In this document: positions 1 to 64,000 of the stretch, one piece after another
How the letters are laid out: each line of letters begins with the position of its first letter
Position numbering within the stretch: the stretch's first letter is position 1
From: Nonomuraea rhodomycinica
GTDB lineage: Bacteria > Actinomycetota > Actinomycetes > Streptosporangiales > Streptosporangiaceae
Direction: 5' to 3'
Assembly: GCF_013363995.1 (NCBI RefSeq)
Contig: NZ_JABWGO010000006.1
Coordinates: 165,481-229,480 of the forward strand
Length of the DNA stretch: 64,000 nt
Program-made: the position numbers and the translations under genes
Notes under the pieces: generated by a model
Database searches by the model: none
Seen by the model: the letters and a program-made list of their open reading frames with translations, nothing else
What the model was told of the DNA's origin: nothing

Positions 1-3000
1 TAGGTTTGGCTGTGGAGGTGGAGCATGATCCGTCCGTGCCGGGTCAGGGTAGTGGGCTGATCTGGTCTGACTATTCGTCGACGACCTACATCTCGGGCAC
101 CAGGTTGACTTCCGGGCTGGTGTCGAGCGGTTCTCTCCGAGACGGTTGGTTGATCCGTTGGCGGGTGCGTGGTCTTACTGCCAGCAACGCCGTCAAGGGT
201 CCCTGGTCCGAATGGCTGTCGGGAAGAGTCGACATCAGCAAGCCCTCGGTGTCGGCGTCAACGGCGCTCGGGACGCTGAGTTCGGGCGTGTGGGTCTTTT
301 CGAGCGATAGGCCGTGGTTCTCGGCGGTGGTTTCCGATCCGGAGCGGCGTGCGGTTGGTTTGGCTGTGGAGGTGGAGCATGATCCGTCCGTGCCGGGTCA
401 GGGTAGTGGGCTGATCTGGTCTGACTATTCGTCGACGACCTACATCTCGGGCACCAGGTTGACTTCCGGGCTGGTGTCGAGCGGTTCTCTCCGAGACGGT
501 TGGTTGATCCGTTGGCGGGTGCGTGGTCTTACTGCCAGCAACGCCGTCAAGGGTCCCTGGTCCGAATGGCAGGCAGGCAAGGTTGACGTCAGCAAGCCCG
601 CTGTTTCCTCCCCTACAGCCCTGGGCACCTTGAGTTCCGGCCTTTGGACCTTTTCGAGCGATAGGCCGTGGTTCTCGGCGGTGGTTTCCGATCCGGAGGG
701 CCGTGGGGTTGGTTTGGCTGTGGAGGTGGAGCATGATCCGTCCGTGCCGGGTCAGGGTAGTGGGCTGATCTGGTCTGACTATTCGTCCACGACCTACACC
801 TCGGGCACCAGGTTGACCTCCGGGCTGGTGTCGAGCGGTTCTCTCCGAGACGGTTGGTTGATCCGCTGGCGGGTGCGTGGTCTTACTGCCAACAACGCCG
901 TCAAGGGGCCCTGGTCCGAATGGCAAATCGGCAAGGTGGAGGCGAACAAACCCGCCGGCACAGGGCTGGGCGCCGTTCCTGCCACGCAGGCGGCGGGCCT
1001 GTGGACCGTCTCCTCGTTGGCGCCCTGGCTCTACACAAAGGTGATCGATCCCGCTGGCGCCGCCTCCTACTTGGCTGCGGAGATCGAGCATGATCCATCA
1101 TTGCCCAGCCAGGGGACCGGGTTGATCTGGGCTGGCAGGGGCACGACCTCGTACGCCTCGGGCTCGAACGCCTGGGTGCAGGTACCCGCGGAGAAGCTGA
1201 ACGATGGCTGGAGGATCCGCTGGCGCGTACGCGGTGTCACCATCAGCGGCACCGAGGGTGCATGGTCCGAGTGGCAGTCCGCGATGGTGGATCTCAAGAA
1301 GCCGACGGTCGACGGGTTGGGGGTAACCCCGGGTACAGAGGGACCTGGCCAGTGGATGTTGTCCTCTGTCACCCCATGGGTGTTCGCGAAGGTCACTGAC
1401 CCGGAGAACCGCGTTTCCTCACTGAGCGTCGAGTTCGAGCACGACCCGTCCGTGACCGATCAGGGCAGTGGGCTGATCTATGCCGGCACGGGGACGAAGC
1501 CCGCAGCGTCGGGTTCGAACGCCTGGGTGCAGGTCCCGGCCGCGAAGCTGAGCGATGGCTGGCTGGTGCGCTGGCGCGTGCAGGGCATTACGTCATCCGG
1601 TATCAAGGGACCTTGGTCGGAGTGGCAATCTGCGAAGGTGGCTCTGAACAAGCCTTCGGTTGAGGGGCCCGGCCTGAGTCCGGGGATTCGTGGCGCGGCG
1701 TCGTGGACGGCGACAACGCTGACTCCATCGCTCTACGCGAAGGCAACCGACCCGGAGAACCGCGCCTCGTTCCTCAGCATTGAGATGGAACACGACCCGG
1801 CCGTCCCAGACCAGGGCACCGGCCAGATCTACGCGGGCACGGCGACGACCTCCTATACCTCGGGCACGAACGCGTGGATGGAGGTGCCTTCAGGCAAGCT
1901 CTCGGACGGGTGGCTGGTTCGCTGGAGAGTGCGGGCCACCACGACCTCGGGCGCCCATAGCCCGTGGACGGACTGGATCTCCGCCAGAGTAAGCGCCCTT
2001 CCGTTCGAAACCTTCTCTCCGGCCAACAACACCCAGGTCGGCACCCTGACACCCACTCTGTCAGCACATGCACGCCCGCTGAACGAAGCGGAAGTCAAGT
2101 ACTGGTTCCAGGTGTGCGCGGGCACACAGCCGAACTGGACGTGGTGCGAGAGCTCAACGTGGGATAAGTCCGGCACCTGGACCGTCCCGGAGAGGAAGCT
2201 GAAGTGGGGAGAGACCTATTGGTGGTACGCCAAGGCGGCGACCGTCAACAACACCGTCACTTCCTCCTGGCGCACCTTCATCCCCACTCCGGAGCAGGGA
2301 ACGCTCAATTCGCTTCTGGGCTCGGGTACTGACGACCGTGACTTCAACCATGTGTCCGGCAATTACACGAACACGGAGACGGATGCATCGGTAGCTGTGG
2401 CTGGTCCACCGCTGTCCGTGACGCGGACGTACAACAGCCTCGACCCCCGGACGGACGGAGTCTTCGGGGCAGGCTGGTCGACGCGCTGGGACATGCGCGT
2501 CGACCGCGAGACCGAGACGACGAACCTTCTGGTGACCTACCCGAGCGGTGAGCAACTGCGCTTCGCCGCCAAAGGCGACGGCACCTACGCCTCGCCCGCG
2601 GGCACGTTTGCCACACTTGCCAGCCTCCCGGAAGGTGGCTGGCGCTTGATGGACAAGTCCGCCACCTCCTACTGGTTCGACGGCAGCGGGCGACTCACCA
2701 AGATTAGTGACCGTCGTAACCGCACCCAGGATCTGACCTATGGTTCCGACGGCAAGCTTGCCAAGGCGACCGGCACTGGTGGCAGATCCCTGAGCTTCAC
2801 CTGGACCGGCAGCCACGTGACGAGCGTGTCCACCGACCCCGTCAACGGTAGCCCGCTCACCTGGACCTACAGCTACGATGGCGACAAGCTGAGCAAGGTC
2901 TGCGCCCCCAACACCGGTCAGGCTTGCACCACCTACACCTACGCCGATGCCTCGCGCTACCGCAGCATCGTCCTGGACGCTGGCCCCAGCGGCTACTGGC

Positions 3001-6000
3001 GGCTGAACGAGACCGCCACCGCCATCGGAACAAAGACCGCCAACTCGGCGGGCTGGAACATCTCCGCCGACCAGGCCGAGCTCACCGGGACCGCGGCCGA
3101 CCTCACGGCCGCCGTCTCCGGACCCCTCAGCGGTACCCCCGATACCGCGATGCGCTTCAAGGGAACGACTAATTCCACCTACGTGGAGCTACCTCCAGCG
3201 ACCATCAGCGGTCAGGGCGGCAATCTCGCGGTAGAGGCGTGGTTCAAGACCACCGGATCTGGCACTGTGATCGGCTACCAGAATTTCACCGGCACCTTCA
3301 GCGGCGGACCGTCCGCCTTCACCCCCGTCGTGTACGTCGGCACGGACGGCAAGCTGCGCGGCCAGTTCTACACCGGCACCCCCGCACCGATCACCTCAGC
3401 CACCCCCGTCAACGACGGAATCTGGCACCACGTGGTCCTTTCGGGCGCGGAGGACACCCAGGCGCTCTTCCTGGACGGCCAAAGCGTCGGCACGCTCGCC
3501 GGGAAGATCACGCATGTGGACCAGTGGGCAACCCGCATCGGCTCCGGCTACGGCTCCTCCGCGTGGCCGGCCACCACCAGCACCATGGCCGTCTTTCCAT
3601 TCGCGGGCGACATCGATGAGGTCGCCGTGTACGGCAAGCCGCTCGGCGCGAAGGTCGTACAGGCACACTACGCCGCCCGCCTGCCGCAGCCGCAGATGAC
3701 CAAGACCGTTGCCCCCTCGGGCCGCGTAGAGGCGGAAAACGCCTACGCGGCCGACGGAGGACGACTGAATACGCATACTGACGCCAATGGCGGTATCTGG
3801 AAGCTCGCGTCACCGGCCTACGTCAAGGAAACAACCGCCCTTACCGTCTCCATGACCACGGTGACTGACCCAGACGGCGGAACACTCACCTACACTGACG
3901 ACGCCCTACGGGGGTACCGGTCCGTCTCGCAAACCGACCAGCTCGGCAAAGTGACCCGGTACACCTATGACACCGGTGGCTTCCCTGCCAAGGTCATCGA
4001 CCCCAACGGAAACGTGGTCGAGACGGCATTCAACTCCCGCGGCAACATGCTCTCCAAGAGGATGTGCAGGACTGCGGACAACTGCTCCAGTGAGTACTAC
4101 AGCTACTTCCTGAACGTCGATGATCCATTCGACCCGCGAAACGACCTGAAGACCGTGTACCGGGACGGCAGATCGGCCTCAGCGACCGATGAGACGTACA
4201 TGGCCTCGTGGACCCTCAGTCCCTATGGCGAGGAGACCAAGCAGACCACCCCGGTGACTCCGGATTTCCCCGAGGGGCGTTCTACGGCGAAGATTTACAC
4301 CGGAGGCACTGAGCCCGCCGTCGGTGGCGGGCTGACGCCGGCGGGCCTACTGAAGTCGGTCAAGGACTACAAGGGCAACGAGACCATCTACGCCTACACC
4401 GCAGCGGGCGACCTGGCGACCGAGACCAGCCCGACCGGGCTGGTCAAGAAGTATGAGCACGACGCGCTGGGCCGGGTCGTCAAGCAGACCGAAATCTCGC
4501 AGGCGTTCCCGAGCGGGGTCACCACGACCATCGCCTACGACGCACTGGGCAAGGTCACCTCACGTACGGGCTCCGGCGTCAAAAACGAGGTCACCGGGGC
4601 CACGCACACCTTGAGGTGGAGCGGCACCTACGACCCCGACGGCCTGCCACTGACAGAGACACAGGAGGACCTGACGGGCGGCGACATCACGCGGACCGTC
4701 ACATACACCTACGACGCCTACGGCCGGACGGAGACTGTCACCGATCCCGAAGGCGGCGTGCAGCGCTACGCCTACGACCACATGGGACAGAAGACCGACT
4801 TCACCGACGAGCGCGGGACGACCTACCACTACGGCTACACGTCGCGCGGTGAGCTGGTGACAAGCACACTGAAGGGCTGGACGGGCAGTCCCATTACGCC
4901 CGACCCGACGGCGGATGTGGTGCTGACCTCTATCGCCTACGACCCGGCCGGGCGGTTGGCATCACAGACGGATGCCATGGGCCGCACAACCGCGTTCACC
5001 TACTACAACGACAACCTGCCAGCCGAGAAGATCGCAAAGGGAGCGCGGCTGAACGGCTCCACCACACCGCGGGATGTGGTGCTGGAGTCCCTCACATACG
5101 ACGCCGCCGGGCATCTCACCCGCCGTACCAGCGACAACGGCGCGTTACGGGTAGACATGAGCCATGATGCGGCGGGACGCGTGATCTCCCAGGCAGTGGA
5201 TCCCGAACGGCTGAACCGAGTCACCACCGCGGCCTACGACGCTAACGACAACCTGGTCAAGATCAAGCAGAGCGCGGGGGGCACCGACCGCGTCGAGATC
5301 ACCGAGTACGCCTATGACGCCGGTGACCGACCTGTGCGCCAGACCGTGCACAACGATGGTCAGGACCTGGTTTCCACGCTCACCGTAGACGACCGCGGCC
5401 TGGTCACGGCTATGACCGACCCGCGAGGCAACGTCCCGAACGCCGATCCTTCGGCCTACACCACCACTATCCACTACAACGCTGCGGGGCTCGCCACGCA
5501 GATCCAGCTCCCGGCGGTGACGGTGGAGCACGCTGGTGCGGTACCGGCCAACCAGCGGCCGACCACGCGCCTGGGATACAACACCTACGGCGAGCAGACA
5601 CATCAGGTCGACGCCGAAGGCAGAACGCTGACCATGGTGCTGGACCGGATCGGCCGAATGGTCGAGCAGATCCTCCCCGTCTACACCCCGCCCGGCGGCC
5701 AGTCGATCACCCCCAAGTCCACCGCCACTTACGATGCCGCGGGGGACCTCATCAGCTTCAGCAACACCCGAGGGCAGATCACCAAGGCGGTCTATGACGC
5801 CCTCGGCCGCAAAGTCCAGGTCACCACGCCCAAGGCGGGCGTTTGGAACTACGGCTACGACCTCCTCGGCGAGACCCTGTGGCAGACCGACCCCATAGGC
5901 GCCCGCTCGGAGTCCACCTACGACGACCTCGGCCGCCAGATCACGCTGACCACGATCGAGCGCAAACCGTCCCAAGCGGCCTATGTCACGAGCATGGAGT

Positions 6001-9000
6001 ACGACGACGCCGATCGGGTTACCAAGACGATCCGACCGACCGGCGATGCCTCCACGCGCACCTACGACGCCACCGGCGCGCTCACCTCTCAGACTGACGC
6101 GCTGGGCAACACCACCACGTTCGCCTACGATCTTGCAGGGCGACCGGTGAAGACGACTAACCCGCTTGGTAACGCCAGCACTGCGACCTACGACCGAGCC
6201 GGACGCAAAACCCAGACCGAGGAACTCGATGCCCAGGGTACGGTCCTGCGGACCTTGAAGTACGGCTACGACTTCGCCGGCAACCCAACCAGCAAGACCT
6301 CGGCCGAGGGGCACACCACCACCCAAGCGTTCGACGCCGGGAACCGTCTGATCGAACGCAAGGAACCAGTATCGGCCACCGAGACGATCACTACGAGCTT
6401 CGGCTACGACGCGGCGGGCGCGCAGACGCGCTCTACCGATGGGCGAGGAAACGCCACCTTCATCACCTACAACAGCCTGGGCCTGACCGAATCGGTGCTC
6501 GAGCCGAGCACAGTCGCGCATCCAAGCCTGGCTGACCGTACCTGGACGACGCTCTACGACGCGGCCGGCAATCCTGTCACCAGCCTGATCCCCGGCGGAG
6601 TGCGGGTGGACCGGGTCTTCGACGAGCTGAGTCGACTGGTCAAGGAGTCGGGTACCGGTGCGGAGGCGGCGACAGAAGACAAGACATTCGGTTACGACCC
6701 CGTCGGCCGGCTGATTGCGGCGAACGACCTGACCTTCACGCTGAACGACCGAGGCCTGCTGCTGAAGAGCGCAGGTCCAGGCGGAGACCTCAACGTCTAC
6801 GCCTACGACGCCAACAACCGGCTCATCCAGCGCGTGGACGCCGCCGGCGCCTCCACCTTCGCCTGGGACGACGCCGACCGCCTTACCCAGGCGGTGGATC
6901 CCGTCAGCGCCACCACCATCGACTACGGCTACGACAAGGCTAACCGCCTGACCTCAATGGCTTACGGCGCCTCCGGAACTCGTCGCAGCTACACCTACGA
7001 CGCGATGAATCGGCTGACCAAGGACCAACTGACCACGTCGGCCGGCGGGGCTATCGCCTCTCTCGAGTACGGCTACGACCGCGACGGCAACATGACTGCC
7101 AAGACCACCACGGGGACGGCAGGCGCGGGCGCCAACACCTACACCTACGACTGGTCCAACCGGCTCACCTCCTGGACATCGCCTGACGGTACGAAGACCG
7201 AGTACGGCTGGGACGCCGCAGGCAACCGCATCAGGGCCGGTGCCAAGACCTACACCTACGATGAACGCAACCGGCTGACCTCGGGCGACGGCCGCACTTA
7301 CACCTACAGCGCGCGCGGAACCCTGAAAGAGGAGGACGGCGGCGCCGTCCGCATGACCAAGTTCGACGCTTTCGACCGCATGGTGCGCGATGGCGCCGTA
7401 ACCTACGACTACGACGCCCTGGACAGGGTCGAGAGCCGCGCCTCAGGTGACAAGGCTACCCGAATGACCTACGACGGGCTCAGCAACAACCTGGTCGCTG
7501 TGACCGACGCGGGCGGCGCTAGGACGGCTTCCTTCGGACGTGACGCACTGGGCCGCACGCTGGGCATCAGCGACGGCGCGGGCGCCCAACTCGCCTTCTC
7601 TGACCAGCATGGAGACCTGATCGGCACGTTCACCACCGACGGCGCCACGCTGGCCGATTCTGTGGCGTACGACCCGTTCGGTGAAGTGACCACGCGCACG
7701 GGGAACGCGCACACGCTGGGCTATCAGGGCGGCTACACCGATCCGGACTCCGGCAAGATCAACATGGCCGCCCGCTGGTATCAGCCCACCACTGGCAGCT
7801 TCGTCTCCCGTGACACCCTCGCCCAGGCCGCTGACCCGTCTGTTCAGCTCAACCGCTACACCTACGCCAACGCCAACCCACTTACCAACACCGACCCTGA
7901 TGGCCACGCCTCCTGCAAGAAGAAGTGCCAGACGGCCAAGCAGAAGGAATACAACGCCTGCGTGAAGAACGGGTTCAAGGGCAAGGGGTGCGCTGACGAC
8001 AAGAAGATTTACATCGCCCAGAAAGGCTTCAAGAAGGATTGCGTCACTGGCTACCACAGTTTCGAAGAGGAGTCAGCCTGTAAGCAGGGTGCGCAGACGT
8101 ACACCCAATGCCGGTTGAGCGGGAAGAGTGCGAAATCTTGCGAGACCAGGGGCGTCAACACCGCGTGCCGGAACTTTGGCGGTGGCGACAGATGCGACCT
8201 CGCGAACCCCGTCTACGACGCCTGCCGCGCCAACAAGGGCACGAAGCGCAGTGTGTGCGTGGAAGGCAACCAGCAGTACATGCTGTGTGATGAGCTTTAT
8301 CCCGTGCAGCGCGGTCAGAACAACGTTTGCTCGGGAGCGGCCAAGGTCTACGAGGGCTGCCGGTCAGCCAGTCCACAGCCAACCACCAGTAGATGTGCGG
8401 CAGTCCGGGAACTCTACGCACAGTGCGCGTATGATGGCTATTCAGCCCAGGGGAGACATGGATACGACCAGTCGGCCGGTACATGCGGGAAGGTCGCCGG
8501 CGACGCCAGCAAATGCGTGCAGCGGGGTGCGCCGGGAGGCGTGTGCTTCTCTGTGGGCATCATCCACCTCAACTGTCTTATGGAGCCGAAAGCCAAAGCC
8601 GCAGGGTGTAATAACTTGGCGGACTTCTTCTACCACTGTGTCGCTCATCCCAAAGCGAATGGCTGTGGAGACAAGCCAGAACATATATGCGAAGACTTTA
8701 AGGACAGGGTTCAGGGCGACATCAGCAAGGGGAAGCGCTGTTCGGACGTCTACTCTCCCGCGCAGGCATGGCTGAAGCGAAAAGGAAAGCTTATGGAGGA
8801 CCCGGACGCCGATTATAGTGCGCCCTGTGCGGCCATCCCTGTAATCGCCGAATTCGTCAAACCCATACAAGGTGCGGCTGCAATCGCGGAAACCGCCTGC
8901 ACCTATCTTGGTTCCATAATGAATCTGACTAACCAAAAAGAAGCGGAGTCTCTTAACCAGCAATGGAAGGAAACCGTCAAGAATAATCCAGGCCAATGGA

Positions 9001-9098
9001 TCGCGGTGAGATTCCCCAATACCCCGCCATACACCCGCGTTGAGGTTGCGTGGGACTTTGAATCCAAGGTCTACGGACATCAGGGCAGATGGGGGTGA
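1..9098 (+). CDS. RHS/YD-repeat surface protein with cysteine-rich C-terminal tail (5' end outside window)
   Basis: The frame is already open at base 3 inside a repeat, so the N-terminus is missing. In order it shows six modules of about 118 residues (to about nt 1990), each with an EHDPS motif and a WRVRG...WSEW motif; a further beta domain (about 2010-2290); an RHS lead-in with VTRTYNSLDPR; a LamG/concanavalin-like domain (about 2960-3670, YWRLNE to DIDEVAVYG); long YD repeats (about 3700-7650, TYDA.GRL type); and the RHS core ending RYTYANANPLTNTDPDG near nt 7905. RHS shells normally encapsulate or deliver the variable C-terminal tail. Here the tail (7911-9095) matches no toxin I know and carries repeated CX9C motifs. 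Secretion and toxin role are inferred from the family; the signal peptide lies outside the window. The next gene overlaps the stop codon. Family call is secure, tail function unknown. Confidence 0.93.
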   Translation, partial: GLAVEVEHDPSVPGQGSGLIWSDYSSTTYISGTRLTSGLVSSGSLRDGWLIRWRVRGLTASNAVKGPWSEWLSGRVDISKPSVSASTALGTLSSGVWVFSSDRPWFSAVVSDPERRAVGLAVEVEHDPSVPGQGSGLIWSDYSSTTYISGTRLTSGLVSSGSLRDGWLIRWRVRGLTASNAVKGPWSEWQAGKVDVSKPAVSSPTALGTLSSGLWTFSSDRPWFSAVVSDPEGRGVGLAVEVEHDPSVPGQGSGLIWSDYSSTTYTSGTRLTSGLVSSGSLRDGWLIRWRVRGLTANNAVKGPWSEWQIGKVEANKPAGTGLGAVPATQAAGLWTVSSLAPWLYTKVIDPAGAASYLAAEIEHDPSLPSQGTGLIWAGRGTTSYASGSNAWVQVPAEKLNDGWRIRWRVRGVTISGTEGAWSEWQSAMVDLKKPTVDGLGVTPGTEGPGQWMLSSVTPWVFAKVTDPENRVSSLSVEFEHDPSVTDQGSGLIYAGTGTKPAASGSNAWVQVPAAKLSDGWLVRWRVQGITSSGIKGPWSEWQSAKVALNKPSVEGPGLSPGIRGAASWTATTLTPSLYAKATDPENRASFLSIEMEHDPAVPDQGTGQIYAGTATTSYTSGTNAWMEVPSGKLSDGWLVRWRVRATTTSGAHSPWTDWISARVSALPFETFSPANNTQVGTLTPTLSAHARPLNEAEVKYWFQVCAGTQPNWTWCESSTWDKSGTWTVPERKLKWGETYWWYAKAATVNNTVTSSWRTFIPTPEQGTLNSLLGSGTDDRDFNHVSGNYTNTETDASVAVAGPPLSVTRTYNSLDPRTDGVFGAGWSTRWDMRVDRETETTNLLVTYPSGEQLRFAAKGDGTYASPAGTFATLASLPEGGWRLMDKSATSYWFDGSGRLTKISDRRNRTQDLTYGSDGKLAKATGTGGRSLSFTWTGSHVTSVSTDPVNGSPLTWTYSYDGDKLSKVCAPNTGQACTTYTYADASRYRSIVLDAGPSGYWRLNETATAIGTKTANSAGWNISADQAELTGTAADLTAAVSGPLSGTPDTAMRFKGTTNSTYVELPPATISGQGGNLAVEAWFKTTGSGTVIGYQNFTGTFSGGPSAFTPVVYVGTDGKLRGQFYTGTPAPITSATPVNDGIWHHVVLSGAEDTQALFLDGQSVGTLAGKITHVDQWATRIGSGYGSSAWPATTSTMAVFPFAGDIDEVAVYGKPLGAKVVQAHYAARLPQPQMTKTVAPSGRVEAENAYAADGGRLNTHTDANGGIWKLASPAYVKETTALTVSMTTVTDPDGGTLTYTDDALRGYRSVSQTDQLGKVTRYTYDTGGFPAKVIDPNGNVVETAFNSRGNMLSKRMCRTADNCSSEYYSYFLNVDDPFDPRNDLKTVYRDGRSASATDETYMASWTLSPYGEETKQTTPVTPDFPEGRSTAKIYTGGTEPAVGGGLTPAGLLKSVKDYKGNETIYAYTAAGDLATETSPTGLVKKYEHDALGRVVKQTEISQAFPSGVTTTIAYDALGKVTSRTGSGVKNEVTGATHTLRWSGTYDPDGLPLTETQEDLTGGDITRTVTYTYDAYGRTETVTDPEGGVQRYAYDHMGQKTDFTDERGTTYHYGYTSRGELVTSTLKGWTGSPITPDPTADVVLTSIAYDPAGRLASQTDAMGRTTAFTYYNDNLPAEKIAKGARLNGSTTPRDVVLESLTYDAAGHLTRRTSDNGALRVDMSHDAAGRVISQAVDPERLNRVTTAAYDANDNLVKIKQSAGGTDRVEITEYAYDAGDRPVRQTVHNDGQDLVSTLTVDDRGLVTAMTDPRGNVPNADPSAYTTTIHYNAAGLATQIQLPAVTVEHAGAVPANQRPTTRLGYNTYGEQTHQVDAEGRTLTMVLDRIGRMVEQILPVYTPPGGQSITPKSTATYDAAGDLISFSNTRGQITKAVYDALGRKVQVTTPKAGVWNYGYDLLGETLWQTDPIGARSESTYDDLGRQITLTTIERKPSQAAYVTSMEYDDADRVTKTIRPTGDASTRTYDATGALTSQTDALGNTTTFAYDLAGRPVKTTNPLGNASTATYDRAGRKTQTEELDAQGTVLRTLKYGYDFAGNPTSKTSAEGHTTTQAFDAGNRLIERKEPVSATETITTSFGYDAAGAQTRSTDGRGNATFITYNSLGLTESVLEPSTVAHPSLADRTWTTLYDAAGNPVTSLIPGGVRVDRVFDELSRLVKESGTGAEAATEDKTFGYDPVGRLIAANDLTFTLNDRGLLLKSAGPGGDLNVYAYDANNRLIQRVDAAGASTFAWDDADRLTQAVDPVSATTIDYGYDKANRLTSMAYGASGTRRSYTYDAMNRLTKDQLTTSAGGAIASLEYGYDRDGNMTAKTTTGTAGAGANTYTYDWSNRLTSWTSPDGTKTEYGWDAAGNRIRAGAKTYTYDERNRLTSGDGRTYTYSARGTLKEEDGGAVRMTKFDAFDRMVRDGAVTYDYDALDRVESRASGDKATRMTYDGLSNNLVAVTDAGGARTASFGRDALGRTLGISDGAGAQLAFSDQHGDLIGTFTTDGATLADSVAYDPFGEVTTRTGNAHTLGYQGGYTDPDSGKINMAARWYQPTTGSFVSRDTLAQAADPSVQLNRYTYANANPLTNTDPDGHASCKKKCQTAKQKEYNACVKNGFKGKGCADDKKIYIAQKGFKKDCVTGYHSFEEESACKQGAQTYTQCRLSGKSAKSCETRGVNTACRNFGGGDRCDLANPVYDACRANKGTKRSVCVEGNQQYMLCDELYPVQRGQNNVCSGAAKVYEGCRSASPQPTTSRCAAVRELYAQCAYDGYSAQGRHGYDQSAGTCGKVAGDASKCVQRGAPGGVCFSVGIIHLNCLMEPKAKAAGCNNLADFFYHCVAHPKANGCGDKPEHICEDFKDRVQGDISKGKRCSDVYSPAQAWLKRKGKLMEDPDADYSAPCAAIPVIAEFVKPIQGAAAIAETACTYLGSIMNLTNQKEAESLNQQWKETVKNNPGQWIAVRFPNTPPYTRVEVAWDFESKVYGHQGRWG
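3..930 (+). repeat. Tandem 354-bp near-identical coding repeats
   Basis: The same block starts at 3, 357 and 711, giving a period of exactly 354 bp (118 codons). Copies 1 and 2 are almost identical over their first 200 bases or more, and copy 3 differs at only a few positions until about 930. Three more modules downstream (EHDPS motifs near 1090, 1440 and 1790) are clearly diverged. The pattern implies recent duplication or gene conversion at the 5' side, and more copies probably lie left of the window. Because the period is a multiple of three, unequal crossing-over would keep the frame. Confidence 0.9.
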
Positions 9099-10432
9099 CG
9101 GCGATCCCGCGCCCTCGCGCATGGGCGCTCGTTGGCGCCATGGTTGCCCTGATCGCCATCGCAGCCGCGGCCACTGGCATGGCCGTGCACCAGCACCTCA
9201 CCGCGCGGGAGGCCGAGCGTGTTGCCGAGGCTCGCGAATTGGCGCTTCTAGGTGTGGCGTCCCGGGTAACGGAGCCGTATGCGGCCGTCGCCTTAGGCGT
9301 CGCCGCCGTGAGGATCCACGCCGATGACCAGACCCGTACTGCGCTTGTTGACACCATGGTCTCCGAACGCCAAGCAATATTTCGTGGCACCGATATCGTC
9401 GCGGCCATAGCGATAAGCGCTGACGGGCGGACCGCCCTCGTCGCCGACCAAAACCAGGGCGTCGCCCTGTGGACGTTGTCGCCTTCCGGGCGCCCCGACG
9501 GCCGGCTCGATGCGATACGCGCCGGCGTGCTCGAAAGCCAGGGCGGCGAAGTGCGGGCGGTGGCGTTGAGCCTCGACGGGCGCGTCGCATTGGTCAGTGC
9601 TGGCGAGGGCTTCGCGACCCTGTGGAACACGACCGATCGCGAGCACCCCGCAAGACTGGCCACTCTGGAAGGCGGCTCAGTACGCCACGTGGCCCTCAGC
9701 GGCAATGGGAAGACGGCGTTGATCGGGCACGATGACGGGAACGTCGCGGTGTGGGATCTCGCCCAGCCCAGCCGCCCAGTCAGGGTGGCGGCCTTGGCCA
9801 CTCACCGCTCAGTCTTGCGGAGTTTGGGATTGAGCGCCGATGGACGGATCGCAGTGACCGTGAGGGAACGGGCGTCGACGGTGTGGGACTTGTCTGACTT
9901 GGCACGGCCGATCCAGGGTGGTGGGCTGGACACGGCCGACACCGCGTCGGCGGCTGCAGCGCTGACCGCCGACGGCCGCACCGCCCTAGTCGGGAGCGCG
10001 CTGTGGGACGTGAGCAATCCCACGCGCCCTCAGCGCCTCACCTCGCTGCCAGATGTCGAGCACATGGTGGTCAGTGCGGCGCTGACCTCGAATGGCGGCT
10101 TCGCCATGACCGGCGAGGCCGGCGGCAGGACGGTCGTGTGGGATTTGCGGGACCGCGCTCGACCGTCCCGGATAGCCGTACTCAAAGCACCTGTCACCCA
10201 GGTGGACGAGGTCGCGCTGAATGCGGATGGGAACATTGCCCTGATCGGCACTCCTAAGTGGGGGGTCTTCTCCTGGGACCTGACCGGCCTCAGCGGAGAT
10301 CCCTTCCATGACCTGTGCGGAGGCGGCAGGACTGGACTATCGATCACTCGCGCCTGGTGGAGTCACTTCACCAAGAGCAAGCCGTGGCCGGACTCGTTCG
10401 GCGACCGGGACTCGTTCGAACCGTGTGCTTGA
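9089..10432 (+). CDS. Membrane-anchored WD40 beta-propeller protein
   Basis: A protein of 447 residues with one predicted membrane segment near the N-terminus (about residues 11-32, LVGAMVALIAIAAAATG) followed by repeated WD40 blades. Blade signatures recur as VALSxDGRxALV...LWdl and VWDLAQPSRPVRVAAL, in the style common in actinomycete WD40 proteins. The ATG at 9089 overlaps the upstream RHS stop (9096-9098); a GTG at 9095 in the same frame also overlaps it, so translation is probably coupled. WD40 propellers are interaction scaffolds. The tight coupling makes it a candidate partner, anchor or cognate immunity protein for the RHS product, but that is inference from position only. No enzymatic motif is seen. 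Confidence 0.8.
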   Translation: MGVTAIPRPRAWALVGAMVALIAIAAAATGMAVHQHLTAREAERVAEARELALLGVASRVTEPYAAVALGVAAVRIHADDQTRTALVDTMVSERQAIFRGTDIVAAIAISADGRTALVADQNQGVALWTLSPSGRPDGRLDAIRAGVLESQGGEVRAVALSLDGRVALVSAGEGFATLWNTTDREHPARLATLEGGSVRHVALSGNGKTALIGHDDGNVAVWDLAQPSRPVRVAALATHRSVLRSLGLSADGRIAVTVRERASTVWDLSDLARPIQGGGLDTADTASAAAALTADGRTALVGSALWDVSNPTRPQRLTSLPDVEHMVVSAALTSNGGFAMTGEAGGRTVVWDLRDRARPSRIAVLKAPVTQVDEVALNADGNIALIGTPKWGVFSWDLTGLSGDPFHDLCGGGRTGLSITRAWWSHFTKSKPWPDSFGDRDSFEPCA

Positions 10433-10630
10433 CGGCTACGAAAAGTTCTAACGGTGTTGACCTGTCCCTCCCTCGTCGGCTTGGTCCCCAGGGTCGCTTG
10501 CGCGCCTCGGTCGATCCAGATCGCATGTAGGCGGCCATGCGAAGGGCGAGCGTCCTTCCGAAGAGAGCCAGGGGCCGCAGTCCTTCCCGGAGCATCACTC
10601 AGCCCTCGAAGTGACCCCTGTGGGGGATGA
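10433..10630. other. Intergenic stretch between WD40 gene and left island edge
   Basis: No convincing gene on either strand; short open frames here lack homology signatures and ribosome sites. It lies between the WD40 stop and the duplicated tRNA-adjacent DNA. Confidence 0.5.
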
Positions 10631-10833
10631 CCTGAGGATCGGCATCGGAGATCATCCCGCATATATCCCGTGATCAAGGTCCTACGGCTGCATGCGGGTG
10701 CCCATGGCGACCCATCGAGGGTATGGGAAGCAAAAGACCTGCGGCTAAGAAACCGCAGGCCAGAGGCAAGAACGCCTGGTGGAGATGAGTGCCCCCGGCA
10801 GGATTCGTACCTGCGGCACCCGCTTTAGGAGAG
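10631..10833. repeat. Left copy of the tRNA-Arg-adjacent direct repeat (candidate attachment-site remnant)
   Basis: About 200 bp here match 43138-43337 in the same orientation, by eye roughly three quarters identical overall. The last stretch (10779-10833 versus 43283-43337) is nearly perfect, with one change in the T-loop. The repeat includes a copy of the tRNA terminator hairpin (10738-10759) and the 3' half of tRNA-Arg, and similarity ends in the anticodon region. Ending inside a tRNA is typical of tyrosine-integrase attachment sites. The two copies bracket the island. Confidence 0.75.
10790..10833 (-). pseudogene. Partial tRNA-Arg(CCT) 3'-half fragment
   Basis: Matches the 3' half (acceptor 3' strand, T arm, variable region and part of the anticodon arm) of the intact tRNA-Arg at 43294-43366. 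One T-loop base is changed (GGTACGAATCC instead of GGTTCGAATCC). Beyond 10833 the D arm and acceptor 5' strand are not recognisable, so no cloverleaf forms. Best read as the displaced end of an integration event. Confidence 0.75.
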
Positions 10834-11341
10834 AGAGGCCGGTACTGCGCTCTTACTAGGACGGACCTGCAGGAACATTCTACGGAGCACTTGCCCTTCG
10901 CTTGATCATCCCGCGCATGTCCCGCGCACGTCGGAGGGCCGCTTGCGAGGTCCAAGGCTTCTCGCGATACATCACAGCCAACGTGGCAACGACTCGGGAG
11001 CGCCTGATGTTGGCCATGGAAGTATGTGCATACCATTACCTAACCTGCGGCGCAGCGCATCGGTGCGACGCTGGACGGTCTGGATTGGAGTGCATATGTC
11101 CATGGCGCCAGGTTCAGTGCTGCTTCCCCCGGCACATCTGTCTGTTCGTGTGCCATGGCATGACACGGATTGGACCGGTCGGGTCTGCGTGGATCCCGCG
11201 CTGAACAACTCGTGCACGATGTTGACGAACATTAAGAAACGTAAGCAGGTAGAGCGAGAAGAGGAGGTTCGAGGGCAAAGTTGGAGGAACGGGGCACCTG
11301 AGCCGGCTGTACCGCCATGCGTCACGGAGCGCGGCGGGTTC
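10834..11341. other. Intergenic stretch, left end of island
   Basis: No recognisable gene. At about 10901-10925 a short motif (GATCATCCCGCGCATGTCCC) resembles segments at 10651-10675 and 43157-43177, so parts of the boundary repeat recur a third time here. The helicase frame is open from 10943, but residues before 11342 look non-coding. Confidence 0.45.
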
Positions 11342-14300
11342 ATGCGAAACTCAGAGTTCTCAGTTCTGAGGACCCACCCTTACGCAAAGCAGCGGTCGCA
11401 CAGTCATTTGGCGGAAACGTCGCTCAGAATGCCTGCATACAGTCTAGAGGCTCTGCCTTTCGGTTGGTTGATGCGTGAAAATGCAGCAAAAATGCAGGCG
11501 GAATGGGGCATATCCTATGATGCAATGGCCGAGGAGGATGCTGACAAGCACATTGGACAGGCTCGCACTTGGGTGCAAGATGGTCGCAACCAGCTCGCGC
11601 TGCTTGACTCCTTTTTCTCAGCTCTCCGCCCAGGCAGCTCGTTGGCCCTTATCTACGCCAAGGATATTCCCCTACTGGAACAGCGTGTTCCTGGAAGCCG
11701 GATCCTCATCGGCGCAGGTATGGTCACTCATGTTGGCAACCATGTCCCGTGGGAAAAATCTCGGCCCGGGCCGCTTGACCCGGTCATGTGGGAGCGGTCA
11801 GTCAGCCACTCGATTCGCGCGCCCTCGTTCAGTGATGGATTCCTCCTCCCATATCAGCAGCTCATGGCCAATCCCGACCTTGTTGGGGAGGACCTGACGC
11901 CGTTCATCGCTCGCACGGCTCCAGAGCTCTTCAACGAGTTCTCCTACGTGTCGGAGCTTGTGAGTCACGACAGTGCCTTGGCGGCTCTGGTGGAGATCGC
12001 AAGGGTCGTGGAACGGCTCACCGGCGTGGCCAACGGCCCTTGGGATGTTGTCACCTCATGGATATCCCAGCGTATGGCTGACATCTGGATCCATCGAGGG
12101 GCGTATCCAGGGCTCGGGTCGGCGTTGCTGGCGGCGGGGATTCCGACGGGGGCTCTGATCGCCCACCGTGTATTCGCCTCCGATCCTAACGCGGAGGCTA
12201 ATCCGTGGGCTGCGCTGGAGAAAGCTATGTCCGAGGCTGCACAGGGCCGGGGAGCGGCTCGGGGGCTGGCGCAAAGGATGGTCCAGAAGATATGGAAGGG
12301 TCTGCTGGCTGATCCCGAGCGCTTTGAACTGCTGCGCCTGCTCGCGCGCTTCTCACTCACAGCTGATCAGTCCAAGAGAATCTTTGATCGGGAGGCACGT
12401 AAAAGGAGCGGCATAACGGTTACCGACAGCGAACTGCTTGAAAACCCCTATCGGATTTACGAGTTGGACCGTGGCAGCAAGGACTCCATCAGCCTGCACT
12501 CCATCGACCGCGGACTGTTCCCGCGAGACGCGGGAGCGGCTGCGGTTCTACTCCGCAGTCCCCTTCCTGACCCGGTCGAGGAGGCCATCGATGACCGGCG
12601 GATCAGAGCCGCATGTGTCTCGATTCTGGAGCGTGCGGCTGAGGATGGTCATACCTTGCTTGACGGGTCGGGGTTGCGGGACCGGCTAGGCGCCATGTCT
12701 CTAGAACCGGTGTGTGACCCAACCAGTGATGCCTTCCGCATTGTGGCCGACGAGTTCGCACCCGTCCTTCGTTCCACGGCTCTGGCTGGCAACAAAGGCC
12801 AGGGCTGGCAGCTTGAGCGTCTTGCGGCCGCGAGTGACCTCATCACCGACGAGGTCCTTCACCGTGTTGAGGCTGGACCGATAGACGTGACGGGTGACTG
12901 GCGAGCGTTGATCGACGCTGTGATAAAGGGAGCCGCGCACCCTGATGACGCGGATGAGCATGAGGCTCGTCAGGAGAAGGCCCGTGCGCTTGAGACGCTG
13001 ATGCGGTCGCGCATAAGCGTTCTGGTCGGGCCGGCGGGCACAGGCAAGACCACCATGCTGCAAGCGCTGTGCTCCCACCCGACGGTCTCCGGGCGGGTCC
13101 TGTTGCTCGCGCCGACCGGGAAGGCGCGGGTGCAGCTGGGAGAGAAAGCTGGCTCACGTGCCAGGACGCTGGCGCAGTATCTACGTCCGTTCAACCGATG
13201 GAATGCACAGACCAATACGTACGACATACACCCCAACGGCAGGAAGGATAACAACGCCTACACGGCCGTGATCGTGGACGAGGCGTCCATGCTTCCCGAG
13301 GAGGCGCTTGCCGCGCTGATTGCCACATTAGGGCATGTGGACCGCCTTGTTCTCTGCGGCGACCACCGGCAGCTTCCGCCGATCGGCGCCGGACGCCCGT
13401 TCGCTGACCTTGTCCAATATCTTCGGGACTCTGAGGGCGCCGAGAACGGGAACGAGACAGCTCTGTCTGGAGGCGGCTTGGCTGAGCTGACCGTCGCTCG
13501 AAGGCAGAAAGACGAGAACGCTCCTCATGGGTCGCAGGGTGGTCGGGACGATCTGGCCGTGGCATCGTGGTTCTCCGTCGATGGTTCACAGGTGGCAGCG
13601 GACGAGGCAATGGCTCGCGTGCTGGCTGGAGAGGGCGATGGGACGCTGGAGATCCGGCGGTGGACTACCGAGACGGATCTGCACAAATCGATCGTGGAAT
13701 GCCTTGTGGGAATGCCCGAGCTGAGCCTGGAGGACAAGAACGCCTATGCTCTATGTCGGTCCTTTGGCGCAGTGATCGAAGAAAGGTTTCCCCGCTTCCC
13801 TGATGGCGGACGAGGCGCGGAGAACTGGCAGTTGCTCTCGCCTGTCCGTGCGCAGCAAGGGGGAATCGTCGGTCTCAACCGGCTCATCAGGCGTGTCTGG
13901 CGCGAGGGGGGCCAACGCCGTGCCCGAAGCAACAACAACTTGCCAAAGCCCATGGGAGCGGACCAGATACTCCTCTTCGACAAAGTGATGATCGGTTACA
14001 ACCGGACTCATGATGATGTTGCGCGCACAGGCGTCCGGGAAAGGATCAAGGGGGATCTTGCCAACGGCGAGATTGGTCTCGTTGTAAACTCGGCAGGACG
14101 AGTGGGCCAGAAGCCCACAGGTATCAAGGTGGAACTGGCAACGCAGGAGGATCTTGTTTTCACCTTCTGGGAGGGCTTGCTCAACGGTGAGGACAAGGAC
14201 CTAGGGCGGGAGATCCTGGAGCTCGCGTACGCGATCACGGTTCACAAGTCGCAAGGGTCCCAGTTCAAGACCACCTTCGTTATTATCCCCAACCCCTGCC

Positions 14301-14893
14301 CCTTGTTGTCGCCTGAGCTGCTCTATACAGCTTTGACCCGTCACCGCGGGCGTTGCGTCCTGTTCATTCAGGGCGATCCGGCCGAGCTGCGGAGAGTTGC
14401 CGGACCACTGCAGTCAGACACAGGGCGGAGACTGACCCGCCTGTTCCACGCGCCCGATCCGTTCAAGGCACCCAACGGACGGACCTTGGACGGAGCGCAT
14501 ATCCACTTGACCGTCAGGGGGGAACTGGTCACCTCCAAGTCGGAGGTGATCGTCGCGAACATCCTTGCGAACCTAGACGTGCCCTACGTTTACGAACAAC
14601 CCCTGGTCATGGCAGACGCCTCACGAAGGCTTCCGGACTTCACCGTTTCTCGAGCGGGACGCCCGCCCATCTATTGGGAGCATCTCGGCATGCTGGATAA
14701 GAGCAGCTATCGGGCTAACTGGGAGGCCAAGCGTCGGTGGTACGCCGACCACGGGATCAAACCGTGGACCGATGGAGGTGGTCCAGAGGGAACCCTCGTG
14801 TGGTCCACCGAGGGCGTTGGTCTTGAAGGGATCAACGCCCAGGAGATAGAGGCTCTGGCGCGACAGGTTTTCGAGATCCCACCATCGAATTGA
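11342..14893 (+). CDS. RecD-like SF1 helicase with C-terminal nuclease-like domain
   Basis: A protein of 1183 residues from the ATG at 11342; the frame is open further upstream but that part lacks protein-like composition, and the ribosome site is weak either way. Helicase motifs: Walker A GPAGTGKT (about residue 562), Walker B IVDEAS (about 644), motif III LCGDHRQLPP (about 672), VHKSQGSQF (about 961) and YTALTRHR (about 996), an arrangement like RecD2/TraA superfamily 1B enzymes. The N-terminal 450 residues form an unrecognised domain with an IYAKDIPLLEQR motif. The last 160 residues contain SEVIVANIL, RRLPDF and YWEHLG, which resembles a variant PD-(D/E)XK nuclease core fused to helicases. 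Likely DNA unwinding and cleavage. It sits in a defence island, two genes from DISARM and convergent with it. Confidence 0.82.
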   Translation: MRNSEFSVLRTHPYAKQRSHSHLAETSLRMPAYSLEALPFGWLMRENAAKMQAEWGISYDAMAEEDADKHIGQARTWVQDGRNQLALLDSFFSALRPGSSLALIYAKDIPLLEQRVPGSRILIGAGMVTHVGNHVPWEKSRPGPLDPVMWERSVSHSIRAPSFSDGFLLPYQQLMANPDLVGEDLTPFIARTAPELFNEFSYVSELVSHDSALAALVEIARVVERLTGVANGPWDVVTSWISQRMADIWIHRGAYPGLGSALLAAGIPTGALIAHRVFASDPNAEANPWAALEKAMSEAAQGRGAARGLAQRMVQKIWKGLLADPERFELLRLLARFSLTADQSKRIFDREARKRSGITVTDSELLENPYRIYELDRGSKDSISLHSIDRGLFPRDAGAAAVLLRSPLPDPVEEAIDDRRIRAACVSILERAAEDGHTLLDGSGLRDRLGAMSLEPVCDPTSDAFRIVADEFAPVLRSTALAGNKGQGWQLERLAAASDLITDEVLHRVEAGPIDVTGDWRALIDAVIKGAAHPDDADEHEARQEKARALETLMRSRISVLVGPAGTGKTTMLQALCSHPTVSGRVLLLAPTGKARVQLGEKAGSRARTLAQYLRPFNRWNAQTNTYDIHPNGRKDNNAYTAVIVDEASMLPEEALAALIATLGHVDRLVLCGDHRQLPPIGAGRPFADLVQYLRDSEGAENGNETALSGGGLAELTVARRQKDENAPHGSQGGRDDLAVASWFSVDGSQVAADEAMARVLAGEGDGTLEIRRWTTETDLHKSIVECLVGMPELSLEDKNAYALCRSFGAVIEERFPRFPDGGRGAENWQLLSPVRAQQGGIVGLNRLIRRVWREGGQRRARSNNNLPKPMGADQILLFDKVMIGYNRTHDDVARTGVRERIKGDLANGEIGLVVNSAGRVGQKPTGIKVELATQEDLVFTFWEGLLNGEDKDLGREILELAYAITVHKSQGSQFKTTFVIIPNPCPLLSPELLYTALTRHRGRCVLFIQGDPAELRRVAGPLQSDTGRRLTRLFHAPDPFKAPNGRTLDGAHIHLTVRGELVTSKSEVIVANILANLDVPYVYEQPLVMADASRRLPDFTVSRAGRPPIYWEHLGMLDKSSYRANWEAKRRWYADHGIKPWTDGGGPEGTLVWSTEGVGLEGINAQEIEALARQVFEIPPSN

Positions 14894-14994
14894 CTGATTG
14901 GCTTCCTGTAGGGGTGCAGGAGTTATCAGTTCCGCGTAGCTCATGACGAGCAGGCTCTTGCCAACTGGATAGCTTGGAGACAGGAGAACCGCGC

Positions 14995-16314
14995 GTGGTT
15001 GCGATCATCTATTGCACCGCCGATGAGCAGAAGCGCCTCCGTGAGCGCGAGCCGTACCCTGACCGCCTGGCGGAGAGATGGACCTCGCCTCAGCCGGCCG
15101 CGAAGTGGCGCACGGGAAAACGGCTGACGTTACTGGTGACTCGGTCATCTAGTGGAGCGCCCAGGATAACGCACATTGGCCGGTCAGCTCTCGGCCGATG
15201 GAAGGGTACCCTCGTGCGAGAAGTCGAGATCACGAGCGTTCGACTCCTCGGCGAGCCGCTCCCCATGTCGCAGCTCCATGACAATGTGCCGCCCTTCGTG
15301 CAGCGGTACCTGAATAGTGCCGTTTGTCTCCCCGATAAGGCCGGGCAGACGCTCACGAGCGTGCTTTTCCTTCTGCGCCCGGCACTCAAGGACATCGTTA
15401 CCGAACTTGAGGAGCCTGATAAGCCTGTTCAAGTCAGAGGGCCCGTCGGTCGCGCGCTCGTTCAGGTGCGTGATGCTGTAGGTAACGCACTCCAGATGGC
15501 AGGCTTCGGGAAAGAGCTACTAGGCGAGTGGTCCCCGCCAGTGGATCTAGAGGTGAGCCGCGAGGGATTTCTTAGCCAACTTCCCGAGGGGAGGGCTCGA
15601 GAAGACCCATTGATCATTCGAGATGCTGAACGGTTCGTGGGGTGGCTTAGAGAAGAGTCCCCTGACGTGGAGTGGAGGGCATTCCGTAGAGGTGGGCAAC
15701 GTCTCATCATCGGTAACTGTAATCGTCAAGCAGACGAAACGGCCATGGGAGTCGACCTCATATACTTCCATGAGACGAGACGAAGTTTCGTTCTGGTCCA
15801 ATATAAGCGACTGGAACGAGCTGATGGCGATTGGTCATATTATCCCTCTCGTGACCGAAGCCTGGATAGGGAACTGGATCGCATGCGGGCCGTTGATGCC
15901 ACGTGCGCAAACGTAAGGGAGGGGGACGACTATCGCCTGAATAGTGGCCCATGCTGGATCAAGCTTTGCCGTAGCGAGACGACTATCCCGCGCACTGACG
16001 AGCTGGTTCAGGGAATGTATCTGACTAGGGCCTACTTCGAGCGACTCCGGAATTCCTCTGGGGTTCTCGACGGGAGTCGTAAGGGTATTCGATTCGGTTA
16101 CAAGACAGTCCCGCGATACCTTGACAACACGACCTTCGGTCAACTCGTGGCTGACGGATGGATTGGCAGTAGTGGGACAGGAAGCGACCTGATCGAGAGG
16201 CAGATTAAAGCCAGTCGAGAGGGTAAACGTGAGATCGTATTCGCCGCCGTTACAGGTGAGGATAAGAAAAGAGCTGAGCGAACGCAGGAACGCCGACAAG
16301 GGATGTTGTTGTAG
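14995..16314 (+). CDS. Uncharacterised protein with D...QxK nuclease-type motif
   Basis: A protein of 439 residues, starting at GTG 14995 with AGGAGA (14982-14987) seven bases upstream; a TTG at 14974 in frame is less likely. The central strand pair GVDLIYF...FVLVQYKRLE places Asp254, Gln269 and Lys271 in the D-(x)n-QxK pattern of Mrr-like restriction-endonuclease folds, preceded by a helix RFVGWLREE. The N-terminal 200 residues and the C-terminal region (NTTFGQLVADGWIG) match no family I recognise. It follows the helicase-nuclease gene by 101 bp on the same strand and probably forms a two-gene unit with it. Nuclease activity is an inference from motif spacing; the protein could instead be a DNA-binding or sensor component. 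Confidence 0.6.
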   Translation: MVAIIYCTADEQKRLREREPYPDRLAERWTSPQPAAKWRTGKRLTLLVTRSSSGAPRITHIGRSALGRWKGTLVREVEITSVRLLGEPLPMSQLHDNVPPFVQRYLNSAVCLPDKAGQTLTSVLFLLRPALKDIVTELEEPDKPVQVRGPVGRALVQVRDAVGNALQMAGFGKELLGEWSPPVDLEVSREGFLSQLPEGRAREDPLIIRDAERFVGWLREESPDVEWRAFRRGGQRLIIGNCNRQADETAMGVDLIYFHETRRSFVLVQYKRLERADGDWSYYPSRDRSLDRELDRMRAVDATCANVREGDDYRLNSGPCWIKLCRSETTIPRTDELVQGMYLTRAYFERLRNSSGVLDGSRKGIRFGYKTVPRYLDNTTFGQLVADGWIGSSGTGSDLIERQIKASREGKREIVFAAVTGEDKKRAERTQERRQGMLL

Positions 16315-16343
16315 GTGGACCTTCCTATAATGGCAGAAGCGGT

Positions 16344-16362
16344 CCTTAACGGCCCCGTTAGG
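16344..16362. terminator. Inverted repeat between convergent genes
   Basis: TAACGG-CC-CCGTTA (16347-16360), extended by one CC/GG pair outside, lies between the stop of the QxK gene and the convergent drmC stop. No T-run follows, so a bidirectional terminator role is tentative. Confidence 0.35.
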
Positions 16363-16457
16363 TCGAGATCTTAGTGTCGGTCTTCCCGAATGGAGGTGTC
16401 TCGTTTGGCATTGGTGAGCAAGCAGCGCGCCCTATATTTGACTACCTGACGCGGGGA

Positions 16458-17198
16458 TCAGGGTAAGTTAATCCGCTCAAAGAGAAAATCCTCCGCTCGA
16501 AATAGCTCGCGTTCCACAGTTTCGGCGAGGTTCCGGTTGTCGATGAGAACACCGAACTCGATGTTGGAGTATTCGGCGCTCCATGAGAAGTTGGCACTGG
16601 TCGTAAGCAGGAACCGATGGTCGACGATGATGAACTTGGCGTGGTTGCGTACGTAGCCGCCGTCGAACTCCTTGGTGCTGAACACGAGCCCGGGCCGCAG
16701 GTGTGCAGCGACCTGGGCTGTCGTCGGTCCCCGGCGGAGCCCCTGCTTGGCTGCCTGGGTATCGAGATAGACCCGCAGGCTGATCTCGGGCCGCTGAGCC
16801 GCCCGGCGGAGTGCTTCCCACAGTCGGGAAGAGCGCTGGAAGTTGAAGGTCGAACAGGTGACGGACTGCCGGGCGCCGTCGACTAAGTGGGTAGCCGAGC
16901 TGGTGAGCGGTCCCGAACGGGCCAAGTGACCCGGCATCGTCCACACCGGGGCGACGCTGGTGGCCGCCGACCGGGCGCCCTCGATGGCCCGTAGCGCAGC
17001 TACCGCCGAATCCGGGCCGATCCGCTGCAGAAGAGCCCGGATCTCAGCGCGGTGGGCCGGCGGGAGCACACGGAGCGCGGCGGTCATGGTGTCGCCATCA
17101 TTCAGCCGGTCGGCGATGCCTTTGGCCTCGGTGGCGGTGAGCTTTTGTCCCAAGTTCCGCGCCGCGCCACCGTCAGTACCCACGGCCGAAGAAGCCAA
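16458..17198 (-). CDS. drmC: DISARM component DrmC, phospholipase D-like protein
   Basis: A protein of 246 residues with one clear PLD/HKD motif near residues 188-197 (HAKFIIVD) followed by TTSANFSWSAEY; the N-terminal part is a helical region rich in Ala. Start is TTG 17198 with GGAAG upstream; it overlaps the end of drmB by 26 bp. DrmC is the last gene of the DISARM core set (drmA, drmB, drmC). In the founding work drmC could be dispensable for protection, and its PLD fold suggests nuclease activity. One HKD motif means a dimer would be needed for a complete active site, as in Nuc-type PLD enzymes. Confidence 0.88.
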   Translation of the reverse strand: MASSAVGTDGGAARNLGQKLTATEAKGIADRLNDGDTMTAALRVLPPAHRAEIRALLQRIGPDSAVAALRAIEGARSAATSVAPVWTMPGHLARSGPLTSSATHLVDGARQSVTCSTFNFQRSSRLWEALRRAAQRPEISLRVYLDTQAAKQGLRRGPTTAQVAAHLRPGLVFSTKEFDGGYVRNHAKFIIVDHRFLLTTSANFSWSAEYSNIEFGVLIDNRNLAETVERELFRAEDFLFERINLP

Positions 17199-19197
17199 GG
17201 TCGCTTCCCCGCAAGTTCACAAGGAACCTACGGTCGAGGAAGCGGTTGGCCCGTTCGCAGGAGGTCTCCGATGCCATCACGCAGCAGTGGCAGGCAGCTC
17301 CGTGTAGGAAGTCTTCCGGGTCCTGGGGAGTGCGCGTGGCGCAGATGGGGTCAGAGGAGCACCGGGTGGCCCGAAACAGTGCGTCGCGGACGACGCGAGC
17401 GAGCCGGGCCGGTTCGCTCAACTGGACCAGGCCGCCCAGAGTTCCATCGCTGTCGGACGCCGTTGTGCAGATCAGCAAGCCGGCGGCAGCGGCGCGACCT
17501 TCGGCTTCCGGCCAGGCGTATAGCCGCTCGCTGAGGCTGGCGGCCGAGTAGCCACAGGTGAGGGCCAGCTCGCGGATGAGGACGTGGGCCAGGGTATGGA
17601 CCAGCCAGTATCGCGGCGGTTTCAATCGGCTGTCCGGATCGATGTCCTCCGCGGTTTCGGAGAATCGGCGGTAGAAGTTCCGGCGATGGGCTTCCCGGTG
17701 CGCTGCCCACTCGGCGGCCTTGTAGATCTGCTCCTCCCATCCGGCGACCGCCGCCTCGTCGAGCTGGAGGAAGATGCCTTCACCGCGGTCTTCGGTGGCG
17801 ACGGTCCATTCCGGGCGGGGTGCGCGGGTGAGTGGGACAAGCCTGCGGGGCAAGTCCCCAACGCGATCCATTGCGTCGATCCGGGTGAAGCCGACGAGGG
17901 CGTTGACCTTGCGGAGTCGTTCGACGGCGAGGACGCGGGTGATCTCAAGCCGCAGCTCGGGGTCGAGGTCTCGTCTGGAGAGTGCCAGGCCGCTGACGGG
18001 GTCCTCATGGCCCGCTCCAAGCGGGTCCTTCTGAAGGTAGCGCCATTCAGGGACGAGAAGGTCCACCGGGTCCCAGGTCCGGAGCTGCTCCTCCTGCTGC
18101 TCGGCAGTGGCGGGCGGTTCTGTGGCCAGGGCGACGACCTGTGCGAGCATGTCGTCGTTGAGATCGGTGACGTCGACCTTTCCGTCGAGGACATCGCGGA
18201 GAATATCGAGGTTGTCGCGATATTTCAGAAGCTTGTCGCCGAGGGCGATACGGACTCGGTCGGCGAGATCGCCTTCCTGCTCTTCCGGGGATTCCGGCAT
18301 GACGATGATCGACTGTGTGGCGGGGAACCACAAGTTGGAGGCACCGACGAGAAGCAGGCGTGTCTCATTGCGGCAGCCGCCCGGCTGGAAAGCATCGAGA
18401 TGCGGGTGGCGTCCGCGGCACCTCGGCAAGTTCAACGCCCCCTGTTCGCCCTGAGCCTCGTTCATGGGACGGCTCAGCCCACAGGAGGCGCACCGGATGG
18501 TCGCGGTGGCACCCCGACCCGCCGTCCGATCGATCATCTTTAGCGCGGGGAACTCCGCCTCGGCACACGGCTTGCCGCGATGTACCCACAGGTCATAAGG
18601 GAATTCATCCAGGTGCCCGTCTACGCAGGCGAGCAGATAACGGGCCGGTACAGCCGGCCGCCGCGTCGCCTGGCGGCTCTTGTCACCCTTGCGACCGGTG
18701 CATTTGCCGTGTTCGAAGCAGGCCAGGTCGGTCCGGTAGGGGTGGGTGTTGGTGTAGGAAAATGAGGTCAGCGGTGCGAGCATGTCACAGCCGGTGCACC
18801 GCAGCCACTGTGGGAAGACGCGGGCTGGCACGCCCAGGTCGTTGCCCTCGTTGGACATGCTGAGCTTCTTGGGCTGCCATGGGAAAGGCCGGAGCTGCAC
18901 GTTGGGAGAACGCAACAGCATGCGCACCACCTCGCGCAGCCGCGGGGCGCGGATCTCCGGGATTCCGTCTCGCCGTCTCCAGATCCGATCCCAGTCGTCC
19001 AACCCGGTAGGCATAATCGTGAACTGCGGCAAGTCCATGATCGAGCCTGGCCCATAGGTGTATATCAGCGAGGAGGGTCGCCCCGAGCCGACCTTGGCCC
19101 GGTTGTGCTTGATCCCCTTCTCTTTCTCCCGCTCCGCGTCGCCGAGCGGATCGACCGCAGAGGCAGCGTCGTAGATGAATGAGGTGTTAGTCGTCAT
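17173..19197 (-). CDS. drmB: DISARM component DrmB (DUF1998 protein)
   Basis: A protein of 674 residues from ATG 19197 (MTTNTSFIYD) with GGAGA just upstream, overlapping drmA by 11 bp; a longer open frame to 19302 is antisense-like and rejected. Cysteine clusters suggest zinc binding: CTGCDM and CFEHGKC in the N-terminal half, CASCG and CRGRH...GGC centrally, and CSSDPIC...ACHCC...SC in the C-terminal DUF1998 domain. In DISARM, DrmB binds DrmA and helps it recognise and load on DNA. Gene order and overlaps place it in the five-gene DISARM operon. A second, isolated DUF1998 C-terminus lies at 37150-37422. Confidence 0.92.
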   Translation of the reverse strand: MTTNTSFIYDAASAVDPLGDAEREKEKGIKHNRAKVGSGRPSSLIYTYGPGSIMDLPQFTIMPTGLDDWDRIWRRRDGIPEIRAPRLREVVRMLLRSPNVQLRPFPWQPKKLSMSNEGNDLGVPARVFPQWLRCTGCDMLAPLTSFSYTNTHPYRTDLACFEHGKCTGRKGDKSRQATRRPAVPARYLLACVDGHLDEFPYDLWVHRGKPCAEAEFPALKMIDRTAGRGATATIRCASCGLSRPMNEAQGEQGALNLPRCRGRHPHLDAFQPGGCRNETRLLLVGASNLWFPATQSIIVMPESPEEQEGDLADRVRIALGDKLLKYRDNLDILRDVLDGKVDVTDLNDDMLAQVVALATEPPATAEQQEEQLRTWDPVDLLVPEWRYLQKDPLGAGHEDPVSGLALSRRDLDPELRLEITRVLAVERLRKVNALVGFTRIDAMDRVGDLPRRLVPLTRAPRPEWTVATEDRGEGIFLQLDEAAVAGWEEQIYKAAEWAAHREAHRRNFYRRFSETAEDIDPDSRLKPPRYWLVHTLAHVLIRELALTCGYSAASLSERLYAWPEAEGRAAAAGLLICTTASDSDGTLGGLVQLSEPARLARVVRDALFRATRCSSDPICATRTPQDPEDFLHGAACHCCVMASETSCERANRFLDRRFLVNLRGSDLGFFGRGY

Positions 19198-22100
19198 CGC
19201 TGTCTCCGGGCATGTCCCATTGCGGCGCGTCAAACGGCGGAATATAGAAGAGGTTCTCCTTAATCGGGCTGACGAGCAGGTTGATCTCCGGCTGAACCTC
19301 ACGCATCGAGTTGGCCACCACGAATGGCGCAGCGTCCCGGCTATCGGCGACCGACTGGGTGTTCTCCGCGCCGATCATCAGTGGCCCGTGCCGGGCGTCG
19401 TCGAAGACTCGCTCATAGACAAGCGTTTTGCGCAGGTCGGCCAGATACTTCCGGCGATCGATCCACTGAGAGAGACGGTTGCCCAGCCGATTCCTCGCCA
19501 GCTCCGCCCGGTCCTCGCCACTGGCCAGCCGGATTCGGGCAACCAGAATGTCAATCAGGTTGTCCACAAAATCCCGGTGGCTCTCAATGCGGGTCGCGCC
19601 GTCCTCGGGAGAAAGCCCGGACGGCTGCGGCGCCTGGAGGACGCGTACCGCGCTCACTAGTACGCCGTCCAGCCCGCGCTCCATCGAGGTGATCGAGAAC
19701 GGCGTGACCGATAGAGCCTCAACCTGCGCGTAGAAGGTCTCGTGATAGTGGCGGAACTGCTCGTAGTGCGCCAAGTCCCGGGGACGAGCCCAGTTGCCCA
19801 GGGTGACCACCAGCCCCGGTCGCTTCGGATCCCGGCCGACACGCGATGACGCCTGGATGTACTCGGCGGTATTTTTTGGCTGGCCGACCACCATCATCAG
19901 CCCCAGCCGGGTCACGTCCACCCCGACCTGGAGCATCGAGGTCGCCAGCACCGCATCGAAGGGCGCGAGCTCCCGTTTCGGGGTCGGCTTGCCCGCTTCC
20001 CGGAACTGCCGCAGTTCACGTTTTCCGGCGGTTGAATCAAAGGTCGGGTTGAAGGTCAGCGCCATCTGGTCCAGGGTCGAGGTGATGTTCGAGCTGGCCA
20101 CCCGGGCGGTTAGCTCGGCGATATGCAGTGCCCCGAAGTTCGTCCCGGTACGGCGTGGCAACAGCGACCAGGGTCGCCCCTTGGCCAGCGCGGTCTGCAC
20201 GTCGTCGCCCATGTAGCGGGCCATGCCGGCCAGTTCTCGGGTGGCGCTGAAGTATCCGACCAGCGTCATGTACGGGTCAGCCGCCTCACCGGACCGGTCC
20301 AGAAGTAGCTGTCCGGCGGCCATCAGCACTTCGGCCACCCGGATCTCCGCCGTGGTCAGCCGGATCCCGGTGGTGCTCAACCCGACGTAGCGGCGGCCAG
20401 GGTGCTTTTCGGAGATCTCCGCTTCCTTGGAGAAGAATGTGTCGCCTGCGTCCAGCACCTGCGGCGGAAAGATCGTGAGATCCCGCCCGTACAGGGCACG
20501 GACCTGATCCGGGGCGTTCCGGGCAGTTGCGGTCGAGGCCACGACTAGCGGCCGCACGGCTCGCCCATCCGGAGTCCGCCAGCTCATCAGAACATCGATG
20601 GCTGCCTCGAACAGGCCCACCGTAGTGCCGAGTGCCCCGGTGATGAGATGGAGCTCATCCTGAATGATCAAATCCGGTGGCCGCAGCCGGGGCACTGGCC
20701 GGACTGCGGCGGCCGGAAGCCCGTCCTTCTTCGGGTGCTTGCTACCGTCCTTGATGTCGCAGTGCGGATAGTCGGGGTGGACGAAACCGTGCCGGTCGCA
20801 GCGGCGCGAAACGTAGCCGAAGAGCGACCCGGCCTCGCCCTCGCGGGCCAGCCGGGCAAACTTGTCGACTGTGGCGATAACGAAGGCCGGGGCGAGCCTG
20901 TAAATTTCTTCATCAATAGTGAGCACCGGCAGCCCGTCGCCCATCTCGCCACCCTCGGCGAACGGGCAACCGGACAGGTCGTCCCCGCAGTACACGTAGA
21001 CACGCCGGGTGGCCGCGTTGGCCCGCACATTCCGTGCGCTGATCTTGCTGCCGCACCACGGACAGCGCTGGATCTGCAGCACGGTGAGCCGGTAGCCGTG
21101 GCCCTCGTTGGACTTCTTCAGCTGGTATTCGGCCTCGTCGAAGCGCTTGGGGCTGACGTCGGTGCCGACCCACAGACCGATCCGGAACGGCTCGTGGCCC
21201 CAGGAGGCAGGGTCTTTGGCGCGGGCCATCTCTGCGGCGCACATTAGTGCGGTCGCCCGCTGGAACTGCTGGGCGGTCAGCAGCCGGAGCGTGTAACGCA
21301 TGAGCACCGCGATGCCCGCGCTCCCGTCCAGCTGCCCGTCTGGGGTGACGAGCAGCCCCTGCCGCCTGCGCACCGCGAATGTGTAAGCGGCCAGGCCCAG
21401 GTATGCCTCGGTCTTGCCACCACCGGTCGGGAAGAACAGCAGTTGCGCCTTGGCCAGGTCACCCGAGCGCCGCTCTGCCGCCGGGTCAGTCAGCAGAGGG
21501 AGCTGCATGAGGATGAAGGCGAGCTGAAAGGTGCGCCAGTGTGCATACTTCTCTCGGGCTCGTACGGCTTCGCGGGCGCTCTCAAAACTGAGCCTCGGGT
21601 TCGCGGCACGATCTGCGGCCACCTGGGATTGGATGCGCTGATCGGCCATGACCTGGTTCATGAACCGGAAGCAGCGCAACGCCTCAGCGTCGGAGAGCAG
21701 GTGCTCAAGGCCATCGGCAAGCTGGCGCTGAACCTTCCGCGCTTCGCTGACCGCGTCCAGCGCCTCATCGCGCAGGTGCTCCGGGAGGTCGGTTTCGGTA
21801 CGGCGCTGCTCGCGATCCAGCCACTCGGCGTATCCGCGGACGATGGGTTCGAGCCCGGCACGCAATTTGTCGACGCTGGCGATGGCCAGGTCCTCCATGC
21901 CTAGCAGGGCGTCGCCGACCTCCTCGGCGGTGACCTGTGGAGTCTCACAGGAAGGCAGCCAGGTCGTCCAGACTTTGCTGGCGCGTCTGGCACCTTTTGC
22001 GACCTTCCAGTCCACCGAGCATGTACGGCCCACGGCGAATTCGAGCCGGTTGCGGTATTGCAGATTGAGCCGCCGGAGCTCGTCGTCCGGTTCGGGCCTG

Positions 22101-22906
22101 GTGTCGGTCAGTACGTCGCGGACCGGTAGGAAGACCTCGGCGCCGTCCGCGTGGACGGAGATCTGGGTCTGGTAGAGCCAGGCGTTCACCGGGATCTTGC
22201 GCGGTGTCACCTTGTCATTGCAGAGGGCGATCTCGATAAGGCGGCGGCCTTCCTCCGGATCGTCATACCGGTCGATCCGGAGGACCACTTTGTCCTTGAG
22301 GACGATCGTCGTTGTCTGCTTCGGATCGAGACAATCGACCTTGATGACGTTCGTGATCTCGATAGGGGTCCGCTTGAAGCGGCGGAGGTTGGTCTTGTCG
22401 TCTTCCGCGTTCTTGATCGGCTCGTAGACGCCCCACGAGGTCGTAACTGTGAACGCCTCCAAGTCGAATGGGACCTGACAGCGCAACCCCATCGATGCTG
22501 GAATCATCAGCCCGCGCTGCTGCGGCTGATCATCGACGTCGTCCTCTCCCGACCCGGCGCTGCTGTCGTCCACTGCGGTCACCGGCACGCCCCGGCTCTC
22601 CTCGGCGTCCAGCGCGTTTCCTACATCGGTCCCGGCCTTGCCGGAGTCGGCGTCCTGGGGGTCGTCCGCGCCCTTGAGCAGCTTGACGGGAGCGATCCGG
22701 CCGATCAGATAGGCCGAGTCCGGGACCCCCTCAAGGATCTCCTCGGGCCCGCCCGCCGGGCCGAGGATTTCTCGCTCCAGGATGTCGACCAGGTTCTCCC
22801 GCACCGTCCATGACCGGCCGTCTGGCTCGTGCGCCAGCCGGCAGGCCTTCTGCTCGGAATCTGGGAGCTGGATTATGCTGCTGCGCCCAATGGCTTGCTC
22901 GCTCAC
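19187..22906 (-). CDS. drmA: DISARM helicase DrmA
   Basis: A protein of 1239 residues. Superfamily 2 helicase motifs: FFPTGGGKTEAY (Walker A, about residue 492), IIQDELHLI (DExH-type box, about 747), STATARN, and a C-terminal VGVDVTRLGLM...ASSRVGR (about 1018). A cysteine pair CPWC...CGDDLSGC lies between the Walker A and DExH motifs. Start GTG 22906 overlaps the drmMI stop in a GTGA arrangement. DrmA is the DISARM core helicase; with DrmB it blocks incoming phage DNA. The large insertions and this C-terminal helicase half are typical of the family. Identification is secure from motifs plus operon context. Confidence 0.94.
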   Translation of the reverse strand: MSEQAIGRSSIIQLPDSEQKACRLAHEPDGRSWTVRENLVDILEREILGPAGGPEEILEGVPDSAYLIGRIAPVKLLKGADDPQDADSGKAGTDVGNALDAEESRGVPVTAVDDSSAGSGEDDVDDQPQQRGLMIPASMGLRCQVPFDLEAFTVTTSWGVYEPIKNAEDDKTNLRRFKRTPIEITNVIKVDCLDPKQTTTIVLKDKVVLRIDRYDDPEEGRRLIEIALCNDKVTPRKIPVNAWLYQTQISVHADGAEVFLPVRDVLTDTRPEPDDELRRLNLQYRNRLEFAVGRTCSVDWKVAKGARRASKVWTTWLPSCETPQVTAEEVGDALLGMEDLAIASVDKLRAGLEPIVRGYAEWLDREQRRTETDLPEHLRDEALDAVSEARKVQRQLADGLEHLLSDAEALRCFRFMNQVMADQRIQSQVAADRAANPRLSFESAREAVRAREKYAHWRTFQLAFILMQLPLLTDPAAERRSGDLAKAQLLFFPTGGGKTEAYLGLAAYTFAVRRRQGLLVTPDGQLDGSAGIAVLMRYTLRLLTAQQFQRATALMCAAEMARAKDPASWGHEPFRIGLWVGTDVSPKRFDEAEYQLKKSNEGHGYRLTVLQIQRCPWCGSKISARNVRANAATRRVYVYCGDDLSGCPFAEGGEMGDGLPVLTIDEEIYRLAPAFVIATVDKFARLAREGEAGSLFGYVSRRCDRHGFVHPDYPHCDIKDGSKHPKKDGLPAAAVRPVPRLRPPDLIIQDELHLITGALGTTVGLFEAAIDVLMSWRTPDGRAVRPLVVASTATARNAPDQVRALYGRDLTIFPPQVLDAGDTFFSKEAEISEKHPGRRYVGLSTTGIRLTTAEIRVAEVLMAAGQLLLDRSGEAADPYMTLVGYFSATRELAGMARYMGDDVQTALAKGRPWSLLPRRTGTNFGALHIAELTARVASSNITSTLDQMALTFNPTFDSTAGKRELRQFREAGKPTPKRELAPFDAVLATSMLQVGVDVTRLGLMMVVGQPKNTAEYIQASSRVGRDPKRPGLVVTLGNWARPRDLAHYEQFRHYHETFYAQVEALSVTPFSITSMERGLDGVLVSAVRVLQAPQPSGLSPEDGATRIESHRDFVDNLIDILVARIRLASGEDRAELARNRLGNRLSQWIDRRKYLADLRKTLVYERVFDDARHGPLMIGAENTQSVADSRDAAPFVVANSMREVQPEINLLVSPIKENLFYIPPFDAPQWDMPGDSDDD

Positions 22907-25900
22907 TGGTCGTCGACCCCCTCGTCCTCATCCTCGGGCGGAAGAGGAACCTCACCCTGGAGCGCGACACGGCGAAGATTCTCCTCCAGCAGCCTATCCA
23001 GGATCTCCACTCGCGCCGCAGAACTGACCGTCCACCGCGTCATCCGCCGGTAGGTGTGGAACCCGTGGTTCAGCGGCAGGTCGGCCCAGCCATATGCGTC
23101 CATTACCATTTGATCGAGCGCGACATGGATTTCCCGCATCCGAGCTACATCTCGGTCGGCGGCATCGGAAATGTCCGGGTCGTTGACCATGTTATAGAGC
23201 TTGGTTAGCCCGAGATCGCGCCGTAGCATAATCTCCCGCCGTTCGGTGTCAAGCACCCTGCCGATATCGGCCAGTCCCTTAGTTGGCCTTGGTTGCGGAA
23301 AAGTCTGGAATACTCCCGAGGGTGTGTAGACAGGATCACCAGTTCTCGTTGAACCCCATACCATCGCCCAGAATCTATGGGCCGACGAGGTGAGAACGGC
23401 TAGCAAGTCATGCTTGTCCGATGTAAACACGACAAGTTGCTGGTCAAAAACTTGGCGAGCATCTACAAGAAGGGGGATCTGAGTGGAACTGGCTTGGGCC
23501 AGTACGATAACCTTGCCCAGGCCTCGCATGGCCTTCCGCATTGCGGGGCGCTTCTCGGCAAATTGCCACCAGTAGTCTCTGTAGACCTTTCGGCTATTCT
23601 TGGCTCGCTCTTCCTTTACCTGGGTCAGGGCGCGGTTGTATGGAAGGGTGTAAAGCTTGGAATCTTCCTCTGAGCGGTCATTGAAGTCGATGATCCACCG
23701 CGATGCATGAGAGTCCGGCCAAGTATTTAGATCCTTGCCTCCAAGGTAGGGGAAGAGGACGTCCTTCGTTTCTGGATTGGTGTGCATCCATTCTTTGGCT
23801 TCGTTCTTTGATAGTACAAATCCAGAGCCAAGGACAATGCATCCCTGAAATGACCTATGCAGGTTCTCAGATAGACGGTTAGGGGAGTCATTAATGCGCC
23901 CTGCAGGCTCAAGAAGTGTTGATATTGACTTTGCGTCAATGCCATCCGCATTCCTAGGGATGTTATCTGGAATGCGTTGCCAAGTGCCCCAAACTGCAGA
24001 ATATTGGAGGCTTGCAGAGGAGACCGGCCACTTCTTGCTTTGGATCGCCCGTGTGATGAAAAATCCCCGCGCGACCAGCTGATCTAGTCCAACCTCGCGT
24101 GTGACATTCTGGGCAACTGTGTTAGTGGCAATGAGTCCAATATTGCCACTACTGGTCAGAAGCGAAGCAGTCCGTAGAAAGAAGTAGGCAACTAGGTCGG
24201 CGCTCCCCTTCGCGCCGTAGGCCAGCACGCTCACAAACCAGTCCCGGATGTTGGTCCCCATCGCCCCAGTAAGCTTCTGGCCCCCCAAGAACGGTGGGTT
24301 GCCGATGATGGCGTCGAAGCCACCGCGTTCCATGACGTCGGGGACGGCGAGGATCCAGTGGAGGGGCTTCCAGCGCTCGTAGTCGGTCTGGACGGTCGGG
24401 GTGAGCCCGGCCTCGATGATCGTGTGGAGCATACGGTAATCCGGTTGCTCGTTACCTGCGGCGAAGAGCGTGCCGGAGTCTCTAGGACCGCCTGGATAGG
24501 CCTGCTCGACCGCGATGCGTAGATTTTCGTATGCCTCGCGGAGCTGCCTGCCCGGTTTGCCGCCCCAGCGCAGGCCGGCGGCGACTACGCCGTTGGCGAT
24601 GTCGGTGAGGTCGGCGACCAGCTTCTGGTAGTCATTCCACTGCCGCCGTTTGGTGGCCGCCGAGCGCTGGGGGTCGGCGTCGTTGACCTCGGTGGCAAGC
24701 TGGCGGCGGAGGCGGGTGGCCTTGGCGAGCACGTCGTCGACATTAATGCCGAAGAGCGACATCTGCTTGTTGGCGGCATCGGGGTCGATGTGCAGGAGCT
24801 TGAGCTGGCGGACGTCGGTCAGTCCGAGCAGCGAGTTGCCGTGCAGGACCTTGTCGTCGACGAAGGAGAACGGCAGCTTCGGATCGAGTGAGACGAGCCA
24901 GAGCGAGAGCTTGCACATCTCCACGGCCATCGCGTTGATGTCCGCGCCGTACAGGCAGGTCGCGACCACTGTACGGATCGCGTGAGTCTGCAGCACGTGC
25001 GGCGAGCCGTACGCGACACCCTCACGCTGCCAGGCCTCGATCAGGTGCTTGGCCAGGTAGCGCGCGGCGGCCACGAGGAACGCGCCGGAGCCGCAGGCGA
25101 TGTCGGCGACCTTTAGGTCAAGGATCCGGTCGGAGGAGACCGGACGCCACTGGCCCTGGTCGGCGGTCTGGTGCGGTCCCGGCTCGAAGACCAGCGGCTC
25201 TAGGGCGTACCTCACCACGTCCTCGGCGAGGGTGCGCGGGGTGTAGTGCGCGCCCGTCGAGGCTCGTGAGGGGGTCTCGATGACAAGCATGCCGCCTGGC
25301 TGGACGACGAACGGCCGGTTGCGCAGGTCGCGACGGATGAGGCCGATGAACGGGCGGAGCCGCTCCCGCAGGCCCTCGTCCTTGGTGAGGTCGCGCAGCG
25401 CGTTCTCGGCGTCCTCGACCTGGTCGCCGGTGCGGATCGCCTTGGCCAGGGCGGCCTTGGTGGGCGGCTTGGCGGCGGGCTGGTTCTCCTTGACCCAAGC
25501 CAGGAGAGCGTCGGCCAGGGCGGTGTCGGTCGTCGTGGTCGCGGCGAGCGACTCCAGGACGGCCAGCGGGATCTCCGGCTCCTCACCCGGGCTTCCGATC
25601 AAGCCGACCGTGGTCTCGGCCGCTTCTTCGCAAGAATAGCCGAGCAGGCCCTCGTAGATGTAGCCGATCTGCTCGACGTCGATGTCTCGGAACGAGATCC
25701 GCCGCGCTGGCTGGCCCTTGATATGCGCGATCTGGACGGCGCGCAGCACCTCCAGCATGACCCGGTCGCTGACCGTAATCGCGAGGGGTCCCTGCTCGGT
25801 GCGCTTAGTGAGGAAGGAATAACGCTTAGGGTCGAAGAGCGACCCACCGTAGGCAGGCAGGCGCAGGTCCTCGAAGGACGCGCCTTGGTAGAGCGCCTGC

Positions 25901-26952
25901 CCGGTAGCCAGCAGCCGATGCCACGCCAAGTGGGTGGCGTCGAGAGGCTCGGTGCCTTCGTCGCGGGCCCGGTCATCGAGGATGTCCAGTTCGTCGCTAA
26001 TGCCGTAACCCATCGTGAAAAGGCGGCTCTGCGGGAGCAGGCCACGCTCCTCAGCGAAGAGGAGGAAGACGACCCGCATCATGACGGTGACTGCCGCCTC
26101 GTAGACATCGGCGCGCTTGGCGGGCAGCGGATCGGGGACGCCGCGACGCTTGGCGTCAAGCGCCGCCTCGGACATCGCTTGCACCAGGAGCTCGACGGCT
26201 CGCCGTACCTGCGTGCCCAGCGCCTCCGTGATCTCTTCGGCTGCAGCGACGGACTCGCCGAACAGTTCGCTCAGCCGGTCCTCTGGCTTGCCCGCAAGCA
26301 GACGGCGCCGCTGGAGAAGCTCGATGAAGGCGTTGCGGACCTCGGGCTGACTAACCCAGTCGTGGGCGTCGACGATGCCGGAGGCGAGCATGGTCTTCTC
26401 GCGGGCGCTGGCGATCGCCCACCAGCGACCGTCGGTCACAACGCCGATCGGCACGCCTGCCGTACGGAGCAGCTCCTCCATTCGGTCGATGGGGCTGGTC
26501 GCCCAGCCGTCGCCCATGGGGTCGCGGAGGAAGTCGACTGGGTCGACGACCAGGACGAGCGCCCCGGTCACCTCCCCCTGGACGAGTGCTCCCGTGGCCC
26601 GGATGGTGATCGTGTGGTCAGGGGAGCGGACCTCAGGCCCGGTCGGTCCGACGAGGTATGTGTCACCCCAGCCCAGCACGTCACGCAGGACGGTCTCCAC
26701 CCAGGAGTCCCGCTCTCTCCGATACAGGTCGAGTGAGGCGTCGTCCCGGTTGCGGTCCCAGTTCTCCCACGCCTTCTCGAAGGCGGGTTTGGCGTCCTTG
26801 AGTGCGGCCAGGGCGTCCGGGCTCGGCTGTGGGATGCCCTGTGGCCAGACCCGCTTGAGCGGCGGCACCGCCAGGAACGGGCCGTCGGTGTCGACCAGCT
26901 CCAACCAGGACCGGTGCAGGTCGGCCGTGGTGGGGATGTGCTTGCGCCTCAT
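22903..26952 (-). CDS. drmMI: DISARM class 1 adenine-N6 DNA methyltransferase DrmMI
   Basis: A protein of 1349 residues. The SAM-binding motif DIACGSGAF is at about residue 616 and the catalytic NPPF motif at about residue 880 (GNPPFLGGQK), the order found in gamma-type N6-adenine methylases such as PglX/Eco57I relatives. Long N- and C-terminal regions probably carry target recognition and DISARM-specific contacts. It methylates host DNA so that the other components can tell self from foreign DNA. An adenine methylase rather than the cytosine DrmMII defines class 1. The start overlaps drmD by four bases (ATGA) and its stop overlaps drmA. Target sequence cannot be read from the gene. Confidence 0.92.
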   Translation of the reverse strand: MRRKHIPTTADLHRSWLELVDTDGPFLAVPPLKRVWPQGIPQPSPDALAALKDAKPAFEKAWENWDRNRDDASLDLYRRERDSWVETVLRDVLGWGDTYLVGPTGPEVRSPDHTITIRATGALVQGEVTGALVLVVDPVDFLRDPMGDGWATSPIDRMEELLRTAGVPIGVVTDGRWWAIASAREKTMLASGIVDAHDWVSQPEVRNAFIELLQRRRLLAGKPEDRLSELFGESVAAAEEITEALGTQVRRAVELLVQAMSEAALDAKRRGVPDPLPAKRADVYEAAVTVMMRVVFLLFAEERGLLPQSRLFTMGYGISDELDILDDRARDEGTEPLDATHLAWHRLLATGQALYQGASFEDLRLPAYGGSLFDPKRYSFLTKRTEQGPLAITVSDRVMLEVLRAVQIAHIKGQPARRISFRDIDVEQIGYIYEGLLGYSCEEAAETTVGLIGSPGEEPEIPLAVLESLAATTTTDTALADALLAWVKENQPAAKPPTKAALAKAIRTGDQVEDAENALRDLTKDEGLRERLRPFIGLIRRDLRNRPFVVQPGGMLVIETPSRASTGAHYTPRTLAEDVVRYALEPLVFEPGPHQTADQGQWRPVSSDRILDLKVADIACGSGAFLVAAARYLAKHLIEAWQREGVAYGSPHVLQTHAIRTVVATCLYGADINAMAVEMCKLSLWLVSLDPKLPFSFVDDKVLHGNSLLGLTDVRQLKLLHIDPDAANKQMSLFGINVDDVLAKATRLRRQLATEVNDADPQRSAATKRRQWNDYQKLVADLTDIANGVVAAGLRWGGKPGRQLREAYENLRIAVEQAYPGGPRDSGTLFAAGNEQPDYRMLHTIIEAGLTPTVQTDYERWKPLHWILAVPDVMERGGFDAIIGNPPFLGGQKLTGAMGTNIRDWFVSVLAYGAKGSADLVAYFFLRTASLLTSSGNIGLIATNTVAQNVTREVGLDQLVARGFFITRAIQSKKWPVSSASLQYSAVWGTWQRIPDNIPRNADGIDAKSISTLLEPAGRINDSPNRLSENLHRSFQGCIVLGSGFVLSKNEAKEWMHTNPETKDVLFPYLGGKDLNTWPDSHASRWIIDFNDRSEEDSKLYTLPYNRALTQVKEERAKNSRKVYRDYWWQFAEKRPAMRKAMRGLGKVIVLAQASSTQIPLLVDARQVFDQQLVVFTSDKHDLLAVLTSSAHRFWAMVWGSTRTGDPVYTPSGVFQTFPQPRPTKGLADIGRVLDTERREIMLRRDLGLTKLYNMVNDPDISDAADRDVARMREIHVALDQMVMDAYGWADLPLNHGFHTYRRMTRWTVSSAARVEILDRLLEENLRRVALQGEVPLPPEDEDEGVDDQ

Positions 26953-29900
26953 GTGTGGATCCTTCCGGCCTCGGCGTCCTGCGGGGTGAGGGCGAACACG
27001 ATGGCGGCGGCCGATACGTGCGGTTTGATGTCGGCGTAGCGCTCCTCGATCGAGGTAATCTCGCGCTGCTCCTCATCATCCAGGCTGGCCAGTCGGTCCT
27101 CCATGGCCCGCAGGTCGATGCGGCGCTGCCGCTGCTGGTCGTCGGTGAAGAGCTGGTCCTCATCCTGGCGGAGGATCTCGGCTGCGAGCCTGTCCCGGGA
27201 TTCACGCAGGTTGACGCGGAAGGCGGTGAAGATCTCGCGGACCCGGGAGATGTCGGCGTCGCGGCGGGACTGGAGCGCCTCGGTGACCTTCACCTGCCGG
27301 GACTCGGCCTTACGTTCCATGGCCCGCAGCAGCCGAGTACGCAGATGGCCTTCGTCGGCGTTCCAGAACTCGGTGAGGGTGGCACGGACCGGCTCGTCAG
27401 CGAGAGTGAGGTTCTCGGCATCCAAGGCACCGTCGAGGACGTTCTCGACCTTTTCCTCGGACAGGGCCTGGCCGCGGACCCGGATACCGGTGAGGAAGAC
27501 CTCTTCGTGCAGGCGCAGTCCGCCGCGGCCGACCAGGACGAGCCGGGAGACCGCGGCCACGCAGGACTGCTCCAGGTCGTCCACGATGACCGCGGTCACC
27601 CGGTGGACGGGTGAGTCGACGCTGAACAGAGTGCTGCGCAGGACCCGGGCAGAGCGCTGCATGAGGGCGTGGCCAAGGTGGATGTGGACGAGATCGGAAC
27701 GGTCCTTTGCGGCCTGGTCGTCGAAGGTGATCGGGCGGAGCTCGCCCGGCTTCAGCCGGGTGTCCAGGCCACGGAGCGCGGGCTGCCAGGCCCGGCCAAG
27801 TATGGGGACCTGGAAGACCTGCGCGTCGGTATCAACGTCGCCGATTTCCTTCAGAGGCGGCTGCGCGGTGATCGCGAAGGCGGCGTCGACGACCCGGCGG
27901 GCATTGGCCGGCGTTAGGTGCATCTCGGCCTTGCGCTCCTCGTAGGTGCTGGACAGCTGGGTGAGCTGCCGGTTCAGCTCCATGCCGCCGGCCAGGGCCC
28001 GGTTGATGATGGCGTTACCGTCTTCCGGGGCGACCTGCCGCTTCTTCCGCGAAGCACCGGTCGGGCTGAAGTGGTTCTGGATCTCGGCGTCGATGACCTG
28101 ATTGACTGAGCCGAGGTCCTGGGCGACGTTGCCGACCTTCTCCGCGATCCGCCGCATGAAGTCCATATCGGCGGCATAGGTGGTGGAGTCCGCTGTCGGG
28201 GCGAAGTGGTAGATCTCCGGTGTGTGGTGCTGACCGTACCGGTCGATCCTGCCGATCCGCTGCTCCAGCCGGGAGGGATTGAACGGGATGTCGAAGTTGA
28301 CCAGCCGATGGCAGTGGTCCTGTAGGTCGATGCCCTCGCCCGCAGAGTCGGTGGCGAGCAGGACCCGGACCTTGTGCTCTGGAGTCGGAGGCGCGGTGAA
28401 GCGTGCGCGGATCAGCTCCCGCTCCTCGGCGGGCGTGGACCCCTGGATGATCTCGAGGACGTCCTTATAGCCGCGCTGGATGAGGACCCGCGCGATCCAC
28501 CCCAGGGTGGCCGCGTACTCAGTGAAGACCACCACCCGCTCGTTGCCCCACTTGCCATCGGGGCGACAGACACCGTCCAGGAAAGTGAGCAAGGCTTCGA
28601 GTCGGGAGTCGGGCCGGTGCTCATAACGCTGACCCCACTCGATCAGGCTCTCGATCTCTCCAGCGCTCGCCGCAATCAGCGGGTCGGAGCCCTTGCTCCG
28701 GCGCAGCGTGGTGAACTCCGGCTGCTCGATCCGGCCCTCTTCCTCGTCGGACTGCCCGCTGCCCAGCACTTCCTGGTAGTAAGAGTCGTCGTCCTCGTCC
28801 AGGTTGAGCGGTCGGCCGGTGGCGCCGGAGCTCTCGTACTGCTCCAGGGTTAGGGCGAATGACCAGGGACTGGAGATAAAACGCTTCTTCAGCAGCATGG
28901 CGACGATGTCGCCGGAGCGGCCCTTGCCGTTGGCTCGGGCGCTCTTGGTGAGGATGTCGTCCAGCAGCGCGAAGTGCCGCTGCTCCTCTTTGCCGGGGGT
29001 GAAGGGGATCTTCTTGAGCTGGCGGCGTTTGAAGTCCTTGTCCTTCAGGTCGGTCTTGAGACGGCGGACGGTGACCTCGCGCAGTGCCTGTTCGTCCAGG
29101 TTCGCGCCGCGGGTGAAGCGGCGGCCGTCGATCATCTCCAGGAGCGCAGTGAAGGACTCCGGGTAACCGTTGTGCGGGGTGGCCGAGAGGAAGAGGCGGT
29201 GCTCGCACTTTTCGGCCAGGGCCTTGGTAGCCAATGTCCGCTGACTGTCCACCGCGTACCCCCGGCCACCAGTCACGGCAGTGGGACCGGCCGGGGCGAC
29301 ATGGTGGGCCTCGTCCACGACGAGAACGTCGAAGGCAAACCGCCGTGCTGTTCCCGTGTCTCGCACATCGGCGAACAGGTCACGCAGGAGTCGTTGCGCG
29401 CGCAGGGACGGGAGCCAAGCCATGCTGACGATGACGCGGGGGAAGAGCCGGAACGGGTTCGCGTGCAGGCCGTGGGTGCGTTTGACGTCGGCCATCAGGT
29501 CGCTGTTGACGATGACGAAGTCCAGGCCGAACTTCTCCCGCATCTCGTCTTGCCACTTCAGGGCCAGACTTGGCGGGCAGACGATGATGACCGAGCGGGC
29601 CCGGTGGCGCAGCAGCAGCTCCTGGACCACCAGGCCGGCCTCGATCGTTTTGCCGAGGCCGACGTCGTCGGCGAGGAGTAGGTTGGTGCGGGCCGACTGC
29701 AGGGCACGGCGGAGCGGTTCGAGCTGGTAGGCCTCGACGTTGGCGCCGCTGCGGAAGGGCGCCTGGTAGGAGTTGGTGTCGGCCGAGGTGACCGCGCCCC
29801 ATCGGACCGCGTCCACGAATGCGGCCAGGGTGTTGGGGTCGTCGAAGGCATCCAGGCTGATCTTCTCAGGGAGACCCTGGTCAGGGGCGACAGTGTGGCC

Positions 29901-30137
29901 GACCTCCAGCTCCCAGACGACTGCGAGTTCTTCGCCGAGTCGGTCCTCTTCCAGCGATTGGAGGCCCACGACATGCGTGAGACCTGCCGTACCCTCATCA
30001 GCGGGGCTGCGGGGCAGTCCCTGTTGCTGGACGGAGGTCACTGCCCACATCGACCCGCGCACGTTGACCACCTGGCCGGCGACCGGCAGCGGCGGCATCC
30101 GGTCGAGTGATCCCCGAACGCCAGTGTCGACCGCCAT
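26949..30137 (-). CDS. drmD: DISARM class 1 SNF2-like helicase DrmD
   Basis: A protein of 1062 residues from ATG 30137, preceded by AAGGAG with six-base spacing; an in-frame ATG at 30164 has no better site. SNF2/SF2 motifs: ADDVGLGKTIEAG (about residue 157), VVDEAHH (about 274), LSATPHNG, and C-terminal ATDSAGEGIDLQ with RIGRIDRYGQ (about 625). The C-terminal 350 residues include a charged coiled-coil region ending DEEQREITSIEERY. DrmD is the class 1-specific remodeller-type helicase. It is first in the operon, so its promoter in 30138-30225 should drive all five DISARM genes. Confidence 0.92.
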   Translation of the reverse strand: MAVDTGVRGSLDRMPPLPVAGQVVNVRGSMWAVTSVQQQGLPRSPADEGTAGLTHVVGLQSLEEDRLGEELAVVWELEVGHTVAPDQGLPEKISLDAFDDPNTLAAFVDAVRWGAVTSADTNSYQAPFRSGANVEAYQLEPLRRALQSARTNLLLADDVGLGKTIEAGLVVQELLLRHRARSVIIVCPPSLALKWQDEMREKFGLDFVIVNSDLMADVKRTHGLHANPFRLFPRVIVSMAWLPSLRAQRLLRDLFADVRDTGTARRFAFDVLVVDEAHHVAPAGPTAVTGGRGYAVDSQRTLATKALAEKCEHRLFLSATPHNGYPESFTALLEMIDGRRFTRGANLDEQALREVTVRRLKTDLKDKDFKRRQLKKIPFTPGKEEQRHFALLDDILTKSARANGKGRSGDIVAMLLKKRFISSPWSFALTLEQYESSGATGRPLNLDEDDDSYYQEVLGSGQSDEEEGRIEQPEFTTLRRSKGSDPLIAASAGEIESLIEWGQRYEHRPDSRLEALLTFLDGVCRPDGKWGNERVVVFTEYAATLGWIARVLIQRGYKDVLEIIQGSTPAEERELIRARFTAPPTPEHKVRVLLATDSAGEGIDLQDHCHRLVNFDIPFNPSRLEQRIGRIDRYGQHHTPEIYHFAPTADSTTYAADMDFMRRIAEKVGNVAQDLGSVNQVIDAEIQNHFSPTGASRKKRQVAPEDGNAIINRALAGGMELNRQLTQLSSTYEERKAEMHLTPANARRVVDAAFAITAQPPLKEIGDVDTDAQVFQVPILGRAWQPALRGLDTRLKPGELRPITFDDQAAKDRSDLVHIHLGHALMQRSARVLRSTLFSVDSPVHRVTAVIVDDLEQSCVAAVSRLVLVGRGGLRLHEEVFLTGIRVRGQALSEEKVENVLDGALDAENLTLADEPVRATLTEFWNADEGHLRTRLLRAMERKAESRQVKVTEALQSRRDADISRVREIFTAFRVNLRESRDRLAAEILRQDEDQLFTDDQQRQRRIDLRAMEDRLASLDDEEQREITSIEERYADIKPHVSAAAIVFALTPQDAEAGRIHT

Positions 30138-30225
30138 GTCCGTCTCCTTGTCCCCGTGGGCCACCCGGTGCGCCTATCTTGGCGATCCTTTTCGAAAATC
30201 GCAAGACGCTTGGTAGTCTGCCGAT
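30138..30225. promoter_or_regulatory. Shared divergent promoter/operator of DISARM and the XRE-ImmA/IrrE gene
   Basis: The 88-bp gap contains a perfect palindrome TTTTCGAAAA (30189-30198), flanked by GCGAT and TCGC. On the plus strand a -10-like TAGTCT (30214-30219) ends six bases before GTG 30226, a leaderless arrangement. On the minus strand TTGCGA (complement of 30199-30204) and AGATAG (complement near 30174-30179) could be the -35 and -10 of the drmD promoter, which would put the palindrome between them. Binding by the adjacent XRE protein is an inference. Confidence 0.5.
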
Positions 30226-31329
30226 GTGTCTAGCATCGCCGACCGTGTCCGGCAGCTGATCGAGACCTCTGGCCTCAGCCAGCATGTCTTCGGTCGGCGG
30301 ATCGGGCTCGATGATTCCAAGTTGTCCAAGTCGCTCGGCGGCACCCGCCGGTTCTCCTCTCTCGACCTGGCTCGCATCGCCGACGAGTTCAAGGTAAGCG
30401 TCGACTGGCTCATCACCGGCGAGGAGCCACCTCTGGCAGTGGCCGCCAGGACGACCACCGGGCGGGCCGCCGAAGCCCTGGATATAGCTCGGCGGTATAG
30501 CACAATGCGCACCGACCTTGCCGCGCTCGGCTACCAGCCACCCTGGGTGCCGCCGGATGCCGACCTGAGATTCGGGAGCTACCTCGACCGGGCGCGACGC
30601 CTCGCTGACTTTGCCCAAGCCAGACTCCGCGAGGAGAATCTTTCGATTCTTGGCCGAGATCTCCTCGACTTGGCGGAAAATGTTTTCGGTGTCGATGTTG
30701 CCGTGGTTGAACTCGGCACAGGTTTCGACGGTCTGGCGGTGTCCTCAGAGGAGGTGAAGCTCATCGTGCTGGCGACCACCCGCGTGCCCGCGCGGCAGCG
30801 CTTCACCCTCGCCCACGAACTGGGCCACCTGATGGCCGGGGATGATCAGGCGGTGCACGTCGATCGCGATGTCTTCGACAAAGCACAGTCGCGTGAACCG
30901 AGCGAGCTACAGGCGAACGCCTTCGCCTCAGCCCTCCTCATGCCCGAAGCGCTCCTCCGTGAGCGTCTCAAACAAGGCGGACTCTCCGAAAAGACCTTCG
31001 CCGAACTGGCTTGTGACCTGCGGGTGAGCCCATCCAGCCTCGCCATCCGGCTGTCCCAGCTCCGGATAATCGACTCTGGCGGAGCCGACCGGTACAAGCG
31101 CATGACCGGCGCTGACGCCGCCCGGCTCGCGGGTAAGGGTGAGTGGTATGCCCGCTGGGTGACCGAAACGGGCACACCGCGCCCGCCTGGCCTCCTGCTT
31201 CGCGACGCCTATTCCGCATATGAGACCGGTCAGGCGACGCTCCGGCCGTACGCGAACCTCCTCGGTGAGGATGTGGACAGCCTGCGAGCCGCGCTGGAGT
31301 CCGACGAGGGGACGCCGGCCGCCTTATGA
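30226..31329 (+). CDS. XRE-family regulator fused to ImmA/IrrE metallopeptidase
   Basis: A protein of 367 residues starting at GTG 30226. Residues 5-60 form an XRE helix-turn-helix (RQLIETSGLSQHVFGRRIGL...LSKSLGG is the first part). Residues about 130-290 form an ImmA/IrrE (COG2856) peptidase with the zinc motif HELGH at about 198 and NAFASALLMP downstream. Such fusions act as repressors that can cleave a partner or themselves on a signal, and as antitoxin-like genes paired with small toxins. It is divergent from DISARM and overlaps the PIN-like gene by four bases (ATGA). Likely autoregulator and possible controller of DISARM; the latter is inference. Confidence 0.85.
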   Translation: MSSIADRVRQLIETSGLSQHVFGRRIGLDDSKLSKSLGGTRRFSSLDLARIADEFKVSVDWLITGEEPPLAVAARTTTGRAAEALDIARRYSTMRTDLAALGYQPPWVPPDADLRFGSYLDRARRLADFAQARLREENLSILGRDLLDLAENVFGVDVAVVELGTGFDGLAVSSEEVKLIVLATTRVPARQRFTLAHELGHLMAGDDQAVHVDRDVFDKAQSREPSELQANAFASALLMPEALLRERLKQGGLSEKTFAELACDLRVSPSSLAIRLSQLRIIDSGGADRYKRMTGADAARLAGKGEWYARWVTETGTPRPPGLLLRDAYSAYETGQATLRPYANLLGEDVDSLRAALESDEGTPAAL

Positions 31330-31865
31330 CCACTTACCTCTTCCCCGACAACACCGTCCTGTGCAACTTCGCCTGCGTTGACCGGCTGGACCTGCTGGAG
31401 GTAACGCTCAACGGCCGTGGACGGTGGACCGAGGCCGTCGCCTATGAGGCATCCCAGTCGGCTGTGCACCTCCCCGCTCTCGCATGCCTGGACGCGAACG
31501 GATGGCTCGGCGAGCCCATCGAGATCGACGACCCGGACGACGCCCACAAGATCGAGTCTATCCGCCGCGTGGTCTTCGGCGGTGACGACCTATTCCCCCT
31601 CAAGCACCTGGGTGAGGCCCAGTCCTGCTACGTCATCAAGAACTGGGCTGAGCTCACCGGCTCCTGGTGGATCTCCGACGATCGAGAGTCCCTACGGTAT
31701 GCCCACTTTCAGAGCATCACCACACGCGAGACGCTCGACATCATGACCATGGCCGTAGTCAACGGGGATATCGAGGCCAAGGATGGCTTCACCCTCATGC
31801 AGAAAATGGAGTCGCATGGCCGTCGCCTCCGCATGCCCTGTTCTTGGCAGGATTTGGGAGGGTGA
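31326..31865 (+). CDS. PIN-like domain protein, putative toxin partner of the XRE-ImmA/IrrE protein
   Basis: A protein of 179 residues. Acidic positions fit a PIN nuclease: Asp8 in LFPDNTVLCNF, an acidic LGEAQSCYVI helix, and the SDDRES strand near residue 118. The start overlaps the stop of the XRE-ImmA/IrrE gene in an ATGA junction, so both are made together. COG2856-XRE proteins are known partners of PIN-type ribonuclease toxins. The pair may be an independent toxin-antitoxin module or a guard for DISARM. Motif match is by eye and the fold assignment is moderate. Confidence 0.65.
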   Translation: MTTYLFPDNTVLCNFACVDRLDLLEVTLNGRGRWTEAVAYEASQSAVHLPALACLDANGWLGEPIEIDDPDDAHKIESIRRVVFGGDDLFPLKHLGEAQSCYVIKNWAELTGSWWISDDRESLRYAHFQSITTRETLDIMTMAVVNGDIEAKDGFTLMQKMESHGRRLRMPCSWQDLGG

Positions 31866-32714
31866 GGGCAAAGAGCGCCTCCATCAAACCCAGTGAGACT
31901 GGAGGGACAGGCGCGGTATCACCCTCGACACCATATACCGCCAGCTCACGCGCGATCTCATCTCCAAAATCCACCCTGGCCGCTACACCGCTGCAGCACA
32001 ACCATCGGTCCCCTCGTCGAAACCGAGAGAATGTTAACTGCCGGCCTTGGGGGAAGATCACATCACATTCGAACGTCACATGATCGAGAAGAGGACGGTC
32101 TCACCGGCTCTGCTAAGGACCGCTGTGGCATACAACTGTCTCCAAGCTTCCAAGGTTGACAGTGATGCATTCCGTACATGGCTGATAGCCGAGGTTGCCT
32201 TTACAGCAACCCGGCGTGCCCGGTGGCAAGGGCCGACGGAGTCGGTCCGCAGCAGCCGATCGCCTCCAGCCCCGTACGGCGAGCACCGAAGTCGGTGATC
32301 GTCACAGTCTTGGCCTGCATCCCGCACCTGGGTGCCATACAAAAGGCCGGCGAGCGACTGCCTGCTTTCGTTGCAAACGGGGGCCGTTCACGACGTGGCC
32401 CGTTCGTTCTCCTGGTCAGACGGCAGATGTCGATCAGTGCCAGGTGAACCTGTGAGGCGGGTTGCTGTATCCCGCTGCTGTACAGAACCCCGGCAGATGA
32501 TCAGCTCTACTCATTCGATGGCAAGGGGACCCGTACCGCAGGGCCGCCAGGCCCGAGGAACGGAAGCCCCGCGGCAGCCTGACTTCCCGCTTGTTAAGCT
32601 AAGCGAAACCTCCAACTCGAGCACCTGGTGCCTGGGCTAGAAGACAGCTCACGTTCGCCCTTTGAGCACATATGGTGTCCGATCTTGTCGGCAGCTCAGC
32701 GTTCTCAGCGCAGC
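31866..32714. other. Gene-free stretch with decayed coding traces
   Basis: No intact gene. A short frame at about 31919-32038 on the plus strand (TLDTIYRQLTRDLISKIHPG) resembles the start of a GntR winged helix but has no start codon, no downstream domain and ends quickly. The remainder has broken frames on both strands. It looks like eroded island DNA. Confidence 0.45.
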
Positions 32715-32948
32715 TTAGAGCTGTTTCATGAGTGATTGAAGGTCGCGATGAAGCTTATTGACTCTGCCTAGCCGTTGCGATGCGTTCGCGATGTGGGCAG
32801 TATGCGCGCGCTCGCCTACGACGTAGTGGCAGTAGCCGGCGGCTGCGGTCAGGTACATCATGTCGATGAGATCGTTATCTGCCCAGCGAAGCTGGCCGTC
32901 AGAGAGCTTCTCATGGAGAACCTCCCGGAAAAGGCCCAGTGCTGGCAT
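32715..32948 (-). pseudogene. C-terminal fragment of an uncharacterised protein
   Basis: A 77-codon remnant with protein-like composition (NDLIDMMYLTAAAGYCHYVV, then GERAHTAHIANASQRLG). The ND.IDM.YL.AAGYC pattern looks like the C-terminal helical part of a larger actinobacterial hypothetical protein. It lacks its N-terminal part and lies directly behind the broken HEPN-like gene, so it may be the fused remains of a second gene. Confidence 0.45.
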
Positions 32949-33574
32949 GGTGGGTAGGCGGCATCTTCATGAGCTGACTTCCACGTCTTCGATGCCGGGT
33001 CGACATCACGAAGCCGAAGGCGGGGTGATCCTCTTGTGAGCTCGTTGATCAAGAACAGAATGGCGAGATTCTCACCCGACGAACTGGATCCAGCTATGCG
33101 CTGTAGAAGCGCTTCCAGTGCCGTAGCCGCGGTCTGGACCACTGGACGGATATGGCCGTCGTCCCACAGCTTCCCAGCCGCACTCCAGATGTTCGGATGT
33201 CGTTCAGACGCTACAACTGGGGACCGACAGGACCCACTATCTCAGCCAATTCCTCTCGCTGAGCCAAGATGGCAATCGCCTCGACGATCGCGACGCGAGC
33301 TTGTGTGAACGGATGGGCCTCCATGCAGGCCCTCTTCGTGTTCGACGACCTTCGCCGCTAGGTCCTTCTGTCCCATCACTGTGATCACATCGTGGGCTAG
33401 CTTCGTCCTTGTTCGGACCTCGTCGATTAGCGCCTCCACTTGTAGAGCAAGCCCAGGCTGCTCCTGATACGGCGCTTGCTTACCCCACCGCCGTTCGTAC
33501 AGCTCGCCCCAACGGTAAATAAGTGCAAGTAAACCGGCCAGACGTTCACGCGCCAGAGAATAATTCACGGCCAC
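32858..33574 (-). pseudogene. Frameshifted HEPN/TIGR02391-like gene
   Basis: Three pieces on the minus strand read as one protein across two frame changes. The first runs from 33574 (MAVNYSLARERLAGLLALIY) to about 33320. The next frame gives ARVAIVEAIAILAQREELAE to about 33240. A third frame gives ERHPNIWSAAGKLWDDGHIR and then PVVQTAATALEALLQRIAG, continuing to about 32960. The HP.IW.AA..LW.DGH...V..AAT.L..LLQ pattern is typical of the TIGR02391 (Ymh) family, a HEPN-like group common in defence islands. The usual C-terminus is missing. The gene is dead as written unless the frame changes are sequencing errors. Confidence 0.6.
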
Positions 33575-33871
33575 AACCCTACAGCGAGGTACGACATCTA
33601 GGGATCTCGGCTGTTTGCAGAGCAGCCCGCCTCGCCCTACAGGCCGACACGACCGTCTTGCCCTTTGGCCTGTTTCGCAAGGCAGTCAGAGCGGTGGCCC
33701 GAACATCTGTTGCCAAGTGCCCGGCACCTAGGATCGCAGAGGTAGAGACTCCCGTCAGGAGCGTGCAGATGACAGTATGAAACTATCCGGATCGAGTAGA
33801 GCGTCCTATCTGGTAACGAGACTGTAGCCTGATCGCCCATCAGGCAGGAGTGTATATTGCACTTATGGTGC
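33575..33871. other. Intergenic stretch before the IS element
   Basis: No gene or clear signal seen between the start of the broken HEPN-like gene and the left inverted repeat of the IS481-family element. Confidence 0.4.
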
Positions 33872-35450
33872 TGTCGGGTCTCATGACCCGTGTGACACAC
33901 CGTGCTCAGGACGTGCGTAACACTTCGCCGAGTGCTGGTGGAGTTGAGCGTGGTCGAGCAGCGGTACCAAGCCGTGCTGCAGGTGTTATCAGGGGCGAGT
34001 GTCACCGAGGTCGCCCGCAGGTTCGGGGTCTCACGTCAGGCGGTGCATCGATGGCTTGGCCGATACCGCGATCAGGGCCTGGCCGGGCTGGCAGACCGTT
34101 CATCCCGCCCACGCACCTCACCGACCCGGACACCGGCCCAGGTGGAGGCGCTGATCTGCGAGCTGCGGCGTAATCACCCGCGTTGGGGTGCTCGCCGGCT
34201 GGTGTGGGAACTGACCCGCCGAGGCTGCCCCGGGCCGGTGCCGTCGCGGGCGACGGTGCATCGGGTGCTGGTGCGCCATGGCCTCGTGCAGGTCACCCCT
34301 CGGGGACGGCGGCGGGAGGACTACAAGCGCTGGCAGCGCTCCGAGCCGATGCAGCTGTGGCAGATGGACATCGTCGGCGGGATCATGCTGGCCGATGGCA
34401 CCGAGTGCAAGGTCGTCACCGGGGTTGACGACTATTCCCGATACTGCGTCGCCGCCACCGTGGTGGCTCGCCCCACCGGCCGGGCCGTCTGCTCGGCCCT
34501 CGCCACGGCCATGCGCCGCTACGGAATCCCCGAAGAACTGCTCACCGACAACGGCAAGCAGTTCACCGCCCGGTTCGGCCGCGGCGGGGAAGTGCTGTTC
34601 GACCGGATCTGCCGCGAGAACGGCATCACTCACCGGCTCACCCGACCCCACTCACCCACAACCACCGGCAAAGTCGAACGCTTCCACCAAACCCTGCGGC
34701 GCGAACTCCTGGACGAGCACGGCCCGTTCACCAGCATCGAGCATGCCCAGCAGGTCCTGGACGCCTTCGTCGCCGACTACAACACCCACCGGCCCCACCA
34801 GAGCCTGGACATGGACCGCCCCGCCGACCGGTTCCACCCCCGCCACGACGACCACCTGCCGCTGCGGCTTCCACCAGCCCTCCATGGCTTCCCCGATCCG
34901 CACGCCGAACCGGAGCCCGAACCAGCGGTGGAGTCACCAGTGCAGGCCGAGCCAGCCCAACTGGTGATGCCGGCTGACGGGATCGACCCGGTCGACCTGG
35001 CCGTCGAGTTCACCCGAATCGTCCCCGCCTCAGGCAACCTGGCCGTCTGCGGACAGCAGTTCTGGCTCGGCACCCACCGGGCCGGCCTCACGATCACCCT
35101 GCGGGCCGATACCGGCACCGTCGAACTGCTGGCCGCCGGTGTCAGGATCAAGAAGGTCCCGTCCCGGCTGATGCCTCAGCATCTGCGCCAGCTGCTGGCC
35201 GAAGGCGGCACCCGCATCCAGCCCGCACCCAAACCGGCCCGCCCCGGCCCCCATCAGGCGGTCGAGGTGTATCTCGGTCACGGTCTATGACCTGCCTTAA
35301 CCGTTTGGCTCTGCTGAGGCCCGGGCCGTTAACATCCCTGCTCGCGCCAACCCGCGGTACTGTCATCCACAGGACATGCCAAAGATCATCTAGCTGGAGT
35401 GTCACCCACCTCCCGAGCCGGATCTGTCGCACGGGTGCTGAGACCTGACA
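33872..35450 (+). mobile_element. IS481-family insertion sequence
   Basis: A 1579-bp element with imperfect terminal inverted repeats beginning TGTC: the left end at 33872 (TGTCGGGTCTCATGACCCGT) matches the complement of the right end finishing at 35450 (TGTCAGGTCTCAGCACCCGT), and similarity continues for about 35 bp. It encodes one transposase. I see no target-site duplication in the flanks, so the insertion is old or one flank has been lost. Confidence 0.85.
33902..35290 (+). CDS. IS481-family DDE transposase
   Basis: A protein of 462 residues. The N-terminus carries a helix-turn-helix (VTEVARRFGVSRQAVHRWLG). The catalytic core shows WQMDIVGG (first Asp), LTDNGKQFTARF (second Asp) and TGKVERFHQTLRREL (Glu), with HRPHQSLDMDRPADRF at the end of the integrase fold. 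It is longer than the usual IS481 enzyme of about 320 residues because of a C-terminal beta-rich extension (QQFWLGTHRAGLTITLRAD) found in a subgroup of actinobacterial copies. The frame is intact, so it may still be active. The start could be a later GTG near 33940. Confidence 0.9.
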   Translation: MLRTCVTLRRVLVELSVVEQRYQAVLQVLSGASVTEVARRFGVSRQAVHRWLGRYRDQGLAGLADRSSRPRTSPTRTPAQVEALICELRRNHPRWGARRLVWELTRRGCPGPVPSRATVHRVLVRHGLVQVTPRGRRREDYKRWQRSEPMQLWQMDIVGGIMLADGTECKVVTGVDDYSRYCVAATVVARPTGRAVCSALATAMRRYGIPEELLTDNGKQFTARFGRGGEVLFDRICRENGITHRLTRPHSPTTTGKVERFHQTLRRELLDEHGPFTSIEHAQQVLDAFVADYNTHRPHQSLDMDRPADRFHPRHDDHLPLRLPPALHGFPDPHAEPEPEPAVESPVQAEPAQLVMPADGIDPVDLAVEFTRIVPASGNLAVCGQQFWLGTHRAGLTITLRADTGTVELLAAGVRIKKVPSRLMPQHLRQLLAEGGTRIQPAPKPARPGPHQAVEVYLGHGL

Positions 35451-35541
35451 ACGGCGATCATGGCTGTGGCCTGGGCTTTGTCCGTCGCTGTCGGTCTGGG
35501 CCGATCACTGCTTGGCGCTAGATTGGGGCGGCTGACTGCGT

Positions 35542-36024
35542 TCAGCCGATGTGTGGACCGCGGCTCCCGTCCGACTGGAGGTAGTGGCTGATGCGCAGGC
35601 TCATAGAGCGATCCATCCGGTAGTTCGTCATCTCATCCCGCGGAACCCAGCTGACTTCGCGGGACTCGGCGCTGGTTGTCGGCTCACCAGCAACGGCTCG
35701 GGCAGTGAGGACGATGGAGAACTCCTGTCGCACCTCGCCGTTGCTCGTGTAGAGGATGACGTGGTTGGGATCGCTGTAGGTCCCGACGAGCCCGGTGACC
35801 TCGCATGTGATGCCCGTTTCTTCCAGCGTCTCGCGCACGGCTGCTGCCGGGATGGACTCGCCGAGATCGATGGCGCCGCCCGGGAGGGCCCAGTTGTCGT
35901 TGTCGGAGCAGCGGATCATGAGGATGTGGCCGGCTTCGTTGGTGACGACGACGTTGACCGAGGGGACGGGGCTGTTCACGGCTGGCGCTTGCGGGTCGTT
36001 GTAGAAGTCGATCCTGCGAGTCAC
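35542..36024 (-). CDS. NUDIX hydrolase
   Basis: A protein of 160 residues with a full Nudix box: GGAIDLGES, then AAAVRETLEETGI, matching GX5EX7REUXEEXGU. It should hydrolyse a nucleoside diphosphate linked to another group; the substrate cannot be read from sequence. It is 10 bp downstream of a small GntR regulator on the same strand, a pairing frequent in actinomycetes, so its expression is probably controlled by that regulator. Confidence 0.88.
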   Translation of the reverse strand: MTRRIDFYNDPQAPAVNSPVPSVNVVVTNEAGHILMIRCSDNDNWALPGGAIDLGESIPAAAVRETLEETGITCEVTGLVGTYSDPNHVILYTSNGEVRQEFSIVLTARAVAGEPTTSAESREVSWVPRDEMTNYRMDRSMSLRISHYLQSDGSRGPHIG

Positions 36025-36034
36025 GGTCCAGAGC

Positions 36035-36304
36035 CTACTTGCTGGACGCCTCGTCTTCCGGTGGGTTGGCGTCGCTTGGCTGGCTGACGAAGCTGCCGAG
36101 GCCGCGGACGGTGTAGATGGTGCCTTCTTCGCGGAGAGCTCGCATCACCTTGTGGGCAGTCATGCGGGCGATGCCGAACTCCTGCATCAGATCGTTCTCG
36201 CTCGGCACTCGTGAGCCCGGGCGGTAAACGCCGGCGGCGATGCGCTCACGGATCACGTCGGCGACCTGCTCCCAGCGAGGCCGGTCCTGGCGGAATTCGA
36301 TCAC
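36035..36304 (-). CDS. Small GntR-family regulator (DNA-binding domain only)
   Basis: A protein of 89 residues consisting of a single winged helix-turn-helix (VADVIRERIAAGVYRPGSRV, then PSENDLMQEFGIARMTAHK and GLGSFV). No effector-binding domain follows, which is shorter than most GntR proteins. It lies directly upstream of the NUDIX gene and is probably co-transcribed with it. On the other side is a divergent gene fragment at 36401, so its own promoter region may be 36305-36400. Confidence 0.87.
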   Translation of the reverse strand: MIEFRQDRPRWEQVADVIRERIAAGVYRPGSRVPSENDLMQEFGIARMTAHKVMRALREEGTIYTVRGLGSFVSQPSDANPPEDEASSK

Positions 36305-36361
36305 GACGTCACTGTAGGAAACCGTAACGCCCCATCGTTTTCCGGATGGCCCTATGGAGCC

Positions 36362-37042
36362 CTATAGACAACCCTTCCGAGCTTTGCTTACGCTGGCCCC
36401 ATGGCACTCCCCGGTTGCGACCTCGACGCGCTTCGCGCCACCTTCCCCGGCTGGTCCTTCTTCCGTAGCGATGCGGGTGCCCTCTACGCGACCAGGCAAG
36501 GCACTCCGCTTCGCAACGCGGAGATCGATGCGGGGCTTGAGCAAACGGTTAGCGCCGACGATTACGTGTCCCTCGTGGCACTGCTGCGAGCGCAGCAGGT
36601 GAAACAGACGGCTGTCGGGCTTGCGGACACCCTCGACGCCGGACACCGCGTAGCCGTCCACGGCGTCGGCCAGGCCGGTGCGGCGGAGCTTGCCGAGCTG
36701 GTCGTCCGCCGTGCCGTTGGTGACGATGCCCACACGCCACCCCGACGTCCGTAACTCGATCAGTCCGTCCACAACGCCCGGGTAGCACCGCACGAGGTGC
36801 GGCATCCGCTGGCGGTAGGCCGCCCACAGTTCTTCGGCAACCTCGGCGAGGCCGAAGTGCTCGCGTACCTTGCTGAAGAAGACGTCCCGGTGTGGGTGGC
36901 CTGCTCGGTCCAAGGCGGCCAACCATGGGACACCATCGGGGCCTAATCGGTGTTGCTTGGCGAACTCGTCGGCCCACCGGAGGAAGGCGGCGTCGAGGTC
37001 GATGAGAGTCCGGTCGAGATCGAAGAGAGCGAGACGCTGCAC
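36362..37042 (-). CDS. HAD-superfamily hydrolase, C-terminus apparently replaced
   Basis: A 226-codon frame from GTG 37042 with AAGGTGA upstream. Motif I is LFDLDRTLIDLD and motif II is VGIVTNGTADDQLGKL; motif III (KPDSRLF) lies near residue 155. After about residue 160 the expected HAD motif IV (GDxxxxD) is absent, and the sequence becomes the complement of a different, plus-strand gene fragment (36401-36598). The junction is at a perfect inverted repeat, 36581-36598. Without motif IV the enzyme is probably inactive; the gene is a rearranged chimera. Confidence 0.65.
   Translation of the reverse strand: MQRLALFDLDRTLIDLDAAFLRWADEFAKQHRLGPDGVPWLAALDRAGHPHRDVFFSKVREHFGLAEVAEELWAAYRQRMPHLVRCYPGVVDGLIELRTSGWRVGIVTNGTADDQLGKLRRTGLADAVDGYAVSGVEGVRKPDSRLFHLLRSQQCHEGHVIVGANRLLKPRIDLRVAKRSALPGRVEGTRIATEEGPAGEGGAKRVEVATGECHGASVSKARKGCL
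36401..36598 (+). pseudogene. 5' fragment of a small actinobacterial protein gene
   Basis: About 66 codons with convincing protein character (DLDALRATFPGWSFFRSDAG, then LYATRQGTPL and DAGLEQTVSADD), ending LVALLRAQQ. It reads away from the GntR gene. After 36598 the frame runs into the antisense strand of the HAD gene, so the native C-terminus is lost or the gene naturally ends near here without its own stop. Function unknown. Confidence 0.5.
36581..36598. repeat. Perfect inverted repeat at a recombination junction
   Basis: CTGCTGCG-AG-CGCAGCAG: 8-bp arms around a 2-base centre. It marks exactly where protein-like sequence switches from the plus-strand gene fragment to the minus-strand HAD gene. 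Confidence 0.6.
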
Positions 37043-37078
37043 TACGTCACCTTAAAGCTGCACTACGTCACCTTAAAG
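37037..37078. repeat. Tandem 21-bp repeat at the HAD gene start
   Basis: Two exact 21-bp copies (37037-37057 and 37058-37078). On the minus strand each contains a Shine-Dalgarno-like AAGGTGA and a GTG. The copy nearest the gene provides the HAD start; the upstream copy would start a three-codon peptide ending in TAA. Confidence 0.75.
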
Positions 37079-37149
37079 ACAGTGCTGCTCAGGAGAGGGG
37101 CCCTACCTTGAAGCCTGTAGATCGGCGTGGAGCGCCGATACTCCGCCGG

Positions 37150-37422
37150 TCACTGGCAGGAGGGCATCGACATCGGCGAAGGGCCGGCCTTCTCGAGGAT
37201 CTCACTGAAGAAACCCAGGTCGGGTTGATCGGGCGTGCCGATGAGGAGAGCGCGGTCCAGCAGGGTATTGATCTCCTCGCAGCTGGTCTCGGGCAGCAGT
37301 ACGCACGCATGACATGCGGCACGGTTGAGGTTGTCTGTTCCGCTCGTATCCGACTCGACGCACAGAGGATCGGCTGAGCACCAGGACATATCAGGAACAG
37401 GTAGCGAAGTGATCAAGTTCAT
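37150..37422 (-). pseudogene. DUF1998/DrmB-like C-terminal fragment
   Basis: About 90 codons, of which most form the end of a DUF1998 domain: CSADPLCVES, AACHACVLLPETSCEEIN, LLDRALLIG and GFFSEIL. The intact DrmB at 17173-19197 ends with the same layout (CSSDPIC, ACHCC, ETSCERANRFLDRRFL, GFF). Nothing upstream encodes the rest of a DrmB-like protein, and no helicase partner is beside it on this strand. It is the remnant of a second DUF1998 gene. Confidence 0.7.
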
Positions 37423-37475
37423 ACCAGAATTGCGGTCTGCATTCTCCCGGTATCGGATATCGGAGGCCCAGACCC

Positions 37476-38219
37476 GTGGATCGCCTGCCTGCTGTGACCT
37501 CTGAAGAGGGTTCGCTGCAATCGGCGCAGCTGAACACGCCGAATCGTACCGTTCCTCCCCTCCCCACGCTTTCCGCGGGGCCGATGAGATTCGACCACGG
37601 CGCCCGCTTGCGGGAGGAGTGCTGGAGGTCCCTCGGCGAGCGTGTGAGGGCGAGGTTGGAGGAACTCACGGGCCGGACGTTGGGCTGGTATGCGGCGGAA
37701 GACCACTCCGATCCGGCTGGCCGTTGCAAGGCGGTTGTCTTCGGCGAACAGGGACTGTGTGCCGCGGAGCCCCGTATCGACACCGAGCACCGACCGGTGT
37801 ATGCAATCACCGGCTACCTGCTCGATCCGACGAGCCTTCGAAGCATGGCGATCGACTATAGGCCGGCCCCGGCTCGCGGTGCGGCTCCGAACCCTTCCGA
37901 GGCTCCCGGTGGTCCCGGGGGACGGGAGTCGATCTCAGGGTTGACCACGACGGCGCTGGCGATGTTAGGAAATCTGCCGCGCAAGGCCCAGGAACTGCTT
38001 CAGGCTCCCTTCCTCAGAGGCGGGCGGGTACAGGACTGCGGATGGCACTACGAAGGCTCTGAGCACCATCTGAAAGTGTTCGTGCTCTACCTCGCCGGAC
38101 ATCGAGACGTGACAGTGGCAGTCGGACAGCGAGTCGTCCCCGTGGGTCACACGCCAGGGACGGCCCATTGGTCCCTGACGTGCTACCGGGGGTCCGTGGT
38201 CCGCCGTATCGGGAGATAG
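37476..38219 (+). CDS. Uncharacterised protein, coupled to the J-domain gene
   Basis: A protein of 247 residues with no family I recognise. The middle contains ARLEELTGRTLGWYAAEDHS and VYAITGYLLDPTSLRSMAID; a low-complexity Pro/Gly linker (about residues 130-155) separates it from a C-terminal beta-rich part (WHYEGSEHHLKVFVLYLAGH). No membrane segment or catalytic motif is visible. Its stop codon is two bases before the GTG of the J-domain gene, so the two are likely co-translated. The start is uncertain; MRFDHGARLREE, about 36 codons in, is an alternative. Confidence 0.6.
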   Translation: MDRLPAVTSEEGSLQSAQLNTPNRTVPPLPTLSAGPMRFDHGARLREECWRSLGERVRARLEELTGRTLGWYAAEDHSDPAGRCKAVVFGEQGLCAAEPRIDTEHRPVYAITGYLLDPTSLRSMAIDYRPAPARGAAPNPSEAPGGPGGRESISGLTTTALAMLGNLPRKAQELLQAPFLRGGRVQDCGWHYEGSEHHLKVFVLYLAGHRDVTVAVGQRVVPVGHTPGTAHWSLTCYRGSVVRRIGR

Positions 38220-38221
38220 GA

Positions 38222-39559
38222 GTGGACAAGGGGTTCAGGGACCTTGAGGGGCATGACGCCTACGAACTTCTCGGTGTGGCCGGAGGCTGCTCCGACAGAG
38301 CGATCAACCAGGCCTTCCGCAGGCAGGCACGTGACTGGCATCCGGACAAGAACCAGTGCCCCGATGCCCGGGCCGATGCCGAACGGAGGATGCGTCTGCT
38401 CAACGCCGCGAGGGACGTCCTGCTGAATCGTCGGGCCGAATACGACCTTTATCAGAGACGGGGTTCCGCACTGGAGGAACTCACTGATGATCCGCAGGAC
38501 GGTACCTGGTATGACCCGTGGGATGAGGCCCGGACTGACGTGTTCTCGGAGGCCGGTTCCAATGAGGACACCGGAGCTGGCGCACGGCCCTCGGGAAAGG
38601 GGCCGGCGGAGCGTCCCTGGACCGAGCCTGGTGGTGACAGAGTGCCCCCATGGGTCCCTCCGCACCATCACCCTCCTGTATGGGGCGAGGTTCCTCGGCG
38701 GCACGGTTCGTTCCGGTCCCCCATGGAGGAGGGCCGGCGCATCAGGCCGACCCGCAACAGGTACGCGCCCCCACCCCGATCTCCACAGGCCCCACCGTGG
38801 AGTCGGCCTTTCCCAGCCTCTCCGTATCTGATCCGGCCGCCTAGGCGTATGGTTTCACGCAACGGCTGCCTGTGGGCGACGGCACTGAGCGTGACCCTGT
38901 TTGTGTGCTACCTTGCAGTCCTCTTGATCGCTGCAGCCAATTATGCCTTTCGGGCGTCGATTCCAGTGGAATTCTCGGGTAGCTGGATCGGGTCCGGCGT
39001 TTATCCCGGCACCAGCCAGCTGTATACGGTTCGGATCTCGCTGCAGGGCGGGCGCAGGAGCGGCGAAGTAGAATATCCGCTGCATTTCTGCAGGGGGACG
39101 ATCATACCCAGGAGGTTGAGCAACGGAGGTCTCTCCGTCGGGCAGCGGTTCGCGCAGCCCAACTCATGTGCGGATCGAGATATGGAACTCAGCATACGTG
39201 ACGATGGCAGATTGAGCCTTTCTCGTGACGGTGAGGTCATCACGCTGAATCGAGAGCCCGCAGAAGGGTCCTTCCGACTCCCCGAATCCCTCGTCGGAAA
39301 ATGGGCTGCCGACGGGATGGACTTCATCCTCGACAACAAGACCACCGGGCTGGCCGGAACCGTAGGCTGGGAGGCGGATAGATGCATTCTTGTGCCCATA
39401 GCCGCTGGCGACGACAGTGCGATCTTGACTGTCGGTGGGAATAGCTGTAGGCGCCAGGGGATCTGGTCGCTCACTGTTCGAGACGGACGACTGGTCGCTG
39501 ACTTCAAGGGAGCAGACGGCCGGAACATCGACGGATGGTCGGCGCCCCGTAAGCGGTGA
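38222..39559 (+). CDS. Membrane-anchored J-domain (DnaJ-like) protein
   Basis: A protein of 445 residues from GTG 38222, preceded by GGGAGATAGGA; the open frame further upstream overlaps the previous gene. A J-domain occupies residues about 8-75, with the HPD motif in DWHPDKN (about residue 40), so it should stimulate an Hsp70 ATPase. A Pro/Arg-rich linker follows (to about 210), then one transmembrane helix (about 216-242, VTLFVCYLAVLLIAAANYAF) and a beta-rich C-terminal domain of about 200 residues (FSGSWIGSGVYPGTSQLYTV) of unknown type. Topology would place the J-domain inside and the C-terminal domain outside. It lies between an unknown gene and a helicase-PLD gene in the island. Confidence 0.78.
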   Translation: MDKGFRDLEGHDAYELLGVAGGCSDRAINQAFRRQARDWHPDKNQCPDARADAERRMRLLNAARDVLLNRRAEYDLYQRRGSALEELTDDPQDGTWYDPWDEARTDVFSEAGSNEDTGAGARPSGKGPAERPWTEPGGDRVPPWVPPHHHPPVWGEVPRRHGSFRSPMEEGRRIRPTRNRYAPPPRSPQAPPWSRPFPASPYLIRPPRRMVSRNGCLWATALSVTLFVCYLAVLLIAAANYAFRASIPVEFSGSWIGSGVYPGTSQLYTVRISLQGGRRSGEVEYPLHFCRGTIIPRRLSNGGLSVGQRFAQPNSCADRDMELSIRDDGRLSLSRDGEVITLNREPAEGSFRLPESLVGKWAADGMDFILDNKTTGLAGTVGWEADRCILVPIAAGDDSAILTVGGNSCRRQGIWSLTVRDGRLVADFKGADGRNIDGWSAPRKR

Positions 39560-39880
39560 TGTCCTTCCCCCGCATGACAGCGACCATGCAGGATGGTCTT
39601 GCAGCCATGGGGAGGGTATGGCGAGTCTTCTTGTGCGGAGCCGGTGAGGAATCTCTAACTCATGACAGTTCGGCCTTCCATCGCCTCGATGTGGCACCAT
39701 CGATACTCTCATGTGAGAGTGCAGTGGCGGCCCGCGTGAATCAGGCTATTTGGCTGGGCCGATATCGCGAGTCCGCTACAGATGTACCGCCCAGAATACG
39801 GTTCCCGCATGCGACGATCCGCTGAATCGCCCACACTTATTCCGATTCGATGGACGGCAACTTCTCACCCCAGGAGCACG
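39560..39880. other. Intergenic stretch before the helicase-PLD gene
   Basis: No gene. The helicase frame is open upstream from 39782 but the well-placed AGGAG (39872-39876) supports ATG 39881. Any promoter for the helicase gene should be here; no clear -35/-10 pair is obvious. Confidence 0.4.
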
Positions 39881-42800
39881 ATGAATGGTCAAAGCCCGCG
39901 GCAGAGGCCCTTTCCAGTCGATGAGCTGTCGCGAGCCGTCCGCTTGGAGATCGCCGCTGAGCTGCAGGCGGACGGCGACGGCGAGAAGGTCTCCTTGTCC
40001 GACGGGCGGCGGGTCGGTGGCACCGGAGAGAGACACGAGTATCTATTCAAGTGCAGATCCTGGAAGGACGCATTCTCTGGAGAGAAGCTTCTGATCCGGC
40101 TGTCCCGCTCCCGGACTCCCTGGGAGCGCGCTGAGGCGACTCGGATGCCTGACGGTAATGTCACAGTCAGGACCACGGCGAATCTGGGGAACCACCCCGC
40201 CAATGCTCAACTGCGCAAGGACGAGACGGTAGGACTCGAGTCCATGCTCGACCGGCTTGAGGGTGCGAGCGACGAGGAGAACAGCACCGTCAACCTCACG
40301 ACCGCCGGTTGGCTGCTCGGTCAGGGGAATCCACGTGATGGGCGCTGCACCACTCCTGAACATTTCGTCCGGAACTACCGGGACCGACTTCTCAATTCCA
40401 AGCAGCGACAGGCGATCGAGCAGGCCCTCGGCAGCGAGGCGACCTTCATCTGGGGCCCACCGGGAACCGGCAAGACCGATGTGGTCGCCGCCATCGCAGA
40501 GGGCTGCTTCCGCCAACAGCTGCGGGTCCTGTTCGTCGCCCCCACGAAGGTGGCCGTGGACCAGGCGCTGGAACGTATCTGCGACCTCTTGTCAGACGAG
40601 GAGGCCTTTGGTGAAGGCCTCGTGCAGCGTGCTGGGGAGATAGAGCTGTCCTCGCTGGCTGCCAGGTTCGGGGATCAGATCGATCCGGGCAAGATCGCTG
40701 AGCGGCTTGCGGCGTCAGTGACCGGTCGGATCGCCGGCGTCCGTGAACAGTTGGAAGCCAACCGAAGACTCCTCGCCGTCCATGCCGAGGTGGAACGCAT
40801 CGGTGAAGAGCTGCGAATCGCATCCGCTCAACGGGACGACAACAGTCGGCTCATCGCCACCCTCCAAGAAGAGCTCCGGTCCAACCGGGCTGTCATCGCC
40901 GACCTTGAGCAGCGGATCCGGGACATCGGTACCCCATCGGGGCTGTTTGCGAAGAGAAGACAGGCCCAACTGGACGAACTGGGGCGCGCCCACTGGGAAC
41001 GCCGGAACGCCCTGGCCGAGCTTGACAAGAAGCTGAGCGACGCGCGTTCCGCTCAGCAGCATTACGCGGTCGCATTCGGCGCTTTGGAACGGGAATTCGC
41101 TGTTCTAAGCGACCAACTCCGCTCGATCCCAGCCGCAGGACCTGTTCGCCGGGCCGTCGAGCGACTGCAAAGGGACCTCACGGCACTGGAGCAAGACCTG
41201 CAGAAGATCACTGAGGCTGTGCGTAGGAACTGCCGTGTGATGGGCACCACGGTTGCGAAGGCAGTGCAATCCCGCAGCCTCCTCGATTCGCCGGACGTGG
41301 TGATCATTGACGAGGCCGGCATGGTGAATCTTCCATCGGCCTGGTGCGCCGCGGGCCTGGCGAGCCGTCGTGTGGTCATCGCTGGCGATTTCCGTCAGCT
41401 CCCCGCGGTGACTCGTGCCTCCGGACACCGGGATGCGACGCCTCAGGACAGGGACCACGCGAAGCTCTGGATGGACCGCGATGCCTTCGCGACAGCGGGC
41501 CTGGTAGACGGCGCGGGCTCGGCTCGTCGCAACGACCCCCGCATGGTGTGCTTGGACACTCAGTACCGTATGCGGCCAGCCATCTGCGATGTCGTCAACG
41601 TCGTCGCCTACCCGGACGCGCCGCTCCGCCCTGGCCGCGACGACCTCAGCAGGCTCCCGTCATCACCGCTGCTAAGCGGCCCGCTGATCCTCATCGACAC
41701 CACCCCGCGCCGCCTCCCGAACCCCCAACACCGATACGGTGCGCACACCACCAATGCTGTCCACGAAGCGGTCATTCACGAGCTCATACGTGGCCTGCAG
41801 TATGACGACGTCCTTCCAGCCCGCAAATGGACAGACCGGCGGCCAACTGACCGAATGGCCGTCATCGCTCCTTACAGGGATCAGGTGAGGGCACTCCGCG
41901 ACAGTCTTAAGTATCGGTTCGGCCAGAGCTACGAGGGCCTGGTCGACACCGTCCACCGATTCCAGGGCAGTCAACGCCCCCTCGTGGTGATCGACACGGT
42001 TGCAGGGGCAGGCAGCAAGCTCGGCTACTTTTACGAGCACCTGGGCCTGGCCTCCCATACCTGCCGCCTGCTCAATGTGGCTCTCAGCAGAGCCCAGGAT
42101 CATCTGGTAGTTGTCGCGGACACCCAGTTCCTACGCTCGAGGTTGAGCCCAGGCAGTGAGGCCGGTCGCATGCTTGACCACCTGGAGCACCACGCTCACA
42201 GACTGTCGGTCGACGACCTCGTACCGTTCCGCGCAGCGGGGGAGCTGGCGGACCTGTCCGAGGATGAGCTGTCCCGACCGGCCTTCTTTCCCGCCGACGA
42301 GGTGCCCCGCGCCGTTGAGTGGGACATCGTCCGCGCGCGCAGCAGCATCGACATCTTCTGCGCCTTTCTCGACCCGCGGCCCGTACGGAGATGGCTCGAC
42401 CGCCTCACCCCGCGAATCCAGGCCGGTGTGCAGGTCACCGTCCATACCCGTGACCAATCGGAGGATCCGAGGAGGCAGAGTCTCGTTCGTGATCTGGAGA
42501 TGGCCGGATGCCGGGTCGTCGTACGGGACCGTATGCACGAAAAGGTCCTCATCATCGACGACAACGTGCTGTGGCACGGCTCGCTCAACCTCTTGGCCAA
42601 TATTGGGCCCACTGAGCTGATGATGCGGATCACAGATCCGACGGCCTGTCAGCGGGTACGCCATATCGTCGAGCGCGCCCGAATGGAACGTCCTGCCCGG
42701 CCGTGGCGCCCGGGACCTACAGGACGCCAGGGACTGGCAGACGGTGCTGACGTGGAGTCCGGCGGTACCCTGGGCGGGCGCCGGTACTTGCGTGTCGATT

Positions 42801-42943
42801 ACCACGACAAGGAGGCGTTCAAGGAGGCGATGCGCGCCGCTGGGGTGCGGTACGACTTCGACAAGATTCGGAAGATGTGGCACATCGATGCCTCGGTCCC
42901 TCGCCACCTCATCCAACGCTGGCTTCCGGCAGACGGTGCTTGA
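39881..42943 (+). CDS. SF1 helicase (Upf1/Dna2-like) fused to a PLD nuclease domain and a DUF5710-like end
   Basis: A protein of 1020 residues. Superfamily 1 motifs: GPPGTGKTDVV (about 191), IIDEAGMV (about 476), AGDFRQLPAV (about 502), DTQYRMRPAIC (about 560), VHRFQGSQ (about 691) and NVALSRAQDHLVVV (about 734). A coiled-coil insertion (about 290-430) separates motif Ia from motif II. A PLD-like domain follows with one HKD motif, HEKVLIIDD (about 885) and WHGSLNLL. The last 50 residues (YHDKEAFKEAMRAAGVRYDF) resemble DUF5710. Probably a nuclease-helicase acting on DNA or RNA. It is the last gene before the right edge of the island; an antiphage role is inferred from fusion type and location. 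Confidence 0.83.
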   Translation: MNGQSPRQRPFPVDELSRAVRLEIAAELQADGDGEKVSLSDGRRVGGTGERHEYLFKCRSWKDAFSGEKLLIRLSRSRTPWERAEATRMPDGNVTVRTTANLGNHPANAQLRKDETVGLESMLDRLEGASDEENSTVNLTTAGWLLGQGNPRDGRCTTPEHFVRNYRDRLLNSKQRQAIEQALGSEATFIWGPPGTGKTDVVAAIAEGCFRQQLRVLFVAPTKVAVDQALERICDLLSDEEAFGEGLVQRAGEIELSSLAARFGDQIDPGKIAERLAASVTGRIAGVREQLEANRRLLAVHAEVERIGEELRIASAQRDDNSRLIATLQEELRSNRAVIADLEQRIRDIGTPSGLFAKRRQAQLDELGRAHWERRNALAELDKKLSDARSAQQHYAVAFGALEREFAVLSDQLRSIPAAGPVRRAVERLQRDLTALEQDLQKITEAVRRNCRVMGTTVAKAVQSRSLLDSPDVVIIDEAGMVNLPSAWCAAGLASRRVVIAGDFRQLPAVTRASGHRDATPQDRDHAKLWMDRDAFATAGLVDGAGSARRNDPRMVCLDTQYRMRPAICDVVNVVAYPDAPLRPGRDDLSRLPSSPLLSGPLILIDTTPRRLPNPQHRYGAHTTNAVHEAVIHELIRGLQYDDVLPARKWTDRRPTDRMAVIAPYRDQVRALRDSLKYRFGQSYEGLVDTVHRFQGSQRPLVVIDTVAGAGSKLGYFYEHLGLASHTCRLLNVALSRAQDHLVVVADTQFLRSRLSPGSEAGRMLDHLEHHAHRLSVDDLVPFRAAGELADLSEDELSRPAFFPADEVPRAVEWDIVRARSSIDIFCAFLDPRPVRRWLDRLTPRIQAGVQVTVHTRDQSEDPRRQSLVRDLEMAGCRVVVRDRMHEKVLIIDDNVLWHGSLNLLANIGPTELMMRITDPTACQRVRHIVERARMERPARPWRPGPTGRQGLADGADVESGGTLGGRRYLRVDYHDKEAFKEAMRAAGVRYDFDKIRKMWHIDASVPRHLIQRWLPADGA

Positions 42944-43137
42944 CCGGAGGGCGTAAACCCGTGATGAGGGGTGTCTAGCTCCTTAGCTCGTCCCTTTCGA
43001 GCAACGTCAGCCGTTGGGGGAGCCGCGTGATTCTGCTGATTAACCTGCCGTAACGCTCGGCTACACGGCAAGCGATCATTGTTTTCCTGCCCGGGCGGCC
43101 ATGACCCTTAACAAGGTATGAGAACCGATGCGTGACC
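42944..43137. other. Intergenic stretch at right island edge
   Basis: No gene seen between the helicase-PLD stop and the right copy of the tRNA-adjacent repeat. Confidence 0.4.
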
Positions 43138-43337
43138 TGGGGAGATCCCATCAAGATCATCCCCCATATGTCCCCAGATCATGGCCCTACGGCTGCATAC
43201 GGGTACCCTCGGCGGCCTATCAAGGGTGTGGACAGCAAAGACCTGCGGCTGAGAAGCCGCAGGTCAGAGGGCGAAATGCCTAGTGGAGATGAGTGCCCCC
43301 GGCAGGATTCGAACCTGCGGCACCCGCTTTAGGAGAG
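43138..43337. repeat. Right copy of the tRNA-Arg-adjacent direct repeat
   Basis: Partner of 10631-10833 in the same orientation. It includes the tRNA terminator and the 3' half of the intact tRNA-Arg gene. The best-conserved part is 43283-43337. Together the copies delimit about 32.5 kb. Confidence 0.75.
43237..43265 (-). terminator. Terminator of tRNA-Arg
   Basis: A perfect 11-bp stem (43240-43250 with 43255-43265, loop GAGA) lies downstream of the tRNA 3' end on the minus strand, followed by TTTGCT in that direction. Confidence 0.75.
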
Positions 43338-43366
43338 CGGTGCTCTATCCCCTGAGCTACGGAGGC
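43294..43366 (-). tRNA. tRNA-Arg (anticodon CCT)
   Basis: A 73-nt cloverleaf on the minus strand: acceptor GCCTCCG pairing with CGGGGGC, D arm GCTCAGGGGATAGAGC, anticodon arm CCGCT-CTCCTAA-AGCGG with anticodon CCT, and T arm GCAGG-TTCGAAT-CCTGC. The 3' CCA is not encoded. This intact copy is at the island boundary, the usual position of a tRNA restored by an integrating element. Confidence 0.95.
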
Positions 43367-43602
43367 GGACTCCCGTAAGCCTAGCGAAACTCCGGCACTG
43401 TGTGGGCCCTGGGGGCGGGTGACTTTGCGGGCGTGGGCTGCGCTGTGGGTCCGGAGCTGTCTCCGGTGTGTTGTTCGGGGGTGGCCGTCCCGGCGGTCCG
43501 CTTCGAGGTGGGTCGGGTGCGGGGTCATGGGTGGTGTGGGGAGGCGTAAAGGGATGGCGGTGATCGGGTCGGGTGGGGGCGGGGCTGGCTAACGTCGGGC
43601 GG

Positions 43603-44172
43603 GTGACCAGAAGGCGGCGGCGGGACGTGCATCGACGGCCCGTGGTGTTGGGGGCGGCGTTGGTGGCGCCGATGATCTTGGCGGGCGGGTTATTGGTCGG
43701 CGAGCTCACTGGGTACGAGCACGCCGGGGTGCGGCGGGAGATGAGGACAGTCGCTGACGGTGGTGACGTGGCGATGGAAGCGGTCTTGATGCCGGCTCCT
43801 GCGCGCGCTGAGCGGCGGTATGCGCGGGTTGTTCCGCCGCCTCCTGTCGTCCGGGAGCGGGCTCGTTCCAAGGAGGAGACTGCTCCCGTCCCGGAGGTCG
43901 TGTCCGTCTCCTCTGTGCCGGATCTGGGTGTTGTGGGGCGTTCCTCGCGTGGGGCGCGGGCGGATGCGGTCGGGGCGGAGGCCATGTCTCCGGGGATCGC
44001 TGAGCGGCGGAGCTCTGGGGAGGCTGACGACGGTGTCGCCGCGGCTCAGGGGGAGGAATGTCCGGGTGAGTGGGTGGACACCTGGTTGTGGGAGGTCTGC
44101 CGCGAACGGGAGCAGGAGCGGGCGGTGGCGGCTGAGGGCGGCGAGGACGGAGCCCCCACGGACGCGTCGTGA
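43603..44172 (+). CDS. Putative membrane-anchored hypothetical protein
   Basis: A protein of 189 residues if started at GTG 43603. A basic N-terminus (TRRRRRDVHRR) and one hydrophobic segment (VVLGAALVAPMILAGGLLVG) form a signal anchor. The rest is Pro/Arg/Glu-rich and low in structure, with one cysteine pair near the end (EECPGEWVDTWLWEVC). No family recognised. The C-terminal CPxxWVDTWLWxxC motif looks conserved-like and supports a real gene. The ribosome site is weak, so confidence is moderate. Confidence 0.55.
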   Translation: MTRRRRRDVHRRPVVLGAALVAPMILAGGLLVGELTGYEHAGVRREMRTVADGGDVAMEAVLMPAPARAERRYARVVPPPPVVRERARSKEETAPVPEVVSVSSVPDLGVVGRSSRGARADAVGAEAMSPGIAERRSSGEADDGVAAAQGEECPGEWVDTWLWEVCREREQERAVAAEGGEDGAPTDAS

Positions 44173-44567
44173 TCGCGCTCGTTCGTTGGAGGCGGCCTTA
44201 TGGTGTCGCCCGCTGTGCGGTCCGTGGTTGTGGGTTCGTTGTCGTGTCGTTCGATCCTGCCGCTGGGGGTACGCCTGCGGGTTCTGTGGTTCAGACGCGG
44301 CGCCGGCTCCCGCGCGGGCATAGGGCGTTGGCCGGCGGTGGTGGCGCGTGCTTGGTGGGACGTGAACCGTGTGGGCGTCGTGAGCGTAGTTCGGGATACG
44401 GGTGTTGATCTCGGTGGGCGGTGTTCGCGCCGGTCCGGGCAGGGTGGGCGCACAAAGGGCGCTTTTGTGACATAGCGGGTCGTAGGAGTTCGGTCCGGGC
44501 ACTCCAGGGGCTGTAGTAACGTGCGTGCCTGACCCGGGTAACGAGTTCGCAAACGGAGGAGTCGGAC
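44173..44567. other. Intergenic leader before the VanY-type gene
   Basis: About 395 bp without a convincing gene. The end carries GGAGGA (44555-44560), the ribosome site of the next gene. The length allows a structured 5' leader, and I looked for a c-di-AMP (ydaO-type) riboswitch because such leaders precede actinomycete peptidases, but the consensus segments are not there. Confidence 0.4.
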
Positions 44568-45659
44568 GTGCCATCCCCTCGATCAGCGGGTCTGATCGCG
44601 GTCGTCATGGTGATGGCTTCTCTGACCGCGACGTCTTCCGCCCAGGCCGAAGCCGCCGAGCGCGCCGGCCGTACGGAACGGGTGGAGAAGAAGGACCCGG
44701 CCGATCTCACCGCGCTGCGCAAAGAGGCCGAGAAGTCGGCCAAGGAGCTCGAGGACGCTACGAAGGCCCTGGAGAAGCGGCGGGCCGACATCGCCGCGGC
44801 CGAGAAGGACCTGAGGGCCAAGCTGGACAAGCTCCAGGAGGCCGACCGGAACCTCGCGCGGATCAGGCAGCCGGTCGCGCAGATGGCGGAGTCGCTGTAC
44901 CAGCAGCCTGTGGGCGGGGACGGGGTCATGCCGTTCCTGTCGGGCGACGCCAGTCCGAACACTCTGCGGGCCATGACGTACGCGACGTACATGGTGGAGA
45001 TCAAGCAGCAGACGGTGGAGAAGACCGCTGTGCTCGCCAGGGAGGCGCAACGGCTGGCGGCCGAGGCGCAGGAGATCAGGGCGAACAACCTGCTGGCCGA
45101 GGCGCAGATGGCAGCTGAGGTGGACATGTTGCGGCAGCGCTCCGACAAGATCGTGAAGTCGCTGACCGCCGCGCTGGTCAAGCTGGGCATCAAGATTGAC
45201 AAGGTGGGGCGGGCGGCCCTGAGTTGCAATCCGTTGCGGGCGGCGACGGCGAACTCCTTCCCGAACGGGCTGATCCCCAAGGCCATGCTGTGCCCGTTGC
45301 AGCAGAAGGGGCACAGCCTGCGGGCCGACGCCGCGATCGCGTTCGTCAGCCTGAACGAGGCGTATCGGCGGCGGTTCGGCAAGCAGATGTGCGTGACCGA
45401 CGCCTACCGGAGTCTGGCGGCGCAGCAGTCGGTGTACTACCGGCGTCCCGGGTTCGCGGCGGTGCCTGGGCGTAGTAATCATGGGCTTGGCTTGGCCGTT
45501 GATCTCTGTGGTGGGGTCGAGAGGTACAAGTCGGTGGAGTTCGTGTGGATGGAGCAGAACTCCAAGAAGTACGGGTGGTTCCATCCGGCCTGGGCCTACA
45601 GCAGCCCGTTCGAGCCGTGGCACTGGGAGTACGACCCGAAGATCGACTCTCTGTTGTAG
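44568..45659 (+). CDS. Secreted D-alanyl-D-alanine carboxypeptidase, VanY family
   Basis: A protein of 363 residues starting at GTG 44568 with GGAGGA seven bases upstream. The N-terminus is a signal peptide (SAGLIAVVMVMASLTATSSA). A long coiled coil follows (about residues 40-200, alternating Lys/Glu/Leu). The C-terminal VanY/peptidase M15 domain has DAYRSLAAQQSVYY, SNHGLGLAVDLCGG (zinc His and Asp) and PWHWEY (catalytic Glu and zinc His). It should trim peptidoglycan stem peptides outside the cell. The coiled coil resembles those of cell-wall hydrolases that dock on divisome or wall partners. Stands alone on its strand. Confidence 0.9.
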   Translation: MPSPRSAGLIAVVMVMASLTATSSAQAEAAERAGRTERVEKKDPADLTALRKEAEKSAKELEDATKALEKRRADIAAAEKDLRAKLDKLQEADRNLARIRQPVAQMAESLYQQPVGGDGVMPFLSGDASPNTLRAMTYATYMVEIKQQTVEKTAVLAREAQRLAAEAQEIRANNLLAEAQMAAEVDMLRQRSDKIVKSLTAALVKLGIKIDKVGRAALSCNPLRAATANSFPNGLIPKAMLCPLQQKGHSLRADAAIAFVSLNEAYRRRFGKQMCVTDAYRSLAAQQSVYYRRPGFAAVPGRSNHGLGLAVDLCGGVERYKSVEFVWMEQNSKKYGWFHPAWAYSSPFEPWHWEYDPKIDSLL

Positions 45660-45815
45660 GTGTTCCTCTCGGGTTGTGGCGCTCCCTTGTGCGGCGCGCT
45701 GCCCGGGTGACGTTGTGCGTGTTGCGATTGCTGTCGTTTCGAGTGTCGGGGCGGGTTATGGTCCTGCTGGACGGCGGTCGTCGGTGAATCGGTGCGGTCT
45801 GTCGGTGGTTGGTGG

Positions 45816-45843
45816 GCGTCCCCTTTCCTAGGGGCGGGACGTT
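45816..45843. terminator. Inverted repeat between convergent genes
   Basis: CGTCCC...GGGACG arms with inner CCCC...GGGG lie between the VanY-type gene and the convergent SAF gene. Possible bidirectional terminator; no T-run. Confidence 0.4.
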
Positions 45844-45880
45844 GCCTCTTAAGCCGGCCCGGTCGGTTCGGACGGGGGAG

Positions 45881-46657
45881 TTATTCCGGCGGCGGTTTGA
45901 TGGTGATGGAGAGGCGGCCGGACGCCTGGGCTGCTGCGAGGCGGCCCGCCTGGTCGGCGGTGGTGGCCAGGACCAGTAGGGCGTCGTGGTCGTCCGTCGT
46001 CTTGGGGACGGTGATGACCATGACGTCGTCCGCCACCAGTTGGGCCGGCTGGCTCTCCCAGGCCACCAGCACGCCGATGGTCGAGCCGGGGGAGACCAGG
46101 CCGGCCACGTCGGCGTCGGCGATGCGGACCGGGGTCGCCACCGTGCCCGTCGGGAGCCGGAGGGAGTGGAGCAGACGGGCGTCGGTGAGAGGTTCGCCGC
46201 GGCGCATGGGGCCGGCCAGGACGCGGCCCACCGCACCCGTTCTCAGTGCTCCGTCCGGTGCCGGCGTGAGGGGCACGGCGCGTACGTCACCTGGACGAAG
46301 CACCCCGGGCCGCAGGTCGCGGGCGGCGACCAGGATGGGAGGCGACGTCTCGGTGCGCGTGCCGGCGTAGCCGAGAAGGACGGCGAGGCCGGCCAGGGCG
46401 GCGGCGATGAGGCGACGCCGGCTGCGCCTGCCCCATCCGCCGAATCCGCCCGATCTGTTGGCCTTCCGGCCCTCTCCGTCGGTCTGCTGGCTCCACCCGT
46501 GGCTCTTGGAGCGCTGGCCGCCGGTGTTCCGGTCTCGGTCGTCGGTTTCGAGGCTCCGTCTGCTGGGCTTCCGCTCCCATGCGTCGGCTTGTGGGCGTCC
46601 TGCGCCGCCGCGCTCGTCCGATCGCGTGGCGGAGTGGCCGGTGAAGGCGGTGGTCAT
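45881..46657 (-). CDS. SAF-domain protein, CpaB/RcpC-like
   Basis: A protein of 258 residues from ATG 46657, overlapping the mtnP stop (ATGA). Residues 1-75 are a charged, disordered tail; a membrane segment follows (RRLIAAALAGLAVLLGYAG), then a SAF domain (VAARDLRPGVLRPGDVRAV, GRVLAGPMRRGEPLTDARLL) and a further beta domain (AGLVSPGSTIGVLVAW). SAF/CpaB proteins belong to Flp/Tad pilus assembly, but no tad genes are nearby, and orphan SAF proteins are common in actinomycetes with unknown roles. The open frame extends upstream antisense to mtnP; that part is not coding. Confidence 0.8.
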   Translation of the reverse strand: MTTAFTGHSATRSDERGGAGRPQADAWERKPSRRSLETDDRDRNTGGQRSKSHGWSQQTDGEGRKANRSGGFGGWGRRSRRRLIAAALAGLAVLLGYAGTRTETSPPILVAARDLRPGVLRPGDVRAVPLTPAPDGALRTGAVGRVLAGPMRRGEPLTDARLLHSLRLPTGTVATPVRIADADVAGLVSPGSTIGVLVAWESQPAQLVADDVMVITVPKTTDDHDALLVLATTADQAGRLAAAQASGRLSITIKPPPE

Positions 46658-47460
46658 GGCAGTTCGAAGGGGAGTTTGAGGCCGTCCAGGGCGGAGCCGC
46701 AGGAGCAGGTGCGTTCCGTGGGCAGGGCTTCGACGGCGTCGGCCACCAGGGTGCGCATGCGGGCCACGTTCTGCGCGAAGAACTTCATCACCTCCTCGTG
46801 CGTCACGCCCTCGCCGGCCTCGACACCCGCGTCGAGGTCGGTCACCAGCGACAGGGACGTGTAGCAGAGCGCCAGCTCCCGGGCCAGGACGGCTTCGGGG
46901 AAGCCGGTCATGCCGACGATCGTCCAGCCGTTGGAGGCGAACCAGCGCGACTCCGCCCGCGTCGAGAACCGGGGCCCTTCGATGACCACGAGGGTGCCGC
47001 CGTCGACCGTGTCCCAGCCGCCGGACCTGGCCGCATCCACGGCGACCGCGCGGCCCGAGGGACAGTACGGATCGGAGAAGGAGACGTGGACCGCGCCGCT
47101 CGTGTCGTAATAGGTCTGCACCCTGCCGGACGTGCGGTCGACGAGCTGGTCGGGGATGACGATCGCGCCCGGGCCGTGCTCGACGCGCAGGGAACCCACC
47201 GCGCTGGGGGCGAGCACCTGCCGCACGCCCAGTGAGCGGAGTGCCCACAGGTTGGCCCGGTAGGGGATGCGGTGAGGTGGGAAGCGGTGGTCGCGGCCGT
47301 GCCTGGGGATGAAGGCGACGGAACGCGACCCGATCCGTCCGACGGTGACGACGTCGCTCGGCGGGCCGTAGGGGGTGGAGAGCTGGATCTCCTCAGCGTC
47401 GTCCAGCAGGGAGTAGAAGCCGGAACCGCCGATGACGCCGATGTCTGCGCGAGTGAGCAT
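46654..47460 (-). CDS. mtnP: S-methyl-5'-thioadenosine phosphorylase family protein
   Basis: A protein of 268 residues from ATG 47460 (MLTRADIGVIGGSGFYSLLD). Family motifs: GVIGGSGFY, FIPRHGRDHRFPPHRIPYRAN (phosphate and substrate region), APSAVGSL and GMTGFPEAVLARELALCY. It cleaves methylthioadenosine, or a related purine nucleoside, to the base and sugar-1-phosphate for methionine salvage. The open frame upstream of 47460 has no protein-like features. Co-transcribed with the SAF gene through a four-base overlap. The GFPE variant leaves MTA versus MTI preference open. Confidence 0.9.
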   Translation of the reverse strand: MLTRADIGVIGGSGFYSLLDDAEEIQLSTPYGPPSDVVTVGRIGSRSVAFIPRHGRDHRFPPHRIPYRANLWALRSLGVRQVLAPSAVGSLRVEHGPGAIVIPDQLVDRTSGRVQTYYDTSGAVHVSFSDPYCPSGRAVAVDAARSGGWDTVDGGTLVVIEGPRFSTRAESRWFASNGWTIVGMTGFPEAVLARELALCYTSLSLVTDLDAGVEAGEGVTHEEVMKFFAQNVARMRTLVADAVEALPTERTCSCGSALDGLKLPFELP

Positions 47461-47603
47461 GGCGCTGAGAGTAGCCGGGGTTGGTGGGTGGGGGAGGTGG
47501 GTGGAATGGCGTTCTGTGGATGAAGGGAGCGGCGGGAGGGAGCGCTGTGGATAAGTGCCGTAGCGAGGAGTGATCATGAAATTACGGTCAGTAGGATCGG
47601 CGC

Positions 47604-49571
47604 ATGCGGCGAAGAGGTATCGCGATCATCATCATCGCGCTCATGCTCGGCATGCTGCTCGCGGCGCTCGATCAGACGATCGTGTCCACGGCCCTGCCGA
47701 CGATCGTGAGCGATCTGGGCGGCCTGGAGGAGCTGTCCTGGGTCGTGACGGCCTATCTGCTGGCCTCGACCGTTTCCACGCCGCTGTGGGGCAAGCTGGG
47801 TGATCAGTTCGGGCGCAAGTACCTGTTCGTGGCGGCGATCGTCATCTTCCTCGTCGGCTCGGCTCTGTGCGGGCTCAGTCAGAGCATGGGGGAGCTCATC
47901 GCGTTCCGCTCTCTTCAGGGACTCGGCGGCGGCGGGCTGATGGTGCTGGCACAGGCGATCGTGGGCGACGTCGTCTCGGTGCGTGAGCGGGGCAGGTACC
48001 AGGGGTGGTTCGGCGGCGTCTTCGCCGTCGCGAGTGTGATCGGGCCGCTGCTCGGCGGGCTCTTCGTCGACCATCTGTCCTGGCACTGGGTCTTCTACAT
48101 CAACCTGCCTCTGGGCGCCGTCGCGCTGGTCGTGATCGTCGCCGTCCTGCCCAACGACAAGTCGCGGACCCGGCACACGGTCGACTTCGCGGGAGTGGTG
48201 CTGCTCGGCGGCGCCACCTCGTGCCTGGTCCTGGTGACGACCTGGGGCGGCACCACGTTCGCCTGGATCGATCCGGTCATCCTTGGGCTCGGGGCGGCGG
48301 CGGCCGGTCTGCTCGCCCTGTGGGCGGTGGCCGAGCGGAGGGCGCGGGAGCCGGTGCTGCCGCTGGAGCTGTTCCGGCTCAGGGCGTTCACGATGGCGTC
48401 GATGGTGGGGTTCGTCGTCGGCTTCGCGATGTTCGGCGCGCTCACGTACTTTCCCCTCTACCTGCAGGCGGTCCACGGGGTCAGCCCGACCCTCTCGGGT
48501 GTCCACCTGCTGCCGATGATGGCCGGCATGCTCACCATGTCCGTCATCTCGGGGCAGATCATCAGCAGGACCGGCAAGTACCGCTACCTGCCCATCACCG
48601 GCACCGCGTTGGCCGCGGTCGGCCTGCTCATGCTGTCCACGCTGACGGAGCACAGCAGCCTGACGACGATGGGCTTCGAGCTGCTGGTGCTCGGCATGGG
48701 GCTCGGCATGACCATGCAGGTGCTGGTGATCATCGTGCAGAACGCCGTCGACTTCAAGGATCTCGGTGTGGCCACGTCCGGCGCGACCTTCTTCCGGTCG
48801 ATCGGCGGCGCGTTCGGTGTCGCCACCCTGGGGGCGGTGTTCGCCGCCCGGCTGAACGAGGACCTGTCCAAGGTGCTCGCCACAACGCGGCTCCCGCCGG
48901 GGTTCGAGCCCGCGCAGGTGCAGCAGGACCCGACGGTCATCCAGCGCTTGCCGCCGCAGCTCGCGGCCGACTTCCTGCACGTGTACGCCGACGCGATCGC
49001 CACGGTGTTCAGAGTCGCGGCGCCCATCATGTTGGTGGCCTTCCTCCTCACGTGGTTCATCCCGCAGCAGCGGCTCAGGGAGACCACCAAGGCCGCCGAC
49101 CTGGGGGAGGGGCTCGGCGCCACGTCCGCGGAGCGCTCGTCGCTGGCCGAGGTGGAGCGAGGGCTGGTACGGCTCGCGGATGCCGACCTGCGCCGGGGCT
49201 TCTACGCCCGGCTCGGGGCGGCGGCCGGGCTGAGCGGAATCGCACCGCAAGGAGTGTGGATCATCGCCAGGCTCGACGGGGAGGACTGGGTGCCGGCCGA
49301 GGAGTTGGCCAGACGTGCCAACGTCAGCAGGGCCAGTGGGCGGCCGTACGCGGATCAGCTCATCGAACGCGGGCTCGTGGAGCGGTCGGCGGATGGCGAT
49401 CAGCTGCGGCTGACGGATGAGGGGCGGGTGGCGGGTGTGCGGCTCATGCGGTCGTCGCTGGAGAGCTTGCGGCGGTTGGTGGCGGATTGGGGGCATAGTC
49501 CGCAGTTGGAGCAGTTGTGTGAGCGGATCACGCCTGAGCTGCTGGGGGCCCATGTCGATCGGCCGCCATGA
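47604..49571 (+). CDS. DHA2-family MFS exporter with C-terminal winged-helix domain
   Basis: A protein of 655 residues. Residues about 1-500 are a 14-helix drug:H+ antiporter of the EmrB/QacA type: LDQTIVSTALPTI (motif D1), GKLGDQFGRKYLF (motif A) and GGVFAVASVIGPLLGG (motif C). After the last helix and a charged linker, residues about 530-650 form a MarR/winged-helix-like domain (EELARRANVSRASGRPYADQ, LIERGLVERS, LRLTDEGRVAGVRL). Such transporter-wHTH fusions occur in actinomycetes; the domain could bind DNA, substrate, or serve as a regulatory plug. Substrate unknown. Confidence 0.9.
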   Translation: MRRRGIAIIIIALMLGMLLAALDQTIVSTALPTIVSDLGGLEELSWVVTAYLLASTVSTPLWGKLGDQFGRKYLFVAAIVIFLVGSALCGLSQSMGELIAFRSLQGLGGGGLMVLAQAIVGDVVSVRERGRYQGWFGGVFAVASVIGPLLGGLFVDHLSWHWVFYINLPLGAVALVVIVAVLPNDKSRTRHTVDFAGVVLLGGATSCLVLVTTWGGTTFAWIDPVILGLGAAAAGLLALWAVAERRAREPVLPLELFRLRAFTMASMVGFVVGFAMFGALTYFPLYLQAVHGVSPTLSGVHLLPMMAGMLTMSVISGQIISRTGKYRYLPITGTALAAVGLLMLSTLTEHSSLTTMGFELLVLGMGLGMTMQVLVIIVQNAVDFKDLGVATSGATFFRSIGGAFGVATLGAVFAARLNEDLSKVLATTRLPPGFEPAQVQQDPTVIQRLPPQLAADFLHVYADAIATVFRVAAPIMLVAFLLTWFIPQQRLRETTKAADLGEGLGATSAERSSLAEVERGLVRLADADLRRGFYARLGAAAGLSGIAPQGVWIIARLDGEDWVPAEELARRANVSRASGRPYADQLIERGLVERSADGDQLRLTDEGRVAGVRLMRSSLESLRRLVADWGHSPQLEQLCERITPELLGAHVDRPP

Positions 49572-49829
49572 TGTCGGTCAGGGACTCTTGGGGCCGTTCG
49601 AGTCTTGGTCGTTTTCGGGTCTTCGGGCTTGTGGGGCATGTGGGGCTTGTGGACAAGGGTTGGGCTCAGTCTGGAGTGCTGGGCGTGTGAATCTTCGGTG
49701 GCTTCGGCTGGGCCCCTCGACGGTCGAGAGAGTGATGACCTCTTCGGTGGACGAGGAGGGGGAGACAACTCTTCGGCCGCTGGGAGTTATGGCGCTCTCC
49801 GGCGGTGGAGATCGATCGGCTCGGGACTG
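49572..49829. other. Intergenic stretch
   Basis: No gene seen between the MFS exporter and the first coiled-coil paralogue. Confidence 0.4.
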
Positions 49830-50135
49830 TCAGGTGAGTGTTTCCGGTGAGGGCGAGCCGGGAGCGCGTGGTGTCTCGGTCTCGCTTGAGTTGAGGGTGC
49901 GCGGCAGCTTGAGCTGAATGCGGCAGTATTGCTCTGCCATATGACGCCGTAGCCCGGCGACCTCGTCCCTGAGGGCTGCGAGATCTTGCCTGATCTCGTT
50001 CCGGAGCTGAGTGACGTCGTCCGTCACCTGGGTGATGCCGATCATCGTTGCCATGATGCCGTCGGTGATGCGTACGCCTGTTTCGAGGACCTCCACGCGC
50101 GACGTCAGGTGAAGGAGTTGTGCTTCTATGTCCAT
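49830..50135 (-). CDS. Small coiled-coil protein, tandem paralogue A
   Basis: A protein of 101 residues from ATG 50135 with AGGA five bases upstream. Heptad-like helices: MDIEAQLLHLTSRVEVLETG and DDVTQLRNEIRQDLAALRDE, then VAGLRRHMAEQ, followed by a disordered Pro/Ser tail. It is clearly homologous to paralogue B (50852-51118) through both helices. No enzymatic motif; likely an oligomerising small protein of unknown role. The upstream DNA is also conserved between the two copies, including a hairpin beside the ribosome site. Confidence 0.65.
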   Translation of the reverse strand: MDIEAQLLHLTSRVEVLETGVRITDGIMATMIGITQVTDDVTQLRNEIRQDLAALRDEVAGLRRHMAEQYCRIQLKLPRTLNSSETETPRAPGSPSPETLT

Positions 50136-50141
50136 GAATTC

Positions 50142-50153
50142 CTGCCTTTGCAG
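50142..50153 (-). promoter_or_regulatory. Inverted repeat beside the ribosome site of paralogue A
   Basis: CTGC-CTTT-GCAG directly abuts the AGGA ribosome site. The identical element precedes paralogue B. A small hairpin here could limit ribosome access. Confidence 0.45.
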
Positions 50154-50407
50154 AAATGAGGAAGGGTCTCCGCAGCGGTGAACCACTTCGGGATCCGGCC
50201 GTGAGCGCACAGTGACAGATAGTTGGCCCTCGTGGCTGGCGTCGCTCCTGGCTGTAGGTGTAGTTCTTTGTCCCGCAGGTCGGTTTCTTTCTTCCCTGGG
50301 ACAAGATTTCTGCGAGGTGAAGGGTGCGAGTGTGTCCGCGCCCTGCGGGCCGTTTTGTGGATCATCGGAGACTGGGCAGGATGTACGTGATGGTGACGGT
50401 TGCCGGT

Positions 50408-50650
50408 GATGGACGGCGAGCTTGCGGTTGAAACGCTGTTCGCCGGCGCTGCGACGTTTGTAACGGGCTGCGTCGAACGGGTAGCCGTCAGCGGTCAGGG
50501 GCAGCTCGGTGGCCAGTTCAGTTCGTGAGCGCTCGAACGCCTGTCCGTCTTGGTACCTACGAGTTGGTTCGGTGTCTGCCTGCTTCTCGCTTTGTGAACG
50601 CTTGCGCTGTGCTGACGGACTCGCACGATGGTCGAATCGACAAAGATTGT
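50408..50650 (-). pseudogene. Degraded IS5-family transposase remnant
   Basis: Two separated transposase scraps on the minus strand: FVDSTIVRVRQHSASVHKA (about 50587-50644), which resembles the first catalytic region VDST.vr..QH.AG of IS5-type enzymes, and DGYPFDAARYKRRSAGEQRF followed by NRKLAV (about 50414-50490), resembling the C-terminal Y.RRN.vER.FNrlK region. Most of the gene between them is missing. It lies between the two coiled-coil paralogues. Confidence 0.65.
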
Positions 50651-50851
50651 TTGTCAGGAGTCATTCAGCCAGCAGAAGACGTCTCCGCGCAGCGTCGGTC
50701 GACTCATGGCGGCGATCATGTAGCCATCGGGTCGCACCTGGGCTCATCAGGAGCGATGCGGAGGCGGGCTGAGACGGGCTTAGAAGTCGGGCTCAGCCTG
50801 AGCTTGTGTGCTTCGGCTGAGCCCGAGATCGAGGGGGCCGGCTCCCGTCTG

Positions 50852-51118
50852 TCAGATGGTTGATCCGGGTGAGGGTGAGCCGGATATGCGGGGTTTGTCG
50901 CGGTGGATGGAGCTTGACAGCGCGGCCACGTGCCGTCGAAGGGCCGTCACCTCGTCGCCGAGGGCTGCGAGATCCTGCAGGACCTCGTTGCGGAGCTGAG
51001 CGACATCGTCGGCCACGTGGATGATGCCGAGCGTCGTCGTCATGTCAGTGATGAGTGCGCCTGCTTCGAGTGCCCGCACGCGCGACGTCAGGTCGCGGAG
51101 ACGTGCTTCTGCGTCCAT
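50852..51118 (-). CDS. Small coiled-coil protein, tandem paralogue B
   Basis: A protein of 88 residues from ATG 51118. It matches paralogue A along its length: MDAEARLRDLTSRVRALEAG, HVADDVAQLRNEVLQDLAAL and GDEVTALRRHVAAL. The C-terminal tail is short. The gene and some 170 bp upstream are duplicated, so each copy has its own ribosome site, hairpin and possible promoter. Function unknown. Confidence 0.65.
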   Translation of the reverse strand: MDAEARLRDLTSRVRALEAGALITDMTTTLGIIHVADDVAQLRNEVLQDLAALGDEVTALRRHVAALSSSIHRDKPRISGSPSPGSTI

Positions 51119-51124
51119 GCATTC

Positions 51125-51136
51125 CTGCCTTTGCAG
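51125..51136 (-). promoter_or_regulatory. Inverted repeat beside the ribosome site of paralogue B
   Basis: Identical to the element at 50142-50153: CTGC-CTTT-GCAG next to the start codon. Conservation while surrounding bases have diverged argues for function. Confidence 0.45.
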
Positions 51137-51310
51137 AAACGAGGAAGGGTCTGCTGCGGTTGGGGACCAACCCTGGGACCCACTGTGAGCGCACAGTGAC
51201 AGATGGTGGGCGCTCGTGTCAGGCAAAGCCCATGGAAAGGGTGTGGTTCTTTGTGTCGCAGCTCAGGTTCTTCCACCCATGGGAGAAGATTTCGTGCCAG
51301 CGCGCTAGGA

Positions 51311-51716
51311 GGTGCATCCGGGTCCGTGACGATGCATAGAGGGTTGCTCGGGCCGCTGAGGGTCTGGATGTGGGCGCGGTGGGAGGCAGTGTTTACGCGC
51401 GTTTCTCGCGACACAGGCGAGGGGTCCCAGGTCGGTATGACCGGCCGGCGCGGAGATCTCGTGGATGTCGACTGGGCGCCGGGTCCCGATGGGACGTGGT
51501 CTCGGCTGAGGTTGAGCCGGCTTGAGGCAGGGGTCAGGGCCGCCTTGGCGCGCATCATCTGACCCTGTCGGTGCACGGTGAACGCCGTTTGTGGCGGCGG
51601 TCGCGGGGATCGGGCCGCCGGGGCGGCCGTTGTGAGACGGACTCGGCAGGACCTGGCGGCCGCTGCGGGAGAACTGGTTCGGTTCGCCGTGGCGGCCGCT
51701 GGGGGGAGAACTTCGG
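51311..51716. other. Intergenic stretch before fmdB
   Basis: Open frames exist on both strands but none has protein-like composition or a ribosome site. No feature recognised. Confidence 0.4.
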
Positions 51717-52019
51717 TCAGTTCGTGGCGGCGGCTGCTGCCGGGGTCGAGCTGGAGGAGGACGAGGACGACGACTCGCTCTTGCTCGAAGACGAGGAAGA
51801 GGACGAGGACGACGACGAAGAGGCGGGGGAAGAGGACGACGACGAGCGGCTGTCCGTACGGTAGAACCCCGAGCCCTTGAACACGATGCCCACCGCCGAG
51901 AACACCTTGCGCAGGTTGCCCTGGCAGGCGGGGCAGACGGTCAGCGCGTCATCGGTGAACTTCTGGACGACCTCGAGCTGCTCACCGCAGTCGTTGCAGG
52001 CGTACTGGTAGGTCGGCAC
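51717..52019 (-). CDS. FmdB-family zinc-ribbon protein
   Basis: A protein of 100 residues. The N-terminal half is the FmdB/CxxC regulatory zinc ribbon: MPTYQYACNDCGEQLEVVQK, CPACQGNLRKVFSAVGIVFK and GSGFYRTDS. Four cysteines in two CxxC pairs bind zinc. The C-terminal half is almost entirely Ser with some Glu, Lys and Ala, a low-complexity tail. FmdB-like proteins are widespread and of unclear role, with a suggested regulatory function. Same strand as the antiporter upstream but separated by a strong hairpin. Confidence 0.93.
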   Translation of the reverse strand: MPTYQYACNDCGEQLEVVQKFTDDALTVCPACQGNLRKVFSAVGIVFKGSGFYRTDSRSSSSSSPASSSSSSSSSSSSSKSESSSSSSSSSTPAAAAATN

Positions 52020-52112
52020 GCGCTCCTCCTTCAGGCTTGCTTTGGCACTCGAGCTGTGCGACTGCTAATGGTAACCGATCCGGTCAATCAGCTATTCCAG
52101 TACCTGTACCTG

Positions 52113-52139
52113 AGCGTTGCCCGGCGACCGGGCAACGCT
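52113..52139 (-). terminator. Strong hairpin after the antiporter gene
   Basis: A perfect 12-bp stem (52113-52124 with 52128-52139, loop CGA) begins at the stop codon of the antiporter. No T-run follows, as often in actinomycetes. Confidence 0.7.
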
Positions 52140-53644
52140 TACTCGAGGCCGCGTTCCCCGTACCAGCCGGCCAGCTTGCCTCTGCGGCTGACCGCCCGCA
52201 GACGCCGCTCCACCTGGTCCCGGCAGGCCGCCGTGGTCACCACCAGCAGTTGGTCGTCGGTTCGGACCCGGGTCGTGTCCGACGGGACGAACGACTTGCC
52301 GTCCCGCACCACGAGCGTCACCTGGGCCCCGGCCGGGAGCCGGAGCTCGAACACCTCCACACCGTGCAGCCCCGAGCCGGGCGGGATCCGTACCTGCAGC
52401 AGGTCGGCCTGGAGCTCCTCCAGCGGCGCCGACTCGACCTCCAGGTCGTGCGCCTCGCCCGGGGCGGCCACGCCCAGTTTCCGGGCCACGAACGGCAGCG
52501 TCGGCCCTCCCACCAGCGTGAACACGATCACGATGATGAACACCTCGTTGAAGATGTCCTTCGACCCGTAAACGCCCTCGGCCCACGGGATGGTGGCCAG
52601 CACGATCGGGATGGCGCCGCGCAGCCCCGCCCAGGACAGGAACGCCTGCTCGCGCAGGCTCACCTTCGCCACCCGCACCAGCCGCGCCAGCGCCGAGCTG
52701 ACCAGCACGGACGCCGGCCGGGCCAGCAGCACCAGCGCGGTACCGGCGATCAGGCCGGGGACGATCGACGACGGCATCTCCGAGGGACTGGCCAGCAGTC
52801 CGAGCATGACGAACAGCCCGATCTGCGCCAGCCACGCCGCTCCCTCGGCGAAACCCCTGGTCGCCGCCCGGTGCGGCAGCCGGGAGTTGCCGAGGATCAG
52901 CGCGGTCAGGTAGATCGCCAGGAAGCCGGAGCCGTGCAGCAGCACGGCGCCGCCGTACGAGACGAAGGTCAGCGCCAGCACCGCGATCGGGTACAGGCCG
53001 GAGGCGGGCAGGGCCACCCGGCGCAGCGCGTACGCGCCGGCGGGTCCCACGGCCAGGCCGACGGCGGCGCCGATGACCAGCTCGATCCCGGTCTGCAGCA
53101 GGAACGTGCCGATCGACGGCTCCGTGTGGGCCGTCGCGCTCAGCAGGACGACGGCGATCACGGTCGGGGCGTCGTTGAAGCCGGACTCGGCCTCCAGCAC
53201 GCCCGCCAGCCGCGGCGGCAGCGGCAGCCGGCGCAGCACGGAGAAGACGGCGGCGGCGTCGGTGGGCGCCAGCACCGCGCCGAGGATGAGCGCCGTGATC
53301 GGCTCGAACCCGAGCAGCAGGTGGACGGCCAGCGCCAGCACCACGATGCTGACCGCGACACCCACGGTGGCCAGGATCAGCGCCAGCGGCACCGCCCGCC
53401 GCACGTGGGTCCAGCTCGTGGTCAGACCGCCCTCGGCCAGGATCACGGCCAGGGCGATCATGCCGATCTGCTTGGCCAGGTCGGGGTTGTCGAACGGGAT
53501 GCCGACCCCGGCCTCGCCCAGGGCCAGCCCGAAGCCCAGGAACAGCAGCAGGCTGGGCAGCCCGCTGCGGTGCGCGACCCGTACGGACCCGATGGCGGCG
53601 ATGACGATCGCCGCACCGATCAGGAGCCAGACATCCAGTGGCAT
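52139..53644 (-). CDS. CPA1 potassium/proton antiporter with TrkA-C domain
   Basis: A protein of 501 residues from ATG 53644 (MPLDVWLLIG) with GAGAGGGGG upstream; an in-frame ATG nine codons earlier is less well placed. About 12 membrane helices with the CPA1 transport motifs LAPTDAAAVFSVLR and GFNDAPTV. Residues from about 400 form a cytosolic TrkA-C (RCK-C) domain (VRIPPGSGLHGVEVFELRLP, DDQLLVV), which usually binds nucleotides such as c-di-AMP. The layout matches NhaP2/CvrA-type K+/H+ antiporters. Likely role: K+ and pH homeostasis. Confidence 0.9.
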   Translation of the reverse strand: MPLDVWLLIGAAIVIAAIGSVRVAHRSGLPSLLLFLGFGLALGEAGVGIPFDNPDLAKQIGMIALAVILAEGGLTTSWTHVRRAVPLALILATVGVAVSIVVLALAVHLLLGFEPITALILGAVLAPTDAAAVFSVLRRLPLPPRLAGVLEAESGFNDAPTVIAVVLLSATAHTEPSIGTFLLQTGIELVIGAAVGLAVGPAGAYALRRVALPASGLYPIAVLALTFVSYGGAVLLHGSGFLAIYLTALILGNSRLPHRAATRGFAEGAAWLAQIGLFVMLGLLASPSEMPSSIVPGLIAGTALVLLARPASVLVSSALARLVRVAKVSLREQAFLSWAGLRGAIPIVLATIPWAEGVYGSKDIFNEVFIIVIVFTLVGGPTLPFVARKLGVAAPGEAHDLEVESAPLEELQADLLQVRIPPGSGLHGVEVFELRLPAGAQVTLVVRDGKSFVPSDTTRVRTDDQLLVVTTAACRDQVERRLRAVSRRGKLAGWYGERGLE

Positions 53645-53667
53645 CTGGCCCCCTCTCGTACGTTCGG

Positions 53668-54237
53668 TCACATAAGCCTAGTGAGTTCCTGAGGGGTGAT
53701 CGCCCAGCGCACCCGCTGGTCGTGCGGCTCGGCGGGGACGTCCTCGACGAGTTCGCCGGGGTGGAGCAGCGCCACGGTGGGCACGTTGGGGCCGACCCGG
53801 GCCAGGGCGCGGTCGTACGAACCGCCGCCGCGGCCCAGCCGTACCCCGGTCAGCCGGTCCACGGCCAGCGCCGGGACGATGACCAGCGCGGCGGTGCGGA
53901 TGGCGTCGACGCCGCGGCGGGTGTCGACCGGCTCCATCACCCCATACCGCCCCGGAGCCAGGGTGTCGGGGCCGTCGTACACCGCCCAGTCCAGGTCGTT
54001 GTCCTCCTTCAGCACCGGCAGGATCACGGTCGCCCCGTGCTTCCACAGTGCGAACACCAGCCCGTGCGTCTCCGGCTCCGTGCCCGTCGACCAGTAGCAG
54101 GCGACGAGCCCGGCCATCTGGACCCACGGCTGGTCGAGCAGTGTTTCGCGTACTTTGGAGGCGTTCGTCCGTAGCTGTTCGGGGGAGAGTGAGGCGCGTG
54201 ACGACATCAGTTCGCGACGCAGGTTCAGCTTGTCCAC
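53668..54237 (-). CDS. 5-formyltetrahydrofolate cyclo-ligase
   Basis: A protein of 189 residues from GTG 54237 (MDKLNLRRELMSSRASLS), with GGAGGG just upstream; the in-frame GTG at 54249 overlaps that site and is less likely. Family motifs: ACYWSTGTEPET, VIVPALAVDR and RLGRGGGSYDRAL, the last being the nucleotide-binding loop. It converts 5-formyl-THF plus ATP to 5,10-methenyl-THF. Divergent from galU, with very short spacing. Confidence 0.93.
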   Translation of the reverse strand: MDKLNLRRELMSSRASLSPEQLRTNASKVRETLLDQPWVQMAGLVACYWSTGTEPETHGLVFALWKHGATVILPVLKEDNDLDWAVYDGPDTLAPGRYGVMEPVDTRRGVDAIRTAALVIVPALAVDRLTGVRLGRGGGSYDRALARVGPNVPTVALLHPGELVEDVPAEPHDQRVRWAITPQELTRLM

Positions 54238-54255
54238 AGGTCCCTCCACTAGGGT
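54230..54255 (+). promoter_or_regulatory. Leaderless-type promoter of galU
   Basis: A -10-like TAGGGT (54250-54255) lies six bases before ATG 54262, which would make the transcript start at or next to the start codon. A weak -35-like TTGTCC (54230-54235) is 14 bp upstream. No ribosome site precedes the ATG, which fits leaderless translation. Confidence 0.55.
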
Positions 54256-54261
54256 CTACTC

Positions 54262-55164
54262 ATGGCTGACTTCGACCCTGTGACGAAAGCCGTCGTGCCC
54301 GCCGCGGGTCTGGGCACCCGGTTCCTTCCGGCGACCAAGGCGACACCCAAGGAGATGTTGCCCATCGTCGACAAGCCCGCTATCCAGTATGTCGTCGAGG
54401 AGGCCGCCTCCGCCGGGCTGCTCGACGTCCTCATGGTGACGGGCAAGAACAAGCGGTCGATCGAGGATCACTTCGACCGCGCGTTCGAGCTGGAGGAGGT
54501 GCTCGAGGCCAAGGGCGACGAGCACCGGTTGTCCCAGGTTCGCGAGCCCGCCTCACTCGCCACGCTGCACTACGTGCGGCAGGGCGAGCCGAAGGGCCTC
54601 GGTCACGCGGTGTTGTGCGCCAAGCAGCACGTGGGCGACCACCCGTTCGCCTGCCTGCTCGGCGACGACTTGATCGACTACCGTGACCCGCTGCTCAAGC
54701 GCATGATCGAGGTGCGTGACACCTATGGCGGCAGCGTGATCGCGCTGATGGAGGTGCCGAAGGAGCAGGTCTCGCTGTACGGCGTGGCGACGATCGAGGC
54801 GACCGACGAGTCCGACGTGGTACGCGTGACGGACCTGGTGGAGAAGCCGCCGGTGGACGAGGCGCCGTCCAACTGGGCGATCATCGGCCGGTACGTCATC
54901 GACCCGGCCGTGTTCGAGGTGCTGGAGAACACCCCGCCCGGACGCGGCAACGAGATCCAGCTCACCGACGCGCTGCGCACGCTGGCCGGCCGCGGCTCCG
55001 GGGAGGGCGGTCCGGTTCACGGCGTGCTGTTCCGCGGGCGCCGTTACGACACCGGCGACAAGCTGGACTATCTGCGCACCGTGGTGAAGTTCGCTGCCGA
55101 TCGGGAGGACCTGGCGCCGGAGTTCGTGCCGTGGCTGCGTGAGTTCCTCAACGAAGTCGGCTGA
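54262..55164 (+). CDS. galU: UTP-glucose-1-phosphate uridylyltransferase
   Basis: A protein of 300 residues. Signatures: AVVPAAGLGTRFLPATKATP with KEMLPIVDKPAIQYVVEEA (nucleotide binding), VTGKNKRSIEDHFD, FACLLGDDLID and GRGNEIQLTDALR. It makes UDP-glucose for polysaccharide and glycolipid synthesis. The position beside 5-formyl-THF cyclo-ligase and upstream of the moeA-like glp gene is the usual actinobacterial arrangement. Confidence 0.96.
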   Translation: MADFDPVTKAVVPAAGLGTRFLPATKATPKEMLPIVDKPAIQYVVEEAASAGLLDVLMVTGKNKRSIEDHFDRAFELEEVLEAKGDEHRLSQVREPASLATLHYVRQGEPKGLGHAVLCAKQHVGDHPFACLLGDDLIDYRDPLLKRMIEVRDTYGGSVIALMEVPKEQVSLYGVATIEATDESDVVRVTDLVEKPPVDEAPSNWAIIGRYVIDPAVFEVLENTPPGRGNEIQLTDALRTLAGRGSGEGGPVHGVLFRGRRYDTGDKLDYLRTVVKFAADREDLAPEFVPWLREFLNEVG

Positions 55165-55191
55165 CCTCAAAGGTCGCTGACCTCAAAGGTC
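55163..55191. repeat. Tandem palindrome after galU
   Basis: GACCTCAAAGGTC occurs twice (55163-55175 and 55179-55191), each copy an inverted repeat of 5-bp arms. It overlaps the galU stop and may affect transcript ends or bind a dimeric regulator. Confidence 0.6.
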
Positions 55192-55235
55192 GGCTGAAGC
55201 AATGGAGTGTCGATGAACCGGAGTGGGGGAACTCG

Positions 55236-56423
55236 GTGAAGTCGGTTGACGCGCATCTGGCCGAGATCCTGGCCACCGTACGCCCACTGGCGCCCCTGGA
55301 GCTGGAGCTCGAACGGGCGCTGGGGGCGACGCTGGCCGAGGAGGTGGTCGCGCCGGTGCCGCTGCCGCCGTTCGACAACTCGGCCATGGACGGCTACGCC
55401 GTGCGGGCCGCCGACATCGCCGAGGTGCCGGTCACGCTGCCGGTGATCGACGACGTGGCCGCCGGTTCCGACCAGCTACGGGCGGTCGGGCCCGGGCACG
55501 CCGTACGGATCATGACGGGCGCGCCCGTGCCCGCCGGCGCCGACACCGTCGTGCCGGTGGAGTGGACCGACGGCGGCACGGTCACGGTCACGATCGGGCG
55601 CACGGCTCCGGAGGGCAACGCGATCCGCCGGGCCGGCGAGGACGTGAACGCCGGCGAGGTCGTCCTGGAGCCGGGCACCGTGATCGGCCCGGCCCAGCTC
55701 GGCATCATCGCCGGGGTGGGCCGCCGGCGCGTGCTGGCGCGCCCGCTGCCGCGGGTCGTCGTGCTGTCCACGGGCGCCGAACTGGCCGAGCCGGGCACCC
55801 AGCTCCAGCCCGGCCAGATCTGGGACTCCAACAGCTTCACCCTCACCGCCGCCGTACGCGCCGCCGGCGGCGAGGGCTTCCGGGCGCCCACCGTGGGCGA
55901 CGACCCGGGGGCGTTCATCGACCAGCTCGACGCGCAGCTCCTGCGCGCCGACGCGGTCATCACCAGCGGCGGCGTCTCCATGGGCGCGTACGAGCCGGTC
56001 AAGGAGGCCCTCTCGCCGCTGGGCACGGTCCGGTTCGAGAAGGTCGCGATGCAGCCGGGCATGCCGCAGGGGTTCGGCGTCGTGGGCGAGGACCAGGTGC
56101 CGATCTTCGCGCTGCCCGGCAATCCGGTCTCGTCGTTCGTGTCGTTCATGCTGTTCGTACGGCCGGCGTTGCGGAAGATGCGCGGCCTGGAGGCCGGGCC
56201 GCCGAAGACCGGGACCGCGTACGTCGTCGGCGCGCTGAGGTCGCCGGCGGGACGGCGCTCGTTCCTGCGCGGCGTGCTGGACGAGGACGGCACCGTGACG
56301 CCGGTTCGCGGACAGGGGTCGCACCAGCTCGCGGCGCTGGCCGCGGCCAACGCGCTCATCGTGGTCCCCGAGGACGTGACGGAGGTGCCGGCGGGCACGG
56401 CCGTCGAGGTGATCCCCCTGTGA
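55236..56423 (+). CDS. moeA: MoeA/gephyrin-like molybdopterin molybdotransferase (Glp-type)
   Basis: A protein of 395 residues from GTG 55236. Motifs: PLPPFDNSAMDGYAVRA, MTGAPVPAGADTVV, STGAELAEPG with IWDSNSF, TSGGVSMGAYEPVK and LPGNPVSSFVSFMLF. It inserts molybdate into adenylated molybdopterin. In corynebacteria the homologue at this locus (Glp) binds FtsZ and works with the membrane protein GlpR; a GlpR/SepX homologue lies four genes downstream here, so a cell-division role is also possible. First of a run of moa/mog genes. Confidence 0.93.
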   Translation: MKSVDAHLAEILATVRPLAPLELELERALGATLAEEVVAPVPLPPFDNSAMDGYAVRAADIAEVPVTLPVIDDVAAGSDQLRAVGPGHAVRIMTGAPVPAGADTVVPVEWTDGGTVTVTIGRTAPEGNAIRRAGEDVNAGEVVLEPGTVIGPAQLGIIAGVGRRRVLARPLPRVVVLSTGAELAEPGTQLQPGQIWDSNSFTLTAAVRAAGGEGFRAPTVGDDPGAFIDQLDAQLLRADAVITSGGVSMGAYEPVKEALSPLGTVRFEKVAMQPGMPQGFGVVGEDQVPIFALPGNPVSSFVSFMLFVRPALRKMRGLEAGPPKTGTAYVVGALRSPAGRRSFLRGVLDEDGTVTPVRGQGSHQLAALAAANALIVVPEDVTEVPAGTAVEVIPL

Positions 56424-56434
56424 GAAGGTGACTT

Positions 56435-56908
56435 TTGGCCAGTGAGTTCACGCACCTGGACGAGACAGGTGCGGCACGCATGGTGGACGTGTCGGGCAAG
56501 GACGTCGGGGCGCGCGCGGCCGTGGCCACGGGACGCGTGCTGCTGTCGGCGGAGGCCGTGGCGCTGCTGCGGTCGGGCGAGGTGCCCAAGGGGGACGCGC
56601 TGGGCGTGGCCCGCATCGCCGGCATCATGGGGGCGAAGCGGACACCTGACCTCATCCCGCTCTGCCACCCGATCGCGTTGCACGGCGTGAAGGTGACGCT
56701 CGACGTCGAGGACGAGGGCGTCGCGATCACCTGCCGGGTGAAGACGGCCGACCGTACCGGCGTGGAGATGGAGGCGCTGACCGCGGTGTCGGTGGCCGCG
56801 CTGGCGCTGATCGACATGGTGAAGGCCGTGGACCCGGCGGCGGTGATCACCGACGTGCGGGTGGAGGAGAAGACGGGCGGCAAGACCGGCCACTGGACGC
56901 GGCCGTGA
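56435..56908 (+). CDS. moaC: Cyclic pyranopterin monophosphate synthase MoaC
   Basis: A protein of 157 residues starting at TTG 56435 with AAGGTG four bases upstream. Family motifs: RMVDVSGKDVGARAAVATGR, AGIMGAKRTPDLIPLCHPI and VKTADRTGVEMEALTAVS, then DMVKAVD. Acts after MoaA in molybdenum cofactor synthesis. Its stop overlaps the next start (GTGA). Confidence 0.95.
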   Translation: MASEFTHLDETGAARMVDVSGKDVGARAAVATGRVLLSAEAVALLRSGEVPKGDALGVARIAGIMGAKRTPDLIPLCHPIALHGVKVTLDVEDEGVAITCRVKTADRTGVEMEALTAVSVAALALIDMVKAVDPAAVITDVRVEEKTGGKTGHWTRP

Positions 56909-57429
56909 CCCGCGTTCTGGTGGTCACGGTGTCGAACCGGGCCTCGGCCGGGGTGTACGAGGACCGGTCGGGGCCGCTGCTGGCGTCCCTGCTGGTGGAG
57001 GCCGGGTGCGCCGTGGACGGGCCCGTGGTGGTGCCGGACGGCGAGCCCGTGGAGGCGGCGCTGCGTGACGGGGTCGCGGCGTCGTACGACGTGATCGTGA
57101 CGACGGGCGGGACGGGACTGACGCCGACCGACCTCACGCCGGAGATGACCGCCCGAGTGATTTCTCGGGAGATTCCCGGCATAGCCGAAGCGATCAGGCA
57201 GGCGAACCGCGACAGAGTTCCCACCTCCATTCTTTCTCGCGGCCTCGCCGGCCAGGCCGGACGTACGCTGATCGTCAATCTCCCCGGCTCGACCGGAGGC
57301 GTACGCGACGGCGTCGCCGTCCTCGCTCCCGTTCTCCGGCACGCGGTGGAGCAGATCAACGGCGGCGATCACCCGCGCTCCGGCGACGACCACCCGCGCT
57401 CCGGCGGCGATCAACCGGGCTCGCCCTGA
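56905..57429 (+). CDS. MogA/MoaB-family molybdopterin adenylyltransferase
   Basis: A protein of 174 residues. Motifs: VVTVSNRASAGVYEDRSGPL, VVPDGEPVEAAL, DVIVTTGGTGLTPTDLTPE and VNLPGSTGGVRDGVAVLAP. It activates molybdopterin with AMP before MoeA inserts molybdate. The C-terminus ends in a short GDDHPRSGGDQ repeat. Translationally coupled to moaC. Confidence 0.92.
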   Translation: MTRVLVVTVSNRASAGVYEDRSGPLLASLLVEAGCAVDGPVVVPDGEPVEAALRDGVAASYDVIVTTGGTGLTPTDLTPEMTARVISREIPGIAEAIRQANRDRVPTSILSRGLAGQAGRTLIVNLPGSTGGVRDGVAVLAPVLRHAVEQINGGDHPRSGDDHPRSGGDQPGSP

Positions 57430-57469
57430 TCCGTGGCGGCGGCGTCCCTGATGGGGGGATGATGAGGGG

Positions 57470-58114
57470 GTGGATCGACTTCGTGGCTGGCCGGCGACCC
57501 TGGAAGAGGGGCCCGTAGGCCTCCGGCCGCTGCGGCTGGCCGATGTGCGCGTGTGGCGGGACACGCGGGTGCGCAACGCCGACTGGCTGCGCCCGTGGGA
57601 GCCCAGCAACCCGGAGACGCCGCTGTTCCGTACCGGTCTGGGCCCGTACGTCTCCATGGTCGGCACCCTCCGCCGCGAGGCGAGGCAGGGCCTGGCGCTA
57701 CCGTGGGTGATCACGTACGGTGGCCGGTTCGCCGGACAGCTGACCGTCGGCGCCATCGTCTGGGGCTCGGCCCGCTCGGCCCAGGTGGGGTACTGGATCG
57801 ACGGCGCCCTCGCCGGCCAGGGCATCACGCCCACGGCGCTGGCCATGGCCGTCGACCACTGCTTCTTCACCACCGGCCTGCACCGCCTGGAGGCCAACAT
57901 CCGCCCCGAGAACCAGGCCAGCCGCAGGGTGGTTGAGAAGCTCGGATTCCGGGAAGAAGGCATTCGTCGCCGCCAGCTCCACATCAACGGAGCCTGGCGC
58001 GACCACATCTGTTACGCGTTGACCGTCGAGGACTGTCCCGGCGGCCTGCTCGTGCAGTGGCGGCGCGCTCGCGAGTCGGCCTCTCACGGCGGGTCTCCGG
58101 TAGAAGAGGTTTGA
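57470..58114 (+). CDS. GNAT acetyltransferase, RimJ/RimL-like
   Basis: A protein of 214 residues from GTG 57470. Acetyltransferase fold with VGYWIDGALAGQGITPTALA (acetyl-CoA loop), HRLEANIRPENQASRRVVEK and LGFREEGIRRRQLHINGAWR, the layout of RimJ/RimL enzymes that acetylate protein N-termini. Conserved in this locus between mog and glpR in actinomycetes. Confidence 0.92.
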   Translation: MDRLRGWPATLEEGPVGLRPLRLADVRVWRDTRVRNADWLRPWEPSNPETPLFRTGLGPYVSMVGTLRREARQGLALPWVITYGGRFAGQLTVGAIVWGSARSAQVGYWIDGALAGQGITPTALAMAVDHCFFTTGLHRLEANIRPENQASRRVVEKLGFREEGIRRRQLHINGAWRDHICYALTVEDCPGGLLVQWRRARESASHGGSPVEEV

Positions 58115-58238
58115 CGATCTCGCGACACACCGCACCGAATGCTCGTCAATCAGTGACACGCGGTCTTACGGTGCGTGACGTGAGCACATCGAAGACGCCG
58201 ACGACACACGGGTGTCTTCGTCGTGCCCGGAGGTGGCC

Positions 58239-58901
58239 GTGAGCAGCGTCCTCCTCTATCTCGCCATCGTCGTCATGTGGCTGTGCGTGCTCGTGCCCAT
58301 GTGGCTGCGCCGCGACAAGACCAATCTGGCCGAACTGGCGGAGCTCGAAGAGTACTACACCGGCGAGCACCAGTTGCCCGATCTCGAACGTCTGGAGGCC
58401 CAGGAGGGGGCGGCCTCGGGCGCTTCCTCGGGCATCTCCCTGGGTACTTCGTTGGGCGCCTCCTTGGGTGCCTCCTTCACCCCGCCGCCCGGCGTGGTGG
58501 AGGGCGAGCGGGTGGACCCGCGGCAGTTCCGGGCCAAGCGCCGCGCCATCATCGTCGCCCGGCGCCGCCGGCTGCTGTTCTTCACCGGGCTGCTGGTGAT
58601 CGCCTCGGTGGTGACGGCGGCGGTCAAGATGATGCCGTGGTGGGGGGTCGCGCCCTCGGTGGTCATCGCGCTGTCGTACATGGGTTTTCTGCGCATCGCC
58701 GTACAGGTGGATCGGGAACGGCGCGAGCGCGCCGACCGGGCCCGCGCGGAACGCGCCCGCCGCCTCCGCGAGCAGCGCGAACGCGCCGCCCGTATGGTGG
58801 CCGAGCAGGAACGGGCCGAGATCATCGACCTGTCGGCGCGGCAGGAGGATGTCCTGTTCGACCAGTACGCGGAGCCTCCACGGCGCGCGGTGGGGGACTG
58901 A
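58239..58901 (+). CDS. sepX: SepX/GlpR-type divisome membrane protein
   Basis: A protein of 220 residues from GTG 58239 with GGAGGTG upstream. N-terminal membrane helix (SSVLLYLAIVVMWLCVLVPM), a WLRRDKTNLAELAE segment, a variable linker with a Gly/Ser-rich repeat (SLGTSLGASLGASF), a second hydrophobic pair (LLFFTGLLVIASVVTAAVKM and APSVVIALSYMGFLRIAVQV) and a highly charged Arg/Glu C-terminal coiled coil. Position after glp-moaC-mog-GNAT matches SepX of Streptomyces and GlpR of Corynebacterium, which help organise FtsZ and division. Assignment rests on layout and synteny. Confidence 0.8.
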   Translation: MSSVLLYLAIVVMWLCVLVPMWLRRDKTNLAELAELEEYYTGEHQLPDLERLEAQEGAASGASSGISLGTSLGASLGASFTPPPGVVEGERVDPRQFRAKRRAIIVARRRRLLFFTGLLVIASVVTAAVKMMPWWGVAPSVVIALSYMGFLRIAVQVDRERRERADRARAERARRLREQRERAARMVAEQERAEIIDLSARQEDVLFDQYAEPPRRAVGD

Positions 58902-58968
58902 CTCGGGGTGTGGAGGTGGAGGATGGCGCGAGGACCTCTGAAGGTTTGCTAATCTGGTCGAGGTTCTT

Positions 58969-59042
58969 GGGGATGTAGCGCAGTCCGGTAGCGCACTTCG
59001 TTCGCATCGAAGGGGTCAGGGGTTCGAATCCCCTCATCTCCA
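58969..59042 (+). tRNA. tRNA-Ala (anticodon CGC)
   Basis: A 74-nt cloverleaf: acceptor GGGGATG with CATCTCC, D arm GCGCAGTCCGGTAGCGC, anticodon arm CTTCG-TTCGCAT-CGAAG with anticodon CGC, and T arm AGGGG-TTCGAAT-CCCCT. CCA is not encoded. Confidence 0.93.
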
Positions 59043-59053
59043 CCCAGGTCAAA

Positions 59054-59082
59054 GGCCGCTTCCGAGTGATCGGGAGCGGCCT
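59054..59082 (+). terminator. Terminator of tRNA-Ala
   Basis: GGCCGCTTCC...GGGAGCGGCC stem 12 bases after the tRNA, followed by TTCTGCGTT. Confidence 0.75.
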
Positions 59083-59360
59083 TCTGCGTTGCTGAGTGAC
59101 GGTGCCCGACCAGGCGAGAGGGGTCGAGTCCAGCCAACGGTTGGGACGACATCGCTGGGTCGTGGAGCGGACCGTCTCATGGCCGGCCGGCTGCCGACGT
59201 GCTCTGATCGCGGTTGAGCCCGGCGATGACTCAGTACTCGGGTTCGAGCGGAGAAGCCCCTCTCGTGGGACGGGGCAACGGCAGTTCCACCCGCCTTTTG
59301 AAATCCATGCCAACGCGGTATCACGCAGCTTGGAGGAGTCCTTCGTCGGCTCGTGGCTGC

Positions 59361-59798
59361 CTAGCCGTGGCCGTCCGGGCGGTCGGCGGCGTCGAACATA
59401 TCGCAGTTGTGCTGGATCAGGGGCATGTACTGCTCAGCCCAGGCTCGCAGGCTTCGCAGCGGCTCGACGAGCGTGGCGCCCAGGTCGGTCAGACGGTAGT
59501 ACACCCGTGGGGGCTTGCTCGCCTCGACACGACGATCGACAAGTCCGTCTCGTTCCAGCGCCCTGAGGGTTTGCGCCAGCATCTTCTGCGACACACCGGC
59601 CATCTCGCGCTTCAACTCGGTGAACCGCAGCTCGCCCTCGGCGGCGGCAAGCGACAGCACCGCCATGGTCGTCCATCGCGACCCCACCCGGTCGAGCAGG
59701 AGCCGTGTCGGGCACAGAGGATCGAACAAGTTCCCCTGCTGCGAGGCAGTTACCTCGGGGTCACCTGGTGTCGGAAAAGTGCCTTCTTCCCCGTTCAT
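59361..59798 (-). CDS. HxlR-family transcriptional regulator
   Basis: A protein of 145 residues from ATG 59798. Winged helix: CPTRLLLDRVGSRWTTMAVL, RFTELKREMAGVSQKMLAQT, LRALERDGLVDR and VYYRLTDLGATLVEPL, all standard for HxlR. It likely senses a small electrophile or metabolite and controls the divergent hydrolase genes. The 53-bp gap contains an inverted repeat suited to a dimer. Confidence 0.93.
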   Translation of the reverse strand: MNGEEGTFPTPGDPEVTASQQGNLFDPLCPTRLLLDRVGSRWTTMAVLSLAAAEGELRFTELKREMAGVSQKMLAQTLRALERDGLVDRRVEASKPPRVYYRLTDLGATLVEPLRSLRAWAEQYMPLIQHNCDMFDAADRPDGHG

Positions 59799-59809
59799 TG
59801 AACGGTCTC

Positions 59810-59836
59810 TTACGGTTACCACGTTCCTAAGCGTAA
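59810..59836. promoter_or_regulatory. Candidate HxlR operator
   Basis: TTACG at 59810-59814 and CGTAA at 59832-59836 form an interrupted inverted repeat with 17 bases between, in the divergent promoter gap. Confidence 0.35.
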
Positions 59837-59851
59837 TCAAGGAGGGCAGCC

Positions 59852-60721
59852 GTGCGCCAGATGACTCTTTCTCCCCACCTTCCCGGCGCGACCGTGCACC
59901 GGATACCGATCGACGGGGTCGAACTCGCCGTGGAGACTCTCGGGCAGGGGCCGGCCGTGCTGCTGCTGCACGGCTTCCCGCACACCCGCGCGATCTGGCG
60001 CGATGTCGCACCCCGGCTGGCAGCGGCAGGTTTCCGGGCCCTCGCGCCCGACCTGCACGGGCTGGGCGACAGCACACCCGCCGTCCGCGGCTACCAGGCA
60101 TCCGCGATCGCCACGGACCTGCTCCGAATGTTGGACGTCCTAGGTGACCGCGAGGCCCACGTCGTCGGCACCGATCTAGGTGTCACTCCGGCATTCGCCC
60201 TGGCAGCATCGTCGCCCGAGCGCGTAATCAGCCTGACCCTGTCCGAAGGGTTGATCGGACTGCTGCCCGGCGCCGAGGCATTCCTACGGCAGGGGCCGCC
60301 GTGGTGGTTCGGCTTCCACCAAGCGCCCGGTGGTCTGGCTGAGGACGTCCTGGAGAACTCGGCGGAGCGCTACGTCCGCTTCTTCCTCTCCGCCGGCAGT
60401 CGCCGAGGTCTGCCGGCAGACCTTACACGGGTGATCGTCGAGGCATATCGGGGCAAAACGAGTCTCGGCAATGCCTTCGACCACTACCGCGCGATGCCGG
60501 CCACCGCGGAATGGATCGGGAACTGGGCGCAGGACCAGCGGCTGACGACGCCGACCCTCGCCATCGGCGGTGGCGCGATCGGCGCGGCCACCGCCCGCCA
60601 GCTCGAACCGATCACCGGCTGCCTCACCCAGCACCTGCTTGAGGACTGCGGTCACATCACCCCGATCGACCAGCCGGACGCCTTCGCCGACCTTCTCATT
60701 GAGCACGCCCGGGCCGTCTGA
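59852..60721 (+). CDS. Alpha/beta hydrolase, epoxide hydrolase-like
   Basis: A protein of 289 residues from GTG 59852 with AAGGAGGG upstream. Motifs: LLHGFPHTRAIWRDVAPRL (oxyanion HG), VVGTDLGVTPAFALA with an aspartate in the nucleophile elbow (G-x-D-x-G), and CGHITPIDQPDAF for the catalytic His. An Asp nucleophile is typical of epoxide hydrolases and haloacid-type dehalogenases rather than esterases. Divergent from the HxlR regulator and 61 bp before a second hydrolase. Confidence 0.88.
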   Translation: MRQMTLSPHLPGATVHRIPIDGVELAVETLGQGPAVLLLHGFPHTRAIWRDVAPRLAAAGFRALAPDLHGLGDSTPAVRGYQASAIATDLLRMLDVLGDREAHVVGTDLGVTPAFALAASSPERVISLTLSEGLIGLLPGAEAFLRQGPPWWFGFHQAPGGLAEDVLENSAERYVRFFLSAGSRRGLPADLTRVIVEAYRGKTSLGNAFDHYRAMPATAEWIGNWAQDQRLTTPTLAIGGGAIGAATARQLEPITGCLTQHLLEDCGHITPIDQPDAFADLLIEHARAV

Positions 60722-60782
60722 GCTCACACCTTCAAGACCCGTCCGGAACAGAGCCGACCGAACCCCACAGCAAGGAGCAGAG

Positions 60783-61673
60783 ATGAGCCGTGAGCAGCGA
60801 GAGGCCATCCGGCAGTTTCGCGCGTCGTCCCCCCTCGACCTCGGCGGTGCGGTCCACGAACAGCGTGCCCTGTTCGAGCAGCTGTTGTCCCACCATCCTG
60901 TCCCTGAGGACGTCATCGTCACCGAAGCCCACTACGACACGATCCCTGGCCTCTTGGTCGAACTCGCGGAAGAGCCCTGCGTCGGCACCGTCCTGTACTT
61001 CCACGGCGGGGCGTATGTCTTCGGGTCGGCGCGCAGCTCGCTGGGGATCGTCGCAGATCTCGCCCGCAGGTCACAGACACGGGTGATCACCATCGACTAC
61101 CGCTTGGCACCCGAGCATCCCGCCCCTGCCGCCACCGACGACGCGGTACGCGCTTATCGCGCCCTGATCGCCTCCGGCGTCGATCCGCAACGGGTGGCGG
61201 TCGCCGGCGAGTCGGCCGGCGGCGGGGTGGCGCTCGGCCTGCTGGCGGCTCTTTCCGCCGCCGACGAGCCGATGCCCGCCGCGGCGTTGCTGTTCTCGCC
61301 GTGGGTTGACCTCACACTCAGCGGCGATTCGATGACGGTCAGGGCCGAGGCGGACTTCATCGTGAACCGCACCGCCCTCGAACGCCGCGTGCGTGACTAC
61401 CTCGGCGACGCATCCGCGGCAGAACAGCACAGCCCGTTGTTCGCGGACCTGCACGGTCTGCCGCCCACGTTGATCCAGGTCGGCTCTGACGAGGTGCTGC
61501 TGGACGACTCCACCCGGCTCGCGGCAAGGCTCGTGGCGGCCGACGTGTCGGTGACGCTGGACGTCACCGCGCAGGCGACACACGTCTTCCAGTCATTCGC
61601 CGCCTCGTGGGACGAGGCCGACGCGGCGATGACCCGCGCGGCCACATTCGTCCGCACGATGGTGAAGCCGTGA
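60783..61673 (+). CDS. Hormone-sensitive-lipase-family esterase
   Basis: A protein of 296 residues from ATG 60783 with AAGGAG upstream; the earlier open frame overlaps the previous gene and is not used. Motifs: YFHGGAYVFGS (oxyanion HGG), IDYRLAPEHPAPAA, GESAGGGVALGLL (Ser nucleophile in GxSxG), PLFADLHGLPPTLIQVGSDE (Asp) and QATHVFQSF (His). Hydrolyses esters of small acyl groups. Likely co-transcribed with the preceding hydrolase. Confidence 0.9.
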   Translation: MSREQREAIRQFRASSPLDLGGAVHEQRALFEQLLSHHPVPEDVIVTEAHYDTIPGLLVELAEEPCVGTVLYFHGGAYVFGSARSSLGIVADLARRSQTRVITIDYRLAPEHPAPAATDDAVRAYRALIASGVDPQRVAVAGESAGGGVALGLLAALSAADEPMPAAALLFSPWVDLTLSGDSMTVRAEADFIVNRTALERRVRDYLGDASAAEQHSPLFADLHGLPPTLIQVGSDEVLLDDSTRLAARLVAADVSVTLDVTAQATHVFQSFAASWDEADAAMTRAATFVRTMVKP

Positions 61674-61719
61674 GCAGCAAGCCACCCGCCCGGCGTCGGC
61701 GTCCGCGCCGGGTGAGCGG

Positions 61720-61818
61720 TCAGTGGTTGACGGCGCTCATTCCGGCCCGGCTGTAGCGGTCGCCGGCGACCTGGTCGGCGAGGCTGTGGAGCGCGTCGAT
61801 GTGGCCGATTCGTCGGGA
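61720..61818 (-). pseudogene. C-terminal remnant, possibly of an aldo/keto reductase
   Basis: About 30 codons reading GHIDALHSLADQVAGDRYSR then AGMSAVNH and a stop. The R.GM..VN ending resembles aldo/keto reductase C-termini. Nothing upstream continues the gene, so only its end remains. Weak call. Confidence 0.3.
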
Positions 61819-61953
61819 GGTGCAACAGGCTGACCACCGGAACCACCAAGGCGATCAAGCAGAGAAGAAGCATGACGGTCGCGTCCTGAGCCGTTCGCTG
61901 CGGAGCTGGACGACAGGCTCCGCCTCGTCGTCCAGCTCCCCCGGCAGCCCGTA

Positions 61954-62289
61954 TCAGATCACGACCTTTTCTTCGGTGACCATGACCACCACCGAATCCA
62001 CATCGATGAACTTGCTTTCGTCCGGGTTCAGCAGCTCCTTGTAGTTCTTCGATCCGAAGAAGGCGTCATGGTCCGCCCAGGTTTCGAACCAGATCTCAGT
62101 GAGGCCGTCGTAGCCGGGGCTCGGGTAGCCGTCGGCGGGAACCGGGTGAGAGACGGTGTACCTCTTCACGTACCGTCGCGCCTCCGGGATCGAGGCGAAC
62201 AATGGGGCGTGGTGGTTTCGGTGATAATCAACGAATTCCTCGAGGGTCATCCCCCCGGCACGGTTGATCATGTAAGCGAACTTGATCAT
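61954..62289 (-). CDS. EthD-domain protein
   Basis: A protein of 111 residues from ATG 62289, with AAGGAAG upstream. EthD/dimeric alpha-beta barrel features: MIKFAYMINRAGGMTLEEFV, YHRNHHAPLF, RYVKRYTVSHP and LTEIWFETWADHDAFF. Related proteins act in ether or polyketide degradation, or as small dimeric oxygenases or cyclases. Divergent from the MerR gene that follows. Confidence 0.88.
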   Translation of the reverse strand: MIKFAYMINRAGGMTLEEFVDYHRNHHAPLFASIPEARRYVKRYTVSHPVPADGYPSPGYDGLTEIWFETWADHDAFFGSKNYKELLNPDESKFIDVDSVVVMVTEEKVVI

Positions 62290-62429
62290 GATTTGCTTCC
62301 TTCGTCCTCGCGGCACGGGGAAGGCGGCCGCCTGCCCCGGCGTCGGGTTGCGAGCTACGGGGTTACGCTAAACGCTCACATCGATGTCATGGGCAAGGCA
62401 TTGTGACCCGATGCACACGAGGAGTTGAG

Positions 62430-62801
62430 ATGCGGATCGGTGAGCTGTCCGCCCGGACAGGAGCAAGCCGTCGATCGCTGCGCTACTACGAGCAGCAGGG
62501 CCTGCTGGTCAGCACGAGATCGCCCAGCGGCCAGCGGTGCTACAACGACGATCACGTCCAGCGGGTGGCGCTGATTCAGACATTTCTGGCCGCCGGCATG
62601 TCCACCATGAGCATCGCTCAGATGGTCCCCTGCATGGCGGAGCCCACCACGGCCAAGGCCCTGCAGGCCATGGCCGTCATGAATCATGAGCGAGCCCGCC
62701 TTACATCGACGATCGACAGCCTCACGGCCGCAAGGGAAGCGCTTGATCACCTGATCGAGGTCAACCGGTCTTTCCTGGCGAATACGGCGGATGCTGCTTG
62801 A
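62430..62801 (+). CDS. MerR-family regulator
   Basis: A protein of 123 residues from ATG 62430 with GGAG upstream. MerR helix-turn-helix: MRIGELSARTGASRRSLRYY, EQQGLLVSTRSPSGQRCY, followed by a dimerisation coiled coil (LTAAREALDHLIEV). No metal-binding cysteine set, only one Cys in the effector part, so an organic ligand or stress signal is more likely than a metal. Divergent from the EthD gene. Confidence 0.9.
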   Translation: MRIGELSARTGASRRSLRYYEQQGLLVSTRSPSGQRCYNDDHVQRVALIQTFLAAGMSTMSIAQMVPCMAEPTTAKALQAMAVMNHERARLTSTIDSLTAAREALDHLIEVNRSFLANTADAA

Positions 62802-62975
62802 GTGACGGTGGGCGGCAGCGGTGACGTGACGTGGCCTTCGGGAAGCCGGTCGATCCGTCCCGTCGAGGCGCGCCGTTGTTGGCTGCGGGGCCGTCGCCGG
62901 CCTGTGGCGGTACTGCCTCGACCAGCTCGACACCGCCGCGGTTACGGGAACCTCCGCTCGTGCAGCCGCTCAGGT

Positions 62976-64000
62976 TCAGAGTTCGCGAGCGGCGACCGGA
63001 GTGACGGGGTGACCGGCGCACCATACGGCGCGGATGTCGCGGGTGGCCGTGATGTCCCGGGTCGGGTCGCCATTGACCAGCAACAGGTCGGCCCGCATAC
63101 CCGGCCGGACGGCGCCCCGGTCGACCAGGCCGAAGGCGCGGGCGGGCAGCACGGTCGCCGAGCGCAGGATCTCCACCGGCGTCATTCCGGCCCGCGCCAT
63201 CAGCTCGAATTCGTGATGCAGGCTCTCGCCGTGGGGCACGGGCAGCGGCGCGGACGGCTCGGCGTTCGCGTCCGTCCCGGCGAGGATCTCGACACCGGCC
63301 CGGTGCAGCCGGCCGACGTCGCCCAGCACCTCCGCCAGGTGGTCGGCCCGCCCAGGCGGCGGGCCGGAGGTCATGAAGGCGGTGAGCAACGCCTCCATCA
63401 TGGTGATCGTCGGGATGGCCCTCTGGCCGGCGCTCCTCATCGCGGCCACGTCGTGCGCCCGGACCCCGCCGGCGATCGGCGTGTGCGTGACGAACTCCGC
63501 TCCCGACTCCACGGCCATCGTGTAGGCGCCCGGGGTGGCGGCGTGCACGATCGTCTTGAGCCCGTACTCGCGTGCCGCCTCCACCAGCGCGCGCAGCGCG
63601 TCCGCGGGCGGCCCGCCCTCGCCGGGGGCCTCGGCGACTCCCTTGATGTAGTCGACCCCCTCCGCCGCCCGCGCCTCGACGTGCCGCCGGGCATCGGCTG
63701 CCGTCAGGATGACGGCTTCCGGCGGCATTCCCGGCATGCGGGCGTGGTGGCCGCCCGGCCCGATGGCGGGCAGTCCGGCAGTACGGAAGTCGGCTGCCCC
63801 CCCGGCCTCGCGCAGCGAGGCCACCCGCTCGGCCGGCCAGCAGGCCATGTCGAGCCCGGTCGTCACTCCCCAGGCGGCCATGGCGGCCAGGTTCCCGGGG
63901 TCGTGCAGGTGGACATGCGCGTCGATCAGCCCGGGCAGCAGTGCCGCCCCCGCCGCGTCGATCTCCTCCGCGCCTGCGGGATCGTCGCCGATCAGCGTAC
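62976..64000 (-). CDS. Amidohydrolase (5' end outside window)
   Basis: The frame continues beyond 63881 to the window end, encoding GLIDAHVHLHDPGNLAAM before AAWGVTTGLD, so the gene is truncated at 64000. Metal-dependent amidohydrolase features: DAHVHLHD (first zinc motif), VDYIKGVAEAP, KTIVHAATPGAY, FVTHTPIAGGV and EILAGTDANAEP, then RPGMRADLLLVNGDP. Substrate unknown. Convergent with the MerR gene. Confidence 0.88.
   Translation of the reverse strand, partial: TLIGDDPAGAEEIDAAGAALLPGLIDAHVHLHDPGNLAAMAAWGVTTGLDMACWPAERVASLREAGGAADFRTAGLPAIGPGGHHARMPGMPPEAVILTAADARRHVEARAAEGVDYIKGVAEAPGEGGPPADALRALVEAAREYGLKTIVHAATPGAYTMAVESGAEFVTHTPIAGGVRAHDVAAMRSAGQRAIPTITMMEALLTAFMTSGPPPGRADHLAEVLGDVGRLHRAGVEILAGTDANAEPSAPLPVPHGESLHHEFELMARAGMTPVEILRSATVLPARAFGLVDRGAVRPGMRADLLLVNGDPTRDITATRDIRAVWCAGHPVTPVAAREL

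What the first reader, a model, noticed from the sequence alone, without database searches (positions are those of the whole stretch)
7911..9095. RHS protein tail with seven exact CX9C motifs
The C-terminal tail repeats CxxxxxxYxxC. Seven exact CX9C pairs occur (first at about 8079, last ending about 8640), with Tyr at position 7 in five, separated by 10-30 residue linkers. Twin CX9C motifs define the CHCH helical-hairpin fold of mitochondrial intermembrane-space proteins; a tandem array in a bacterial RHS tail is unexpected. It may be an oxidatively folded extracellular repeat or a new toxin type.
Basis: partly seen in the sequence, partly recalled or inferred. Interest (0 to 1): 0.75.

Follow-up and report, generated by a model that had tools for sequence, protein, structure and literature searches.

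The report
Toxin tail of disulfide-stapled CX9C helices
A giant secreted bacterial protein of the toxin-carrying Rhs type ends in a long row of cysteine-bearing helices that resemble a motif best known from mitochondria, and several related bacteria keep membrane-held copies of the same row next door, probably to protect themselves from the toxin.

Summary
The 401-residue tail after the RHS core has 28 Cys (6 in the 2,630 residues before it in the window) and 11 exact CX9C spacings. Its family matches no Pfam or NCBIfam model above cut-off in the tails scanned. Array matches (tails or partners) occur in 30 of 345 genomes of the order, all in one family. In 19 tails the in-unit gap is exactly 9 in 170 of 191 units; loops run 7-24. 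AlphaFold2 predicts successive helices, each confident one with one Cys pair. Family profiles retrieve mitochondrial CHCH proteins from the PDB; one shuffled control with the same Cys columns retrieves none. Cys counts fit disulfides across every loop better than CHCH hairpins. An ORF with an N-terminal hydrophobic segment follows 19 of 20 tails, against 12 of 153 controls: eight carry a homologous array, seven are small TM proteins, and the window has a TM-WD40 protein. Best reading: an Rhs toxin acting at the cell envelope, with membrane-held immunity partly built from the toxin's own array. Toxicity, disulfides and protection are untested.

The parts
3..9098 (+). RHS protein, 3' part. The gene appears to start about 1.5 kb upstream of the window (ATG at L029:3946) with a signal-peptide-like N-terminus (read by eye); an N gap lies just before the window start.
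2346..2564 (+). DUF6531 (PF20148) at the start of the RHS region
   Evidence: E 4.1e-15
3168..3659 (+). Laminin_G_3 (concanavalin A-like) domain inside the RHS protein
   Evidence: E 4.5e-15
7668..7907 (+). RHS repeat-associated core TIGR03696, full-length match, ending at the DPDGH junction
   Evidence: E 5.7e-19
7914..8690 (+). Cys array: tandem CX9C helices. Units 8079-8111, 8139-8168 (CX8C), 8193-8225, 8256-8288, 8328-8360, 8394-8426, 8484-8516, 8544-8576, 8607-8639; the Cys before 8079 and after 8639 are less regular
8742..9095 (+). C-terminal module after the array (weakly hydrophobic here; strongly TM-like in group 2 and 3 tails), with the PG pair invariant in group 1
9089..10432 (+). 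Candidate cognate immunity gene: N-terminal TM segment (nt 9113-9193), then WD40 propeller; its start codon lies before the RHS stop
   Evidence: the same gene type follows some other array tails or remnants

Best explanation
The tail is the toxin part of a secreted polymorphic Rhs protein. It is a disulfide-stapled row of antiparallel helices, each unit about 20 residues with Cys ten apart and usually Tyr at position 7, followed by a C-terminal module that in many relatives is a hydrophobic, possibly membrane-inserting segment. After export and probable cleavage at the DPxGH junction (as reported for Rhs-type proteins), the array would act outside the target cell's membrane, binding it or a surface partner and bringing the C-terminal module to it. 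The producer protects itself with a membrane-anchored protein: a shorter paralogous Cys array that matches one half of the toxin array, a small TM protein, or (in the window) a TM-WD40 protein. Shown by sequence: the array, its family, its link to neighbours with hydrophobic N-termini, purifying selection. Predicted: helices, anchoring. Inferred: disulfide pattern, orientation of partners, envelope target, immunity, toxicity.
For: RHS core and repeats; signal-like N-terminus (by eye). Array in 19 tails with unit gap 9 in 170 of 191 and Tyr at position 7 in 116 of 170 exact units. AF2 helices. PDB profile matches are mainly CHCH proteins, one shuffled control negative; an independent profile of six C-half partners matches 23 chains at E<=1, all mitochondrial proteins. 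Even Cys count in 18 of 19 tails and 15 of 18 partner arrays; no unpaired Cys in the loop-stapled scheme for 18 of 19 tails and 15 of 18 partners. ORF with N-terminal hydrophobic segment directly downstream of 14 of 15 plus 5 of 5 tails, control 12 of 153. Partner arrays homologous to tails (blastp; hhalign E 4e-12, and 1e-25). 17 of 18 array-type partner ORFs have an N-terminal hydrophobic segment, five a lipobox. Group 2 and 3 modules, all strongly hydrophobic, go with small TM proteins in 7 of 8. Partner arrays are under purifying selection, dN/dS 0.24-0.29 in five pairs. In the own genome a second copy has a degraded toxin gene and an intact partner. Cleavage at the RHS core site and adjacent immunity genes are reported for bacterial Teneurin-like Rhs proteins (PMC13018210, passages).
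Against: In the window's group the C-terminal module is only weakly hydrophobic (max KD19 1.34 for the window; below 1.3 in 5 of 8 group-1 tails), so membrane insertion is unproven there. The link between module and partner kind is imperfect: L126 (2.03) and L076 (1.73) go with TM-WD40, L022 (1.63) with an array partner. No array-type partner was found in the window, and the TM-WD40 neighbour also occurs without any array nearby (7 of 20 loci have one). The own genome has no VKOR or DsbB match, only DsbA-like ones, so the oxidant is unknown. The second half of the array and the C-terminus are modelled poorly; the sub-array model failed. Fold searches name no function. N-half partners match no PDB chain at E<=1.
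Confidence: 0.5

Rival explanations
1. Anchor or adhesin: the array is a homotypic binding domain. The neighbouring anchored arrays hold the Rhs protein on the producer's own surface or bind arrays of sister cells; they are not immunity.
For: Array partners are homologous to the tail and have N-terminal anchors; the protein also carries Laminin_G_3 and repeated Ig-like units (PF25788 below cut-off); some array proteins stand without an array-tailed Rhs gene in the fetched stretch (L079-L081, L162-L169).
Against: Group 2 and 3 tails have the same array but small TM neighbours that could not pair array to array. Partners persist next to degraded tails (L024, L026).
Confidence: 0.2
2. Passive linker: the array only spaces or protects a C-terminal enzyme or pore module, and has no binding role.
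For: The array varies in unit number (9-12 in 18 of 19 tails) while a C-terminal module of 84-121 residues follows in the 19 tails.
Against: The array, not the C-terminal module, is what array-type partners copy; residues beyond Cys are conserved.
Confidence: 0.15
3. True CHCH domains: each pair of units is a CHCH hairpin with two disulfides, related by descent to mitochondrial proteins.
For: Exact CX9C; aromatic at position 7 as in NDUFA8 (CEQANNEFMLC, CHEEFTQYATC; alignment); helices; profile matches.
Against: Arrays mostly begin and end with a lone Cys and often hold an odd number of units, which leaves 2-4 Cys unpaired in hairpins in 19 of 19 tails; Pfam CHCH below cut-off; seen in one bacterial family only in the genomes searched.
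Confidence: 0.1
4. Metal-binding or redox-active Cys array.
For: 28 Cys in 401 residues; COX17, a CHCH protein, binds copper (passages of PMC7909247).
Against: Regular Cys ten apart with even counts fits structural disulfides; no CXXC among the Cys gaps of 19 tails and no His-rich column in the unit.
Confidence: 0.05

Closest known systems
Mitochondrial CHCH / twin CX9C proteins (NDUFA8, CHCHD5, NDUFB7, COA6, mS37)
   Same: CX9C in a helix, aromatic residue at position 7 in NDUFA8, oxidising compartment; found by profile
   Different: Long tandem rows (9-12 units in 18 of 19 tails), lone Cys at both ends, Cys book-keeping for loop staples, bacterial, signal-like N-terminus, fused to an Rhs core; below the Pfam CHCH cut-off
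Rhs/YD polymorphic toxins, including Teneurin-like ones (PMC13018210, passages)
   Same: RHS repeats, RHS-associated core, variable C-terminal part after a conserved junction, small downstream gene
   Different: Cys-array tail; neighbours with hydrophobic N-termini that in one group are homologous to the toxin itself. A term search of PMC3482391 (first 300,000 of 357,715 characters held) found no 'CHCH', 'cysteine-rich' or 'disulfide'
Tse5, an Rhs pore-forming toxin (PMC10684867, abstract and section titles)
   Same: Rhs protein that delivers a membrane-active C-terminal fragment
   Different: Type VI delivery in Pseudomonas aeruginosa; the abstract mentions no Cys array
TelC-TipC of Streptococcus intermedius (PMC6193138, abstract and section titles)
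   Same: Toxin acting in the wall zone; immunity protein with an N-terminal TM segment and an outward domain; paralogous immunity genes named in a section title
   Different: TelC is a lipid II phosphatase exported by type VII; the TipC-type soluble domain is three helices and a seven-stranded sheet, not a copy of its toxin

Membership tests
Rhs polymorphic toxin | RHS/YD repeats and RHS-associated core | tested here: met
   PF05593 E 2.5e-87, TIGR03696 E 5.7e-19
Rhs polymorphic toxin | variable C-terminal part after a conserved junction | tested here: met
   junction D[PL]xGH found in the tails whose core is intact; four divergent tail groups, grouped by eye
Rhs polymorphic toxin | adjacent candidate immunity gene | tested here: met
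   ORF with N-terminal hydrophobic segment after 19 of 20 tails, control 12 of 153; protection not tested
Rhs polymorphic toxin | toxicity of the C-terminal part | not testable with these tools
   needs expression assay
CHCH / twin CX9C | CX9C motifs within helices | tested here: met
   (helices are predicted, confident for residues 11-180)
CHCH / twin CX9C | Pfam CHCH match over cut-off | tested here: not met
   11 tails and partners scanned: CHCH best 14.1 bits against 27.2; COX17 19.9 bits (E 9.7e-4) against 24.9; NDUF_B7 14.9 against 26
CHCH / twin CX9C | hairpin with two disulfides | tested here: inconclusive
   Cys book-keeping speaks against it; fold search of the whole model listed no CHCH protein among the rows shown, which is not evidence against
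CHCH / twin CX9C | mitochondrial intermembrane-space protein imported by Mia40 | tested here: not met
   bacterial gene with a signal-like N-terminus; import definition from passages of PMC7909247
Rhs pore-forming toxin | TM-like helices in the C-terminal fragment | tested here: inconclusive
   max KD19 1.93-2.29 in the 8 group 2/3 tails, 1.34 in the window
Rhs pore-forming toxin | pore formation in membranes | not testable with these tools
   needs bilayer or depolarisation assay

The most novel reading that the evidence does not exclude
A new disulfide-stapled helical solenoid, built from single CX9C helices with one disulfide across every loop, serves both as the business end of a secreted toxin and, cut to half length and tethered to the membrane, as its own antidote by mimicry; mitochondrial CHCH hairpins would be a short relative of the same fold, by descent or by convergence.
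Probability: 0.25. Interest if true: 0.85.

Novelty: new variant of a known kind. Interest (0 to 1): 0.7.

Why it matters
If true, it adds a toxin-tail family for which the tails scanned had no match above cut-off in Pfam or NCBIfam and no match better than E 0.005 in PADLOC or PHROGs (9 sequences); a probable immunity mechanism in which the antidote is a tethered half-copy of the toxin; and a bacterial counterpart of a motif known to me, by recall, from mitochondria. It makes testable whether CX9C helices arose more than once, and how an actinomycete without a recognisable VKOR or DsbB oxidises a 28-Cys domain.

Tried and rejected
Fold search of the whole model: Foldseek had no match at E<=0.001 (of the 50 rows shown many are designed helical proteins, best E 0.066); VIA-align best Z 6.0. 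No CHCH protein is among the rows shown, which is inconclusive because CHCH chains are short. A second AF2 job on the four-helix piece gave pLDDT 52 and was not used. Viral contigs: no relative in two scans. Phages: none; plasmids: one place only, in the 11.85 Mb Nonomuraea gerenzanensis record that PLSDB lists as a plasmid. NCBIfam had no match over cut-off for the tails. PADLOC and PHROGs gave only weak matches (E 0.0047-0.045) for 3 of 9 tails and partners, none for the window tail. Literal CHCH hairpins were set aside on Cys parity and phase, with these reservations: the register was chosen by score, arrays were cut at the first gap of 25 or more, the two schemes tie in two partners (L022, L080), and with even unit numbers the two lone end Cys could pair with each other.

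Rows dropped and caveats: the 19-tail counts leave out L024 (truncated), L025 (fragment) and the duplicates L019, L021 and L082. The 20-tail neighbour count includes L024. The path was chosen to maximise gaps of nine, so 170 of 191 is biased upward. The neighbour control uses the longest non-overlapping ORFs of at least 300 aa, not curated genes. The shuffled profile control is one seed with 7 of 8 rows. Genome counts from profile and protein searches include genomes with only a partner-type array. Signal peptides and TM segments were judged by eye or by Kyte-Doolittle windows, not by a trained predictor. Rows are related by descent and are not independent.

Full report
What is there. The window opens inside a giant RHS gene (frame open 3-9098; 3,084-residue open frame in the genome). 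Upstream sequence shows an ATG at L029:3946 with a signal-peptide-like N-terminus, judged by eye, and an assembly gap just before the window start. The protein carries repeated Ig-like units (PF25788, below cut-off), DUF6531, a Laminin_G_3 domain, RHS repeats and the RHS-associated core. The core match ends at DPDGH (nt 7893-7907). The remaining 401 residues hold 28 Cys against 6 in the 2,630 residues before them in the window. Pfam and NCBIfam give the window tail no domain; the only Pfam row is NDUF_B7 at E 0.14, below cut-off. PADLOC and PHROGs give it none.

The pattern. Eleven Cys pairs are spaced exactly CX9C, against a mean of 2.2 and a maximum of 9 in 20,000 shuffles. Across 19 related tails the gaps alternate: 9 inside the unit (170 of 191), 7-24 between units (45 of 172 equal 9), with Tyr at position 7 in 116 of 170 exact units (the path was chosen to maximise nines, so the first number is biased upward). 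The unit number is 9-12 in 18 of 19 tails, and 6 in the path of L023, which lost a Cys.

The family. Array matches, tails or partners, were found in 11 of 297 genomes of the family by protein search and by profile in 5 of 394 of the class sample, 15 of 54 of the window's genus, 7 of 15 of a second genus and, with a wider profile, 30 of 345 of the order, in five genera of one family. Two named hits, Microbispora amethystogenes and Nonomuraea sp. G32, and N. gerenzanensis point to the two main genera; that the window itself is Nonomuraea is my inference. I sort tails into four groups by eye on the alignment.

Structure. AF2 on an alignment of five sequences gave a mean pLDDT of 63.5 and pTM 0.62; residues 11-180 are mostly 70-92 and consist of successive helices that hold the Cys pairs; the rest is poor. 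Fold searches were inconclusive. A profile of 8 tails against PDB chains returned 21 matches at E<=10, of which 20 are complex I subunits of the NDUFA8, NDUFB7 or NDUFS5 kind (best E 2.2e-4). With 14 tails there were 61 matches (60 shown): the best 16 are mitochondrial proteins, 13 of them named as NDUFA8 (best E 4.9e-5) and one CHCHD5; seven of the 60 are plainly something else (a designed-looking protein, chemotaxis receptors, ADP-ribosyl cyclase), all at E 0.066 or worse. The printed alignment shows an aromatic at position 7 in NDUFA8 too. A control profile with the same Cys columns but residues permuted between them found nothing at E<=10 (one seed, 7 of 8 rows). A profile of six C-half partner arrays found 23 chains at E<=1, all mitochondrial proteins, mostly mS37/CHCHD1 and NDUFS5 (best E 0.0054); N-half partners found none.

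Disulfide scheme. Cys number is even in 18 of 19 tails and 15 of 18 partner arrays. In 18 of 19 tails and 15 of 18 partners the array begins and ends with a lone Cys, so that pairing across every loop leaves none over, while pairing units into hairpins leaves 2-4 over in all 19 tails; in two partners (L022, L080) the schemes tie with one over. Six C-half partners share exactly 12 invariant Cys: lone, five units, lone. I infer loop-stapled helices.

Neighbours. Directly after the tail lies an ORF with an N-terminal hydrophobic segment in 14 of 15 tails and 5 of 5 more, against 12 of 153 control ORFs (sequences also). Kinds among the 20: a homologous Cys array 8 (N-half L018, L020, L038, L039, L069; C-half L022, L023, L024); a small protein of 62-98 residues with one or two hydrophobic segments 7 (L071, L072, L073, L078, L157, L158, L159); TM-WD40 3 (window, L076, L126); a 396-residue multi-TM protein 1 (L160); none 1 (L077). 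Among the 18 array-type partner ORFs listed, orphans included, 17 have an N-terminal hydrophobic segment and five a lipobox. N-half partners match group-1 tails at about 29-37% identity over roughly residues 16-200; C-half partners match more weakly, over the second half; profile comparison confirms both. Partner arrays show dN/dS 0.24-0.29 in five pairs, including two cognate-orphan pairs (0.26, 0.28), and the tails 0.12 and 0.22. In the own genome a second RHS locus is degraded while its partner is intact; L026 likewise keeps a partner next to a tail remnant, while eight other orphans show no remnant within 4 kb upstream.

The window's own neighbour. No second array gene was found in the window. 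The TM-WD40 gene at 9089-10432 starts before the RHS stop. TM-WD40 relatives occur at 21 places in 16 of 54 genomes. Of 20 examined (18 plus window and L076), six have an array tail or remnant directly upstream (window, L076, L126, L121, L115, L089) and one lies in an array locus (L120); the other 13 show none in the upstream stretch searched (about 5-6 kb; 0.9 kb for L116). It is therefore a likely but not certain partner.

Mechanism. The neighbours of 19 of 20 tails have a hydrophobic anchor; that their domains face outward is inference. The C-terminal module is strongly hydrophobic in groups 2 and 3 (maximum KD19 1.93-2.29), where the neighbour is a small TM protein in 7 of 8; it is weak in the window's group (0.61-1.63; window 1.34); L126 (2.03) and L076 (1.73) break the rule with TM-WD40 neighbours. 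I read this as a toxin that works at the envelope, with immunity outside, as for TelC-TipC (PMC6193138, abstract), and perhaps with a membrane-active end as for the Rhs toxin Tse5 (PMC10684867, abstract). The own genome has DsbA-like proteins (4 matches) but no VKOR or DsbB match, so how the Cys are oxidised is open.

Literature. Searches for twin CX9C or CHCH with bacteria, and for Rhs with cysteine, immunity or Nonomuraea listed no paper whose title or abstract start deals with such tails; passages of PMC3482391, PMC13018210, PMC7050145, PMC7909247 and PMC3097184 were seen by term search, the rest only as listings. PMC7050145 lists NDUFA8, NDUFB7 and NDUFS5 as eukaryote-specific subunits. 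The library lacks most subscription papers, so this is not proof of novelty.

Verdict. Real, conserved, a toxin-tail family new to the libraries searched on a known (Rhs) chassis; CHCH-like in unit, probably not CHCH in disulfide pattern; function inferred.

Noticed in passing
window 17173-30164 (-): A DISARM-type gene set by PADLOC models: DrmD 26949-30164, DrmMI 22903-26952, DrmA 19187-22906, DrmB 17173-19302.
   Followed up: partly
window 10943-14893 (+): RecD-like helicase matching PADLOC candidate PDC-S68 nearly end to end (E 0), next to the RHS and WD40 genes.
   Followed up: partly
window 30226-31329 (+): Gene with capP match (E 5.5e-26) and a weak capH match at its N-terminus (E 1.3e-4).
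   Followed up: no
L079, L080, L081, L162-L169: Array proteins in open frames of about 320-570 residues (lipobox in L079-L081), several ending ETxYExM, related to the L076-type array (L079-L081), without an array-tailed Rhs gene seen in the fetched stretch.
   Followed up: partly
L089 2484-4126 (-): In the own genome a second TM-WD40 gene follows a short remnant of an L076-type array tail.
   Followed up: yes
L024 6018-7522 (+): Second RHS locus of the own genome: core degraded, tail fragment open, partner gene intact.
   Followed up: yes
L029 5386-5481: Run of N (assembly gap) in the repeated Ig-like part of the RHS gene, immediately before the window start.
   Followed up: no
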